Translations under genes and position numbers: made by a program | The notes under the pieces: generated by a model | Seen by the model: the letters and a program-made list of their open reading frames with translations, nothing else | What the model was told of the DNA's origin: nothing | Database searches by the model: none | In this document: positions 1-64,000 of the stretch, piece after piece | How positions within the stretch are numbered: the stretch's first letter is position 1 | Layout: each line of letters opens with the position of its first letter | Assembly: GCA_018607135.1 (NCBI GenBank) | Contig: JABBCA010000042.1 | Location: 1-64,000, forward strand | DNA from: Opitutales bacterium | GTDB taxonomy: Bacteria > Verrucomicrobiota > Verrucomicrobiia > Opitutales > Coraliomargaritaceae | Length of the DNA stretch: 64,000 nucleotides | Direction of reading: 5' to 3'

Positions 1-247
1 TTATTCGCATATAAACAATATGTTTGCTTGTGAAACAATGCTCGATCAGTATTTTATCAATAACAATACATGACTTATCTTGGACCTATTTGTCACTGTT
101 TGGAATCTTCTTCGCCGTAGAGTCTAAGCACCGCTTTCTTTATCTCAAAAGCTTTCGCGTTAAAGAAGGGTTTATGGTCTCATCATTACCTTGCTTACAA
201 GAAGTCAGTTCAAGGTGCTCTTTAATAATTTAATGCCCTATTCAAAT

Positions 248-1252
248 ATGAGAATTAAATCTGCCTGCTTAATCGTTGCCTCCTGTTTAGTTGTTTTTTT
301 AAGTGGCTGCAAGACCACGCCCCGTTCGAGCGTTGAATTACGCGAGGAGTTTGTCGACTGGAGTTTCGGAATGTTCATCCACTTCAATGTAGCTACGTTC
401 AACGAACGCGAATGGGCCAATGGTTATGAAGATCCTGTGACGTTTGCGCCGGGTCAATTGGACTGTGAACAATGGGCTGAGGCCGCCGCCGCAGCTGGCA
501 TGCAATACGCGGTTCTAACAGTCAAGCATACTGGAGGGTGGTGTTTATGGGATAGTGCCCACACCGAATCTCATGATATGACCGCTTTTAACAATTACCA
601 TGATGGTCAAGGCGACATCGTTCGTGAATTCGTCGATGCTTTTCGTGCCAAGGGCATTAAAGTGGGGCTCTATTACTGCATGCCCGGCAATTATAACGGC
701 AAGTGGGGCAACGAGCTCTTGGCAGGACAAGAGAGCCTCGAGGGGATGCCTCCTGAAGCAAAGGGGCAGCATGTTGAGTTTATCAAAAAACAGCTTACAG
801 AGCTGCTCACCCAATATGGTGTGATCGATTTGGTTTGGTTTGACCAAGTGAACAAGCCCACAGTGAAAGCGCACATCCCAGAGCTTATACGTCACGTAAA
901 AGCTCAACAGCCGGAATGTCTCGTCGTCGCCAACAACACACATGATTTTTCCCGAACTGATATTTATAGTTACGAATACCCGTTCATGAAATCGCGGGAT
1001 ATCTCGCGTGCGCTTCCGCCCGTGGGCAATCAAAATGCCGGCGAAGTCTCTGACTATCTTGGGCCAGCATGGTTCTGGAAAGAAGATGTCGAGTGGACAT
1101 TGAAAAGCGCCGAAGAGGTTGTTGAAGTCTTGCAACTTTGCAACGATCGCAAAGCCACCTATCTTCTGAATGTCGCACCTGACACCACTGGTTTGATTCC
1201 TGAAAAGACGGTTCAGCGTTTGAAGGAGATCGGAGCACTCGTCGCGGAATAA
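248..1252 (+). CDS. Alpha-L-fucosidase-like (GH29) lipoprotein
   Basis: ATG at 248 gives MRIKSACLIVASCLVVFLSGCK (lipobox). GH29-like motifs FGMFIHFN, MQYAVLTVKHTGGWCLWDS, IKVGLYYC, DLVWFDQ, ATYLLNVAPDTTG. Confidence 0.8.
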   Translation: MRIKSACLIVASCLVVFLSGCKTTPRSSVELREEFVDWSFGMFIHFNVATFNEREWANGYEDPVTFAPGQLDCEQWAEAAAAAGMQYAVLTVKHTGGWCLWDSAHTESHDMTAFNNYHDGQGDIVREFVDAFRAKGIKVGLYYCMPGNYNGKWGNELLAGQESLEGMPPEAKGQHVEFIKKQLTELLTQYGVIDLVWFDQVNKPTVKAHIPELIRHVKAQQPECLVVANNTHDFSRTDIYSYEYPFMKSRDISRALPPVGNQNAGEVSDYLGPAWFWKEDVEWTLKSAEEVVEVLQLCNDRKATYLLNVAPDTTGLIPEKTVQRLKEIGALVAE

Positions 1253-1267
1253 AGAATACCCCAGATA

Positions 1268-2344
1268 ATGAACGTCGATTACAAGCCTGAGCTGCCCGAA
1301 GAAACTCACCCGATTGTAATTATCGGAGCGGGTAGTATTGTGCGTGACGCCCATCTGCCTGCCTACAGTCAGGCAGGCTTCAAGGTTCACGGCATCTGGA
1401 ATCGCTCGCCCGATCCGGCTCGAACACTGGCGGAGGAATATGGAATCTCACACGTTTACGAGAGCTACGAGCAAGCGCTGGCCGAAGCACCCGAGGGCAC
1501 CATTTGGGATCTGACTCTCCCTGCGAATCTGTTTGTAGAGTATTTGGAAAAACTGCCAGATGGTGCTCCCGTGCTGATCCAGAAGCCGATGGGTGAAAAT
1601 ATCGACGAGGCCAAACAGATCCTCGAAGTCTGCCAGCGTAAAAAGTTGCGGGCCGCGATAAACTTTCAGATGCGCTTCGCGCCCTTCATCATGGCAGCAA
1701 AAGACCTCATCGACCGGGGAGTCATTGGGGAGTTGCGCGATGTCGAAGCGCGGATTACATCCTACACACCGTGGGATCACTTTCCCTTTCTCCAACACGT
1801 GCCAAGGCTGGAGATCGTTTATCACAGCGTCCATCATATCGATTGTATCCGCAGCTTTCTCGGAGATCCGAGTGGCGTCTACGCTAAGACGCTGACCTAC
1901 CCAGAGTTGCCCGATCTGCCCGAGACGCGCTCATCGATCATTCTCGACTACGGGCAAACCGTGCGTGCCAACATTCAAACCAACCATTCTCATCGCTACG
2001 GATCCAAGCACCAAGAAAGTTATTTTAAGTGGGAGGGGACTAAGGGTGCGATTAAAGCCCGCATGGGTCTGCTCATGAACTATCCAAAAGGGGCGCCGGA
2101 CTGTTTCGAGTATTGCCAATTAAACGAGGATGGCACACCTGGCGAATGGCAGGAGATCGCGCTCGAAGGCTCTTGGTTTCCCGAGGCGTTTATCGGTGCG
2201 ATGGCTCAGGTAATGCGCCACGTCGAGGGTTCATTGGATACGATGCCGACCTCGGTCGAAGATGCCTTGAAAACGATGGCCTGCGTTGAAGCGGCCCACA
2301 CCTCATCGCGAGACGGCGGTGTGCCGATCAACCAATATCTTTAA
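1268..2344 (+). CDS. Gfo/Idh/MocA family oxidoreductase
   Basis: N-terminal IVIIGAGSIVRDAHLPAYSQAGFKVHGIWNRS Rossmann motif; VLIQKPMGENIDEA (EKP-like) motif; 358 aa. Confidence 0.9.
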   Translation: MNVDYKPELPEETHPIVIIGAGSIVRDAHLPAYSQAGFKVHGIWNRSPDPARTLAEEYGISHVYESYEQALAEAPEGTIWDLTLPANLFVEYLEKLPDGAPVLIQKPMGENIDEAKQILEVCQRKKLRAAINFQMRFAPFIMAAKDLIDRGVIGELRDVEARITSYTPWDHFPFLQHVPRLEIVYHSVHHIDCIRSFLGDPSGVYAKTLTYPELPDLPETRSSIILDYGQTVRANIQTNHSHRYGSKHQESYFKWEGTKGAIKARMGLLMNYPKGAPDCFEYCQLNEDGTPGEWQEIALEGSWFPEAFIGAMAQVMRHVEGSLDTMPTSVEDALKTMACVEAAHTSSRDGGVPINQYL

Positions 2345-2349
2345 TACAT

Positions 2350-3459
2350 ATGGAAACCACAGTCTTTGCGGGCATCGCCCTTCATGCCGTTGGCGGAATA
2401 TCCGCAGCCTGCTGTTACGTGTCCCAAAAGTGGACGGGGAAGTGGTCCTTCCAGACCTACTGGATTGCGGTTTGTATCGTGGCGTGGTTCATCATGCCAG
2501 TGGTGGTGGCTGGATTTACCACACCTGATTTGTGGGGAGTGCTTACCAGTTGCCCGCCAGAGACGGCTTGGAAAATTACCCTGCTGGGCGCAGCCTACGG
2601 ATTCGGCGGCATGGCCTTTGGGGTGGCGATTCGCCATATCGGCTTTTCATTGACCTACGCGATTGCGATCGGGATTTCGGCAGTCTTCGGCACGGTCGTG
2701 CCTGCATTGTTGAGTGGCACTTTGGTCAGCGACTTCCAAAAGCCCGGCGGCTTGGTGGTGCTGTCCGGCTTTGTGCTCTCGCTGGGCGGAGTTGCTTTGT
2801 GCGGACGAGCAGGCTTCATGAAAGAGCGGGAACTGTTGGGAAGCGAGAGCGACAGTCCAAACACGCCCGTGTTTAATATGAAACTTGGGCTCTGCCTCGT
2901 GATCATCGCGGGTGTCCTTTCCGGAGTCTTTGGAGTCGCGGTCGCGGGAGGCGGCGCAATTGATGAGGTGGCGGCAGCCCACGGAGCCAGCGAACAAGTC
3001 AAAGGCTACGCTAAGTATATTTTCATCACGGGGGGCACCTTGCTGACCAATCTCGTATTGTGGGGCGTCGTTCATTATCGCCGCAAAACTTTCCGCGAGT
3101 TCACCAAGATCGAAGGCGGATTTGGTAAACTCAGTTTTTACTACCTGATGGCCATCATCGGCGGGGCGCTTTGGTTTGGGCAGTTTATTTTTTACGAACA
3201 GGGACACGTGCGGATGGGGGATTTCAAATTCATTAGTTGGGGCATCCACATGGCGATGCTCATCTTCTTCAGTTTTGGGGTCGGCTTGGCTTTGCGCGAG
3301 TGGAGCCGCTGCCAACGCCCAACGCTGTTGACACTCGCAGCTGGACTCGCAGTGCTACTCGGATCTTTTGGACTCATTTCATGGGGTTCGCGGATCGGCG
3401 AGAAAGCGGCCACCGTCTCACAAGTCACCTTCGCTGAAAGCATGCCGATTCATGATTAA
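2350..3459 (+). CDS. L-rhamnose/H+ symporter (RhaT)-like sugar permease
   Basis: 369 aa, about 10 hydrophobic segments; RhaT-like start (FAGIALHAVGGISAACCYVSQK) and GFGGMAFGVAIRHIGFSLTYAIAIGISAVFGTVVP. Confidence 0.8.
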   Translation: METTVFAGIALHAVGGISAACCYVSQKWTGKWSFQTYWIAVCIVAWFIMPVVVAGFTTPDLWGVLTSCPPETAWKITLLGAAYGFGGMAFGVAIRHIGFSLTYAIAIGISAVFGTVVPALLSGTLVSDFQKPGGLVVLSGFVLSLGGVALCGRAGFMKERELLGSESDSPNTPVFNMKLGLCLVIIAGVLSGVFGVAVAGGGAIDEVAAAHGASEQVKGYAKYIFITGGTLLTNLVLWGVVHYRRKTFREFTKIEGGFGKLSFYYLMAIIGGALWFGQFIFYEQGHVRMGDFKFISWGIHMAMLIFFSFGVGLALREWSRCQRPTLLTLAAGLAVLLGSFGLISWGSRIGEKAATVSQVTFAESMPIHD

Positions 3460-4636
3460 ACTCAAAGGCATCACATGGAACCACACACGCGGCTTTTTGC
3501 CTCTGGTAGGAATCGCACAGCGCTTGGAGGAGCGAAATCCGGAGATTTGCATTCAATGGGAAAAGCGTTCCTTACAGGCTTTTGCAGATGCACCGATCGA
3601 GGACTTGGCGAAGCAATACGATCTACTGATTATCGACCACCCACATGCTGGGATGTCGGCGGCCAGTGGGGCACTTCTGCCATTGGAACAGATTCTCCCA
3701 AAGGAATTCCTCGCAGATCAAGCCGCGCACCAGGTTGGACGTTCGCACGACACTTATAATTACGACGGGCATCAATGGGCATTGGCAATCGATGCCGCGA
3801 CACCAGTCGCTTTCTGGCGGCCAGACTCTCTGAAAAAACTCGGGGTTTCTCCTCCACAGACTTGGGACGAGTTACTTGAATTTGCGCGCACAGGAAAGGT
3901 GGTGGTGCCCGCCATCCCGATTGATTCGTTGATGAATTTCTATTCTTTGTGCGTGGATCAGAACGACTCACTGTTCCGTTCAAAGGATCAGCTTGTCGAG
4001 CCGGAAACGGGGCGGACTGCCTTGTTACGACTCAAGCAACTCATCGACCTCTGTCCTTCCTCCTGCCTAGAACGCAACCCCATCCGCATACACGAGGCCC
4101 TGCTATCCGAAAGCGACCCAGCTGTCTATTGCCCGTTCGCCTACGGCTATTCAAATTACTCCCGCCCCGGCTATGCACCTGTGCCGCTTCGTTACGGCAA
4201 TGTGGTTAGCGGACCCAGCGGTCAACCTTTCCGCACTACGCTCGGGGGCACAGGACTTGCGATTTCGGCACATTGTCAGCACACGGAGGCGGCCGCTGAG
4301 TTTGCTCGAATGGTCGCTGGTCCGGAAGCACAAGCCGGACTGTTTTTCGATTACGGGGGCCAACCTGGACACCGCAGCGCCTGGCTCGACCCGCGCACAA
4401 ACTCGGCAGCCGGAGATTTTTTCAGCAACACGCTTGAAACACTGGATCGTGCCTACATCCGGCCGCGCTATCATGGCTATATGCATTTTCAAGATGAGGG
4501 CAGCTTGGTCGTCCACGCTTATTTGTCTGGCAAGGCCGATGCTGACACCACGCTTCAAGCGCTGGCTGGTCTTTACCGTGAATCACTCGCGACCGATCCG
4601 CTCGTGGAAACTTTATCAAACGACCGCTGCTCATGA
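3452..4636 (+). CDS. Extracellular solute-binding-like protein without an evident signal peptide
   Basis: Start at [18 protein letters not shown] overlaps the upstream gene by 8 bp. SBP-like features ([50 protein letters not shown]). No hydrophobic leader. Confidence 0.75.
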
Positions 4637-5775
4637 AACCTTTGGAAGGCCTCACTATTCTCGATTTCAGTCAGTTTCTGGCGGGCCCCTCGGCAGCGAT
4701 GCGCCTAGCCGACCTTGGCGCTCATGTCATTAAAATCGAGCGTCCAAAGACAGGCGATATTTGCCGACAGCTCTATATTTCCAATCTTAAGGTTGAAGAA
4801 GACAGCACACTGTTTCATTCGATCAATCGCAACAAAGAGGGCTACTCCGCTGACTTGAAAAACCCGGATGATTTGGCCAAGGTTAAAAAACTGATCACTC
4901 AGGCCGATGCCTTGATTGAAAACTTTCGCCCGGGCGTAATGGAAAAAATCGGCCTTGGCTGGGAGACGGTTCGCGAGATCAATCCACGCATCGTTTATGG
5001 TAGCGTCACCGGTTATGGTCGGACTGGGCCATGGGCTGGAAAACCCGGGCAGGATTTGCTTGCTCAGTCGATGTCAGGACTTTCATGGCTCAGTGGCGAT
5101 GACGGAGATGGGCCTGTTCCGATGGGGCTGGCGGTGGTGGACCTTTCTGCGGGGGCTCATCTGGTGCAAGGTATTCTTGCCTGCCTGCTGCGGCGTGGAA
5201 CTACAGGTGAGGGTGGTCGCGTCGAAGTCAGTCTTTTAGAGTCCATTCTCGATCTTCAGTTCGAAGTCATCACGACGCACCTCAATGATGGAGGCCTTTC
5301 GCCCGCGCGCAGTGCGGTGCAAAATGGCCATGCCTATGTGAGCGCACCTTACGGCATCTATCCGACCGCCGACCGTCACCTCGCACTCGCGATGGGCTCG
5401 ATTCCCAGACTCGGCGAGCTGCTCGATTGCCCAGAGCTGCTGGAGTTTACCGATCCGAAGAGCTGGTTCGACCGTCGGGACGAGATTAAGACCGTCCTTC
5501 GTGATCACTTGCGCACACGCTCTACCCAAGACTGGCTCGATATTCTGGAGCCTGCGGACATCTGGTGCTCAGACGTTTTTCACTGGTCGGAATTGCGCGA
5601 GACCAAAGGCTATCAAGCCCTCGATATGGAGCAGACGATTCGCTGCCCTGGAGGAACGGAGATTTCCACCTTACGCTGCCCGATTCGTATTGATGGAGAA
5701 ATTTACAAGTCGCCGAAAGGTGCCCCTAGTATCGGTCAACACAACGAGAAAATTGAAACGCACTACGAACTTTGA
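4633..5775 (+). CDS. CaiB/BaiF (family III) CoA-transferase
   Basis: [90 protein letters not shown] overlap with the previous gene. Confidence 0.93.
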
Positions 5776-5779
5776 ACTT

Positions 5780-6301
5780 ATGAAAAATCCAAATCCTGAT
5801 CCGAGCAGTCACAAAGAAATCCCCATCTGGAACGCCGAAGACTGGTATTACGAAGACATCGTTATCGGCAAGCGTATCCGCTCGATTCGTCGAACGATCA
5901 GCGAAGGTGAAAGCATGCAGTTCAACGCGCTGGTCATGGACATGCACCCCTACGTGGCGGACGATATTTTTGCCAAAGAGGAAGGACTCTTTGGTAAGCG
6001 CCTCGTCGCTGGAGCGATGACTTTTAGTGTCGGCCTCGGGCTGGTCGCAACTAACTGCGTCAATGCCTACAGCTATGGCTACGATAAGTTGCGTTTTATA
6101 AAACCAGTCTTCATTGGCGACACGCTCTACACTATCAAAACCGATCTCCACAAGGAGCCCAAGTATGATGAGCTCGGCCTTTATCGGGCTGCTTACGAAG
6201 TCTTCAAAAACGATGGCGAGCTGGTGCTCTATTGTGAGCATATCCAGACCGTGAAATACCGCGACCCGTCCAAATTTGTCAACAAGGAGGCTTCAGAATG
6301 A
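5780..6301 (+). CDS. MaoC-like acyl dehydratase
   Basis: Start at [35 protein letters not shown]...[15 protein letters not shown]...[14 protein letters not shown] hot-dog fold signature. Confidence 0.88.
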
Positions 6302-6621
6302 AGCGATACGGAAGCGTTGCCCGCCTGCTGCCGGGAGGCTATGAGGACTATAAGCGCCTGCACGCCGACGCTTGGCCAGACGTTCTCGCCATGATTCAAG
6401 ACTGCAATATTCGCAATTATTCGATCTACCATCACGACGGTTGGCTCTTCAGCTATTTCGAGTATGTTGGGGAGGATTTTGAAGCTGACATGGCAACCAT
6501 GGCCGCCGATGAAACCACCCAGAAATGGTGGGCCGCCGTCACGCCACCCCTAGACTCTTGGGGGCCGCGTGAGGAGGGCAAGTGGTGGCTCGATTGCGAA
6601 GAAGTCTTTCATGCCGGCTAA
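6298..6621 (+). CDS. L-rhamnose/L-fucose mutarotase family (DUF718-like)
   Basis: 107 aa; [47 protein letters not shown]...[12 protein letters not shown]; 4 bp ATGA overlap with the upstream gene. Confidence 0.88.
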
Positions 6622-6679
6622 TTTTAAAACGTTTGGTTTAAGAAGAAACTTAGTTAGAGAAATCATATAGAAAGCATTC

Positions 6680-8206
6680 ATGCGAAAACACTTCACCATA
6701 CTCTTAGCCATTGCTTCGCTGTTGCCGCTCAGTCAGTCGCTGGCATCCGCGAGGATTCCGCAACCAAGCCCGAATGTTCTTATCATCTATGCCGACGATC
6801 TGGGCTATGGTGATCTCGGTTGCTACAATCCAGAAAGCGGAAAGATCCCAACCCCGCATATGGATCGCCTCGCGGCAGAAGGGATGCGTTTCACGGATGC
6901 TCATGCATCGTCCGCGGTCTGCACACCTTCACGCTACACACTTCTGACGGGGCAATACCATTGGCGCTCGCGATTGCAGGATGGTATTATTGGTCTCTGG
7001 GAAGAGCCTCTGATCACGCCTGATCGTCTAACGATAGGAGGGCTTGCACAGCAAAACGGCTATCAGACTGCTTTTATCGGGAAGTGGCACTTGGGCTGGG
7101 ACTGGCCTATTTCGCAAGAGGAACTGCCGCTGTTCAAGACGAAGGGGCGCGGCCGTGACAATGCCGACTTGAATGCCAACGCCACGCAGAAATCTGCGTG
7201 GAGCAAAGCATTCTCACAGCCGATTGGAGGCGGCCCAATTGAACTCGGTTTTGATAGCTATTTCGGAACCGACGTTCCGAATTGGCCTCCGTATTGTTTT
7301 ATCGAAGACGACCGAACGGTAGGTATCCCCAGTGAATATGGTGATCCTGTGCTCTTTGAAAGACACATGGCAAACAAGCAAGGCCCGGCCGTTGAGGGAT
7401 GGCGGCTTGAGCCTATTTTGCCGACGCTCAAGGATCGGGTTGTTGACTACATTGACCAGAGAGCAAAGTCACCGGAACCATTTCTCTTGGTCTTTTCCCT
7501 GACTTCGCCACACACTCCGCTGTCCGTGAATGATGAGTGGAAGGGCGCAAGTGGGCTAAATCCATACGCCGATTTTGTGATGGAAACCGATGCAGTCGTT
7601 GGGCAAGTTCTCGACGCGCTGGAGAAAAGTGGTGCGGCGAAAAACACGCTTGTTCTATTGAGCAGCGACAACGGCTGCGCGCCCTATATCGGTGTCAATG
7701 ATCTCGAAAGTATGGGGCACTTTCCGAGCGGCCCCTTGCGCGGATACAAGTCCGATGTTTGGGAGGGCGGCCATCGCGTCCCCTTCATCGTGCGCTGGCC
7801 GAGCGTAGTTGAGCCGGGCACGGTCAACGACCAGCTTGTGCATCAAGCCGATCTGATGGCAACGCTCGCTGATGTCATGGGTGCTAAGCTCCCTAGCAAT
7901 GCGGGCGAAGACAGTTTTAGCATCTTACCCCTGTTGAAGGGGAGTAACGAGCCTGTGCGCATGCATGCTGTCAGCGCGTCCATCCGAGGCGTCCCGTCCT
8001 TACGGCACGGATCGTGGAAATATATTCCCGCGCCAGGCTCGGGAGGGTGGAGCGATGACGAAAATCCTACCCAAGCTGTTCAGCTCTACAATCTGGCTGA
8101 GGATATTGACGAAAGCAAAAACCTGGCGGCTGATCAACCAGAGCGGGTGGCTCAGATGCAAGCTGTGCTCGACGATCTGATCGCCCGAGGCAGCAGCCGT
8201 TTCTAG
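6680..8206 (+). CDS. Secreted sulfatase (type I, formylglycine-dependent)
   Basis: Signal peptide; [42 protein letters not shown] active-site motif; GKWHLG; SSDNGCAPY. Confidence 0.95.
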   Translation: MRKHFTILLAIASLLPLSQSLASARIPQPSPNVLIIYADDLGYGDLGCYNPESGKIPTPHMDRLAAEGMRFTDAHASSAVCTPSRYTLLTGQYHWRSRLQDGIIGLWEEPLITPDRLTIGGLAQQNGYQTAFIGKWHLGWDWPISQEELPLFKTKGRGRDNADLNANATQKSAWSKAFSQPIGGGPIELGFDSYFGTDVPNWPPYCFIEDDRTVGIPSEYGDPVLFERHMANKQGPAVEGWRLEPILPTLKDRVVDYIDQRAKSPEPFLLVFSLTSPHTPLSVNDEWKGASGLNPYADFVMETDAVVGQVLDALEKSGAAKNTLVLLSSDNGCAPYIGVNDLESMGHFPSGPLRGYKSDVWEGGHRVPFIVRWPSVVEPGTVNDQLVHQADLMATLADVMGAKLPSNAGEDSFSILPLLKGSNEPVRMHAVSASIRGVPSLRHGSWKYIPAPGSGGWSDDENPTQAVQLYNLAEDIDESKNLAADQPERVAQMQAVLDDLIARGSSRF

Positions 8207-8578
8207 TCGCGTGAAACTACTTTCATTTCCTTTTGAGATTGCTTGGGACGCAAAATCCAAAGCGAACGTCCATCATTATTGATAATAATTGAGGGGCCTT
8301 ACATTTTTTTAACAATATCGCAATAGGAATCAGCATGAAGTAATGCAATCTTATTGGTAATAAATATTGCTAAAAGTGCTAATTATAACAAGTTGAAGAC
8401 TTACTAAGTGTGCCACATATACAGCACGACCTAACAATCAGCATCACCTAGGACTGATTCAAACTATCAAAGACGACTCCAGTGTAGTTGTAACACACAC
8501 TCTTTCACCCCTACTTCACCCCCCTTAAAACATTCAATGATCGTGTCTATTCGCTTATTTAAAAAATCGATGGCAAAA

Positions 8579-8608
8579 TCAGATCCTCTTTTTCAATAGA
8601 GGATCTGA
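8579..8608. promoter_or_regulatory. Strong inverted repeat (11 bp arms, 8 nt loop) upstream of the beta-helix protein gene
   Basis: TCAGATCCTCT (8579-8589) / AGAGGATCTGA (8598-8608), perfect arms. Function not shown. Confidence 0.55.
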
Positions 8609-8669
8609 AAATGAGAAAGCGTTCTTTAGAGGGCACGTGATTTTAAATGCGTTTAAACCTACTGATTCG

Positions 8670-11600
8670 ATGCCAATACCCAAACACTTTTTGACCTGCT
8701 TATTGCTGAGCAATTCTATCCTACCAGTATCCGCGCAAGTTTACTCAGATCTTTGGGGATCCGACGGTCAGCTTTGGGATCCGGCCACCAGTCGCCTTGC
8801 AGATTTTACTGATGTCGGCTATATGAACGGTGCTGTTGCGATTCCTGATTGGCCTGTAGGGGTGGATGTAACGGATGCTCAATTTGGAGCGATACCCGAC
8901 GACGGAATCGACGATTCGCAGGCTTTTATCGATGCGATTGCAGCATGCCCTGATAATCACGCTGTTTACGTGCCCAACGGGCGATATACGATTCTTCAGC
9001 AAATCATTCCCGACCGAGATCACTTCGTGCTGCGCGGCGAAGATATGTATGATACAATTCTTTTCTTCCCCAAAAATTTAAACGAAGTCATCATTCAAGA
9101 AATTGGCTATGACCCTTTGGATCCGGATAAGCGTAACACGGGGGCTCCTAAAGGATTTTTCCGAGTGGACGCTGGTATTGAGCGCAGCATCGAAAATTTG
9201 ACCTTCGAGTTCAGGGAACAGCGCAAGATGGGCCATTGGGAGCACAAGGGTGCCGATGCAATTTTCTATGGTGGCACGGCCACGCATAGTTGGGTTCGAA
9301 ACATTTACATCAAAAATGCGGATCATGGTGTTATGATGGGCGGTGCTTCGCAGATCTCGTTTTTAAATTTGATTTTAGACCACTTTATAGGTCGACCTGA
9401 CATTGATGGTTCTTCGGGCACATTACGCTGGGCTGGCCACATAGGTATCAACATGGGAAGCGCAGAAAAGTGTCTCTATCACAATATAGAATTTAAAGGC
9501 AGCTATTTTCACGATTTTGATATTATCAATGTGCCCAATGGAAATGTGGTTTCCAATGTGAAGGGGCCATCTGTCTCCTTACACCATCACGGTACAGGAG
9601 CGAAAAATAACTTATACACGAATGTCGATGCGGGTAGTAACGAATTTTATGGAGAAGGTAATGTGGGCACCAAGACTGTTTCCGACTCCAATCAGCAGGA
9701 AAATGAAACTCACTGGAGAATTTACGCGGAGGAGCCGCTTCTCTCTGGTGGCATCCCATTGACTACTCAAAATAACCATGTGTTTGTGGGATACGGAGCC
9801 GATGTGGACACTACCATAACGCCGACTCTGTGGCAGGAGAGTATCGATCCGGCTGAGCTCTACCCACAAAATATATACCTTGCGCAGCTACAGCACCCGA
9901 GCATTCAAAAGCCATTGCCTGAGGCCGCGCCGTCTCAACCACCGTCCGCTTTCACTGGAGACTTGGTTTGCATCAATTCAGTCGAGAATAACCGCACTAG
10001 ATCCTCAGCGCCAGACACAGTGCAGGATTTCACTTCGAATACATTTTCCAGCACAGACGACCTTTTCTTTAAGTTTGATTTAAGCGGTTTGAGTCTTGAT
10101 TCAATTGCACATGTTCGACTGCGCGTGACCTCGGTTAAATTTATCAATGCTCCGTTGTCGATCGCGGCCTACTCTGCAGGCGATACATGGTCGCAAGACA
10201 GTTTGACCTATAATAATCAACCATCAGCTATCGCAGAATTGGATGTCGTTGAAATCACTGAAGACTCCACAGCCCAAGTTTTAGAATTCGATGTCACGCA
10301 GTTTGTTCAAAGCGAATACGCAGGGGACAAGGTAGTGACATTATCATTAAAAAGAACTTCTGGAGATGGCTTTTTGAGTAGCATTCGTGGCAACTATAGC
10401 GGACTCGCTCCCGAATTACTAATCGAGCAGGTGCCCTCACCAGTCCCTGGTGCTCCCTCGGCACCGGAGGGTATGAAGGCAGAAAGCTTAATCGGCAATA
10501 TTCGTCTAGATTGGGACGACAATCCAGAATCTGATGTGGCGACTTATAATGTATACCGCAGTGTGACCTCTTCGGGTCTAAATGATTACAGCTATCCGAT
10601 CGCTACAGGCTTAGTCACCAGCGATTTTGTCGATATTGATTCAGTGGGTAACTGGAGGGTCGGATTGATGCAAAATGACCAAGTGTATTTCTACCGAGTG
10701 ACTGCGGTCGACTCTCATGGATACGAGTCTGAGAGTAGTGCCGAGTTTGTGGGTGTGCCTTTGGATCCAGCGAATAATCCACCTGCTTTCGATGAGTCGG
10801 TAATTTCACTACCTGCGGGTAAAGAAGGTCAACTCTACACAGATACCTTAGCGAGTGGTGCGAGCGATACTGAGGGGGACGACATGTATTTCTTCAAGGT
10901 CGATGGGCCGAGCTGGCTAACGGTCGCCTACGATGGAAGTTTGAGCGGCACTCCACAGTTGACTGATGCGGGCCTAAACCGTTTTACCGTGCAAATCACC
11001 GCTCTCGGTGGCCGTGACGAGGTCGAAGTCGAAATATTGGTCGATGCAAACACTGTTTTTCCCGGGCCACCTCAGACACCTCTTGGCTTCAGTGCGAGAG
11101 TGGGGGATCGTTCGGTCTTTCTCGACTGGGGCGATAGTATTGATATCGATTTTAGTTCCTACACGGTCTATCGCTCAACTCAGTCTGGGAGTATCGGGAT
11201 TGCTCTGGCGGAGGGTTTGACTGGCAGTGATCTTTTAGACTTGGATGTCGAGAACGGGCTGACCTACTATTATCGAGTTCGCGCTTACGACACTGCAGGA
11301 AATACTTCTCTTTATAGTCAGGAAGTGATCGCCCGCCCTATGGCAGATAAGAGTGTTAGCATCGCTGAATACGACTTTACCAGTAGAGACTTGGTGTCTG
11401 TGGATCTTGATAGTTCGTCAATTGCATCCGATTTGAATGATGGCGGCGGTCTTTCATTCGCAATCGAGACGAGAACTTTTGGCAGTCCCGGAACTTTCGG
11501 TAATCCGCCTCCTTCGCTCAGATGGAAAAATGTAGATGCCAATAATGGTGTTATTTTGGATGATGACTATATCAGCTTCACATTATCTGGTGTGACAGAG

Positions 11601-12854
11601 CCAACGCAATTTCACAGCTTAAGTTATGATGTAAAGGGCGATGACGAGGATTTCTACATATTGAGCAGTCAAGATGGTTTCGCTAGCATGGACGCCTTGC
11701 TCGTTGTTCCACAAACAGTAAGCGTCGACGGTATCGTTTATTCACATACCCTTTGGTTGACTGATTTTGCTGAGATGGCAGTGGGGGGCTCTGTAGAGTT
11801 TCGCTTATATTATGACACTAGCAAAACCATTGGTGAACAATGGATAGATAACATCCGTTTAACCAAAGTAGTCGATTACGATATCGGTGCTACAACTGCT
11901 CCCACTAGCCTTGTCGCCATTGCTGAAGCAGGCGGTTCGATTAATTTGACTTGGGACGTTTCAACGGATCCAGAAATAGTGAGCTATACTATTTTCCGGT
12001 CGACTGAATCTGGCGTCTACGGAGCTCCTCTTTCATCAGTAATTGATAGCCAATATCAAGACCTTACAGCTGTTGCAGGCACGCGCTACTACTACACTGT
12101 GTGCGCGGTCAATGGTGATGGCGATACGACTGCTAATAGTGCTGAGGCAACCGCGATGGCACTTAGCTTGAGTCCAGTCTTCGTGAACGATCCCAGTGAA
12201 CTGCCCAACGCCGTAGTGGGGCAGATCTACGGAGCACATTTGAGCGGACTCGTCATCGGTGGTAGTACCTCTGATCTCAGTTATTCACTACTCAGTGGCC
12301 CTAGCTGGCTAACTGAGACGGTCGATGGCCACTTAAGCGGACAACCAGCAGTGAGTGATCTCGGCATCAATCAATGGGTCGTCGAAGTAAGTAACAGCTC
12401 TGGCGCTAACGATCAAGCCAACCTACAAATTGTAGTCAGCCAACCAGCCGACCTCGACCTAGATAGCATCCAAGATGGTTGGGAGCTCCTGAACTTTGGT
12501 GCGATCAACTATTCCGACGGCTCGTTGGATAGCGATGGTGATGGGGTGCTCGACTTCTTTGAGTATCTTTTTGGGTCGATTCCGATAGATGCCTCCAGTC
12601 GCGGCTCGCAGCTACTGGTGTCTCCTAGCGAAGATGAGTCAGGAATGGTCTTTAAATGGGCGGTTAAGCCGGGTTCTGTGATTGGTGTCGATTATGGAGT
12701 GGAGATTTCAGCCGACCTGAGTGGCTCTTGGGGGCCGCTCCCAGAAGCACATTATTCGATCGAAGCGATGACTTCAAATGGTCAAACTAAAATCGAATTG
12801 AGCCTCACTCACGATTATGGTTCGACGGTTTTCATTAAACTCACACGTCTATAG
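8670..12854 (+). CDS. Large secreted modular protein: right-handed beta-helix (Pectate_lyase_3-like), CBM96/DNRLRE-like, FN3, putative-Ig repeats, beta-domain, EF-hand-like C-terminal module
   Basis: ORF 8637-12854 (GTG); ATG at 8670 gives signal peptide MPIPKHFLTCLLLSNSILPVSAQ. FGAIPDDGIDDSQAFIDAIAACPDNHAVYVPNGRY lyase_3-like motif; repeated FN3 YNVYRS...YYYRV; C-terminal LDSDGDGVLDFFEYLFGS. Confidence 0.85.
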   Translation: MPIPKHFLTCLLLSNSILPVSAQVYSDLWGSDGQLWDPATSRLADFTDVGYMNGAVAIPDWPVGVDVTDAQFGAIPDDGIDDSQAFIDAIAACPDNHAVYVPNGRYTILQQIIPDRDHFVLRGEDMYDTILFFPKNLNEVIIQEIGYDPLDPDKRNTGAPKGFFRVDAGIERSIENLTFEFREQRKMGHWEHKGADAIFYGGTATHSWVRNIYIKNADHGVMMGGASQISFLNLILDHFIGRPDIDGSSGTLRWAGHIGINMGSAEKCLYHNIEFKGSYFHDFDIINVPNGNVVSNVKGPSVSLHHHGTGAKNNLYTNVDAGSNEFYGEGNVGTKTVSDSNQQENETHWRIYAEEPLLSGGIPLTTQNNHVFVGYGADVDTTITPTLWQESIDPAELYPQNIYLAQLQHPSIQKPLPEAAPSQPPSAFTGDLVCINSVENNRTRSSAPDTVQDFTSNTFSSTDDLFFKFDLSGLSLDSIAHVRLRVTSVKFINAPLSIAAYSAGDTWSQDSLTYNNQPSAIAELDVVEITEDSTAQVLEFDVTQFVQSEYAGDKVVTLSLKRTSGDGFLSSIRGNYSGLAPELLIEQVPSPVPGAPSAPEGMKAESLIGNIRLDWDDNPESDVATYNVYRSVTSSGLNDYSYPIATGLVTSDFVDIDSVGNWRVGLMQNDQVYFYRVTAVDSHGYESESSAEFVGVPLDPANNPPAFDESVISLPAGKEGQLYTDTLASGASDTEGDDMYFFKVDGPSWLTVAYDGSLSGTPQLTDAGLNRFTVQITALGGRDEVEVEILVDANTVFPGPPQTPLGFSARVGDRSVFLDWGDSIDIDFSSYTVYRSTQSGSIGIALAEGLTGSDLLDLDVENGLTYYYRVRAYDTAGNTSLYSQEVIARPMADKSVSIAEYDFTSRDLVSVDLDSSSIASDLNDGGGLSFAIETRTFGSPGTFGNPPPSLRWKNVDANNGVILDDDYISFTLSGVTEPTQFHSLSYDVKGDDEDFYILSSQDGFASMDALLVVPQTVSVDGIVYSHTLWLTDFAEMAVGGSVEFRLYYDTSKTIGEQWIDNIRLTKVVDYDIGATTAPTSLVAIAEAGGSINLTWDVSTDPEIVSYTIFRSTESGVYGAPLSSVIDSQYQDLTAVAGTRYYYTVCAVNGDGDTTANSAEATAMALSLSPVFVNDPSELPNAVVGQIYGAHLSGLVIGGSTSDLSYSLLSGPSWLTETVDGHLSGQPAVSDLGINQWVVEVSNSSGANDQANLQIVVSQPADLDLDSIQDGWELLNFGAINYSDGSLDSDGDGVLDFFEYLFGSIPIDASSRGSQLLVSPSEDESGMVFKWAVKPGSVIGVDYGVEISADLSGSWGPLPEAHYSIEAMTSNGQTKIELSLTHDYGSTVFIKLTRL
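12107..12388. repeat. 282 bp perfect direct repeat, copy 1
   Basis: Identical to 29189-29470 (offset 17082); flanks diverge on both sides. Confidence 0.9.
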
Positions 12855-14366
12855 ATGAGGATTCAAGTTTTATTACGAATTTACTGTCTGTTGAGCGCAC
12901 TAGCCTGCGCGATGCCTCTCGTAGCATTTGCGGATACCGGTGGCGCAGACGCAAAACCGCTGTCGGACAGTCGACCGAATATCATTTTTGTCCTATGCGA
13001 TGACCTTGGCTACGGGGATGTCCAATGCCTCAACCCTGAGAATGGAAAAATTCCCACCCCAGCGGCGGACACGTTGGCGAGCCAGGGGATGATTTTTACC
13101 GATGCGCATTCGGGCTCATCGGTCTGCACGCCCACGCGCTACGGTCTGATGACAGGCCGTTATAGCTGGCGCACTTCTTTGCAACGTGGAGTTGTTAAGG
13201 GGTTTGCGCCGAACTTGATTGCAGAGGATCGCCCAACTGTCGCTAGCTTTTTGAAAAAACAAGGCTACCATACTGCGATTATCGGGAAGTGGCATCTCAA
13301 CTTTCAGTATGTGGATCCAGTCAGCGGTGAAGTTTTAGATTTGGAAGATTGGAAGCAGGGGCCGCCGGTTGGCTCGATGATTCCTGATGGTCCCTTGACC
13401 CGCGGTTTCGATTATTATCATGGTTTTCATCACGCTAGGCACATGAAAGCGGTGATTGCGAATGATCGCGTGCTCGAACAGGATGCAGAAATCAACATGC
13501 TGCCGCGGCTGGCCGAGAAGGCGGTCGAATATATTGACCAACGCGCCCAGGATACTTCGGAGCAGCCGTTCTTTTTGTATTTACCTCTAGGCTCACCTCA
13601 CACTCCGATTGTGCCTAGCGCTGAGTGGCAGGGCAAAAGCGAATTAGGCAGTTATGGTGATTTCGTCATGCAGACTGATGCCGCACTCGGAGCCGTGATC
13701 GAGGCGTTGCATCGCAATGGCATGACTGAGAACACGCTCCTTATCTATACCAGTGACAATGGTTGTTCAAAAGCCGCTAAGATTGATGCCCTCAGAAATA
13801 AGGGGCACTTGGTAAGCGCACAATTTCGTGGTTCGAAGGCCGACTTATGGGAGGGCGGGCATCGTGTGCCATTTATTGTTCGCTGGCCTGGAATGGTAGA
13901 GGCGGCGACTCTAACGGATCAACTCATATGCCTGACCGATTTCTTTGCTACCGTAGTGGACATCATTGGTGCTGAGTTACCCGCTGGCTCATGTGAAGAT
14001 AGTGTAAGCTTTTTACCAAGTTTCTCTGGCCAGCCGGTGATCAGCGAACGAAAAAGTATTATTCATCATTCGATTTCTGGACATTTTAGCTATCGAGAAG
14101 ATAAGTGGAAGCTGCTACTAGCTCGTGGATCTGGCGGTTGGACTTCGCCAAAGGAAAGCGAGGCTAAGACCGCACCTGAGGCACAGCTTTATAACTTAGA
14201 TGCGGATCCCTCGGAGGCGAAAAATCTCTATCAGTCACATCCCGAGATCGCAAATCGTTTGCTCCATCAACTCGAGTCTTATGTATTCAGCGGTCGGAGC
14301 ACACATGGAGTCGATTCTCCAAATGATTTCAAAGCTATAGAACTTTGGAAAAGTGGAAGAGATTGA
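12855..14366 (+). CDS. Secreted sulfatase
   Basis: ATG directly follows the TAG of the upstream gene. SRPNIIFVLCDDLGYGDVQ, CTPTR, GKWHLN, YTSDNGCSK. Confidence 0.95.
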   Translation: MRIQVLLRIYCLLSALACAMPLVAFADTGGADAKPLSDSRPNIIFVLCDDLGYGDVQCLNPENGKIPTPAADTLASQGMIFTDAHSGSSVCTPTRYGLMTGRYSWRTSLQRGVVKGFAPNLIAEDRPTVASFLKKQGYHTAIIGKWHLNFQYVDPVSGEVLDLEDWKQGPPVGSMIPDGPLTRGFDYYHGFHHARHMKAVIANDRVLEQDAEINMLPRLAEKAVEYIDQRAQDTSEQPFFLYLPLGSPHTPIVPSAEWQGKSELGSYGDFVMQTDAALGAVIEALHRNGMTENTLLIYTSDNGCSKAAKIDALRNKGHLVSAQFRGSKADLWEGGHRVPFIVRWPGMVEAATLTDQLICLTDFFATVVDIIGAELPAGSCEDSVSFLPSFSGQPVISERKSIIHHSISGHFSYREDKWKLLLARGSGGWTSPKESEAKTAPEAQLYNLDADPSEAKNLYQSHPEIANRLLHQLESYVFSGRSTHGVDSPNDFKAIELWKSGRD

Positions 14367-14430
14367 TAGAGCCAGCAAATTGCATCAGCGAAATCACTCG
14401 AACTAAGTTCAAAAAAAAATAATTTCTTTT

Positions 14431-15957
14431 ATGAAGTGGATACAACTTACACACCTTACTTGCTTGTTCCTTTTATTAACCAGCGCGAGCTGCGCAGAAG
14501 TGAAACAATTGGCGGGTAGTCGGCCAAATATCATTTTCATTCTCACGGATGATCAGGGGATGGGAGACCTTTCCTGTATGGGCAACCCGATTTTGAAGAC
14601 ACCGCATATCGACCGGCTCTATGCACAATCGTCGCGGTTCACAGATTTTCACGTCAGCTCAACTTGTTCGCCAACGCGTGCGGCACTCATGAGCGGTCGC
14701 CGTCCGTTCGAAGTGGGTGTGACACATACCATTCTACAGCGTGAGCGATTAGCGCTCGATGTAGTCACGCTGCCTGAGACGTTAAAGACGGTCGGTTACA
14801 GCACGGGACTTTTTGGAAAGTGGCACCTCGGAGACGAGCCAGCGTATCTGCCGCAGAATCGAGGTTTCGATGAGGTGCTCATGCACGGTGCCGGTGGAAT
14901 CGGCCAATATCAGTGGGGCGACTTTCAGGCCAATACCGAGAGCACTTACTTCAATAGCGTGCTTCTCCACAACGATACTGTCGTAAAAACAGAGGGCTTT
15001 TGCACAGATCTATTTTTCGATGCTGCCTTGGCTTGGATGCATCAACTGCACGAAAATGATGAGCCTTACTTCGCATACATTTCGCTGAATGCGCCACATC
15101 GCCCGCTGATCGCACCCGAATCTTACAAGCAACGCTTTTTGGAGATGGGCTATACAGAGAGCTCGGCCGCTCGCTATGGTATGATCGAGAATATTGATGA
15201 TAATGTAGGAGAACTATTGTCCGAGCTGGCTGAATGGAATGCTCTGGAAAATACGCTGATCATCTTTATGACGGACAATGGGATGGCGGGGCGAATGCTT
15301 GATAAGCAAGACGGCTCGAAAGAGCTTGCTTTCAATGCGGGTATGCGGGGTGGCAAGGCCTCGCCCTTTGAAGGTGGCAGTCGTGTGCCTTCGTTTTGGT
15401 ATTGGCAGGGGCGGATCAATGCGGGGGTTGATGTTACGGATTTGACCGCGCACATAGACGTGTATCCGACCTTGGCGGAACTCGCTGGTGCCACGTTGCC
15501 TGAGGGTGATTTTGCGCCAATGGGTCGCTCCATGCTGCCGCTTTTCGAAGATTCTCAGGCCGAATGGCCAGAGCGAACACTCTTCTTGCATCGTGGCCGC
15601 TGGGACGATTTTTGGTCGTCACTGAGCCGGGAAGAGAGCCGCTATAATAAAGCTGCTGTGCGGACAGATCGTTGGCGTCTTGTTTTTGAACTAGAAAACG
15701 GCCAACCCAAAACCACGCTTTCGGATATAGACGTCGACCCGGGTGAAACAATCAATCTGGCGGGGGAATATCCAGAGGTTGTCGAAGAGTTGAAACAAGC
15801 CTTTGATCAGTGGTGGGATTTGACCGAGCCCTATCTTGTGAACGAGGGCTTGCCTCATATACCATCAGAGGCCCAGCCCTTTCCTCTATTGTATGAACAG
15901 CAAGTTAAAGAAAGCGGTCCGATCCCAGAGTGGGCTCCAGCTATTCATAGTAACTAA
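14431..15957 (+). CDS. Secreted sulfatase
   Basis: SRPNIIFILTDDQGMGDLSCMGNP, CSPTR, GKWHLGDEP, MTDNGMAGR; paralogue of 29937-31484. Confidence 0.95.
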   Translation: MKWIQLTHLTCLFLLLTSASCAEVKQLAGSRPNIIFILTDDQGMGDLSCMGNPILKTPHIDRLYAQSSRFTDFHVSSTCSPTRAALMSGRRPFEVGVTHTILQRERLALDVVTLPETLKTVGYSTGLFGKWHLGDEPAYLPQNRGFDEVLMHGAGGIGQYQWGDFQANTESTYFNSVLLHNDTVVKTEGFCTDLFFDAALAWMHQLHENDEPYFAYISLNAPHRPLIAPESYKQRFLEMGYTESSAARYGMIENIDDNVGELLSELAEWNALENTLIIFMTDNGMAGRMLDKQDGSKELAFNAGMRGGKASPFEGGSRVPSFWYWQGRINAGVDVTDLTAHIDVYPTLAELAGATLPEGDFAPMGRSMLPLFEDSQAEWPERTLFLHRGRWDDFWSSLSREESRYNKAAVRTDRWRLVFELENGQPKTTLSDIDVDPGETINLAGEYPEVVEELKQAFDQWWDLTEPYLVNEGLPHIPSEAQPFPLLYEQQVKESGPIPEWAPAIHSN

Positions 15958-15975
15958 AGAAAGCGTATTTAAAAA

Positions 15976-17514
15976 ATGAACTCTATTCGAACGCTCATTT
16001 GTTTTCTTGGTCTACTCGCCGTTGTGTCAGGCTGCGTTCATAAGAGAGATCAATCAACAGCATGGGAGATTGTGAGCCACGAAGATTGGCAAAGGTCTGT
16101 CGCCGAGAGTGAAGGTGTTGAAATCACTGATGGGCTATTAAGCCCGATTGGAAAGACGGGTTCTTATCGCAGTCAACTGAATCGTTTTAGCGATCTGCAG
16201 ACACTTGAATCTCTGACCATCTCGCAGTCCTCGGTCTGGCAAAATTGGACGGCAGTGGATAAAGTAGCGCCGTCGAATTTACAAGACGCCCCCGTTTTTC
16301 TCGCGCTGGGTTCTCAGAATTATTGGATATTTGGCCGTTACGGTAAGCCTGAAGTGACTGGATTTGTGGGTGCAGATGTAGAGCTAGAAGGGTTTGACAT
16401 TCCGTTAAAAACGACGCCGTTTCCAAAGCAATATGATGCACCGGGGGGATTAAAGCCAAGTATGGACGGTTACCACGCTTGGCAAAGCCGCGATATGATT
16501 CATTGGGTGCACCACGGTCCGGTTTCAGATCGCCGGGCACGATGGGTCACGACTGCTGAGTATGTAAATGGTAAAACGTATATCTACTATGACTTTCCAA
16601 ATGATCAGGATCCGCATCTGCTGATTGATAATGATTTGACCGATGGTATGCCTGGAACGGACATGGGAATGGTTTTTAAAGATCCTTCAGATGGCTCGGA
16701 CATTGCCATAATTCGGGATGAGTCGGGTCAGTTTCACTTGATTTACGAGGACTGGAGTCCGGTCCATGCGGGTGCGCATTCCTGGGACTCGCCGTTGGCG
16801 GGTCATGCTGTGAGTGCCGACGGAATGGGCGACTTCAAGATTCTTGATCCGGTCATCGATGAGCGGACGCAGCCGACAGGTGTTTTTAAGGAGTATGCCC
16901 ACCCGCACTGGTATCGTGACGATCCAGCAAATTATCAGGGTAAGCCAACTAAGAAGGGAGAGTTCAGAGCGTTTGCGCGCTATGAAGTGCATGAGCCCGA
17001 ACAGAATGCCTATGGTGATTGGGCTTCGATTAAAATTGGCGGACAGTATTATCTCTTCGGTGACTTTCATCCTGCGGGCACAAAGCTTCGTTCCGAGATG
17101 CAGATCGCTTGGTTCACCGCTACGAATATCGACGGTCCCTTCGAGCCTTGTGGATCGATTGGTAGTGGGCATCCCGATCCAGATATCGGTTTTGCCGAGG
17201 GCCGCTTTTATCTGATCAATCAAACTAACAACGATTATGTAAGCCCGGGTCCTTGGGTCGAATCGGTCGAGGTTCGTGTTGGAGTGGATACGACAAACGA
17301 TGGTCAAGTGGATGTCTGGAGTGGTTGGCAGTCGGTGCGCGAAACTTATGACTACGTGGAAGGCTTTGCTAAGCAGATCAGTCGTGCTCCAGCGTCGATC
17401 GAAACCAGTCAGTTGCCAAAAGGTTATGGCTTTTGTTTTGAACTGCGAATCGAAGACCAGACCGAGAATAGTTCTAAGCCTGTTTTGGATTCGGTTAGAC
17501 TTAGCTTTAATTAG
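15976..17514 (+). CDS. Lipoprotein with GH43/GH117-like five-bladed beta-propeller
   Basis: Lipobox LAVVSGCV; MDGYHAWQSRDMIHWVHHGPV, TYIYYDFPND, GQFHLIYEDWSP, KIGGQYYLFGDFHPAG propeller-type motifs. Confidence 0.6.
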   Translation: MNSIRTLICFLGLLAVVSGCVHKRDQSTAWEIVSHEDWQRSVAESEGVEITDGLLSPIGKTGSYRSQLNRFSDLQTLESLTISQSSVWQNWTAVDKVAPSNLQDAPVFLALGSQNYWIFGRYGKPEVTGFVGADVELEGFDIPLKTTPFPKQYDAPGGLKPSMDGYHAWQSRDMIHWVHHGPVSDRRARWVTTAEYVNGKTYIYYDFPNDQDPHLLIDNDLTDGMPGTDMGMVFKDPSDGSDIAIIRDESGQFHLIYEDWSPVHAGAHSWDSPLAGHAVSADGMGDFKILDPVIDERTQPTGVFKEYAHPHWYRDDPANYQGKPTKKGEFRAFARYEVHEPEQNAYGDWASIKIGGQYYLFGDFHPAGTKLRSEMQIAWFTATNIDGPFEPCGSIGSGHPDPDIGFAEGRFYLINQTNNDYVSPGPWVESVEVRVGVDTTNDGQVDVWSGWQSVRETYDYVEGFAKQISRAPASIETSQLPKGYGFCFELRIEDQTENSSKPVLDSVRLSFN

Positions 17515-17537
17515 TTGATGTTAAACTCTGATAAATT

Positions 17538-19427
17538 GTGATCAACATGAAGTGCATCTATTTTTTTTTGATTTTAACACCCGCGTGGTTACTTTGTGCA
17601 GTTGCACACGGAAACAGTTCTGAAGTTTCGAGGCCATCCAATGACGTCCGTTTGGATCCTTACGTGAACGAGACTAAAGCAGAGAAAGACGCGCGTATGG
17701 CATGGTGGCGGGAGGCGCGCTTTGGCATGTTCATTCACTGGGGTGTGTATGCGGTGCCGGCAGGGGTCTATCGGGGAGAGCAAATTCGTGGCATAGGGGA
17801 GTGGATTATGTCCACGCGGATCCCGGTGGACGAATACAAATCATATGCCAATGAATTTAACCCCGTGCATTACGATCCACAGGCTTGGGCGGCACTCGCC
17901 AAAGAGGCTGGAATGCGCTACATGGTGATCACTGCAAAACATCATGATGGGTTTTCTTTGTATCCATCGGAGGTGACAGATTGGGACATCGTGGATGCGT
18001 CACCCTACGGTAAAGATCTGATCGGTCCGTTGGCTGATGCTGCGCGTGAGGAAGGGCTCAAATTTGGCCTTTATTTTTCACAGGCACAGGATTGGGTGCA
18101 TCCGGGCGGGATTAAACGTCGAGGTGTTTGGGACGAGGCGCAACGCGGTGATGTCGACGCCTATTTTGACGAGATAGCCGTGCCCCAGGCTAAAGAAATT
18201 CTTACTCGCTATCAGCCGGATGTGCTTTGGTGGGACACGCCTGAAACAACTACTCGGGCACAGGCGGATAAGTTGGCCGCAACTATATCGAGTGTGCCTG
18301 GGATTATTACCAACAATCGTCTGGGGCCCGGCTATGAAGGTGATACAGAAACACCAGAGCAATTTGTGCCGCCGACAGGCTTTAAAGACCGAGACTTCGA
18401 AGTCTGTATGACCATGAACGGAACCTGGGGCTATAAGAGCTGGGATCATAATTGGAAATCGACCACCGATATCATTCATAAGCTCTGCGATATTGCTAGT
18501 AAGGGCGGTAACTTCTTACTCAACATTGGCCCACGTGCTGATGGGACGATTCCCGAAGCGAGTGTCGAACGCCTGAAGGAAGTCGGTGCTTGGATGAAGA
18601 CGAACGGGGAGGCCATTTACGGCACAGCCGCGAGCCCCTTTGGCCGTTTTTTATGGGGACGTTCTACGGTTAGTATCGAAGACGAAGGAGCGACGGTTTA
18701 CCTTCACGTGTTTGATTGGCCGAAAAACGGAAAAATCGAAGTGCTGGGTTTTGGTTCCAAACCCGATTCAGTTCGATTGATGTCCGATGGGCAGCCCTTG
18801 AGCTACACTCTATGGAACGAAAGTGAAGGGAAGGGGTTGACTCTCAAGCTACCTGAGCATGCGCCGGATGCCCACGCATCTGTCATCAAATTAATAGTAA
18901 ATGGAAAGATCGACTTTGAAAAAATACGCCCAAGGCAGATGGCTGACGGGAGCCTGACGCTGGAACCAAACCGCGCCTATCTACACAGTAATTCTAAGAA
19001 TGCTTTAAAGGTAGAAGTGAAGCAGGGAAAAGAGTGTATTGGTAACTGGCTTGCAGATAAATCGTGGATCTATTGGGACTTCCGAATCACTCAACCCAGG
19101 ACCTTTACTCTGAGCACTGAGGCGGCGACTGCGGGTGATGTCGCTTTCACCTATCAACTCAAAGATGGTAAGCGCACCGTTGAGGCGAAGCCAACTGATG
19201 ATAAACATAAAATATATGTTGCTGAGGAGTTCGCCACTCTTGATGGACACGATACGGTTGAGGTCTCCATTCCTTCGACTGGTTCCAAAGAGACCTTTGT
19301 GAAGGTCGAACTAGGCGAAATGAAGATCGCTGAGCCGGGTGTGTATGTGCTTGAAGTGAGACCCGTCAAAGAGCACTGGGATCGAACTCGTTTGGCAGCG
19401 ATTAAACTATCTCCAGTCAATCAATAA
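17538..19427 (+). CDS. Alpha-L-fucosidase (GH29)
   Basis: WWREARFGMFIHWGVYAVPAG, MRYMVITAKHHDGFSLYPS, DVLWWDTPE, GNFLLNIGPRADGTIPE. Confidence 0.95.
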   Translation: MINMKCIYFFLILTPAWLLCAVAHGNSSEVSRPSNDVRLDPYVNETKAEKDARMAWWREARFGMFIHWGVYAVPAGVYRGEQIRGIGEWIMSTRIPVDEYKSYANEFNPVHYDPQAWAALAKEAGMRYMVITAKHHDGFSLYPSEVTDWDIVDASPYGKDLIGPLADAAREEGLKFGLYFSQAQDWVHPGGIKRRGVWDEAQRGDVDAYFDEIAVPQAKEILTRYQPDVLWWDTPETTTRAQADKLAATISSVPGIITNNRLGPGYEGDTETPEQFVPPTGFKDRDFEVCMTMNGTWGYKSWDHNWKSTTDIIHKLCDIASKGGNFLLNIGPRADGTIPEASVERLKEVGAWMKTNGEAIYGTAASPFGRFLWGRSTVSIEDEGATVYLHVFDWPKNGKIEVLGFGSKPDSVRLMSDGQPLSYTLWNESEGKGLTLKLPEHAPDAHASVIKLIVNGKIDFEKIRPRQMADGSLTLEPNRAYLHSNSKNALKVEVKQGKECIGNWLADKSWIYWDFRITQPRTFTLSTEAATAGDVAFTYQLKDGKRTVEAKPTDDKHKIYVAEEFATLDGHDTVEVSIPSTGSKETFVKVELGEMKIAEPGVYVLEVRPVKEHWDRTRLAAIKLSPVNQ

Positions 19428-19457
19428 TCATGCGCACGCAGTAACCAGTAACTAATT

Positions 19458-20360
19458 ATGGTTATTAACTACCTAAGATTCATGCAGCTAGAATACGTTC
19501 TGCCTGCAGTCGCTAGCTGTTTTTCTATTCTCTCAGTTGGATGTTCGACGGTGTCTACGGAATCAGCTCAGAGACTTCCTGCTTACTTAAGCACTCATGC
19601 GAGTGCCGATCAGATCATCTTCGAAGATTCGATGACAGGTAACTGGCAGGACAATTGGTTTTTGGACGGTAAAGAAGCGACGCTCAGCAACGATGAAAAA
19701 GGGCTGTATTTTGCGTCGGGTGATCACACGTATCCAAATCCAGAGCACATAAAATTCGAAGACAGACAGGAAATGAGTAAACACCATGCAGTCCTATGGA
19801 CGCAGCAGGAGTTTAGCGGTGATCTCATTATTAGTTATGAGTGCACTCGTAGCGATGAGAGCGCTTATGGGGTAAACATTATTTATGTTCAAGCGCAAGG
19901 GATTGGCACGGAGGAGTTCCCTAAGGATATCTACGCATGGCGCGATTTTAGAAACATCGCGGGTATGGGTAAATACTACACCTACATGAATGCTCTCCAT
20001 ATCAGTTATAATGTCGGTGATTTTACAAGTCCGAGTTATATACGCGCACGACGCTACCCTAAGAATGATCCGATTGGTCTGAAGTGGGGGATGACGAAGA
20101 TTGATCCGGATTACAACGACGAGGGAGCTAAAATGCTTCCTGGGCAAACCTACATCATCGAAGTGGAAAAAACGAATGACACTTTGGTCTTTCGCACTTT
20201 TGATTATGAAAGCAAAGCGCTCCTCAAGGAGTGTTCATGGGACACCACTCAGATTCATGAACTGATGGAGCCGAAGCGCATCACCGAGGGACGAATAGGT
20301 TTTCGACAAATGTCTACCAAGCAAAATATCTATAAGAACTTTAAAGTCATTCGTAAATAG
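19458..20360 (+). CDS. DUF1961 family lipoprotein (laminin-G/concanavalin-like)
   Basis: Lipobox ILSVGCST; IIFEDSMTGNWQDNWFLDGKEA...HHAVLWTQQEFSGDLIISYE...GRIGFRQMSTKQNIYKNFKV. Confidence 0.75.
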   Translation: MVINYLRFMQLEYVLPAVASCFSILSVGCSTVSTESAQRLPAYLSTHASADQIIFEDSMTGNWQDNWFLDGKEATLSNDEKGLYFASGDHTYPNPEHIKFEDRQEMSKHHAVLWTQQEFSGDLIISYECTRSDESAYGVNIIYVQAQGIGTEEFPKDIYAWRDFRNIAGMGKYYTYMNALHISYNVGDFTSPSYIRARRYPKNDPIGLKWGMTKIDPDYNDEGAKMLPGQTYIIEVEKTNDTLVFRTFDYESKALLKECSWDTTQIHELMEPKRITEGRIGFRQMSTKQNIYKNFKVIRK

Positions 20361-20483
20361 AAGCGTCAAGTTTTGTTATAATTCTGGCTAGCATTAAAGC
20401 GTAATGGAGACACCCAGAACTCTACAGTAATGTGCCTGAATCCCTAAGATCAAAGCCATCTAAAATAGTAATATAGAAAATTC

Positions 20484-22358
20484 ATGAAACTCGATACTCT
20501 GTTCCTCTGCCTCGTTACCATCATGATAACTTCGGGGTGTGCATCTATTGATCAACAATCGACGGATATGCCCGACGCCCTTTCGACGTCATCAGTTGTG
20601 CAGATTAAAAAAGAATCCATAGAGGAGTATCAGCAGCGAATGCAGTGGTTTGTCGATGCGCCTTATGGTATGTTCATCCACTTCGGCTTATATTCAATAC
20701 TTGGTGGTGAGTGGAAGGGAGAGCGAACTTGGGTCTATGCCGAGTGGATTCAAGCTGGGCTGAACATACCGAGCGATGACTATTCCGAACTCATTCACGA
20801 GTTCAACCCCACTGGATTCGATGCTGAAAAAATCGTCCGAGCCGCCCGCGACGCGGGGATGGTTTATCTGGTCGTTACCGCGAAGCATCACGAAGGTTTT
20901 TGCCTATGGGATAGCCAATACACCGAGTTCGACGTAGCGAGCTCGCCCTTCGCTGGGCGTGATATCCTAGCCGAGTTGAAGCAGGCCTGTGACATGTATG
21001 GAATCAAGTTTGGACTGTATTACAGCATTATTGATTGGAACCACCCGACGCAGGAGCCAGACATGTTCGCGCGTAGAGACCGGTTTCGCTGGAAGCATAT
21101 TGAATTGGTTAAAGGACGTGAACAGGAATACTTCGACTATCAAACTAACCAAGTGCTTGAACTGATCGAAAAATACGAGCCAACGCTTCTTTGGTTCGAC
21201 GGCGACTGGGCGGATTGGTGGACTCTTGAAGAGGGGGTTAAACTCTATAATGCTATCCGCGAGAGTGACCCTGAAATTATCGTTAATAACCGTGTCGCTA
21301 AGCGAGATGTCTTTGAACTCGACTACGTCACGCAGGAGCAGCGTCACTTCGAAGAGGCCTTTCCTAAGTATTGGGAGGGCTGCTACACCATGAACAGCTC
21401 GTGGGGTTATAAATACGACGACGACAAATGGAAAGATGCCGAGACGGTTTATCATAAGCTCAAGGACATTAATGAAAAAGGCGGCAGTTTGCTGCTTAAT
21501 GTGGGTCCAGATGGTAGTGGAGTGGTTCAGCCTGAAGCTTACTCGATATTGCGGGAGACTGCGCAGCTGTTGAAGGTGAACCCGATACAAAAATCGATCC
21601 CGCAAGTAGCCAAGGTTCCGGGCATAAAGGATCACGCCGCTCGGATCATCTGGGAGCGAATAGTCCCGAGTAGCCTTCGGGAAAAGGACGCCTTCACTTA
21701 CGTCGAAAACAATCCAGAGCTTCCAAACGTGTTTATCTATGGAGATTCCATTTCCATTGGCTATACCCCCGAAGTCAGGCGATTATTGGAAGGAGAAGCT
21801 AACGTTTATCGTATCCACGATAATGGTGAGCACTCGAGCAGTGTGATTCCGAAGCTACAGGACTTACGCACGGCCATGCGCGACCCCTTATTGGATGCGC
21901 CGTGGACCTTTGATTGGGATGTCATTCATCTCAATGTGGGTCTGCATGACCTCACCTATTACGTTCCTAGAGACCTCACGGATCGCTATACCAAACGCAA
22001 GCGCGACAAAGTCAACGGACAGCAACAAATTTCGATTCAGGAATATCGAGAAAATCTGAAAAGTATCATCGCTTACTTAAGCGAGCTCGCTCCAGACGCG
22101 AAAATTATCTTCGCTTTGACGACTCCAGTTCCCGAGGGTGATCCTGGGCGGATCGCTGGCACTGCCGCCCACTACAATGAAGCGGCAAGGGAAGTGTTGG
22201 CAAACTATCCTGATGTCCAGATCAACGACCTCTACTCCCTCATCGAGCCCAAGCATTCCATGTATTGGTCGAAGCCCGGTAACGTTCATTTCAACAAGCT
22301 AGGATCTACGCTTTTGGGAGCTCAAGTCGCTGAAACGATATCTAAGGCATTACAATAA
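20484..22358 (+). CDS. GH29 alpha-L-fucosidase fused to C-terminal SGNH/GDSL hydrolase domain, lipoprotein
   Basis: Lipobox MITSGCAS; GH29 motifs (MFIHFGLYSILGGEW, VTAKHHEGFCLWDS, LLWFDGDW, SLLLNVGPDGSG), then NVFIYGDSISIGY, HLNVGLHDLTYY, PGNVHFNKLG. Confidence 0.9.
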   Translation: MKLDTLFLCLVTIMITSGCASIDQQSTDMPDALSTSSVVQIKKESIEEYQQRMQWFVDAPYGMFIHFGLYSILGGEWKGERTWVYAEWIQAGLNIPSDDYSELIHEFNPTGFDAEKIVRAARDAGMVYLVVTAKHHEGFCLWDSQYTEFDVASSPFAGRDILAELKQACDMYGIKFGLYYSIIDWNHPTQEPDMFARRDRFRWKHIELVKGREQEYFDYQTNQVLELIEKYEPTLLWFDGDWADWWTLEEGVKLYNAIRESDPEIIVNNRVAKRDVFELDYVTQEQRHFEEAFPKYWEGCYTMNSSWGYKYDDDKWKDAETVYHKLKDINEKGGSLLLNVGPDGSGVVQPEAYSILRETAQLLKVNPIQKSIPQVAKVPGIKDHAARIIWERIVPSSLREKDAFTYVENNPELPNVFIYGDSISIGYTPEVRRLLEGEANVYRIHDNGEHSSSVIPKLQDLRTAMRDPLLDAPWTFDWDVIHLNVGLHDLTYYVPRDLTDRYTKRKRDKVNGQQQISIQEYRENLKSIIAYLSELAPDAKIIFALTTPVPEGDPGRIAGTAAHYNEAAREVLANYPDVQINDLYSLIEPKHSMYWSKPGNVHFNKLGSTLLGAQVAETISKALQ

Positions 22359-22415
22359 TCATAGAGGCTCTAGGTTTGATGGGTCGCTATAGTTCGAACT
22401 TTAACTTTTCATCGT

Positions 22416-24416
22416 GTGAATGATTATTTTGGAATGCTAAATGTGGATATAATTAAAGCCTCATTGCTTCTTAGTTTATTAGCGTTTTCGCTAATCCTTT
22501 TGAGTGCTTGCTCGTCCACTGTCAGGGTGGAAGATGCTGCTCTAGCTGAGGAATCGCTAACGGTATCTTCCGATTTGGTTTCCAGTCAACCAGTGATTCC
22601 GCCAAAGCCGCGCTTACAGACTGATCTGAGTGTGGGTAGCCCAGATCTGAAATGGTGGCGTGAGAGTATGAAGCGCCGTGATGAGCGGATTAATTGGTGG
22701 CAGGACGCTCGCTTCGGTTGTTTCATTCACTGGAATGCTTCCTCTCTTTTAGCTGGAGAGTGGAAGGGGGAGGTCTATATGGGCTACGCCGAGCATATCC
22801 AGCGGATGGCTCAAATCACGCAAAAGGAATACTCGGAAGAGGCTATTTCCAAGTTCAACCCAACTGAGTTTGATGCGGAAGTGTGGGCACGGGTGATTAA
22901 GGACGCGGGCATGCACTATGTAGTCATCACCGCAAAACATCATGATGGCTTCGCGATGTGGGATACGGAGGTGAGTGAGTATAATATTGTCGATGCCACT
23001 CCATTTGGGCGGGATCCGATTGCAGAATTGAAAGCCGCTTGCGACAAGTATGGACTCTATTTTGGAGTCTACTATTCGCATGCCTTCGACTGGGGAGAGC
23101 CCAACGGAGTCGGTAACGATTGGGAATGGCACAACCCGGGCGGTAATCGAGGGTTATTTGGGGGGCTTCATTGGTTCGACGAGCATCCTGAATTAGTGCC
23201 GAAATATCGTCAGTATTTGGAGGAGAAATCGATTCCTCAGGTGGTTGAATTGATTCAAAAATATGACCCGGATCTCATCTGGTTTGATACCGCCTCCAAA
23301 ATGCCGCTGGAGGAAACCCTTCGGGTGCTGAAAGTAGTCCGTGAAACCAAGCCAGATATTGTCGTGAACAGCCGTGTGACTTTTCAAGGCACAGTCGATT
23401 TTCGTGATAATCATTTCGGCGATTATCTAAGCACGGGAGATCGGGCAGTGATCTTTCGTCCTGTTAACGAGCCATGGGAGACTTGCCCGACAACCAATGA
23501 ATCCTACGGCTACCACCAGCACGATAAGAGTCATAAAACTCCTGATTATTTAATTAAAGTGTTAGCCAGAGCAGTCGCGAAGGGGGGTAATATTCTTTTA
23601 AATATGGGGCCGATGGGCAATGGGCAGATCGATCCTGCTGATGTTAAAATTTTCGAAGGTATTGGTCGATGGATGGATGTAAACGGAGTCAGTATCATTG
23701 ATGCAGGTCGCACTACGCTTACCGTTCAGCCATGGGGTGAATCGACTCTGAGTGGTAACCGATTGTATTTACAGGTCTTTGACTGGCCGAAGGATGGCAT
23801 AATTCGTATCGGTGGTTTGAATACGTCGATCATGCAGGCTTACATGCTCAATGACGCGAGCAAAACGCAACTGGGTCATCGCCGATTGGATAGGCAGACG
23901 GTTGAGTTGACCCTAGGAGGGAGCGAGCCAAGCATAGGACACGCAGTGGTGGTTTTGGACGTAGAAGATGCGACGGATGTCGATGATCATCGTTTAGTGT
24001 CTACCCAAATGGATACCCTGCTTCATGGTTTCGACAGTGAGATGCTGGGCTTAGGATACAATTACGGTGATGGCAAAGTAAACCGTGACTACATTGCTGG
24101 TTGGAATGGCCAGAACCAAAAACTTATTTGGAAAGTCTATCTCCTTAAGCCGGCTGTCTTTGATTTGTCGCTAGAATACGAACGTATTGGCGCGCCAGGT
24201 GATTTTAGAGTCACTGTGGGTGATCAGGTCTTTCAAGCCACGACGAAAGGAGAAGCGAATAAAGCTTGGTTTTCTGATTACACTACGCAGTTGCTTGGGC
24301 GCTTAGAGTTACCGGCGGGTAAGCATATTCTAGAGTTTGCTCCAGTAGGTTCTCCAACGAGAGAACTCCTTCGTTTTCGCGCACTTCACCTCAAGCCGGA
24401 GCACGCTGAACGCTGA
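22416..24416 (+). CDS. Alpha-L-fucosidase (GH29) lipoprotein
   Basis: Lipobox LILLSACSS; ARFGCFIHWNASSLLAGEW, VITAKHHDGFAMWDT, DLIWFDTASK, GNILLNMGPMGNG. Confidence 0.93.
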   Translation: MNDYFGMLNVDIIKASLLLSLLAFSLILLSACSSTVRVEDAALAEESLTVSSDLVSSQPVIPPKPRLQTDLSVGSPDLKWWRESMKRRDERINWWQDARFGCFIHWNASSLLAGEWKGEVYMGYAEHIQRMAQITQKEYSEEAISKFNPTEFDAEVWARVIKDAGMHYVVITAKHHDGFAMWDTEVSEYNIVDATPFGRDPIAELKAACDKYGLYFGVYYSHAFDWGEPNGVGNDWEWHNPGGNRGLFGGLHWFDEHPELVPKYRQYLEEKSIPQVVELIQKYDPDLIWFDTASKMPLEETLRVLKVVRETKPDIVVNSRVTFQGTVDFRDNHFGDYLSTGDRAVIFRPVNEPWETCPTTNESYGYHQHDKSHKTPDYLIKVLARAVAKGGNILLNMGPMGNGQIDPADVKIFEGIGRWMDVNGVSIIDAGRTTLTVQPWGESTLSGNRLYLQVFDWPKDGIIRIGGLNTSIMQAYMLNDASKTQLGHRRLDRQTVELTLGGSEPSIGHAVVVLDVEDATDVDDHRLVSTQMDTLLHGFDSEMLGLGYNYGDGKVNRDYIAGWNGQNQKLIWKVYLLKPAVFDLSLEYERIGAPGDFRVTVGDQVFQATTKGEANKAWFSDYTTQLLGRLELPAGKHILEFAPVGSPTRELLRFRALHLKPEHAER

Positions 24417-24452
24417 TTTGATTCAAATAAAGGCGTTCCCTATACGAAAGAT

Positions 24453-26044
24453 TTAACGACTGCGTCCACTTAGTTTTGCGTCCTCCAGGAGCTCTTTAAG
24501 TTGCTTAACTTTTTCGGGGTAGAGGGCATGTAGATTCTTTGTCTCGCCGGGGTCTTCACAGAGATTGTAAAGTTGTGCTGGTGCATCGGGATCAGAATCT
24601 TCTTGGCGTAGAAAGGCCATTTTTTCTCTGCTGTAGTCGTTACCCCCAGAGCCTTGATGATCTAAATATTTCCAAGACTCTGTGCGTATGGCTAGCTCTA
24701 GCTTTTGAGTTTGATGCAGGATGAACGGGCGAATCGGTGTTCCCTCATCTTCGCCGATAAAAATACTAGAGAAATCGAAACTATCTTCTGCTGCATTCTC
24801 TGGTAACTCATAACCGACGATGCTCGCAAATGTATGCATCAAATCAGTTTGGCAAAAGGCCTGTTTGATTACCCGATTCGTTTTGATTCGGGCAGGCCAT
24901 TGAACTAGAAACGGAACTCGGTGACCACCTTCCCATTGGTCTCTTTTGACCCCGCGCCAGGGGTGGGCACCGTTGTGGCCGAATTGTTTTTGCATATTGT
25001 CTACTGTCTGAACCTCGGGGCCGTTGTCACTGGTCACAATAATCAGGGTGTTCTCAGCGATCCCCAACTGCTCGACAGCTTCGACAATTTTGCCGACAGT
25101 ATAATCAAATTGAAATATAAAGTCTCCGTGGGGACCCGCTTCGGTTTTGCCCTTCATTGATTTTGAAGGTAAGGAAGGTAAATGGACCGCCTGAGCCGAA
25201 TGAAATAGAAAGAAGGGTTGATTGGGATGAACCATAACTTGATTTTCTAGGAAGGCTAAACTTTTTTCTAAAAAGACCATGTCGACTTCTTCGAAGTCAA
25301 AATCGGGAGCGGCGAGGCCTGCTCGGAAATCCCGAGACCATGGATGCTGAGGCCAGTCCTCACGCACTCGGACACTCTCAGGGAGTGTTTGAACGCGGTC
25401 TCCATCAATGTATGTGTAGAGCCAATCCGTCGTGGGGCAGGAAACAGTCCCAAAAAATGGTCAAAGCCATGATCGAGTGGGCCATCCGCTATGGGGCGCG
25501 AAAGATCGGTATGCTCAATTAAGGGAATTCCGCGCTCATCGCAGGTTTCGTAGACAGGTCTGCCATCGTGATCGAGGAAAGTCATGCCGATATGCCATTT
25601 ACCCATCAATGCGGTGCGATAACCGACTTGCTGTAACATCTCAGGCAGTGTTAAGCGTTCATTCTTAATTAGGCAGGGGCCTTCAACACCAGTAAAGACA
25701 CCACGGAAATTGAGACGAAACGGCATGCGTCCGGTCATCACTGCATAGCGTGAGGGGGTGCAGACGGTGGCCGCGCTGTGGGCGTCTGTGAATTTTAAGC
25801 CTTCAGCAGCGAGACGATCCATGTGTGGAGTCGTCACCTTGGAGTCTGGGTTGTAGCTGCTGACGTCTCCATATCCCAGATCATCGGCGTAAATGAGAAT
25901 AATATTTGGATGATTCGTAGCGGAGACGACGGCTAGTAATCCAAAAAAGAATAGGTGAATATAATAGAAGTGTTTCATCATGATTGAGGGTTCATAGATT
26001 TTAGTTGGGCACATCCTTCGAGAGGGAACTCCAAAACGCGGCAC
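24453..26044 (-). pseudogene. Sulfatase split by a single-nucleotide frameshift (N-terminal part within 25268-26044, C-terminal part 24453-25367 and upstream)
   Basis: N-terminal piece has [30 protein letters not shown]. Restoring one base in the A6 tract at 25452-25457 (plus strand) rejoins ...FDHFFGTVSCPTTDWLYTYIDGDRVQTLPESVRVREDWPQHPWSRDF... Confidence 0.85.
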
Positions 26045-26053
26045 GTATGTGGC

Positions 26054-28522
26054 TTACTCTGATAAGGTCACGCTGTAAGTTTCGCCAAGTTTGGTAGCGA
26101 AACGAATTAGACCATTTTCGCCGGTAGTGATGGCTACTGGTTGGCCATCGCTATCGGTGACGGTAGCTCCTTCTAGACCTTGATAGCGAAGTGTGCATTG
26201 CTTGCCCGCCCGAGAGGTAATTGCTAGTTGGGTGGCCGCGCCGCCTTTCCATTCCACTGCGACGGTGAAATTACCACGGGCGACAAGTCCTTCATAGCTG
26301 CCTTCGTCCCATGCCTTCGGTAGGGCCGAGAGGATATCGATGAAGCCCTCATGACTTTGCAAAAGCATCTCGACGACACCCGCAAGGCTTCCGAAAGTTC
26401 CATCCACTTGGAAGGGCGGTTGCCAAGTGAGTAGGTTCGGGAAGGTGCGCTCGGCCAATATTTTTTGGTAAGCTTCAAGTGCCTTTTCGGCTTCGCCGAG
26501 TCGAGCACGGGTGTTCATGTGATGCGCGATCGCCCAGTTTCGGGTCTCTATGCCGCGAAGGTCGAGGGTCTTGCTCGCTGCAGCCTGCCACTCCGGATGC
26601 TTGGAATCGATCATTGTGCCAGGATATAGAGCGCAGAGGTGGGAGATGTGGCGGTGATTGGGTAGACCGAAAGTTGCATAGGTCGTTTCCTCGCGAAACT
26701 CTTTAATCTGGCCAGAATCTCCAACTAGAATGGGGTCGAGAAGATTGATTTCCCGGCGCATGGTATCTAGGAAAGGCTCATCCTTGATTCCTAGGGCCTC
26801 GGCTCCTTCAAGTGCATCTTTATAGCTTTCCCAGACGGCTGCTTGGTCGAAGGTCGTGCCTTTGGTGATGTAGTAGCCCCGCTTGGCTTCTTTCGCCCAG
26901 GGGAACTGTTTCATAGTTTCGCGTTGCGCTTCGGACTGAACCCGAATCTCTGGAGAGGCGGAAGGATAGACTAGCAAGGTGCCGTCTTCCTGCTCTTGGA
27001 GTGCTTTTGAATAAAAGCGGCTGATGCCAAGCATTGCTGGGTAGCCGACCTCTCTTAGGTATTCTTTATCCTGAGTGAAACGGTAGTAATCCATGATCAG
27101 TTTAGCCACAAGGCCACCAGTGCCAGGGCCAGAGTGAACCCTGCCCGCAGCAGGAATATAGTAAGGGTTGGCACCCGAGCCGATAATCCAGCCGTTGCCA
27201 CTGGGTTCCTTGGATACGCGATCCGGGCTGAATTCTTGAACATATTCGGTGGCGTATTTTTCCGCCTGTGGGCGGTATGCTTGATAGTAATCAATGTAGG
27301 CTTCGAAGGTCTCGGCAAGGTTGGCACTCATCGCGCCCCAGTAATTCATCTGGACGTTAATATTGTGCCAGTAACCACCAGACCAAGGAGCATAAATATA
27401 TTGATTCCAAGTTCCTTGAAGGTTGGCAGGTAGAGAGTCTTCGCGCGAGCTGGCGATGAGCAGGTAGCGGGCGAAGTGAAACATCAGTTCTTCCAGATAG
27501 GGGTCTTTATCGCCGTGCTTGTAGGCATCGACGAGCAAGCGGGTGGGTTGCTTTGAAACCTGAGTGCCGAGGTCTAAGGTGACACGGTTAAACAGCTCGT
27601 GGTAGTCGGCGAGGTGATTCGCTTTTAATTTCGAGTAGCTCATAGACTCAAGAGCTGCCATGTGGGCTGTCACCTTTTCGTGCGGATCCGAATTGCCAGT
27701 AAGCTTCTTCTCTGGCGGGTTCATGAACACGGAGGGTTTCAATTCGTAGTTCGAGTCAACTGCTAGGATGATCGTGGCAGCATCGGCACTCTCTACTTGA
27801 ATGAACGGGCTTAAGGGCTTGTCCATTCCCGAGGTTAAACTGCCACCCTCTAGAGACACCTTAACTTGCCCTTCCATCGTAACGTTGAAGAAATCATGAT
27901 GAGCGCGGAGAGTTGCAGTGTCGCCTTGAACTAGGGCGCTGCCGGTTCGTCCATCATTCGCATAGTGCATCCGGCCAAGGTGATCGATTTCGGGCATAAG
28001 TTTAAAACTCAGCATACCCGGTTGATCGGCGGTCAAGCGGATGACGACCACGTTGTCAGGATGACTCACGAAATACTCACGGGTGTAGGTGACGCCACCA
28101 TGTTTATAGGTCACGTGTTTGATGGCATCGTTTAGGTTCAGCGAACGGCGGTAGTCACTCACGTCGGAGTGATCGAAGTCGATATAGAGCTCGGCAAAAC
28201 TCGTCAGGCCACCAAATTGGTAGACCCCTTCGTTGTGGAAATCCTTATGCGTGATTTGCACGCGCTCGGTTGTGGTGCGGCCGAAAATGTTGGCGCCCAT
28301 ATGGCCGTTGCCAAGCGGATAGGACCAACGCTCCCAATGCTCATCGTAATTGCTACCGCGCATGACAGTCATCCCGCCGATGTCGCCATAATTCGGTGCC
28401 TGTTGCGGCTCCCATACCTCGTAGGTTTTGCTGGCTGCTGACGTGTTATGAGCGAGCGTAATCAGGAGGGAGCCTGCGGCAAAAGTGGCGATGTGGCGGC
28501 GTATCATAGGGCGGGTATTCAT
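26054..28522 (-). CDS. GH95-like alpha-L-fucosidase
   Basis: Signal peptide; WSYPLGNGHMGANIFGRTTTERVQITHKDFH; LPANLQGTWNQYIYAPWSGGYWHNINVQMNYWGA; WQPPFQVDGTFGSLAGVVEMLLQSHEG. Confidence 0.9.
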   Translation of the reverse strand: MNTRPMIRRHIATFAAGSLLITLAHNTSAASKTYEVWEPQQAPNYGDIGGMTVMRGSNYDEHWERWSYPLGNGHMGANIFGRTTTERVQITHKDFHNEGVYQFGGLTSFAELYIDFDHSDVSDYRRSLNLNDAIKHVTYKHGGVTYTREYFVSHPDNVVVIRLTADQPGMLSFKLMPEIDHLGRMHYANDGRTGSALVQGDTATLRAHHDFFNVTMEGQVKVSLEGGSLTSGMDKPLSPFIQVESADAATIILAVDSNYELKPSVFMNPPEKKLTGNSDPHEKVTAHMAALESMSYSKLKANHLADYHELFNRVTLDLGTQVSKQPTRLLVDAYKHGDKDPYLEELMFHFARYLLIASSREDSLPANLQGTWNQYIYAPWSGGYWHNINVQMNYWGAMSANLAETFEAYIDYYQAYRPQAEKYATEYVQEFSPDRVSKEPSGNGWIIGSGANPYYIPAAGRVHSGPGTGGLVAKLIMDYYRFTQDKEYLREVGYPAMLGISRFYSKALQEQEDGTLLVYPSASPEIRVQSEAQRETMKQFPWAKEAKRGYYITKGTTFDQAAVWESYKDALEGAEALGIKDEPFLDTMRREINLLDPILVGDSGQIKEFREETTYATFGLPNHRHISHLCALYPGTMIDSKHPEWQAAASKTLDLRGIETRNWAIAHHMNTRARLGEAEKALEAYQKILAERTFPNLLTWQPPFQVDGTFGSLAGVVEMLLQSHEGFIDILSALPKAWDEGSYEGLVARGNFTVAVEWKGGAATQLAITSRAGKQCTLRYQGLEGATVTDSDGQPVAITTGENGLIRFATKLGETYSVTLSE

Positions 28523-28538
28523 AGTTCTGTTTTAAAGG

Positions 28539-29188
28539 TTATTGAGACCAGTGGCGATCAATGATGAGCTGTATTTCTGGATATGCTGTATCGGTCTCAT
28601 CCAGATCTGCGCGAAGCGCTAGAAGCTGTAACTTCATTTCAACAATGATTGCTTTATAGTTAGGATCTCCGTAACGATTGTTCATTTCTTGAGGATCCGT
28701 TTTGAGATCATAAAACTCCCAGGCAGCTGGTGTCTGTGGGGTCGGTGGCCTTCCCGAGTTGTTGAAGTCGAGCCCGTAGAAGAAGATCAGCTTGTAGCGC
28801 TCACTGCGAACACCGAAGTGAGCTGGAACTTCCAAATTGTGCGCCAGATGCATCCAGTAGCGGTAGTAGGTAAACTTGAGCCAGTCGTCAGGCTTTGGGG
28901 CGTCGCTGAGCGCTGTTGCAAAGCTTTTACCCTGCATATATTCTGGTCTGCTTGCTCCGGCTATTTCGAGGAGAGTGGGTGCAAAGTCGGTGTTGTTAAT
29001 GAGCCAGTCGTTTGTCTGCTGAGCCTGCCCTGACTCTGTCGAAGGGCAGGCGGTGATCCCATTCGGCCAGTGCATGATGAGCGGCATCCGAAAGGCTTCT
29101 TCATACATCCAGCGTTTATCCATCAGATTGTGCTCACCTAGAAAATAGCCTTGGTCGCCCGTGTAAACGATCAAGGTAGTGTCGAGTA
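28539..29188 (-). pseudogene. C-terminal half of a sulfatase, truncated at 29188/29189
   Basis: LLDTTLIVYTGDQGYFLGEHNLMDKRWMYEEAFRMPLIMHWPNG... is a sulfatase C-terminal half with no CxPxR half. The ORF N-terminus (29189-29321) is antisense of the adjoining repeat, matching antisense ORF 12036-12239. Confidence 0.88.
29023..29051. repeat. REP-like short palindrome inside the sulfatase remnant
   Basis: GCCTGCCCT-GACTCTGTCGA-AGGGCAGGC: 9 bp perfect arms, 11 nt loop. Confidence 0.6.
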
Positions 29189-29470
29189 GGTCAATGGTGA
29201 TGGCGATACGACTGCTAATAGTGCTGAGGCAACCGCGATGGCACTTAGCTTGAGTCCAGTCTTCGTGAACGATCCCAGTGAACTGCCCAACGCCGTAGTG
29301 GGGCAGATCTACGGAGCACATTTGAGCGGACTCGTCATCGGTGGTAGTACCTCTGATCTCAGTTATTCACTACTCAGTGGCCCTAGCTGGCTAACTGAGA
29401 CGGTCGATGGCCACTTAAGCGGACAACCAGCAGTGAGTGATCTCGGCATCAATCAATGGGTCGTCGAAGT
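29189..29470. repeat. 282 bp perfect direct repeat, copy 2
   Basis: Identical to 12107-12388. Homology continues to about 29936 with scattered differences; it stops abruptly on the left at 29189. Confidence 0.9.
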
Positions 29471-29936
29471 GAGCAACAGCTCCGGCTCTAGCGATCAGGC
29501 CAGCTTGCAAATTGTAGTCAGCCAGCCAGCCGACGTCGACGTTGATACCATCCAAGATAGTTGGGAGCTTCTGAACTTTGGTGCGATCAACTATTCCGAC
29601 GGCACGCTGGATAGCGATGGCGATGGAGTGCTCGACTTTTTTGAATATCTTTTTGGCTCGATTCCTACCGATGCGTCCAGTCGTGGCTCACAGCTTCTCG
29701 TCGCATTGAGCGTAGAAGGTTCAGGTCTGGTCTTTAAATGGGCGGTGAAGTCAGGCTTTGTGATTGGTGTTGACTATGGAGTTGAGGTCTCAGCCGACCT
29801 GAGTGGCTCTTGGAGTCCGCTTCCAGAGATGCATTATTCGCTCGAAGCGATAACTTTTAACGGTCAAACTGAAGTTGAATTAAGCCTCACTCATGACTAT
29901 GGTTCCAACGTTTTCATTAAACTTACACGTCTGTAG
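29189..29936 (+). pseudogene. Orphan C-terminal fragment of the 8670-12854 modular protein (duplicate)
   Basis: Encodes NGDGDTTANSAEATAMALSLSPVFVNDPSELPNAVVGQ...LDFFEYLFGSIPTDASSRGSQLL...HDYGSNVFIKLTRL; no N-terminal domains, no signal peptide. Confidence 0.85.
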
Positions 29937-31484
29937 GTGATGATTAAAATGTTATTGAGAAATGACTGCCTTTTAAGCGCAATAGCCTGCGCGATGCCTC
30001 TCCTAGCATTTGCGGATACAGGTGACGCAGAAGCCAAACCGCTGTCGGACAGTCGCCCGAATATCATTTTCATTCTCACGGATGATCAGGGGATGGGAGA
30101 CCTTTCCTGTATGGGCAATCGAATTTTGAAGACACCGCATATCGACCAGCTCTATGCGCAATCGACGCGGTTCACAGATTTTCACGTCAGCTCAACTTGC
30201 TCGCCTACGCGTGCAGCGCTCATGAGCGGTCGCCGACCGTTTGGGGTGGGAGTGACGCATACGATACTACAGCGAGAGCGATTGGCGCTCGATGTGGTCA
30301 CGCTGCCTGAAACTTTGAAAGAAGCTGGCTATGCAACAGGTCTTTTTGGTAAGTGGCACCTCGGAGATGAACTAACTTATCTGCCACAGAATCGAGGCTT
30401 TGATGAAGTGCTCATGCACGGTGCTGGTGGAATCGGCCAATATCGATGGGGCGACTTTGAGGCCAATACAGAGAACACTTACTTCAACAGCGTCCTTCTT
30501 CACAACGATACTGTCGTGAAAACAGAGGGCTTTTGTACGAATCTATTTTTCGATGCAGCCTTGTCTTGGATTCATCAACAGCACGAAAAGGTGGAGCCTT
30601 ACTTTGCTTACATCTCGTTGAATGCTCCCCATAGCCCTATGATCGCGCCGCAATCTTACAAGCAACGCTTTTTGGATATGGGCTATGCAGAAATCACGGC
30701 TGCACGCTATGGTATGATCGAGAATATTGATGATAACGTGGGGCGAATGATGTCTAAATTGTCTGAATGGCAGGCTCTGGAGAATACCCTCATCATCTTT
30801 ATGACCGACAATGGAATGGCGGGGCGGATGCTGGTTAAACAAGACGGTTCGAAAGAGCCTGCTTTCAATGCGGGTATGCGGGGTGGCAAGGCCTCACCCT
30901 TTGAAGGTGGCAGTCGTGTGCCTTCGTTTTGGTACTGGCAGGGGCGGCTCGATGCGGGGGTCGATATATCGGCTTTAACCGCGCATATAGACGTGTATCC
31001 GACACTGGCGGAACTCGCGGGTAGCGCGCTTCCTGAGGGTAATTTAGCGCCAATGGGTCGCTCCATGCTGCCACTTTTCGAAGATTCTCAGGCCGAATGG
31101 CCAGAGCGGACTCTCTTCTTACATCGTGGCCGCTGGGACGATTTCTGGTCGTCACTCAGCCGGGAAGAGAGCCGCTATAATAACGCAACCGTAAGGACCG
31201 ATCGTTGGCGTTTAGTGGTTGAGCTAAAAGACGGCGAACCAAAAACCACGCTTTCGGATATACGCAACGACCCGGGTGAAACAATCAATCTGGCCGGGAA
31301 ATATCCAGAAGTAGTTGAAGAGTTGAAACGAGCCTACGATCAATGGTGGGATTCGACCACGCCTTACCTTATCAACGAGGGTTTGCCCCAAATGCCCTCT
31401 GAGGCGCAGCCATTTCCTCGAATGTATGAGCAGCAAGTTAGAGAAAGCGGTCCGATCCCATACTGGACTCCAGGGTGCTTTTAG
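29937..31484 (+). CDS. Chimeric secreted sulfatase
   Basis: Leader (LLSAIACAMPLLAFADTGDAEAKPLSDSRPNIIF) matches the 12855 sulfatase; body (ILTDDQGMGDLSCMGN...CSPTR...) matches the 14431 sulfatase. Confidence 0.93.
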   Translation: MMIKMLLRNDCLLSAIACAMPLLAFADTGDAEAKPLSDSRPNIIFILTDDQGMGDLSCMGNRILKTPHIDQLYAQSTRFTDFHVSSTCSPTRAALMSGRRPFGVGVTHTILQRERLALDVVTLPETLKEAGYATGLFGKWHLGDELTYLPQNRGFDEVLMHGAGGIGQYRWGDFEANTENTYFNSVLLHNDTVVKTEGFCTNLFFDAALSWIHQQHEKVEPYFAYISLNAPHSPMIAPQSYKQRFLDMGYAEITAARYGMIENIDDNVGRMMSKLSEWQALENTLIIFMTDNGMAGRMLVKQDGSKEPAFNAGMRGGKASPFEGGSRVPSFWYWQGRLDAGVDISALTAHIDVYPTLAELAGSALPEGNLAPMGRSMLPLFEDSQAEWPERTLFLHRGRWDDFWSSLSREESRYNNATVRTDRWRLVVELKDGEPKTTLSDIRNDPGETINLAGKYPEVVEELKRAYDQWWDSTTPYLINEGLPQMPSEAQPFPRMYEQQVRESGPIPYWTPGCF

Positions 31485-31533
31485 CCAGGACGAGGTGTTG
31501 ACAGATCGTGAACGCATAATATTTATTATATTC

Positions 31534-32394
31534 ATGGAGCGTTCCTGTTATCTTATTTTAGTTGCTTCCGCTTTAGTGACTACGTCTGCATTATTTGCGA
31601 ATACTGAACCATTGAATGAGCCTAAGATGGCCGAGCGTTTCGTCGAGATGGATGCCGCCGGTAACTGGGAAGAACGCTTTTTCGATGATGGAGTGGGGAC
31701 TAGAGAAGAGGGTAACTGGAATAACGGCAAGTGGCAGGAGAAATGGTTTCTTGACGGTGAAATCGCATCGGTCCGCAACACCCAAAAGGGTTTACTGCTC
31801 ACGGCTGGGCCTCGTTGGAGGGACGATGCCCACCACATGGTGCTCTGGACGCATCAGCAATTTGAGGGGGACCTAAAGATCGAGTATTCCTTTACTCGTG
31901 CTGATTTTGAAGAGGGTTGCGTCGTGATTCTTTACATACAGGCTACAGGGAGTGGGGAAGACGGCTTTGCCGAAGATATTTCAAAATGGAACGACTATCG
32001 TGCGGTGCCTACGATGAGCACTTACTTTAAAAACATGCATACGTATCACATCAGCTATGCCACGAATGGGCCGCATGTTTACGAGGGGGGTGATTATGTG
32101 CGAGCGCGTCGTTATGATCCTGCGATCGGTGGCCTCAGGGGCTCGGAGATGGTGCCCGACTATACCGACACTGGACTCTGGGAGCCAGGTGTAGAGCATC
32201 AGGTAACGGTCATTAAAAATAATCTAGAATTGATGATGAAAGTCGAAGCGCCCAATCAGACGAAGTATTTTCACTTTATCAACGACAAGCACCCACCGAT
32301 TACACACGGCCGCATCGGCTTACGCCAAATGTTTACCCGTTCTTCGTTCTATAAAAATTTCAAAGTCAGTGAAAGCATCCATGAAATCGATTAA
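31534..32394 (+). CDS. DUF1961 family secreted protein
   Basis: ATG at 31534 ([22 protein letters not shown]); [20 protein letters not shown]...[21 protein letters not shown]...[20 protein letters not shown]; paralogue of 19458-20360. Confidence 0.75.
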
Positions 32395-33949
32395 TTCAAA
32401 GCTCATTTTTTACACGTTTACCTTTCTATGCACCAGCTTGTCGATCTTTGCATGCAGTGCCTGTTCAACTAAGGAGCAGTCGCGCCCGGAACGACCTAAT
32501 ATTCTGATTCTGTATGCGGATGATCTGGGCTACGGTGACTTTGCGAGTTACAACCCTGACTCCAAAATCCCGACGCCCCATCTCGACCGGTTGGCAGCCG
32601 AGGGCATGCGATTCACCGATGGCCACTCCTCCTCCGGCATCTGCACGCCGAGCCGCTACGCGCTGCTCACAGGGCGCTACCATTGGCGTAAATTTCATGG
32701 GATCGTTGGGGCTTTTGGAGAATCTGTATTCGATGCTGATGAGTTTACACTTCCTGAAATGCTTCAGGGTGCCGGCTATACTACTGCTGCGATCGGAAAG
32801 TGGCATTTAGGCTGGGACTGGTCGTCCGTCCTTAAGCCTGATGCTGAGAAGGTTTACTACAGGAACGGTTCCAAGTTCACTTACGGGCCAGATGCCGTGG
32901 ATTGGTCGAAGCCCATCGCGGATGGCCCGTTGGCTCACGGCTTCGATTATTATTTCGGGGACACTGTGATCAACTTTCCACCCTACGCTTGGATCGAAAA
33001 CGACCGTGTGATCGGCACACCGACGATCATGCTTAATGACGCGAGTGATCACTTTGAGCCACCTAAGGAAGGCACTTGGGAGGCTCGGCCGGGGCCGATG
33101 ATGGAAGGCTGGGATCCTTACGAAAACATACCCACCACGACACAGCGCGGGGTAGAATTGATCCACGAACTTGCTCAGAAGGAAGAGCCGTTTTTTATCT
33201 ACTTCGCGTTTCCGTCTCCTCACGCGCCGATCATTCCTAACGATGAATTCGATGGCACTTCAGGTGCTGGCCCTTACGGCGACTTGGTCGTGGAGACGGA
33301 TGCCGCTTGTGGACGTTTGCTACAAGCTCTAGTAGACGCAGGAGTGGAAGAGAACACCTTGGTGATTTTTTCAGCGGACAATGGCCCTGAGAAGTATGCC
33401 TACGCTCGCGATGTGAAATATGATCATTGGTCGTCCGAACCATTGCGAGGCCTCAAGCGGCATATCTATGAAGGTGGTCACCGCGTGCCGTTCATTGTGA
33501 AATGGCCCGGCGTGGCCGAGGCTGGATCGGTCAGTCATGCATTGGTTTCTCAGATCGATTTGATGGCGACGCTGGCAGCCGCTGTTGGCGTCGAGGTGCC
33601 AGCAGGCCAAGCGGTGGACTCGCAAAGCTTTTTACCAGCTCTTCGGGACGCTCGCAGCGAGGCACGTTCGAGCCATGTGCACAACACCTTTGCCAGCGGG
33701 TATGCAATTCGCCATGGCAAGTGGGTCTTGGTCGACGCCAAGAGTGGCTACGACCGAGATCGCCCAGAGCAAGACGAGTGGGAGGCCCGACTCGGATATG
33801 TAGATGACCAACTACCTGTTGAACTCTACGATCTGAGTGTAGACATAAGCCAACGCAATAATGTCGCTTCGCAAAACCTAGAAGTTGTAGCCGAGCTTAA
33901 AGATTTACTGAGCGAAATTCGCTCGGGCGAGTCAGTTTCCAAGGATTGA
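32381..33949 (+). CDS. Secreted/lipoprotein sulfatase
   Basis: [88 protein letters not shown]. Confidence 0.93.
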
Positions 33950-33950
33950 T

Positions 33951-35444
33951 ATGAACCAGCTAAAATCACTAACTAACTCACACAGCCGTTTCGGTTTTGC
34001 TTTATGTTTCTTTTTGAGCTTCGCTTTGTTGGTCTCGATCTCTCATGGCGAGCGTCCTAACGTGCTTTTTATCGCTATCGACGATCTTCGGCCTGAGCTG
34101 GGTGCTTATGGGTCAAGGGCAGTTACGCCAAATCTGGATCGACTGGCAGCAGAAGGTCTGCGTTTCGACCGCGCGTATTGCGCCCAGGCTGTATGTGGTG
34201 CTTCTCGGCTTTCTCTGATGACGAGTCTGTATCCTGAATACACCGAAGAACGCACACACCATGTCAGTGATTGGCGACAGCGCCACCCAAAGGTCGTTAC
34301 ACTCAATCAACTCTTTAAAAGCAATGGCTACCTAACCATGGGGGTCGGAAAAATCTATCACTCTTGGGATGGGCCCGGAGTGGATCACTCGAACTGGAAC
34401 AGTTGGGTGGGCACTCAGGGCTTCAAGTATGTGAATCCTGAGACGATGGCCGAAGCTAAGGTGCAGGCTGAAGCTTTAGGGAATGGCTCAAGCCGGGGCC
34501 CAACTACGGAGGTAGGAATCGTCGACAATGCCGAAGAACTTTACATGGATGGCTGGCGCGCCCGCGAGGGCGTCCGCCTGTTGGAGCGTGCCATTGCGTC
34601 GGAGCAGCCCTTTTTTCTCGCGGTCGGCTTTAGCCTGCCGCACTTGCCCTTCGCAGCCCCGAAGAAGTATTGGGATCTTTACGAACGTGATAGCTTTGCA
34701 CTTCCGGATAATCTAGGAATCCCGCCTGGCTATCCAGAGTGGGCGGCTAATTTACAGCCCGGCGAAATGAGTAAGTATGCTGACGTTCCCCACGGAGGTG
34801 ACCCGAAGAGTTTTTCAGACGAGATGAATCGTCGCTTGATTCACGGTTATCATGCCAGCGTTAGCTATACGGATCGCAATGTTGGCCTTTTACTGGAAGC
34901 GCTGAGGAACAGTGGGGTGCGTGAACGCACAATTGTTGTCCTGTGGTCGGATCACGGCTGGAAACTTGGCGACCACCATTCCTGGTGTAAACATACGAAC
35001 TTCGAGTGCGACACCCGGGTGCCTTTAGTGGTGATGCATCCTGGGATGCAAAGTGCGGTAGGTCAAACGGACGCCATCGTCGAGTTGGTAGACCTGTATC
35101 CTACATTGGCTGAACTTTGTGATTTGGGCACACCAGATGGGATTCATGGGCGATCTTTTGAGTCAGTATTGCAAGATCCCTCTACGGCTCACCGTGAGTT
35201 TGCTTACTCCTCTTATCCACGACGTCCGAACGACGATATCGTAGGCCACTCGATTCGCGATGTTCGCTACCGCTACACCGAATGGTGGGACGCAGAAACT
35301 GGCGAAGTCCTCGCGCGTGTAGCAACGGATTTAGTTGATGACCCTGGCGAGACAACCAATGCGCTTTTAGGGAACGAAGAAGCCTTCGATCGTTATGCGC
35401 GTGAACTTGCACGCATTGTCCACGCGGCGCGCGAGCTGCCTTAA
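33951..35444 (+). CDS. Sulfatase (iduronate-2-sulfatase-like)
   Basis: [79 protein letters not shown]. Confidence 0.92.
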   Translation: MNQLKSLTNSHSRFGFALCFFLSFALLVSISHGERPNVLFIAIDDLRPELGAYGSRAVTPNLDRLAAEGLRFDRAYCAQAVCGASRLSLMTSLYPEYTEERTHHVSDWRQRHPKVVTLNQLFKSNGYLTMGVGKIYHSWDGPGVDHSNWNSWVGTQGFKYVNPETMAEAKVQAEALGNGSSRGPTTEVGIVDNAEELYMDGWRAREGVRLLERAIASEQPFFLAVGFSLPHLPFAAPKKYWDLYERDSFALPDNLGIPPGYPEWAANLQPGEMSKYADVPHGGDPKSFSDEMNRRLIHGYHASVSYTDRNVGLLLEALRNSGVRERTIVVLWSDHGWKLGDHHSWCKHTNFECDTRVPLVVMHPGMQSAVGQTDAIVELVDLYPTLAELCDLGTPDGIHGRSFESVLQDPSTAHREFAYSSYPRRPNDDIVGHSIRDVRYRYTEWWDAETGEVLARVATDLVDDPGETTNALLGNEEAFDRYARELARIVHAARELP

Positions 35445-37465
35445 GGCTTTGTGCTGAGCGATCGATCATCCGTGCGGAAAGGCGAGGCGGGTAGGCCGAC
35501 GGAGTTGATTAAGTTCGTCGGTGGATTGGTTGCCCACCCGTAGCGGACGGCGTGAGGGGCTTTCATTTTCGGGTGCGAGACGACAACTTGGTTGCCCTCA
35601 ATCCGCGCTTCAGCCCATTGAAAAGGTGCGTCTTTTTCGGCTATGGTGAAACCGATTGGTGCGCCGCCATCGATCGTTTCTAAGTCGCCGTAGGTGTGGT
35701 CAAAAGAGAGCCAGATTTCGCTGCCGCGAATCTTTGCTGAATGGAAGAGTGGGCCTGAGTGAGGAATCGGCTCTTCGAAAAGTTTTCCGATCAGCGGCAA
35801 TTTAGCCAGCGGGCTCTTTGCTTCTGTCTGCCCATAGGTTTGAGCTAGTGCCCAAAGTGCAAGGCGCAGGCCGACGTCCTGCTTGTTGGCCGGATGGATG
35901 TCGCCAGCCTCGCCGATATCGATGGTCACCGCCATTCCGGTGTTAGGCACATCGAGGGTCTGTAATTGGGCGTCTCGCAGCACCGCCCAAGAGTGCTCTT
36001 GTGGCTCGTCATTACGCTCCCTGTAGTTGGCAAGTTGGACGTAATAGAAGGGGAGGTCACCTTGGCCGGTCGCAGTGCGCCAAGATTCAATCATGTCAGG
36101 GAACAGCTTATAGTAGAGCAAGGGATCTCGGCCTGCATTGCTCTCGCCTTGATACCAGATCACGCCCTGGTAGGCTGCTGGTACCAACGGCGCAATCATG
36201 CCATTGTAGAGATAAGCAGCGGTGTTTCTAGCTTTGCGATCCATCGTTTCGGGGCGTGGGCCGAGGTCGACGATGATGTCCATCTGCCAGTCGTCTAGGG
36301 CAACGCTGTCTCCGCTCGGCCAGTAAATTTCGGGTTGTTCGATGCCTCCGCCGAATTTTGAGTCTCGGTAAACATCAATGATCTGGAGTAGCACCACATT
36401 CTCACCGTCTTGCAGTGTGCCTTCAGGGATAGGGTAGTCGCGAAATACTTTGGTGGAGTTCGATACTGAGCGTGGGGTTTCACCAATTTTTTGAGCGTTG
36501 ATCCAAGTGAAATCGAAATTGTCGATTTGCCCCAGTCGAACGCGGGCACCCTTGCGGGCGGCTTGAGCTGAGCTGAGGGTGAAGGTGCTGCGCACGTAAG
36601 AGAGGCCGTCAGTTTCGCTCATTAGGGTCTCCTTTGGTTTGACGGGGTGTAGCCCATCAGTCGTGTATTCTGGATCGAACCACTCTGCGCTAGGCGCTGG
36701 CACGCCTTCGGCCATCGCGAAGACTTTTTCTTGGAAGCTGTCGTAGGCTGCTTTGAGCGCGGGGGCTTTGTCTGCGTTCTCAGCAAGAACGCGATCCATC
36801 TCCTCGCGCAGTGCTAGGATGCCTGCGTAGTCAGGATCGGCTTCAAGCACCTCAATCGGCGTCCAAGCCTCTGCGGGCGTGCCGCCCCAGTTTGACGAAA
36901 TCAGGCCGATGGGGACGCTGAGCTCTTCGTGCAACTTACGTCCAAAGTAGTAGGCCACTGCGGAAAAAGAGGAGATTGTTTCAGGCGAGCAGACCTGCCA
37001 TTTGGCATCGATGGTATCGAGGGGCGTGCGCGAGTAGGTGCGTGGTATGTCCAGTAGCCGAATGTTCGGATAGTGCGCTGCAGCGATTTCGGTGTCCGCA
37101 TTTTGGCTTCCCGCAACGTTCCATTCCATATTGGACTGGCCTGATGCGAGCCAAACATCACCGATGAGCACATCTTTGAATTCGAAGACTTCGCCCTCGG
37201 CGCTGACTTTCAGTGTGCGTGAATTGCCTAATTTTTGTTTCGTTATTATTGCTCGCCATTTACCCTGCGAGTCGGCCTGCGCAGTGGTCGTTGTCTTTCC
37301 GAGCTGAACAGTCACCTCAGCGTCGGGTGCTGCAGTGCCCCAGACGGGCAGCGGTTGGTTGCGCTGGAGTACCATATGATCGCTGAAAAAGGAAGATACG
37401 CTCAGCTGCGCCAACAGGGCGAGCGGAAGCAATAAAGAGAAAAGGGTAATTTGTAGTTTTCGCAT
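35441..37465 (-). CDS. Sialate O-acetylesterase-like (SGNH-type) secreted protein
   Basis: SSFFSDHMVLQRNQPLPVWGTAAPDAEVTV, GDVWLASGQSNMEWNV, GLISSNWGGTPAEAWTP, GVIWYQGESNA. Start chosen at MRKLQITLFSLLLPLALLAQ. Confidence 0.9.
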   Translation of the reverse strand: MRKLQITLFSLLLPLALLAQLSVSSFFSDHMVLQRNQPLPVWGTAAPDAEVTVQLGKTTTTAQADSQGKWRAIITKQKLGNSRTLKVSAEGEVFEFKDVLIGDVWLASGQSNMEWNVAGSQNADTEIAAAHYPNIRLLDIPRTYSRTPLDTIDAKWQVCSPETISSFSAVAYYFGRKLHEELSVPIGLISSNWGGTPAEAWTPIEVLEADPDYAGILALREEMDRVLAENADKAPALKAAYDSFQEKVFAMAEGVPAPSAEWFDPEYTTDGLHPVKPKETLMSETDGLSYVRSTFTLSSAQAARKGARVRLGQIDNFDFTWINAQKIGETPRSVSNSTKVFRDYPIPEGTLQDGENVVLLQIIDVYRDSKFGGGIEQPEIYWPSGDSVALDDWQMDIIVDLGPRPETMDRKARNTAAYLYNGMIAPLVPAAYQGVIWYQGESNAGRDPLLYYKLFPDMIESWRTATGQGDLPFYYVQLANYRERNDEPQEHSWAVLRDAQLQTLDVPNTGMAVTIDIGEAGDIHPANKQDVGLRLALWALAQTYGQTEAKSPLAKLPLIGKLFEEPIPHSGPLFHSAKIRGSEIWLSFDHTYGDLETIDGGAPIGFTIAEKDAPFQWAEARIEGNQVVVSHPKMKAPHAVRYGWATNPPTNLINSVGLPASPFRTDDRSLSTKP

Positions 37466-37741
37466 TGGAATAATTATTACGGGAAGTGGCACGATGTAAA
37501 TACTTTGTACGGCTTATGTCTATTTAGCCACCGCGGCGCTACTTCTTATGGCCTTAGTAAGCATACGTAATGCATAGAGTGAGTATGATTTTTTGGCTGA
37601 GTAATATTTAACAGTTGACGGCCGTATCTAACTGATAATTATCATCACTATCCTGCAACCGCAGGTGTCTACTTATAGCTAGTGCTCTCGCACCCCTCTC
37701 CCTGAGAACGCTGGCTGACATATCCAAAACCCAGGAGCCCT

Positions 37742-40700
37742 ATGAAATTACCCCTATTATTGCTCGTTGCAGCAATCTTTGCCGTACCCGCTAGTCTAGT
37801 ACAGGCTGTTGAATCCCAATTATGGACTACCGATCAACAAGGCAACGTTACTTGGGACCCGCTCCTTAGAGACTTTACAACTGCAGGCTACATGGGTGGC
37901 AGCACTTTACCGGACTGGCCCGAGGGTGTCAATGTGACCGATCCTCTGTTCGGTGCAGTGCCAGACGATGGTTTGGACGACACTCAAGCATTTATAGATG
38001 CTATCGCCGCTTGCCCTAACTATCATGCGGTTTTCATTCCCAAGGGGCGGTATATTATTACGGATCAAATACAACCGTCACGTGATCACTTTGTGCTGCA
38101 AGGTGAGGATATGTATGAAACCGTTCTTTTTTTCCCGAAGTATATCAGTGAGATCGATATCTTGGAAGTGGGTTGGAACCCTGATTTCGGCGTCAGAAGT
38201 TTCGTGACAAGCGATGCCTTCATTGAAATGAATGGTGGGGTCGAGAAGAGTATAGAAAATCTCACGATTGCGTTTCGAGAGCAGAGAAAAGGGGGGCCGT
38301 GGGAATACCTAGGAGCAAACGCCGTACGCTATGATGGCGGAGTGTCGAACAGTTGGGTACGAAATGTTCGCTTGCGAAATTTTGACAGCGGGATCGCGGT
38401 CAACGCAGATAACACGACACTGCTTAATATCTATGCGGATCAGTTTAATGGCCGGCAGAGCATCGACGGGGATGTGAATGGAAAATTGGATGCATATTCT
38501 GCTATTTTGCCACGCAACTCTACCCACAATCTGTATCATAATATTGAGATAACGGGTCACTTACTGCAACCGGTTGATAACAATGAAGCTTCGTCCAATA
38601 GCGTATTTTCTAAGATCAGCACTGGCGAGATGAACAATCGTGTTGTCGGCCTGCATGGTGGCTCGACGCAATACCACCTCTACACTGAGTTAAACCGAGC
38701 GGTCTCCCGACATGATTCGGATGACCTGCATATGAGTTGGGCTGACTGCACTTACTGGAATGTTGATGCCGAGATTTCGGAGTGGGCTTGGATAAATTCA
38801 TCGAATCGAAGTATTTACGTGGGTTATGGGAATGATTGGGCCTACAAGTCCAATTCGTTGATCCATTATGAGCCAGCTGTCTACGGAGATATTATACCTC
38901 AAAACTTGTATCTCGCGCAATTGGACTATCTAGGCAAGCCAAGGCCGCAAGAGATCTCGTTTGCGGCAGCTTTCGAGGCGGCAGGAGATATCATTCGTAT
39001 CGCGCCTGCTGACGATATCACACCTGGCAACGATCCGGCGGGCCTTTTGGAGGTGAAGGATGCCTATTTTAAGTTTGATTTAACGGGAGCCAACGAGTCG
39101 AGTGTTGCCCGCGCTCGGCTACGTTTAACGATTAAAAGTATCGCCAACGCGCCCTTTGAGCTGAGTGCTTGGATGGTTACGGATGACAACTGGTCGGAGC
39201 AGATGCTGACCGCTGCCAATCGACCGGTTGCAGTTTCACCGCTTGATTCTCTATCGATTGAAGATGGCCAAGACGATCTGGTCGTTGAGTTCGATGTTAC
39301 GGAATTTGCACGCGACCAGTTGGTCGGGGGCGATGAAGTGATTTCGCTCTACGTAAATGTGACGGAAGGAAGCGGTTTTCTCACGAATTTTTGGAGTGGA
39401 GAAGTGGGGCCGAAGCCGGAACTTGTGATCGAGCGCACGGCGTCTTCCGTGGCGGGTGCGCCCAGTGCCCCTCAAGGAATCCGCAGCACGCCGCTGGTGG
39501 GTAATATTGTCTTGGACTGGGACGATAATCCCGAAGCGGATGTGGCGAGCTACAATGTGTATCGCAGTCCTTATTCGTATGGAAAGTTGCCAGCGGCGGG
39601 CGGCCTCGTGACTAGCGACCATGTGGACGTATCAAGCACGCCGGACTGGCACGTCGGTATGATGGATTATCGGCAGGTCTATCATTACTGGGTTACTGCG
39701 GTCGATGACCACGGCTATGAATCTCCAAGAAGCCAGGAGTTCGTTGCCGCTGTAGTGCATCCGTCCAATGACACGCCCGTCTTTAATGCGACGGTAACTT
39801 TAGATAATGCCACCGCTCGCGTGGCCTATAGTGACAATCTCTCGACAGAAGCGTCGGATACGGAATCTGATCAGATGTATTTTATGAAGGTATCTGGGCC
39901 GGACTGGCTGAATGTCGCACTCGACGGCACGCTGAGCGGCATGCCTGATTTGAGTGACGCTGGAAGTAACGAGTTTACATTCCAAGTGACGGCAATTGGC
40001 GGCAGCACCCAGAAGGTGGTGAATATACAGGTCGATCTGCCGACGGACTCTCCGGCTGGCGCTCCAGCTGCCCCAGCTAATTTCAACGCATCAGTCAGTG
40101 ACAGTCTGGTTGACCTCACTTGGAACAGTAATTCCGAAGCCGATATTTACGGCTACAACCTGTATCGCTCAACGAGCTCCGGCAGTCTCGGAAATTTGAT
40201 TGCGAGCGTGACTGGGACCAATGCTTTGAGTGACTCCACCGTTACGAACGATACCACTTACTACTACACACTGAAAGCGGTGGATACCAGTGATAACGAG
40301 TCCACGGGCTCGCAGACTTCTGCGACTCCGTCGGATCCTGATCCAGCACCGGTGGCTACCACCGGTCTGATTGCTACGGTCGGCGACTTTTTCGTGGATC
40401 TGCAATGGGATACCAACGAAGCGGGCGACCTCGCTGGCTACAATATTTACCGAACAGGCCTGTCCGGATACTACTACGGTGACCCGATTGCCACCAACGT
40501 GACTGGAACTACCTGGCGCGACAATACCGCAGAGAATGGTGCAACCTACTATTACGTAATCACTGCAATCGACAATGCTGGCAACGAATCACCGGTTAGT
40601 AATGAGGATTCTGCAACGCCATCGGACATTGCGCCGGAAGCGCCAACTAGCCTCTTTGCCATGGCACGAGACGGCGAGGTCTATTTACATTGGAACGTAA

Positions 40701-43700
40701 GCACCGATGTCGATCTTGCTAGATACAGCCTGTATCGCTCAACCACCTCTGGAAGTTATGGTAGTGCCATTGAGGAGAACATCACCTCAAACTCTTGGAC
40801 GGATAGTAGCTTGATTTCGAATGGAACAGTTTACTATTATACATTGAAGGCGGTTGATGCCAGTGCACAGCTATCCGCAGTAAGTAATGAAGTGTCCGCG
40901 ACTCCGCAGTCCGGCCTACAGTCGGCGTTGTTTATAGGCGAAGCGGTTTCCGGCGCTGCGGATAATCAAATCAGCACCACGCAGAACTGGGATGCTGGGC
41001 TGCCGATCGGCGGGCAAGGTGTCATAGCTATTGATGCTGGATTTGACAGTAATACTAGCCATAATGCTTACAACATTACACAGCTGGCAGGTACACTCTC
41101 ACGGGAGGGTGGGTTTAGCGGACTTTCGTTCGGTTCTGGGTCTGTTTGGCTGATGGATGGTCCGACGGCAGGGACCAACGCGATCAGGGGCCTCACTTTA
41201 AATAACGCGCAGTTCACCTTAAATGATGGGAATGTGGATTTGACTGCGAATAACAAAAACACGGTGATCAACGGTAGCAGCGCAAGCCTAAGCATGAATG
41301 GCGGCACGATGCTGATCGGGGCAGACCTGATTGTTCGAGGCGACGGTCAGCTCACCATCAATGGTGGCACAATTAGTGGAATTGATCAGATCCTCTGCTC
41401 GTTGACTGCACCGGGGCCAATCAGCTTTAACGGCGGAAGTATCACTGCGGATAATTTTCAATGCGATATACCAGCAACCATTACCTTTGGTGGAACTGCA
41501 GTAGGATCCTTGAAGCTTCTTGTAGGCTTGGGTAACGGAGCGACACTTGACTGGCTGACTGGCACAAAAATGTCGATGACGGTGGCTTCCGCTGATGAAT
41601 GGGCGGAAGCGGAGTGGAATGCAGATCGTCTGACTTACAACGGCCAGAACAAAACAGCGCTTGGTAAGACTTGGGCTCAAGTTACTGCGACCGACGGTCT
41701 TTCGTCCGGCATTCAGTTTACCTATGACAGCGCGACAGAAACGCTGGGGCTTTCTACCGCGACGGTGCAAAATCAGGCTCCGACCGCTGACGCGGGAGCC
41801 GATCAGACTGTAACGGATACGGACGACAACGGTAGTGAGAGTGTTACACTTGACGGGAGTGGCTCAACCGATCCGGGTGGCTCGATTGTCAGCTACGAGT
41901 GGAGCGAGGGCGGTAGCCAAATCGCAACAGGCGTGAATCCATCGGTTGATTTGGCTGCGGGTTCGCACACGATTACGCTGACAGTGACTGATGACGGGGG
42001 TGCGACAGGCACCGATACGGTGGACGTTACTGTCAATGCGAATAGTCCTCCAACGCAGGTTGTAGTGGGCTATTATCCCTTTAATGGTAGTAGTCTGGCA
42101 TCTACGGATTCTGATGCCGACAGTGTTGCCGGAAATATGGTGGTCGGTGCAGGCGTGACGACATTTAACTGGGAAACCCGAGGTTTTTGGTCTCCGACCC
42201 AACCATCTGCGGCCTTCAATGCAGGAGTCGATTTCGCGGATGGAGTGGTTCAGGATAATGATTATTTTTCATTCACAGTCACACCTGAAGCAGGGGTGAG
42301 CGTAGACCTTGCCTCCCTTACGTTTATTGACCGTTCAGGTGGTTTTTCCGTCTCGGTTGCAACGGACCAGGATGGTTTCGCAACTGTGCTCGATAGCGTT
42401 GTGGCTGCGGGTTCTTGGGCGACCAATACCTTGGATCTGTCTTCCCTTGCCGACGTAAGTGGTGCGATTGAGATTCGTCTCTACTTCCACAATGGCAGTG
42501 GCGATCCTAGGATGATCGACAACGTTACGATCAATGCAAACGCAGCATTACCGAATGTGGCTCCGACCGCTGATGCGGGTGCCGACCAGACGGTTACTGA
42601 CAGCGACGACAACGGCATCGAGAGCGTGTCGCTTGACGGCAGTGCTTCTAACGATCCGGATGGATCCATCGTCAACTACGTATGGAGCGAGGGCGGTAGC
42701 CAAATCGCAACTGGTATTAATCCATCGGTCGACTTTGCTGTAGGCTCGCACGCGATCACTCTGACAGTGACCGACGACGAGGGGGCGACTGGCACCGATA
42801 TCGTTTTGGTCACCGTAGCAGAGGCACCCGTTACTGCAGTGGTTGCATATTACCCTTTTAATATCAGTAGTTCGGCTTCTACGGATTCTGATATCAATAC
42901 CGTTGCCGGAGACATGGTAGTCGGTGCAGGCGTGACTACATTTAACTGGGAAACCCGAGGTTTTTGGTCTCCGACCCAGCCATCTGCGGCGTTCAATGCA
43001 GGAGTCGATTTCGTCGATGGAGTGATTTTGGACGATGATTATTTTTCATTCACCATTACACCTGAAGCAGGGGTGAGCGTAGACCTTGCCTCTCTTTCAT
43101 TCATTGACCGTTCCGGTGGTTTTTCCGTCTCGGTTGCAACAGACCAAGATGGTTTTGCAACTGTGGTCGATAGCCTTGTGGCTGCGGGCTCGTGGGTGAC
43201 CAATACCTTAGACCTGTCTTCCCTTGCAACTACAAGCAGTGCGATTGAGGTTCGTCTCTACTTCCACGATGGCAGTGGCAATCCAAGGATGATCGATAAT
43301 GTTGAAATCATCGCAAACATCGGTTCCGGATCCGGGTCGAATGTGGCTCCGACTGCGAATGCGGGTGCCGACCAGACGGTGACGGACACGGACGACAACG
43401 GCAGCGAGAGTGTGTCGCTTGACGGCAGTGCCTCGACCGATACGGATGGTTCAATCGTCAGCTATGTCTGGAGCGAGGGCGGTAGCCAGATTGCTACCGG
43501 CATCAATCCATCGGTCAGCCTGGCCGTAGGCTCGCACACCATCACTCTGACAGTGACCGATAACGAGGGCGCAACAGGCACCTCTACAGTAGATATTACT
43601 GTAGAGGCAGCACATCCAATTACACATGTGCCAAGCAGTCAAATTGCAGTCGATGGAACGGTCTCTGGTTCACTCGCTGATGTGAGTTTAAGCGATAACA

Positions 43701-44995
43701 CCTACCAAAGCATAACCGAGGTCAATAGCAGCAATTCTTCTATACTTGAGCATGTTTGGATCTTCAATGTAACCGGAGATGAAGTGGTGACCTTCTATGT
43801 CGAAGCTCATCATACGGCCAACTCCGAGGGTGACGACTTTGTCTTCGCTTACTCAACGGACGACGTAAACTATTACGAGATGGTCACCGTGACTAAGACC
43901 TCGGATGACAACTCAGCGCAATACTTTGCATTGCCGAGTGGTCTAAGTGGCACGGTTTACGTCTCGGTGCAGGATACGGATACCACTGCTGGTAATACGC
44001 AGTTGGATACGCTCTATATCGATGAACTCGTGATCGAGTCCGAAAGCAGTAGCGTCGCACCTAGCGCTGCAGCGATTCCGTTGCCGGTAGACGGTGCGCA
44101 AAACGTCGCCACCGATGCCCAACTGAGCTGGACAGCTGGACTCTACACCGCCTCGCACGATGTTTACTTCGGCACCAATCCAAGCCCTGCGTTTCAAGGC
44201 AATCAAGCCGGCGCGAGCTTTGACCCTGGCGCCCTTCTGGATGCGACGACTTACTACTGGTCGATTGCCGAAGTGAATAATACTGGCACAACGGCAGGTT
44301 CTGTTTGGTCATTTACGACGGAAGACAGCTTGGCACCTGATGTCTTGCACTGGACTTTTGATGCCGGTAGCGGCACAACGACCACGGATGACTCGGGTAA
44401 CGCGCGCGACGGCACTATCAACGGTGCGAGCTGGTCGACGGACACGCCAGACGGTAGTGGATACGCTCTAGCCTTTGCCAATGGTGACTTCATCGAAGAT
44501 GTAGATGCTGGCAATTACCTCAATGGATTAGGTGCCATTACCATAGCCATGTGGGTTAAGTCCGACACTACAAATACCGATAATGGTTTCTTTAGTACTA
44601 ATAACCAGAACGGCCAAGATAATCAGTTTGCAGGGCGTTACGACAAGTCTGGCTGGGCCGGCGGCGGGACAGATGTGATCAAGGTCTCGGTTTCCACCAC
44701 GGGTGGTGTCTCTTCATTGGAAAGTGCCAGCAATGTTCAAAGCACTAGTTGGCAGCACATCACCATAACATGGTCGAATGCTGGATCGCTGAAATTATAT
44801 ATAGACGGTGTGGAAACGTCGTATACGGATGCGCCTGCGAGTGTCAGCGGCACGATCAACAATGTGGCTACGCTCGTTGTAGGTAAGGGCACGAAAGACG
44901 GTGGCGGTTCTAAAGGTTGGTCAGGTTTAATTGATAATGTGCGCATCTACTCACGCGCACTCTTACCAACTGAAGTTCAAGCATTGGCCCAATAG
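37742..44995 (+). CDS. Giant secreted modular protein: beta-helix (Pectate_lyase_3-like), CBM96/DNRLRE-like, FN3 array, beta-strand repeat region, PKD and beta-domain repeats, LamG-like C-terminus
   Basis: 2417 aa. N-terminus LFGAVPDDGLDDTQAFIDAIAACPNYHAVFIPKGRY parallels 8670-12854; FN3 YNLYRSTSSGS; three PKD (APTADAGADQTVTDTDDNGSES...SHTITLTVTD); LamG-like NYLNGLGAITIAMWVKSD...GLIDNVRIYSRAL. Confidence 0.9.
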   Translation: MKLPLLLLVAAIFAVPASLVQAVESQLWTTDQQGNVTWDPLLRDFTTAGYMGGSTLPDWPEGVNVTDPLFGAVPDDGLDDTQAFIDAIAACPNYHAVFIPKGRYIITDQIQPSRDHFVLQGEDMYETVLFFPKYISEIDILEVGWNPDFGVRSFVTSDAFIEMNGGVEKSIENLTIAFREQRKGGPWEYLGANAVRYDGGVSNSWVRNVRLRNFDSGIAVNADNTTLLNIYADQFNGRQSIDGDVNGKLDAYSAILPRNSTHNLYHNIEITGHLLQPVDNNEASSNSVFSKISTGEMNNRVVGLHGGSTQYHLYTELNRAVSRHDSDDLHMSWADCTYWNVDAEISEWAWINSSNRSIYVGYGNDWAYKSNSLIHYEPAVYGDIIPQNLYLAQLDYLGKPRPQEISFAAAFEAAGDIIRIAPADDITPGNDPAGLLEVKDAYFKFDLTGANESSVARARLRLTIKSIANAPFELSAWMVTDDNWSEQMLTAANRPVAVSPLDSLSIEDGQDDLVVEFDVTEFARDQLVGGDEVISLYVNVTEGSGFLTNFWSGEVGPKPELVIERTASSVAGAPSAPQGIRSTPLVGNIVLDWDDNPEADVASYNVYRSPYSYGKLPAAGGLVTSDHVDVSSTPDWHVGMMDYRQVYHYWVTAVDDHGYESPRSQEFVAAVVHPSNDTPVFNATVTLDNATARVAYSDNLSTEASDTESDQMYFMKVSGPDWLNVALDGTLSGMPDLSDAGSNEFTFQVTAIGGSTQKVVNIQVDLPTDSPAGAPAAPANFNASVSDSLVDLTWNSNSEADIYGYNLYRSTSSGSLGNLIASVTGTNALSDSTVTNDTTYYYTLKAVDTSDNESTGSQTSATPSDPDPAPVATTGLIATVGDFFVDLQWDTNEAGDLAGYNIYRTGLSGYYYGDPIATNVTGTTWRDNTAENGATYYYVITAIDNAGNESPVSNEDSATPSDIAPEAPTSLFAMARDGEVYLHWNVSTDVDLARYSLYRSTTSGSYGSAIEENITSNSWTDSSLISNGTVYYYTLKAVDASAQLSAVSNEVSATPQSGLQSALFIGEAVSGAADNQISTTQNWDAGLPIGGQGVIAIDAGFDSNTSHNAYNITQLAGTLSREGGFSGLSFGSGSVWLMDGPTAGTNAIRGLTLNNAQFTLNDGNVDLTANNKNTVINGSSASLSMNGGTMLIGADLIVRGDGQLTINGGTISGIDQILCSLTAPGPISFNGGSITADNFQCDIPATITFGGTAVGSLKLLVGLGNGATLDWLTGTKMSMTVASADEWAEAEWNADRLTYNGQNKTALGKTWAQVTATDGLSSGIQFTYDSATETLGLSTATVQNQAPTADAGADQTVTDTDDNGSESVTLDGSGSTDPGGSIVSYEWSEGGSQIATGVNPSVDLAAGSHTITLTVTDDGGATGTDTVDVTVNANSPPTQVVVGYYPFNGSSLASTDSDADSVAGNMVVGAGVTTFNWETRGFWSPTQPSAAFNAGVDFADGVVQDNDYFSFTVTPEAGVSVDLASLTFIDRSGGFSVSVATDQDGFATVLDSVVAAGSWATNTLDLSSLADVSGAIEIRLYFHNGSGDPRMIDNVTINANAALPNVAPTADAGADQTVTDSDDNGIESVSLDGSASNDPDGSIVNYVWSEGGSQIATGINPSVDFAVGSHAITLTVTDDEGATGTDIVLVTVAEAPVTAVVAYYPFNISSSASTDSDINTVAGDMVVGAGVTTFNWETRGFWSPTQPSAAFNAGVDFVDGVILDDDYFSFTITPEAGVSVDLASLSFIDRSGGFSVSVATDQDGFATVVDSLVAAGSWVTNTLDLSSLATTSSAIEVRLYFHDGSGNPRMIDNVEIIANIGSGSGSNVAPTANAGADQTVTDTDDNGSESVSLDGSASTDTDGSIVSYVWSEGGSQIATGINPSVSLAVGSHTITLTVTDNEGATGTSTVDITVEAAHPITHVPSSQIAVDGTVSGSLADVSLSDNTYQSITEVNSSNSSILEHVWIFNVTGDEVVTFYVEAHHTANSEGDDFVFAYSTDDVNYYEMVTVTKTSDDNSAQYFALPSGLSGTVYVSVQDTDTTAGNTQLDTLYIDELVIESESSSVAPSAAAIPLPVDGAQNVATDAQLSWTAGLYTASHDVYFGTNPSPAFQGNQAGASFDPGALLDATTYYWSIAEVNNTGTTAGSVWSFTTEDSLAPDVLHWTFDAGSGTTTTDDSGNARDGTINGASWSTDTPDGSGYALAFANGDFIEDVDAGNYLNGLGAITIAMWVKSDTTNTDNGFFSTNNQNGQDNQFAGRYDKSGWAGGGTDVIKVSVSTTGGVSSLESASNVQSTSWQHITITWSNAGSLKLYIDGVETSYTDAPASVSGTINNVATLVVGKGTKDGGGSKGWSGLIDNVRIYSRALLPTEVQALAQ
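41777..43608 (+). repeat. Tandem PKD + beta-domain coding repeats (two full units plus a third PKD)
   Basis: Units begin GCTCCGAC at 41777, 42560, 43346. Long near-identical stretches, e.g. ACATTTAACTGGGAAACCCGAGGTTTTTGGTCTCCGACCCA. Confidence 0.85.
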
Positions 44996-44999
44996 TTAA

Positions 45000-45896
45000 A
45001 GAACCATTACAGGATCTGGTAGAACGGCCTGGTCGTTCACTACGCTTGCTGCCGGCCCAAGGCTTTCTACGGGAACTATCACCGGAGTGGGGGATAGCTG
45101 GCAGGTGGTCAACTTACCTGTGAGCTACGACTCACCAGTGATTGTGGCGACGGTGGTGCTCTCCAGCACCTCGAGCACGCCAGCGGTTGCTCGTGTGCGA
45201 AATGCCTCCAGTAACGGCTTTAAATTGAAACTGCAGAACTTATCGGGTGCCGCACTTAGCGGTGTCACCGTCCATATCATGGCTGTGGAGGAAGGTGTTT
45301 ACACGACTGCCGAACACGGAGTCGATATGGAGGCCATCAAGGTGCTCTCCGACGGCACCAGTGGTAAGGGCAATTGGAAAACGTCGGACATGGAATTGCT
45401 GGCACCTGTCAACAGCTACAGCAGCCCAGTTGTTTTAGGCCAAGTCATGACTGAAAACGATACTGCATGGTCGGTCTTCTGGGCCAGTGATTCAAATATT
45501 AAAAACATTCCCTCAGCGTCTACCATGTATGTTGGTAAACACATTGGGGAAGACAGCTCCACTGCCCGAGCTAACGAACTACTTGGTGTGATCCTACTTG
45601 AGTCCGGCAACGGAAGTATCGACGGCGTCGCCTTCGCAGCCGGAGTGGGTGCCGACAGTGTTCGTGGCCCTGACAACGGAGGTCCCTACAGTTATGCAAT
45701 CAGTGGGCTTTCCACCTCTTCGGAGGCCATCGTCAGTGCGGCGGCCATGGATGGTGGCGACGGCGGCTGGCCCTGCCTGCTTGGAGCGAATCCAGTCAGT
45801 GCCACAAACCTCGACCTCATCTTCGACGAAGACCAAGTAAATGACACCGAGCGATCGCATACCACGGAACAAGTCGCTTATATCGTCTTTGAGTAG
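45000..45896 (+). pseudogene. C-terminal fragment of a modular surface protein (start-less)
   Basis: In-frame translation from 45000: RTITGSGRTAWSFTTLAAGPRLSTGTITGVGDSWQVV..., bounded upstream by in-frame TAA at 44997; continues as ORF 45087-45896. Confidence 0.7.
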
Positions 45897-45947
45897 TTAA
45901 GAGTCATACAAAATTGTTTGTTTATTAATTTTTCACTTGCGGTCAAA

Positions 45948-46034
45948 GCAGCGGGCAGCACATCTGGCGCAGTTTGGTCGTTCACTACAGCGGAAACAGT
46001 TGAAAGCCATGCACGTGGAATTCGATCAGTTTAA
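45948..46034 (+). pseudogene. Short remnant of another WSFTT-type module
   Basis: AAGSTSGAVWSFTTAETVESHARGIRSV* in frame from 45948 to TAA at 46032-46034. Confidence 0.55.
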
Positions 46035-46434
46035 CAGCGATTGTTGCTGGTGGCCTGATCGCTATGGCCAAGCCATCGTAGTGATTGTCGATCAAAATAA
46101 TGAACTCTACGACTATAAATGGTCTTGTGGGGGATCTTTTTAGAATCTCTTGGCTGAGATGAGCATCTATTTCGTCAAACCCTGAAGTTGTCATCTCCGC
46201 TGAGTTGGAGTGGTAACTGGTTTCAATATGCCAGCGAAGGCAACTGCACTGTTCGTATGTGAGAAACGCTTAGTATGATTTTGGCTGGCAGGCTAGTGAT
46301 TATACCTTTACCACAGGCCTAGGCAGTTATTTTTTTTCAGTGTTTTCGATGACTGAACATCTAAATTGAAGGCCGTATAATGGAATGTGAGCACTAGCAT
46401 ATTTCAGAATTGGTCAGTTTTCTGGTTTTTTATT

Positions 46435-47876
46435 CACAGCCATCCCATAGGGATGCTTAGTAGAGAGCAAGCCTGAGAGTTGATCGGGCAAGAGTCGTGT
46501 TAGTTTGCCGATGTCATAATTGAAAAGCGTGTGATATTGGCCGGATAGGCCACATGCTGTCCCATAGGATCATGGAGCAAATCCTGGCAAATATACGGCT
46601 TGTGGCTGGATACGCATCCTCCACTTACCACCTGCTGTCCCATAGAATCGGAGGATATCTGCGAGGTCGAAGCGATCCCAGACCACGCCTCGGATCATGG
46701 TAAAAACTCGTGCAAAGCTGTGCGGCCAGTTGGAGCACCAAGCTTGAAAACGAAGCAGTAGATACATCAGCAGAGCCGACCAGAGTTGCCAGCGGATGGC
46801 TTGCTTTGAGTGTCCAAGGAAGTCGCAGACCTGTAGGGTTTGCTTGATTTGTTTAAAGAAAACCTCAATCGCCCAGCGGCTTTGGTAAAGTCCGCAGGTG
46901 CTGGACGCAGCCCAGTCCATATTGTTGGTGATAAAAACCATCTCGACTTCTTTGCCGTCCACTTCGACGCGTGCGACGATCCGGCGCATACGCTGAGGAT
47001 AGTCAGTCTTTGAACTCGCGGTTTTGAGTGTAATCTCGTCGTCGCGTAAGATGTTGCCACCGACTTTACGTTTTTTGCATACATGGTAGCGAATGTTGTC
47101 CTTTGCGCGGGTCACCCAGAAGGCACCGCGCTGGCTCAGCGAGAACAGATGCTTGAAGTGCACATAGGCCTTATCAAAGACGGCAATCTCTCCCGCTACC
47201 AGTCTGGCACACAGCGCGATCACACAGCGCGATCATGGTGAGAACCCTCTTCGATCACAGCGAAACTGGGCAGGCAAGTTTGCAGGTTTAGACACAGGTG
47301 CAGTTTAGCGGCGGCTTTGCGACGGCGGTGCTTCGCCCAGTCCATGCAGTTGGCCACCAGAGCGATTGTCGAAGAGTCGATACTATAAACGATCGTCTTG
47401 AATCGGCGCGGCAAGCCTTTGTAGCGACCTGAGGGGCCAAAGCCCGGGAACTGATTCTGAAGATGTCAAGCATCTGCCAGAACAATGCCTCCATCATGTC
47501 CGCATTGCGCGTCTTGTTGGCATGCGAGAGTCCGTTACGGCTCGGCGCAGTCGCACTGCGTATAGTAAACAGCTTGGCACCATGATGGCGTAGCGCATCG
47601 CATAAATCGTTCAGCCCGATGCAGTGAGTTAACTGGCAATACAGCAGACAGACCACATGGCTCCATGGCGAAAAAGTCCGACTCTTTTTGTCGACCCCAT
47701 ACTCGACGGCAAGATTGCGAACCATCCCAACAGGGATGAGCTTGCAAAGCTGATTGAAGACGACAGAACTGTGCTTGGTTGGTTTTGGTTGTTTCATCAA
47801 CTGGCTTCCTTGGTCGGAAGCCGCCCAAAGCCTACCACTTTTTAACTTTTTAGCACATCCCTATGGGGTGGCTGTG
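46435..47876 (-). mobile_element. IS4-family-like insertion sequence with 21 bp terminal inverted repeats and 9 bp target duplication
   Basis: IRL CACAGCCATCCCATAGGGATG (46435-46455); IRR CATCCCTATGGGGTGGCTGTG (47856-47876), 20/21 matching; flanking TTTTTTATT at 46426-46434 and 47877-47885. Confidence 0.85.
46570..47800 (-). pseudogene. IS4-like transposase disrupted by two indels
   Basis: Pieces in three frames: MMKQPKPTKHSSVVFNQLCKLIP...; GFGPSGRYKGLPRRFKTIVYSIDSSTIALV...EEGSHHD; IALCARLVAGEIAVFDKAYVHFKHLFSLSQRGAFWVTRAKDN... Confidence 0.88.
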
Positions 47877-48038
47877 TTTTTTATTAACACATTATCAGTA
47901 AGCGTGATCTTTACAGCTCCATGAGGATAGTGCTGTAGGTAATTATTTTTAAAAATATTAATATTTAACATTGACTAGGGTAGGGTCTCAATAACAGTGT
48001 AACTTTTCACTATCACGCTTCTAAATTCTAATAAACAT

Positions 48039-48728
48039 ATGAATTATAAAATATACCCCTCAATCCTTATTGCCGCAAGTGTTTCGCTCTCTCAGGCTTT
48101 TTCACAAGATCAACTAGCAGTTTATGATTTCACTGGTGGCTCATTTGCTTCTCAAGATGTTGAGTTGAACACGATTGCTGGGGCATTGGATGCCTCAAGT
48201 ATTGGTACGTCAGCCTTGGAGAGCCCTGGATTCGGTAATCCTTTTGACAATCCTTCACTCGTTTTTATCGGTAATGAATATAACGACGGATTCGGTGTTA
48301 ATAATGACTATTTATCATTTACTGTAACGCCTGGAGCTGGCTTTCAAATTACATTTGATCAATTATCACTTGGTCACTACAATACCACGAATGCAGGTGC
48401 TACAGCATACATATTTTCTTCGATAGATGGTTTTGCTTCGACATCTGATTCAGTAGGATCCTTCTTCTTCCCCGATGGCAATGGTGGTTCACCTGACCCT
48501 GACAACACGGGAGAGATTTCCCTTACTGGTCTTACTGGTTTTTCAAATGTGATAACTGCAACTGAATTTCGTGTTTATTTGGATACTACCGCAAGCTTTG
48601 GTACTGGTGATACATATACTGATAATATTATTCTGACTGGAACTGTATCGGCAGTCCCAGAGCCATCTACCTACGCATTACTTTCTGGTATGATTGTTCT
48701 CGGTTGGGTGATGGTTCGCCGTCGCTAA
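48039..48728 (+). CDS. PEP-CTERM sorting-domain protein
   Basis: Signal peptide; C-terminus AVPEPSTYALLSGMIVLGWVMVRRR. Confidence 0.92.
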   Translation: MNYKIYPSILIAASVSLSQAFSQDQLAVYDFTGGSFASQDVELNTIAGALDASSIGTSALESPGFGNPFDNPSLVFIGNEYNDGFGVNNDYLSFTVTPGAGFQITFDQLSLGHYNTTNAGATAYIFSSIDGFASTSDSVGSFFFPDGNGGSPDPDNTGEISLTGLTGFSNVITATEFRVYLDTTASFGTGDTYTDNIILTGTVSAVPEPSTYALLSGMIVLGWVMVRRR

Positions 48729-48754
48729 ACTGATAAGTATTTATTTAAACAAAT

Positions 48755-48782
48755 CCCGCTCATTTCAGAGCGGGGTTTTTTT
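48755..48782 (+). terminator. Rho-independent terminator after the PEP-CTERM gene
   Basis: CCCGCTC-ATTTCA-GAGCGGG stem-loop followed by a T tract. Confidence 0.85.
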
Positions 48783-49162
48783 ATGTAAGGACAAGTAATG
48801 TTGCCCTGTCGCAGGCATCAGGTTTATGATCGTGGTTGCTGGAGCGGCGCCACTTGCACTATTTCCAAATTGGTATGATCTTTATGACACCGTTTGCCAC
48901 TTTGGCGTGGCTCATCCCGTATGGGGCACATTGGGTCGCAGGAAACCATCCTGCTAATTGAAATCAGGCTTCGCTACTCGCAAAATCTTTTTAGATCAGT
49001 GTTATAAGTATAGAAACAACTTTGTAGGTTGATTTTTTAATTATTATTATTACTAGTTATAGGCTAAAACATTCATATCATTGTGAAGGTTTATTCTATT
49101 TTTTTGGACGCATCCAACCAGTGTCTCCGATTTCATCCCCAATACCCTGACAATCCAACGCT

Positions 49163-52100
49163 ATGAAGCTATTTTATTTATTTGTCGCCTTAGTCGTATC
49201 CAATTCGATTTGTAGGGCCTCCAACTGGTTTAGCCCCAGCCAGTTCACTCCCGATGTGACGGAGATTTACAAGACTGCGGACGGGCAGGATTTGGAGTTA
49301 TATATTTTCAACCCAGGCTCGGGCGATACGCCCACAGTGCCCACGCCGACCATCGTCTTCTTTCACGGTGGGGGCTATACGAGCGGAAATCCTAATGTGT
49401 TTTTCTATGCCTGTGATTATTTTGCTTCACGTGGAATGATTGTGATGACTGCGCGCTACCGTCTCAATAATACGGAGGGTGCGAGAAGAGATGGCAAGTC
49501 GGCGATGCGCTACGTGATCGAGCACGCAGCTCGTCTGGGCGTCGACACCGCATTGCTCGCGGCTGGGGGTGGTTCCGCTGGAGGGAATCTAGCGGTCACG
49601 CTGACGGATCCAAACAACCACAATGAGCCGACGGACAATCTTGCCGTGTCAGCGGCTCCAGATGCGTTGGTTCTCTTCAATCCAATTGGCACTGGCTATG
49701 GAAGCACTGATATGGCTCCGACGATCGCGCAATGGGGTTCTGAGGATACCTTCATCTCACCGGCGGAAGCTCTGGCCAACCAGCAAGATGCGCTCAATAT
49801 CGGTGTTAATATGGAGATCGAAATTTACCCGGGTGAAGCCCACTCTTGGTATGACAACTCGCGCGAGTGGATCACTATAACGTTAGAACGCGCCGATGTT
49901 TTTATTGAAGCGCTGGGTTACGTGAGCGGTCCGCCTACAGTTAACTCGTGGATAGCCGTTGTGAACAACGATACGGGCACGCAAGCGCCTACGGTGGCCT
50001 TCACCTCACCGACGGATGGAGCAAATTTTTCAGAATGGTCGAGTTTGCCGGTCACAGTCGCTGCGAGCGATCCAGATGTCGCTGGCTCCATCGATAACGT
50101 CCGCCTCTACCTCGACGGTGTGCGTGTACGTATCGACAGCACAGCTCCGTATGATTGGGGGCCAGGGTCGGGAGAAACGGACTTACTTCTTGAGAGCTTG
50201 GCTCCTGGCGCTTACGAGCTGATGGCCGAGGCCTTTGATAATGACGACTATGTCGCACGTGAGACGATCACTATCAACATGGTGGACGCGCCGACGGAGC
50301 CGCCGAGTGCGCCGACTGGCTTAGTTGCCGTTCCTGGAGAGGGCGGCCCTTTTCTAGATTGGGATCCAAACCCCGAAGGGGATGTGAGCAGTTACAGCGT
50401 GTATCGCCGAACAGTCGGCGGCAGTTATGGTTCGCCTGTCCTGACTAATGTCAGCTTAGACGAGGTGACGGATACGAGTGCGCAAGTCGGCGTCACTTAT
50501 TTTTACCGAGTCAGCGCTGTGGACACCGATGGTAATGAATCTGCACCGAGTGCAGAAATCGAAGTCACCGTTGAGGCAGTCAGCGCAGAAAGTGTCCTTG
50601 CTACGGATAACGCGTGGGTCCTCGCGGCGAGAGATACGGCGCAAAATTCGAAAGAAGACTTGGAAGTAAACCGGGGCGATTGGGCTTCCTTTGCGCGGAG
50701 CGCCTTTATTCGTTTTCCTCTGAGCGGTATTTCCGAGCTCGGTGGATTCGCCCCTGATGTCATCGACCGGATTAGCCTCGACCTTTACGCGACTGCGACG
50801 GACGCTGACGACCCTGTCCGCATCTATGCTCTCTTGGACGGAGCCCAAATAGCACCCGCTGCTCTGAGCGAATCCACATGGACTGGAGGCAGCGACGGCA
50901 CCGCCGGGGGCGGGAATAATATGATCAACAGTAACCGACCCGATGTAGTCGTCGGCGGCACTGCTCCGCCCAACATCTACACCACAATCGAGCTCGGCAC
51001 GCTAAATTTCTTTTCCAATGTAGATGACGCAGACATCGGCCTGCACCGCATAGAAATTACCGAGATAGAAGCCTTTAAGCAACTCCTCCTAGACGATACC
51101 AATCAGGAAATCACTTTGATCCTCCGCGCGGATGATGGCGATCAGACCACTAAATTTGCCTCGCTCTTTAATACTGCCGGAAATCCGTTGCCCACGCTTT
51201 CGGTCTTCAGCCTCGGTGAGGCCGCGCCACCCAGCCCAGCCGATCTTGCCGCCACTCCAAGCGATGGCCAAGTCTCGCTTACTTGGACCGCAGATACCGT
51301 GACGAATCCAGTCACTTACTCCGTTTACCGCTCCAGTGCGTCTGGCACATTAGGCAGCCTGATCGCGACTGGGCTAGCCACTAACAGTTATTTGGATGAC
51401 ACCGCAGTCAACGGAACTATCTATTACTATCAAGTCACCGCGACCGACGGAGAGGATGTCGAGTCCAGCCCAAGTAATCAGGTCCTTGCGATCCCCGCGA
51501 CCGCAGGCAACCTTGCGCCTAGCTTTGATTCCGATCCGATAGTGGAGGCCAGTATTGAAATAGGAGAGAGTTACAGCTCAACCCTCGACGACGATGCCTC
51601 CGACCCAGAGTCCGACCCGATGATTTTTACCAAACTGTCCGGACCTACGTGGTTGACCGTCGCCAGCGACGGCAGCCTTAGTGGCATGGCTCCGGCCAGC
51701 GCAGGACTGAACAGCTTTAGTGTGCAGGTCGATGCGGCCGGTGGTAGCGATACTGCCACCCTCGAAATATCGGTGACTGCGGATACGACACCGCCTCCAG
51801 TGCCGAGCGGGCTGACTGCGACCGCTGGCGATGGCTCTGTCACACTGGATTGGACTGCCAATACAGATAGCGATACGGCCACTTATAATTTATACCGATC
51901 CACGATCTCGGACAGTTATACAACAGCTCTGAGCTCTGGCATAAGCGGCAACAGTTTTTTCGATGATACCGCCGAGAATGGCACCACTTACTACTACGTA
52001 TTGACTGCAGAAGACGCCAGTGGCAACGAGTCAGCTGAGAGTAGTGAGGTCTCCGCGACGCCGGTGTTTGTGCCAGACGGCACGCCGCCAGTGAAACCTA

Positions 52101-53308
52101 CTGGCCTGACTGCCACCGCTGGGGACACCTTATTGACCTTGGATTGGAATGACAATAGTGATCTGGACTTAGACAGCTACCGCGTGTATCGATCCACCAC
52201 CACTGGTAGCTTCGGCAGTGCCTTGGTCAGCGATCTTTCAGGAAGTAGCTACATCGATAACACTGTTGTGAACGGCACGACCTATTACTATGTCGTCACC
52301 GCTGTGGATACCAGCGATAACGAATCGATGGAAAGCGATGAAACGTCTGCGACTCCCGCAGAAGTCAGTGCGAGTCTTCTTGCGGATTACAGTTTTTACG
52401 GCTCCTCTTCGGTCTCCTTTGACAGCGATGCAAATAGTGTAGCTGGTGTGATTACTGATGGCGGTGGGTTTGGGTCGAGCTATGAGACTCGCACAACTGG
52501 TGAGCGGGGCGCGCCAGTGCCATCACTCAAATGGACCGTTGGCGATATGAATGACGGAGTGCTTTTGGATAGTGACTACCTTAGCTTTACGATCACTCCG
52601 GAGGCAGGTATATCGCTGAGCTTTAGTGAATTCAGTTTCACTTTTAAGTTTCCAAATGCAGCGACGCAGGTAGCGCTTCATTCCAGCCAAGACGGCTTCA
52701 CGGGGTCGCCAGTGGATACGTACAGCTACCCCGGTGGTGCTGAGACATTAACGATTACACTCGATCTTTCATCCATGGCCGCCGCAGTATCGCCAGTGGA
52801 ATTTCGCCTGTACTTGGATACCTCCGCTAGTTTTGGTGGCGCCGAATTGTGGATGGATAACATCCAGCTAAGCGGTGTTTCTGAAATCGTCGTAGTGGAC
52901 AGTGATGCCGACGAAGATGGCATTGATGATTCTTGGGAGGAGCTTTATTTTATCACCACAGGGGTGATCGATGGCTCTCTCGACTCAGATGGAGATGGTG
53001 ACCTTGACTTTTTCGAATACCTCTATGGGTCAGTTCCAAACGATGCGACCAGTCACGGTTTTCAACTACTCGTTGCTCCTAGCCAGAGTGGTTCAAACAT
53101 GGTCTTCGAGTGGTCTGTGAAAACAGGCTTCACGCTTGGGGTTGAATACGATGTTGAAATTGTGTCCGACTTAGGCAGCCCTTGGAATCCGCTCCCGCAA
53201 GCGCATTACTCATTGCAGACGGACACCGCTGACGGGAAAACCGAGGTCGACCTGACACTGACTCATGATTATGGTCCCAGTGTCTTCCTCCGACTGATTC
53301 GCCCTTAG
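49163..53308 (+). CDS. Secreted alpha/beta-hydrolase esterase fused to Ig/FN3/CBM96-like modules, beta-domain and EF-hand-like C-terminal module
   Basis: PTIVFFHGGGYTSGNP, LLAAGGGSAGGNLAVT, GSEDTFIS, YPGEAHSWYD; FN3 repeats; C-terminal LDSDGDGDLDFFEYLYGS...HDYGPSVFLRLIRP. Confidence 0.88.
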   Translation: MKLFYLFVALVVSNSICRASNWFSPSQFTPDVTEIYKTADGQDLELYIFNPGSGDTPTVPTPTIVFFHGGGYTSGNPNVFFYACDYFASRGMIVMTARYRLNNTEGARRDGKSAMRYVIEHAARLGVDTALLAAGGGSAGGNLAVTLTDPNNHNEPTDNLAVSAAPDALVLFNPIGTGYGSTDMAPTIAQWGSEDTFISPAEALANQQDALNIGVNMEIEIYPGEAHSWYDNSREWITITLERADVFIEALGYVSGPPTVNSWIAVVNNDTGTQAPTVAFTSPTDGANFSEWSSLPVTVAASDPDVAGSIDNVRLYLDGVRVRIDSTAPYDWGPGSGETDLLLESLAPGAYELMAEAFDNDDYVARETITINMVDAPTEPPSAPTGLVAVPGEGGPFLDWDPNPEGDVSSYSVYRRTVGGSYGSPVLTNVSLDEVTDTSAQVGVTYFYRVSAVDTDGNESAPSAEIEVTVEAVSAESVLATDNAWVLAARDTAQNSKEDLEVNRGDWASFARSAFIRFPLSGISELGGFAPDVIDRISLDLYATATDADDPVRIYALLDGAQIAPAALSESTWTGGSDGTAGGGNNMINSNRPDVVVGGTAPPNIYTTIELGTLNFFSNVDDADIGLHRIEITEIEAFKQLLLDDTNQEITLILRADDGDQTTKFASLFNTAGNPLPTLSVFSLGEAAPPSPADLAATPSDGQVSLTWTADTVTNPVTYSVYRSSASGTLGSLIATGLATNSYLDDTAVNGTIYYYQVTATDGEDVESSPSNQVLAIPATAGNLAPSFDSDPIVEASIEIGESYSSTLDDDASDPESDPMIFTKLSGPTWLTVASDGSLSGMAPASAGLNSFSVQVDAAGGSDTATLEISVTADTTPPPVPSGLTATAGDGSVTLDWTANTDSDTATYNLYRSTISDSYTTALSSGISGNSFFDDTAENGTTYYYVLTAEDASGNESAESSEVSATPVFVPDGTPPVKPTGLTATAGDTLLTLDWNDNSDLDLDSYRVYRSTTTGSFGSALVSDLSGSSYIDNTVVNGTTYYYVVTAVDTSDNESMESDETSATPAEVSASLLADYSFYGSSSVSFDSDANSVAGVITDGGGFGSSYETRTTGERGAPVPSLKWTVGDMNDGVLLDSDYLSFTITPEAGISLSFSEFSFTFKFPNAATQVALHSSQDGFTGSPVDTYSYPGGAETLTITLDLSSMAAAVSPVEFRLYLDTSASFGGAELWMDNIQLSGVSEIVVVDSDADEDGIDDSWEELYFITTGVIDGSLDSDGDGDLDFFEYLYGSVPNDATSHGFQLLVAPSQSGSNMVFEWSVKTGFTLGVEYDVEIVSDLGSPWNPLPQAHYSLQTDTADGKTEVDLTLTHDYGPSVFLRLIRP

Positions 53309-53311
53309 GTG

Positions 53312-54142
53312 TTAAGATCCAGACCACGTCGGGTTCTTTTGGCAGGCACTCAATGCCTCCGAAATATCGACTAGGTAGGGGTGCCACATTTTTTCCCATT
53401 CTAAAGCGACGGAGCCAGTGAAATTGTTTTCGTAGAGGATGTCGTAAACCTTGTCTAAAGGCATCTCGCCGCTCCCAGGTAGCACGTAAGTATATGGGTG
53501 GCGCGCGGAGGGCTGGCTAATGCTGTCTTTGATATGCACGTGGCGGGTGAAAGAGCCTAGTTGGTTCCAGCTCTCTGCTGGGGTTTCTCGGCCGAGCTTC
53601 CATGTGTGGTGCGTGTCCCAGATGATGCCGACCGAGCGGCCGAGTCGGCTAAAGAGCTCCAGCAGGGGTGCGGATGCGGAAAAGGCGTCATGCGTCTCGA
53701 TCAGAATATCGACGTTCCAGTTTTCTTCAGCTCGCTTGGCTTGCCACCAGTTGAGAAAGTCGATCGCTTCTTTGAAATTTTCCTCAGTCAGTGGTGTGCC
53801 CCATTTACCACCGCCGAATACGCGTAGGTAGGGGGTATCTAATTCCTCGGCGAGTTGAGCAAATGCCAGTAACTCTTCTAAGCTGCCATCTTTCGGGTCG
53901 ACCAGCTTATGGGATGTGCCGAGCGCGACTGCGCCGCAATCTAACGTATTTAAAGCTTTGCGGGCGGCCTCGACCCCTCCGGGTTGTTCACTCAGGTAAG
54001 CAGGCAGGTCGATCCGGTTATCGAGCGAACGGAGTTCGAGGCAATCGATATTGAATCGCTCTGCGAGGTCTAGGACGGCGCTGAGAGACAAGTCGGGGCA
54101 ACCGAGTGTGGAGACGCAGGTTTTAAAAGGTCGGGTGGGCAT
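53312..54142 (-). CDS. Sugar phosphate isomerase/epimerase-like TIM barrel
   Basis: CVSTLGCPDLSLSAVLDLAERFNIDCLELRS, DILIETHDAFS, GIIWDTHHTWKLG, HVHIKDSI, GSVALEWEKMW. Confidence 0.85.
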   Translation of the reverse strand: MPTRPFKTCVSTLGCPDLSLSAVLDLAERFNIDCLELRSLDNRIDLPAYLSEQPGGVEAARKALNTLDCGAVALGTSHKLVDPKDGSLEELLAFAQLAEELDTPYLRVFGGGKWGTPLTEENFKEAIDFLNWWQAKRAEENWNVDILIETHDAFSASAPLLELFSRLGRSVGIIWDTHHTWKLGRETPAESWNQLGSFTRHVHIKDSISQPSARHPYTYVLPGSGEMPLDKVYDILYENNFTGSVALEWEKMWHPYLVDISEALSACQKNPTWSGS

Positions 54143-54156
54143 CGTAATGTGTTGGT

Positions 54157-55179
54157 TTAGGTGGCGCGGTCGTATATGTCTATCGTGATGGCATCGGCGA
54201 CAGCTTCATTGCGGGCGAAGTGCTGCAAATTTTGGATAGCCAAGCGTGTGCTGTCGCAACGTCGATCTTTAGTCGGCCCGGCAATGTGCGGTAGGAGTGC
54301 CACGTTGGGCAGGCCTCGTAGCGGAGAGTCTTCGACCAGGGGTTCTTTTTCGTAAACATCGAGGCCGATTTGCAAATCGTCGACTCGGTCGCGTGCGACT
54401 TGAATCATGGCGGCTTCATCGACCACCGCTCCGCGACCGATATTGATAAATGTGCCGCCTGCCGGGATCGAGCGCAGCAGTGCTTCGGTCACTATGTGAT
54501 GGTTCTTGGCGTGGTAGGGAGCCAGTTCGACGATGATATCATTTTCAGCGAAGAGTGCTTCCAGAGACGGGCTGCGTTGCACACCGAGATGGTTGTAGAT
54601 CTCGTCTGGCACACTTGGAGAATAGGCCGAGATCTCTACGTCGAAGGGCTTGAGTAGGGGGATGAGCTGTTGAGAAATTTGCCCAAAACCGTGGATGCCG
54701 ACGCGCTTCTCGAAGAGGCTTTGAGTGGTGGTCTTGAGTCCATCCTTCCACGCGCCGTCTCGGTGCATCGCGACGGACCAGTAGGACGCGCGACGCATCG
54801 CTGAAAGTATAAGAAGGAGCCCACACTCAGAAATGGTGCGGCTGATGGAAGAGCCCCAGTTGGTGACTTGTAGGCCGCGTTCGATCAATTCGCGCGGCAC
54901 CAGTTTTTTGACACTGCCTGCCAAGTAAGCAACGTATTTTAAACCACTCTCGCCACCGATCGGCAGATCATCGGGCAGTCGTGGGCAAGCCCATGCTGCC
55001 ATGAGTGCCTCGGCTCCAGATTCTTCGATGATTTGCCGCCAACCTTCTGAAGATTCAAGCGGCAAGCGAAGCCATTTAAGCTGGATAGGCAGTGCTTCGA
55101 GTTGTGCCTTTATTTTGGGTGGTAGGAAGTCATTTTCTTCGGACTCCGTTAGTGCGATTAAGAGGGTGGGTTTTTTCAT
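54157..55179 (-). CDS. D-isomer-specific 2-hydroxyacid dehydrogenase
   Basis: VGIHGFGQISQQLIPLLKPFDVEISAYSP; GGTFINIGRGAVVDEAAMIQ; LDVYEKEPLVEDSPLRGLPNVALLPHIAG. Confidence 0.92.
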   Translation of the reverse strand: MKKPTLLIALTESEENDFLPPKIKAQLEALPIQLKWLRLPLESSEGWRQIIEESGAEALMAAWACPRLPDDLPIGGESGLKYVAYLAGSVKKLVPRELIERGLQVTNWGSSISRTISECGLLLILSAMRRASYWSVAMHRDGAWKDGLKTTTQSLFEKRVGIHGFGQISQQLIPLLKPFDVEISAYSPSVPDEIYNHLGVQRSPSLEALFAENDIIVELAPYHAKNHHIVTEALLRSIPAGGTFINIGRGAVVDEAAMIQVARDRVDDLQIGLDVYEKEPLVEDSPLRGLPNVALLPHIAGPTKDRRCDSTRLAIQNLQHFARNEAVADAITIDIYDRAT

Positions 55180-55408
55180 CGGATTGGGTAAGCGAGTGTT
55201 ATAGATCGGCTAAATCTGGTCAGCCGGACCCTTTTTTTAATAAGTATTATATTCTCTGGATCGACGATTGTTGGCAACTCTCAATTCTGAGAAAGTTTAG
55301 TCATTTTTAGGGAGATGCAGTTAACTTTGACTCATTAGTCAATACTAGCTGATTAGTCCAAGCTAAGAGAGGAACAGTTTAGCTAACTTTGACTGATTTG
55401 AACGGTAA

Positions 55409-55876
55409 TCAGCGCACCGGACCAATGACAGGTGTTGGATTCATGAGCATGAGCGCTATCGAAATAGAGTAGAGGATGAGCCCGAGGCAGAGGATGACGC
55501 CGCCAATTTTATAGGCTTTTGTTTTTCGGTTACGGTGATTAAGCGCGCATTGAAGTGCGGTGTCCTTGTTCTGAGTTGCTAGGATCGTTACCCAACGCAC
55601 ACGCATGATTCGTAGAAATACCCAGATGACGCTGGCAAGTGTGACAAAGAGGCCTGAGACGAGAAAGAGTTGTGCCGCCAAGCTGCTGCTCGCAATGAGG
55701 CGACCCGAAAACCCAGTTACCGTGACTACCATACCTGCCAGGCTCATGAGCACTTGAGCGCGCGTGTAGATTATATTGAGCTGATTTTCGGCCACTTTGA
55801 GTGCCGCCATCAAATCATGATCGGTGAGCTCTAATATGGTGAGTGCCTCTTTGTCGACTGTAGTAGTTTCGTTCAT
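55409..55876 (-). CDS. Hypothetical membrane protein (three predicted TM segments)
   Basis: 155 aa with hydrophobic segments VLMSLAGMVVTVTGF, LFLVSGLFVTLASVIWVFLRI, IGGVILCLGLILYSISIALML. Confidence 0.65.
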   Translation of the reverse strand: MNETTTVDKEALTILELTDHDLMAALKVAENQLNIIYTRAQVLMSLAGMVVTVTGFSGRLIASSSLAAQLFLVSGLFVTLASVIWVFLRIMRVRWVTILATQNKDTALQCALNHRNRKTKAYKIGGVILCLGLILYSISIALMLMNPTPVIGPVR

Positions 55877-55942
55877 AAATGTCTGAAGAAGTCAAAGCCT
55901 AGCAGTGGAGTTGATTCACTGCTAGGCTCGAGAGAGTTGCCC

Positions 55943-56728
55943 CTACAGGCGTGGCAGTGTTAAACCGCCGTCGACCATAATTACTTGGCCTGTTGAGTAG
56001 CTGAAGTTTCCTTCAGCGAGTGAACCAACCGCTTTGCCGATGTCCTCTGGGAAGCCCCAGCGCTTTGTCACGCAAAGGCCATCTTCAATGAGTGCATCGT
56101 ATTTATCAGTCACTCCACTGGTCATATCTGTTTTAGTGACGCCAGGGCGTATCTCATAGACGGGTATGTCGTATTCGCCAAGACGCGCCGCAAAGAGTGT
56201 AGTCATCATTGCGATGCCTGATTTTGCGATACAGTATTCGCCGCGGTTTACAGAGGCAACTGTTGCTGAGATGGAGCCGACATTGATGATGGTATAGAAG
56301 CCACCATTGATATCCTTGGACTTCTGTTGGATCATCCAATTGGCAACTGCCTGTGAAAGGAAGTAGGGGCCTTTCACATTGGTGCCGACGACATAGTCGA
56401 AGCTTTCTTCACTGGCCTCGAGGATATCTTTACGCTCTTTTGGAGCGACGCCTGCGTTGTTCACCAGAACGTTTAGCTTTCCGTAGTGGCCTTTGATTTT
56501 GGCGAGCATCGAGTCACGTGCTTGAGCAGATCCGATATCACCTTGGCAATAGAGCACATTAGCTCCTAGTGCTTTGAGTGCTTCGATTGGCTCAGCGATG
56601 TCTGATTCATCGCGCATTCCATTGATAGCGATATCGAAGCCGAGCGTTGCAAGTTGCTTAGCGCAGCCAAAGCCGATGCCTCGTGAGCCGCCCGTGATGA
56701 ATGCGACTGGTTTGTTGGATTGAGCCAT
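55943..56728 (-). CDS. Short-chain dehydrogenase/reductase (3-ketoacyl-ACP reductase-like)
   Basis: AFITGGSRGIGFGCAKQLA; LNVLVNNAGVAPKER; YCIAKSGIAMMT; GQVIMVDGGLTLPRL. Confidence 0.93.
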   Translation of the reverse strand: MAQSNKPVAFITGGSRGIGFGCAKQLATLGFDIAINGMRDESDIAEPIEALKALGANVLYCQGDIGSAQARDSMLAKIKGHYGKLNVLVNNAGVAPKERKDILEASEESFDYVVGTNVKGPYFLSQAVANWMIQQKSKDINGGFYTIINVGSISATVASVNRGEYCIAKSGIAMMTTLFAARLGEYDIPVYEIRPGVTKTDMTSGVTDKYDALIEDGLCVTKRWGFPEDIGKAVGSLAEGNFSYSTGQVIMVDGGLTLPRL

Positions 56729-56813
56729 AATTTTGAATGAGTTGAGTTATATTCGTTTTGAACTGCGAACGCTCAATATTGAACGTCTAACTTTGTGAGT
56801 TCAAGCGAAGCGA

Positions 56814-57965
56814 CTAGGCTTTGAGTTCAGGAAGGTCGAGCCACTTGCGCTCTTCAGAGCTCTGTAGGCCGACCTCTGCGAGTTGCACGCCCTTAGCACC
56901 TTCGAGTAGGTCCCAGCGGAACGGTTCATCGAGCACGACGTGACGTAGGAAAAGTTCCCATTGGATCTTAAACGCGTTGTCATATTCTTCTTGTTCAGGC
57001 ACTTTCTGCCAGCCATCGAAGAAGTCGATCGGTTGCTTGATATCTGGATTCCATGTGGGGCGTGGTGTGTTGCCGTAGTGTTGGATCCATACATCGCGAA
57101 GACCGACGATGGCGGAGCCTTTGCTGCCGTCCACTTGCATGGTGAGCAAATCGTCACGGCGAACGCGCACATTCCAAGAAGAGTTGAAATGGCAGACCAC
57201 ACCGTTTTCGAGTTCGAACGTAGAATAAGCGGAATCGTCAGCGGTGCACTTATAGGGCTTACCTGCTTCGTCGATACGCTCTGGAATGTGTGTGGCTGCG
57301 AGGCAAGAGACGCTCTTTACCTTGCCGAAGAGGTTGTCGATTACGTAGCGCCAGTGGCAGAGCATATCTACGATCATGCCGCCCCCATCTTCTTTGCGAT
57401 AGTTCCATGAGGGGCGTTGCGCTGGAATGGTGTGACCTTCGAACACCCAGTAACCAAATTCACCGCGAACTGAAAGGATGTCGCCGAAGAAACCGTTTTC
57501 AACGAGGCGTTGGAATTTGAGCATGCCTGGCAGCCAAAGCTTATCTTGAACGACACCATTTTTAACACCTGCATCGCGGCAGATCTTATAAAGTTCGTAA
57601 GCATCTTCTGTTTTGATCGCTGTGGGCTTTTCACAATACACGTGCTTGCCTGCGGCAGCGGCTTGCTTGACTGCATTGAAACGACGTAGTGTGCTTTGTG
57701 CATCAAAGTAGATCTGATATTGAGGATCGTTCATTACACTATCGAGATCTGTAGTGTATTTTTCGACGCTGGTTTTTTCGATCAGTGCTTTGAGCTTTGT
57801 TTCATTACGACCGACCAAGATCGGGTCGGGCATGATGCACTCCGTTGGGCTGATCTGAACACCGCCTTGTTTAATGATCGCGTCGATTGAACGAAGCAGA
57901 TGCTGGTTAGTTCCCATACGGCCAGTTACGCCGTTCATGATGATGCCAATTTTGTGTGTTTTCAT
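56814..57965 (-). CDS. Gfo/Idh/MocA family oxidoreductase
   Basis: Start at [56 protein letters not shown]. Confidence 0.9.
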
Positions 57966-57999
57966 AATGTATTCTCTGTAGTTAAGTTTGTTGTTTTGT

Positions 58000-58812
58000 T
58001 TAAACGTGCTGCTTGTAAGCGCTAATGATCTTTGCGAGGTATTCGTCTTGATCGGTTTCCCAGTGGCGGGTGGAAAAAACTTCGACTTCGATGGGACCCT
58101 CAAAGCCAGTGCGTTCGACTAGTTGGCGGATACGGCGGTTGTCGATGCAGCCTTCGCCCATCAGGCCACGATCATTGAGCATATCGGCGGTCGGTGTCAT
58201 CCAATCACAGACGTGGAAACCAATGATGCGTTTTCCTGCGCGCTTCACTTCTTGTTCCAATTGTGGATCCCACCAGATGTGATACACGTCTGCTGCGATG
58301 CCGACCCACTCGTCGCCAATTTGATCGAGCATGTCATTGCATTGACCGATTGTATTCACTGCACTTCGGCAGTCGGCATACATCGGGTGAAGTGGCTCTA
58401 TGGACAATTTCACTCCAACGCTGGATGCGTGTTGTGTGAGTGCGGCGATACCTTCCGTAATCTGTTTGCGGTTTTCCTCTAAACTGAGCTCTGGCTTTGC
58501 GCCACAGACGAGCACCACTTGGGGAGCACCCACAGCTGCCGCTTCGTCCAGAGCTTTGATATTATCATCAAAGGCGGCCTGTTTTTCGGCTGCGTTGGTG
58601 TAAGGGTAGAAACCACTGCGAACGAGTGACACGGCTTTGAGGCCATGGTCATCCAGCATACGTTTGGATTCAGCGAGTGGTCGACCTTCGAGCCACTGAC
58701 GCCAAAGGCCTACGCCTGGCCCGCCGGCTGCGGCATATTTTGAACAAGCGGTGGGTAGGTCCCATGGCTTGGTGGTCATCGTGTGTATAGCTAAGCGATC
58801 TAGAGTTTCCAT
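58000..58812 (-). CDS. Sugar phosphate isomerase/epimerase (TIM barrel)
   Basis: [93 protein letters not shown]. Confidence 0.9.
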
Positions 58813-58813
58813 G

Positions 58814-59350
58814 TTAGAAGCGGTGTGTTTTTTCGATGTGTAAGATGGTCAGCTCGCAGTCTTCTAGGATCTGGTAGCTGTGGGCGAGCGCGGCATCGAA
58901 CTTGAGTGCCTGTCCTGGTTTCAAAATATGAGACTCACGAGGAAGCGTTATCTGAATACTGCCAGATTGAACCCAACAGATTTCTAATTCGTCTCCATGG
59001 GCTTCTGGCTTCGAGAGTTCATCTCCTCTAGTTGCGGTCGCTCGAAAACAATCGATTCCTTTGAATCCAATTTTTTCGAAATGGAATGGGCCTGATGTAT
59101 AGGACTCAGATTGCTTAGTTTGAGCAGAGCACGATTCCGCGAGGTTGAGTAAATCGGTTGCCGAAAGACTGAACACACGTGCGAGACGATAGAGTGTATC
59201 TAGCTCCACCATATTTTGGTTTCGTTCTAGCTTGGATAGGCCAGCAATCGAGATTCCAGATTGTTGAGAGACGTTGTCTAGTGTCATGCCCGCACGCTTA
59301 CGAAGATCGCGCACAACAGAGAAATCTAGGGTCAGTTCATTAGGGTTCAT
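58814..59350 (-). CDS. XRE-family transcriptional regulator with C-terminal cupin
   Basis: LRKRAGMTLDNVSQQSGISIAGLSKLERNQNMVELDTLYRLARVFSLSATDLL; cupin-like SGSIQITLPRESHILKPGQALKFDAALAHSYQI. Confidence 0.9.
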   Translation of the reverse strand: MNPNELTLDFSVVRDLRKRAGMTLDNVSQQSGISIAGLSKLERNQNMVELDTLYRLARVFSLSATDLLNLAESCSAQTKQSESYTSGPFHFEKIGFKGIDCFRATATRGDELSKPEAHGDELEICWVQSGSIQITLPRESHILKPGQALKFDAALAHSYQILEDCELTILHIEKTHRF

Positions 59351-59409
59351 CCCTTTTTATTTGCATTATAAGATAAATATGTCAATTATTTTAGCTCAAA
59401 AGATAAAAA

Positions 59410-60291
59410 ATGGAGATATTTCACATTAGTTCAGCGATTGCCGCCTTTGGATATGCAGTGGCAGCGGCAGTTTCTAAGTATGCGCTTGCTAAAGGCGCTG
59501 GAGTGTTGCGATTGGCGTTCGTTGCAAACTGCTTATTTGTGCCGACGTTTGCAGTGCCGCTGATCGGCAATACGAATACGATAGACTGGTCATTGATTGT
59601 ATTTCCCATTTTAACAGGAGTGCTTTTTTTTCTAGGGCAGCTCTTTACGTTTGCGGCGATTCGCTATGGTGATGTGAGTCTACAAACACCCATAATGGGA
59701 GCTAAAGCGGTGTTTGTCGTGTTCATCGCTGTTTTATTTGGCACTGAGACCATCACACTCCCTTTGGCATTTGCAGCGTTCGCTTCGATGTTTGCAGTCG
59801 CATGTCTAGGATTTTCCGGCGGTGGGGCACATCGAGTTGGGCTGACTATCAGCTTGGCTCTGCTCAGCGCATTGTTTTTTGCAGGCTCTGACGTGATGAT
59901 GGGGCACTATGGACGCGCATTTGGCGCTGCTCATTTTATGTTCATAGCCATGCTCGTTAATGCAGCGCTGTCGTTTTGTTTGTTACCCTTTTTTAAGAGC
60001 CCTCTGCGTGTGATCCCGAAGGTAGCTTGGCCATGGCTATTACTGGCATCGTTGCTCATGGCTGGGCAGGCACTTTTGTTGAATTATACCTTGGTTCGCT
60101 ATCAAAGCGTCGCGGAGGTCAATGTGATCTACAGTATGCGTGGGCTTTGGGCAGTGCTGATTGGTGTTTTGTTTGTGAAGCATCTTCAGCAGGTAGGTGA
60201 ACCGATAAACCTAAAAATCATTGGTCTACGATTTGCGGGTGCACTGCTGATGTGTATGGCGCTCGTGATTCTCTTTTACCCTTATCAATAA
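59410..60291 (+). CDS. EamA/DMT-family transporter
   Basis: 293 aa, about 10 TM segments; ILTGVLFFLGQLFTFAAIRYGDVSLQTPIMGAKAVFVVFIAVLFGTE; SVAEVNVIYSMRGLWAVLIGVLF. Confidence 0.88.
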   Translation: MEIFHISSAIAAFGYAVAAAVSKYALAKGAGVLRLAFVANCLFVPTFAVPLIGNTNTIDWSLIVFPILTGVLFFLGQLFTFAAIRYGDVSLQTPIMGAKAVFVVFIAVLFGTETITLPLAFAAFASMFAVACLGFSGGGAHRVGLTISLALLSALFFAGSDVMMGHYGRAFGAAHFMFIAMLVNAALSFCLLPFFKSPLRVIPKVAWPWLLLASLLMAGQALLLNYTLVRYQSVAEVNVIYSMRGLWAVLIGVLFVKHLQQVGEPINLKIIGLRFAGALLMCMALVILFYPYQ

Positions 60292-60303
60292 GCTAAAATT
60301 TAA

Positions 60304-62397
60304 ATGATGAAAACTACTCAAACAAAAGACGGCTTTGATGCCATTCCCCAAGCGATTTTAGATCGATTGACACGTGTTGATATGCCTGCAGTTGCTGGTA
60401 TTCGCCCCTCTGAAGATTGCCTATCTGCATCGGGTATTGAGATACCGAAGTATACCTGTGAGGCGCTCGTGCTGGGTAGTGGTGCGGCTGGGATGCGTGC
60501 GGTGGTAGAGCTGCATCGTCGCGGCGTGGATGTTTTAGTCGCGAGCACAGGTTTGTTTGCAGGCACCTCTGCGTGTTCAGGTTCGGATAAGCAGACGCTC
60601 TATACTGCGAGCACGGATTACAAAGGGGATAATTTCGTAAAGTATGCCGAGAGTTTGTGTAGCGGTGGAGCGATGGACTTTTCTACGGCTTATGTTGAAG
60701 CAGTAGGTTCCAATGATGCAATTGGTGGGCTGCAGTTTATGGGGCTACCGTTGCCACACGATGATCAAGGAGCGATTCTACGTTATCAAACAGACCATGA
60801 CGAGGCGGGGCGCGCTACGAGTTGTGGACCACGCACATCGAAGCTCATGGTGAAGGTTCTCTTTGATGAGGCGCTGACCTTGGGTGTGCGTATTTTACCG
60901 AGCTGCAGTGGCATTCGTATTGTTAAAGAAACAGTGGATGGAGTTGAGCGAGTGTGTGGTGTGATTGCACTGCACCGCGAAGAGAAGCGCAATGAATACG
61001 GCTTAGTTTTCATACAGTGTGAAGATCTTGTGATTGCCACTGGCGGGCCTGGTGAGCTGTATCGTGACAGTGTGTATCCACATCATTGCCATGGCGGTTT
61101 AGGGCTGGCATTGGAGGCAGGAGTGGAGCTTTGTAATGTCACTGAAAGTCAGTTTGGCATCGGCACACCACGCACTAAGTTTCCCTGGAACCTCTCTGGC
61201 ACTTATGTGCAAGTGATGCCGCGTGTTTACTCGGTCGACGAGTATGGCAACGAGATTAACTTTTTGAAGCGCTACTATCGCACGACACGTGAGATGGTCT
61301 CGAATACCTTCCGTAAGGGTTATCAGTGGCCTTTCCATTCGGCCCGTATGCTCGACTATGGTTCTAGCCTTTTTGATCTCGCGGTATTCCTCGAGCAGAA
61401 GGCAGGTCGTAAAGTATATCTCGATTTCTTGAGTAACCCAGATCCTGTGAATGGCGGTGAGGAGTTCTCGCTGGATGATCTCGATCCTGACGTGCGTGCG
61501 TATTTAGAAAATAATGAAGCACTCTTTGAATTGCCGATTGACCGTTTACGTCGTATGAACCCGCTCGCAATTGAACTCTATCGCATGCACGGAACCGACC
61601 TCGCGACTGAACCTTTAGAGTTTGCGATGAATAACCAGCATATGAATGGGGGTATTTTGATTGATGACTGGGGCAAGACTCGCCTGCAAGGTTGCTATGC
61701 GATCGGTGAAGCCGCTGGTAGTCATGGCGTGACGCGACCAGGTGGTGCGGCATTGAATTCAGGTCAGGTATTTGGCAAACGCGTGGCTGTGGCGATTAAG
61801 CGCTCACGTCTAAATAAAACAGAGTTCACACCAGATGAAACGAACATACTTTCTAAATTGGGAGATGCACTTTCTGAAGCCAGTTCGTTCTTGAACGGTA
61901 GTTCGACGCATACGCCCAAGTCGGTGAAAACTGAGATTCAAGCGAGGATGAGTGATTATGCTGGTATCATTTGCACACAGTCGGAAGTCGAAGCGGCCCT
62001 CGCTGCTGCGTCAGACTTACGTAACGATGTGGAGTCAAATGGGATCAAAGTTGGATCACCTTCGTTGATCGGTCATGCCTTTCGTTGGCAGCATATGGTG
62101 GCGGTTTCTGAAGCTGTGCTTACAGCGCTCAATCATTACATCCAAAATGGTGGAGGTAGCCGCGGGGCTCGTGCGATCTGTGCCGAATCGGGCACCGCTT
62201 GCCCAGCAGCGAAGAGTGAAGACCTCAGCAGTTTCCGCTTTATTGAAGAGCGAACTGATGACCGAAATGAAAAGCTTTTAGTCCGCCGTATTGGGGATGC
62301 GTTTGCTGTGGAACCGCTAGCGGTTGATTTAACGCCCACCGTGAATCGCGAATTTTTTGAAAAAGGTTGGGGTGAATATTTGATTAAGGAAGGCTAA
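60304..62397 (+). CDS. FAD-binding oxidoreductase (succinate dehydrogenase/fumarate reductase flavoprotein-like)
   Basis: YTCEALVLGSGAAGMRAVVELHRRGVDVLVAS dinucleotide motif; DLVIATGGPGELY; GCYAIGEAAGSHGVTRPGGAALNSGQVFGKR. Confidence 0.88.
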   Translation: MMKTTQTKDGFDAIPQAILDRLTRVDMPAVAGIRPSEDCLSASGIEIPKYTCEALVLGSGAAGMRAVVELHRRGVDVLVASTGLFAGTSACSGSDKQTLYTASTDYKGDNFVKYAESLCSGGAMDFSTAYVEAVGSNDAIGGLQFMGLPLPHDDQGAILRYQTDHDEAGRATSCGPRTSKLMVKVLFDEALTLGVRILPSCSGIRIVKETVDGVERVCGVIALHREEKRNEYGLVFIQCEDLVIATGGPGELYRDSVYPHHCHGGLGLALEAGVELCNVTESQFGIGTPRTKFPWNLSGTYVQVMPRVYSVDEYGNEINFLKRYYRTTREMVSNTFRKGYQWPFHSARMLDYGSSLFDLAVFLEQKAGRKVYLDFLSNPDPVNGGEEFSLDDLDPDVRAYLENNEALFELPIDRLRRMNPLAIELYRMHGTDLATEPLEFAMNNQHMNGGILIDDWGKTRLQGCYAIGEAAGSHGVTRPGGAALNSGQVFGKRVAVAIKRSRLNKTEFTPDETNILSKLGDALSEASSFLNGSSTHTPKSVKTEIQARMSDYAGIICTQSEVEAALAAASDLRNDVESNGIKVGSPSLIGHAFRWQHMVAVSEAVLTALNHYIQNGGGSRGARAICAESGTACPAAKSEDLSSFRFIEERTDDRNEKLLVRRIGDAFAVEPLAVDLTPTVNREFFEKGWGEYLIKEG

Positions 62398-62418
62398 GGT
62401 GTTAACATTTGCCAAATC

Positions 62419-62895
62419 GTGAATTCATTTACAGATATTGAGGCAGTTCGAAGTATCCTATCTAAGATATCATTTTTAGGGGGGATTTCAGGAGCTGAGT
62501 TGGATTGGATGCTCAGTTATTTTGAACCACTTAGTTTCAAGGCTGGAGACGTAATCGCTGAGAAGGGCGGGCAATCCTCGCACATTTACATCATTCGTTC
62601 GGGTCGAGTGGAACTGCATTTAGCGGATGAGAATCAAGACATACGAAAGCGAGAGTTTACTGTAGGAGATCACTTTGGTGAGGTCTCAATGTTATCCTTA
62701 ATTAACGACACAGCGACTTTTGTCGCGCTTGAAGATTGTGAGTGCATTGCCTTTTCAAGGAAGTCCCTGGCTCGTTTGAAAGCTGAAAATTTAGAATTGT
62801 TCAGCCGCGTATTGTTGAATCTAGCTCGTGACTTAGCTCGTAAGATTCAATATTCTGATGATCTCATGTTGAGGGGGCCGACTGATTCAGAGTGA
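62419..62895 (+). CDS. Cyclic nucleotide-binding domain protein
   Basis: FEPLSFKAGDVIAEKGGQSSHIYIIRSGRVELHLAD...FTVGDHFGEVSMLSLINDTATFVALEDCECIAFSRKSLARL; no HTH in the 158 aa. Confidence 0.9.
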   Translation: MNSFTDIEAVRSILSKISFLGGISGAELDWMLSYFEPLSFKAGDVIAEKGGQSSHIYIIRSGRVELHLADENQDIRKREFTVGDHFGEVSMLSLINDTATFVALEDCECIAFSRKSLARLKAENLELFSRVLLNLARDLARKIQYSDDLMLRGPTDSE

Positions 62896-62999
62896 AACGT
62901 ATTCGAACGGTTTTGATATCTTTCAATCGCCTTAAGTCTATTTGTGTTTGCGGGTGTCTCGTCGCCTCTAAGTTTTCCTGATGCTGAAGCAGTAGAACT

Positions 63000-63866
63000 T
63001 TATTCGTGGGTAGTTTCGGTTTTAGATTTCGCGCTTAAGAAGCCCAGCGATACAAGGAAACGATCCATTTCGGCGACGGTTTCGTTATAGTTCTCCGTTT
63101 TTTTGTAATTAAAAAAGCCATGGGTTTTTCCTTCATACAAATGTAGGTCGCAGCGTAGTTTTTGTTGCTCCATACGTGCCTTGTATTCCTCTGCTGTAGC
63201 GACAGGTATCAGGGCATCGTTTGTTCCTAGAAAAACAATAGTCGGCGGAGTCTTTGGGTTGATGTTGTGCATCGGTGAAAAGTCTTCCCAGTAGCCATTG
63301 AACCAATCGTGCTTGTAACCACCAGGTCCGTTGTCGAAAACGGGATTGAATAGCACCAGAGCATTTGGAATCGAACTGATAGTGGTATCTTCACCTTCCT
63401 CCTCAAATCCAGTTGTAGTGCCTGCTGAGGCGGCGATATGACCGCCAGCGGATCCGCCTCCAGCAGCAACCTGATTCGGATTAATTCCCAGTTCCAGTGC
63501 GTTGGCTCGGATCCACCGAATCGCGGATTTTGCATCTTTAACACACTCAATCGGTGACGTTCCGTCACGAGACTTTACGCGGTATTCGGCAGACATCGCC
63601 ACCATGCCGCGTGCGGCGAGGTATTCACAGTGGGGATAGAATTGACTCGGCGACCCTTTCATCCAACCGCCACCAAAGAAAAAGACAACTGCTGGCCGTG
63701 TATCTGATGCGTCGTGGCCAGATGGATTAAAGATATGCAGTTTAAGTGAAGTTTCTCCGATCGTCTTGTAAACTACAGAAACGTCGGGCTTGAATACTTT
63801 GTCTTCAGCTGAATGGCCAAGGCATGTGCTAATGACTAGAAAGAGGGCGGAGTAGAGTGTTTTCAT
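63000..63866 (-). CDS. Secreted alpha/beta-hydrolase (BD-FAE/acetyl-xylan-esterase-like)
   Basis: PAVVFFFGGGWMKGSP; VAAGGGSAGGHIAAS; GTNDALIPV; EGKTHGFF. Confidence 0.9.
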   Translation of the reverse strand: MKTLYSALFLVISTCLGHSAEDKVFKPDVSVVYKTIGETSLKLHIFNPSGHDASDTRPAVVFFFGGGWMKGSPSQFYPHCEYLAARGMVAMSAEYRVKSRDGTSPIECVKDAKSAIRWIRANALELGINPNQVAAGGGSAGGHIAASAGTTTGFEEEGEDTTISSIPNALVLFNPVFDNGPGGYKHDWFNGYWEDFSPMHNINPKTPPTIVFLGTNDALIPVATAEEYKARMEQQKLRCDLHLYEGKTHGFFNYKKTENYNETVAEMDRFLVSLGFLSAKSKTETTHE

Positions 63867-64000
63867 CGAGTAGTGAATAATGAGACTGGTTACGAGTTGT
63901 AGACGTTTAAATAATCATCTTCAGAGGTCTTTGGCAATAGAGACTAGCAGATGTGTTTGTGGCAGGCGTAATGTTTATTATTTACGTTTAATACCACTTT

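Follow-up and report, generated by a model that had tools for sequence, protein, structure and literature searches.

A probable two-layer mosaic of sulfatase genes in a putative fucan-type polysaccharide locus of an Opitutales bacterium

Genes and repeated blocks in the window

The window (the whole stretch of DNA analysed here, 64,000 nucleotides) belongs to a 3.53-Mb draft genome of 106 contigs that is rated 99.98% complete. The features on which the analysis turns are as follows.

8637-12854 (+): modular protein M1, pectate-lyase/epimerase-like, with CBM96/DNRLRE, fn3 and He_PIG by Pfam and NCBIfam
12107-12854 (+): 3' end of M1, the 12-kb repeat copy within that gene (self-BLAST)
12855-14366 (+): sulfatase S1 (gene 12855), the proposed chimera, with a family-typical body but a leader/linker, KPLSDSRPNIIF, typical of the other sulfatase family
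14431-15957 (+): sulfatase S2 (gene 14431), with its own S2-type leader, KQLAGSRPNII
15976-17514 (+): GH43-like gene, whose relatives adjoin S1 relatives in some other genomes
28539-29188 (-): S3, a sulfatase remnant of the C-terminal 217 residues only; the catalytic N-terminal half is absent
29189-29470 (+): 282-bp tract 100% identical to M1 12107-12388 (mismatch list); its left edge is a non-homologous junction with S3
29238-29936 (+): M2, a second modular gene truncated to its tail, with no signal peptide seen
29937-31484 (+): sulfatase C (gene 29937), GTG start with an alternative ATG at 29940; leader as in 12855, body paralogous to 14431
30060-30070 (+): similarity switch, AATATCATTTT, coding NIIF and common to all three sulfatase genes
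31473 (+): right repeat edge, in the final codons of gene 29937 (self-BLAST)

Because the window also has four alpha-L-fucosidases, a GH95 enzyme, more sulfatases and a SASA esterase, it appears to resemble a locus for a sulfated, fucose-rich (fucan-type) polysaccharide. Near relatives of these proteins are found mainly in Verrucomicrobiota, the others in Kiritimatiellota, Planctomycetota and Bacteroidota. Genes 12855, 14431 and 29937 are complete formylglycine-type sulfatase genes with a PF00884 domain and an N-terminal PNII/DD motif, and the formylglycine motif C/S-x-P-x-R reads CSPTR in 29937 and 14431 and CTPTR in 12855. By its domain score (162.4 bits against a gathering cut-off of 25) and this motif, 29937 falls among the Type I (S1) sulfatases and is predicted to hydrolyse sulfate esters. 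The nearest solved structures by sequence are the iota-carrageenan sulfatase PDB 6bia / 6b0j for 29937 and PDB 7oze, 6s20 and 9bau (the last named S1_15B) for 12855. The three products share the sulfatase domain and the C-S/T-P-T-R and PNII/DD motifs with Family S1 formylglycine sulfatases, whose solved members are too distant to fix a substrate; what is unusual here is the pairing of leaders with bodies.

Self-BLAST of the window aligned 29189-30070 with 12107-12988 (882 bp, gapless, 89.2% identity) and 30026-31473 with 14493-15940 (1449 columns, 86.4% identity), both in direct orientation and both with E-values of 0, which rule out chance similarity. These alignments agree with the sequence-only reading, which had matched 29189-30060 to 12107-about 12985 and the DNA from about 30071 to about 14531-15940. 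The offset is 17,082 bases for the first match and 15,533 for the second, and therefore about 1.55 kb of the 12-kb copy is missing at 29 kb. In a scan of sites at which 29937 matches one paralogue only, a run specific to the 12.9-kb gene was followed by a run specific to the 14.4-kb gene, and the best breakpoint lay between 30059 and 30071, flanked by 7 discordant sites on one side and 8 on the other; this is where the earlier reading had put the switch (inside 30060-30070, in the NIIF codons of SRPNIIF). At this point, identity to the 12.9-kb copy drops from about 0.9 to about 0.3 and identity to the 14.5-kb copy climbs from about 0.2-0.5 to 0.94. The closest paralogue thus changes abruptly along 29937, as in a recombinant (chimeric) gene, and this gene was not seen to be uniformly closest to one paralogue, the outcome that would have spoken against the earlier reading. 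Self-alignment likewise upheld its proposal of a dispersed duplication and of one leader shared by two different sulfatase bodies. In the 12-kb and 29-kb copies alike, the M stop codon is immediately followed by the sulfatase start codon. No third copy of the repeat was found elsewhere in the 3.53-Mb genome, plasmid records gave no match to the block, and no target-site-like repeat, one mark of a transposon-borne duplication, was seen at the repeat borders, in a window of which some ORFs were scanned for transposases.

Outside the first 282 bp, dS was 0.61 (0.45-0.90) in the M tail, 0.37 (0.16-0.65) in the leader and 0.49 (0.39-0.61) in the sulfatase body, and both the M tail and the sulfatase body had a dN/dS of about 0.15. 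The dS intervals overlap, as expected for duplication of a single block, except in the 282-bp identical tract. Because both segments have similar dS and dN/dS is low, the data fit one old duplication, after which both copies would have been under purifying selection. The claim that one block was copied is thus supported by the similar dS of its two parts; the account that contained it had missed a probable more recent event at the left border, which would have left the 282-bp tract and the truncated M2 and S3.

Left border of the 29-kb copy

The left border of the 29-kb copy lies inside the minus-strand S3 and truncates M2, and the identical tract starts exactly where S3 is cut. Divergence from M1 of about 16% sets in abruptly at 29471; at that level, 282 identical bases would have a chance of about 1e-22. 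The remainder of the M2 tail (29471-29936) is 16% divergent from M1 with a dN/dS of about 0.15, and because this headless tail still looks constrained, the truncation of M2 was probably recent. S3 relatives are 520-560 residues long, against the 217 C-terminal residues kept in S3. No close copy in the genome was found for either the N-terminal half of S3 or the N-terminal part of the second M. Clean insertion of the block into S3, with the other half of that gene to the right of the block, was ruled out, as no S3 N-terminal half lies there or elsewhere.

We infer that a break repaired recently, with the 12-kb copy as template and with joining into S3, accounts for the tract and both cut genes in one event. 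Alternatively, the border at 29189 and the tract may be assembly artefacts from a misjoin at a repeat in the 106-contig draft. Two genes are cut exactly at the border, and an exact 282-bp repeat is a typical misjoin spot for short-read assemblies. However, no repeat that could cause a misjoin lies at the S3/M junction, and for neither missing half, of M2 or of S3, was a close copy found elsewhere in an assembly of such high completeness. We regard an assembly error at this border as possible but improbable. It would concern the left border only, is compatible with any model of the switch and would leave the switch at 30060-30070 unaffected.

As separate observations, the ORF called at 28539-29321 (-) runs 44 codons beyond the S3 remnant into the M tail in antisense, and its annotation would give S3 a false N-terminus. 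The matched frame of an S3 relative in a same-genus genome (L144, G001 C29) is reported to contain a single in-frame TAG.

Leaders and bodies of the three sulfatase genes

Because the window alone cannot tell which gene is the hybrid, we compared the residues that immediately precede the PNII motif among relatives, at most 71% identical, of both sulfatase families. The shared leader of 12855 and 29937 ends KPLSDSRPNIIF (linker KPLSDSRPN), and a close S2-family relative, L019, reads KPLEGSRPNIIF. An L-x-x-SRPN linker was present in 20/24 relatives of the 14431/29937 family at >=55% identity (29937 itself excluded) and in 11 of 13 at >=60% identity, and in 0/31 relatives of the 12855 (S1) family, whose proteins mostly carry K/R-PN directly behind the signal peptide. 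A Fisher test of this split gave p of about 1e-8 to 2e-11 and the linker likelihood ratio was about 50, both of them overstated because the relatives share ancestry. Gene 12855 is the sole S1-family member bearing the linker; a search of 373 genomes of the order found no S1-family relative with it.

In a tree of the bodies, 29937 and 14431 were sisters (100/100) with equal branches, and 12855 grouped with the S1 family (100/100). The nearest relative of 29937 is 14431, at 86% amino acid identity over the body. Departures from family-conserved residues numbered 2 in 29937, compared with 8 in 14431, so 29937 does not look like a degraded copy; its residue 202, invariant in 27 relatives, is changed from D to N.

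Since the linker is typical of the 29937/14431 family and absent from that of 12855, the shared leader is probably S2-type, with 29937, probably a natural S2-type gene, carrying its native leader and 12855 being the hybrid with a foreign one. The polarity argument turns on one short linker. It would reverse the earlier assignment of 29937 as the derived chimera, which required a leader native to the 12855 family, and it does not favour the proposed loss of 1.5 kb after a block copy. In four relatives, the S1 gene adjoins a GH43-like gene like that at 15976, which hints at an old association of these two genes that was later interrupted by S2, without fixing the order of events. Adjacency of S1 and S2, sought among relatives as an outgroup for polarity, was not found. 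The block is absent from the other 2 members of the genus (n = 3 including this genome) and from 43 other members of the family (n = 44 including this genome), and therefore a direct outgroup with the pre-event arrangement is lacking.

Origin of the mosaic and its setting

The best explanation, and one that we consider likely, is a mosaic of two layers in a fucan-type polysaccharide locus. In the older layer, a pair consisting of modular protein M and an S2-type sulfatase would have been duplicated over a distance of about 17 kb, which gave the copies at 12 kb and 29 kb. In the first of these, the S2-type leader would then have been fused in frame to the unrelated S1 body at the conserved SRPNIIF codons, giving gene 12855, with the 12-kb S2 body (14431) placed behind a separate S2-type leader; 29937 would retain the original combination of leader and body. 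All three genes are predicted to make exported formylglycine-type sulfatases, and the swap would alter the export leader and the translational junction with the M stop codon that drive the S1 body. In the recent layer, a break at the 29-kb copy would have been repaired with M1 as template over at least 282 bp, and the end would then have been joined inside the opposite-strand S3, so that M2 and S3 were each cut short. The repeats, their divergences, the switch point, the family-specific linker, the identical tract and the missing halves are observations; the order of these events and the repair mechanism are our reconstruction. Its left border rests on the 106-contig draft assembly and is less secure, and the model needs a donor for the inserted body and the second leader, for which none was found.

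Gain of a body at 12 kb is favoured over a 1.5-kb loss at 29.9 kb. In the latter case, the 12.1-15.9 kb block would have been copied whole and a stretch of about 1.54 kb, from one sulfatase 5' end to the other, deleted through AATATCATTTT, making 29937 the chimera. For this, a single copying step and a simple deletion at short direct repeats suffice, and the similar dS in both segments and the collinear order of the block agree with it; a deletion between 11-bp repeats is also mechanically simpler than the two-layer explanation. However, the leader of 12855 would have to be native to the S1 family, in which none of the relatives compared has the linker that is so frequent in the S2 family; nor does this model account for the 282-bp identical tract or the cut S3. 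We therefore consider such a deletion unlikely. The linker data and a single block copy could be reconciled if an S2-type leader had first come to the S1 body, duplication had then copied the block in full, and a deletion at 29 kb had happened to restore an S2-type leader to an S2-type body. This sequence of three steps takes one event more than the two-layer explanation, and the search of the order yielded no S1-family relative with the linker; we give it little credence.

Chimeric genes arise by duplication plus in-frame recombination between paralogues, and gene conversion or break repair acts between repeated copies. As in the former, the switch lies at a short shared stretch, the frame is kept and the copies are under purifying selection; unlike them, the switch here falls at the end of the export leader and the catalytic bodies stay whole. 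The 282-bp tract, free of differences next to sequence that is 16% divergent and with a non-homologous junction at its end, resembles the latter, repair being the proposed mechanism. The kind of event, duplication and then recombination between paralogues, is well known and ordinary in genome evolution. The locus nevertheless offers a clear example of how a sulfatase-rich polysaccharide locus may diversify, with a gene pair copied and export leaders swapped at a conserved motif. Alignment within the window alone had singled out 29937, probably wrongly, which cautions that the hybrid among three mosaic genes is better identified by comparison with outside families.

Neither other leader swaps nor leader-involving duplications were found among 16 sulfatase stretches of the same genome and the window, so that leader swapping is confined to this case in the sulfatase regions examined. 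Titles and abstracts of the literature on sulfatase chimeras held nothing relevant. It is a rather doubtful proposition that the SRPNII codons form a natural recombination joint at which sulfatase-rich bacteria exchange export leaders between unrelated bodies; if true, such a joint would change where a body is sent and leave catalysis intact.

Other features of the window and genome were also recorded. At 24453-26044 (-), the overlapping ORFs 25268-26044 and 24453-25367 encode the N-terminal and the C-terminal half, respectively, of a single sulfatase and differ in frame, reflecting either a frameshifted pseudogene or a sequencing error. Within a PKD-domain protein of 2417 residues (37742-44995), direct repeats of about 1 kb with 79-81% identity lie at 41776-43602. 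Elsewhere in the genome (G000), a 552-bp repeat, 98% identical, is shared by C43:257218-257769 and C61:12580-13130 (L183, L192); it lies near the end of contig C43 and may be the repeat that ended the assembly there. Finally, the N-terminal half of one sulfatase, used as a query, matched 48 places genome-wide, and therefore the genome has several dozen sulfatase genes, many of them clustered on contig C43.
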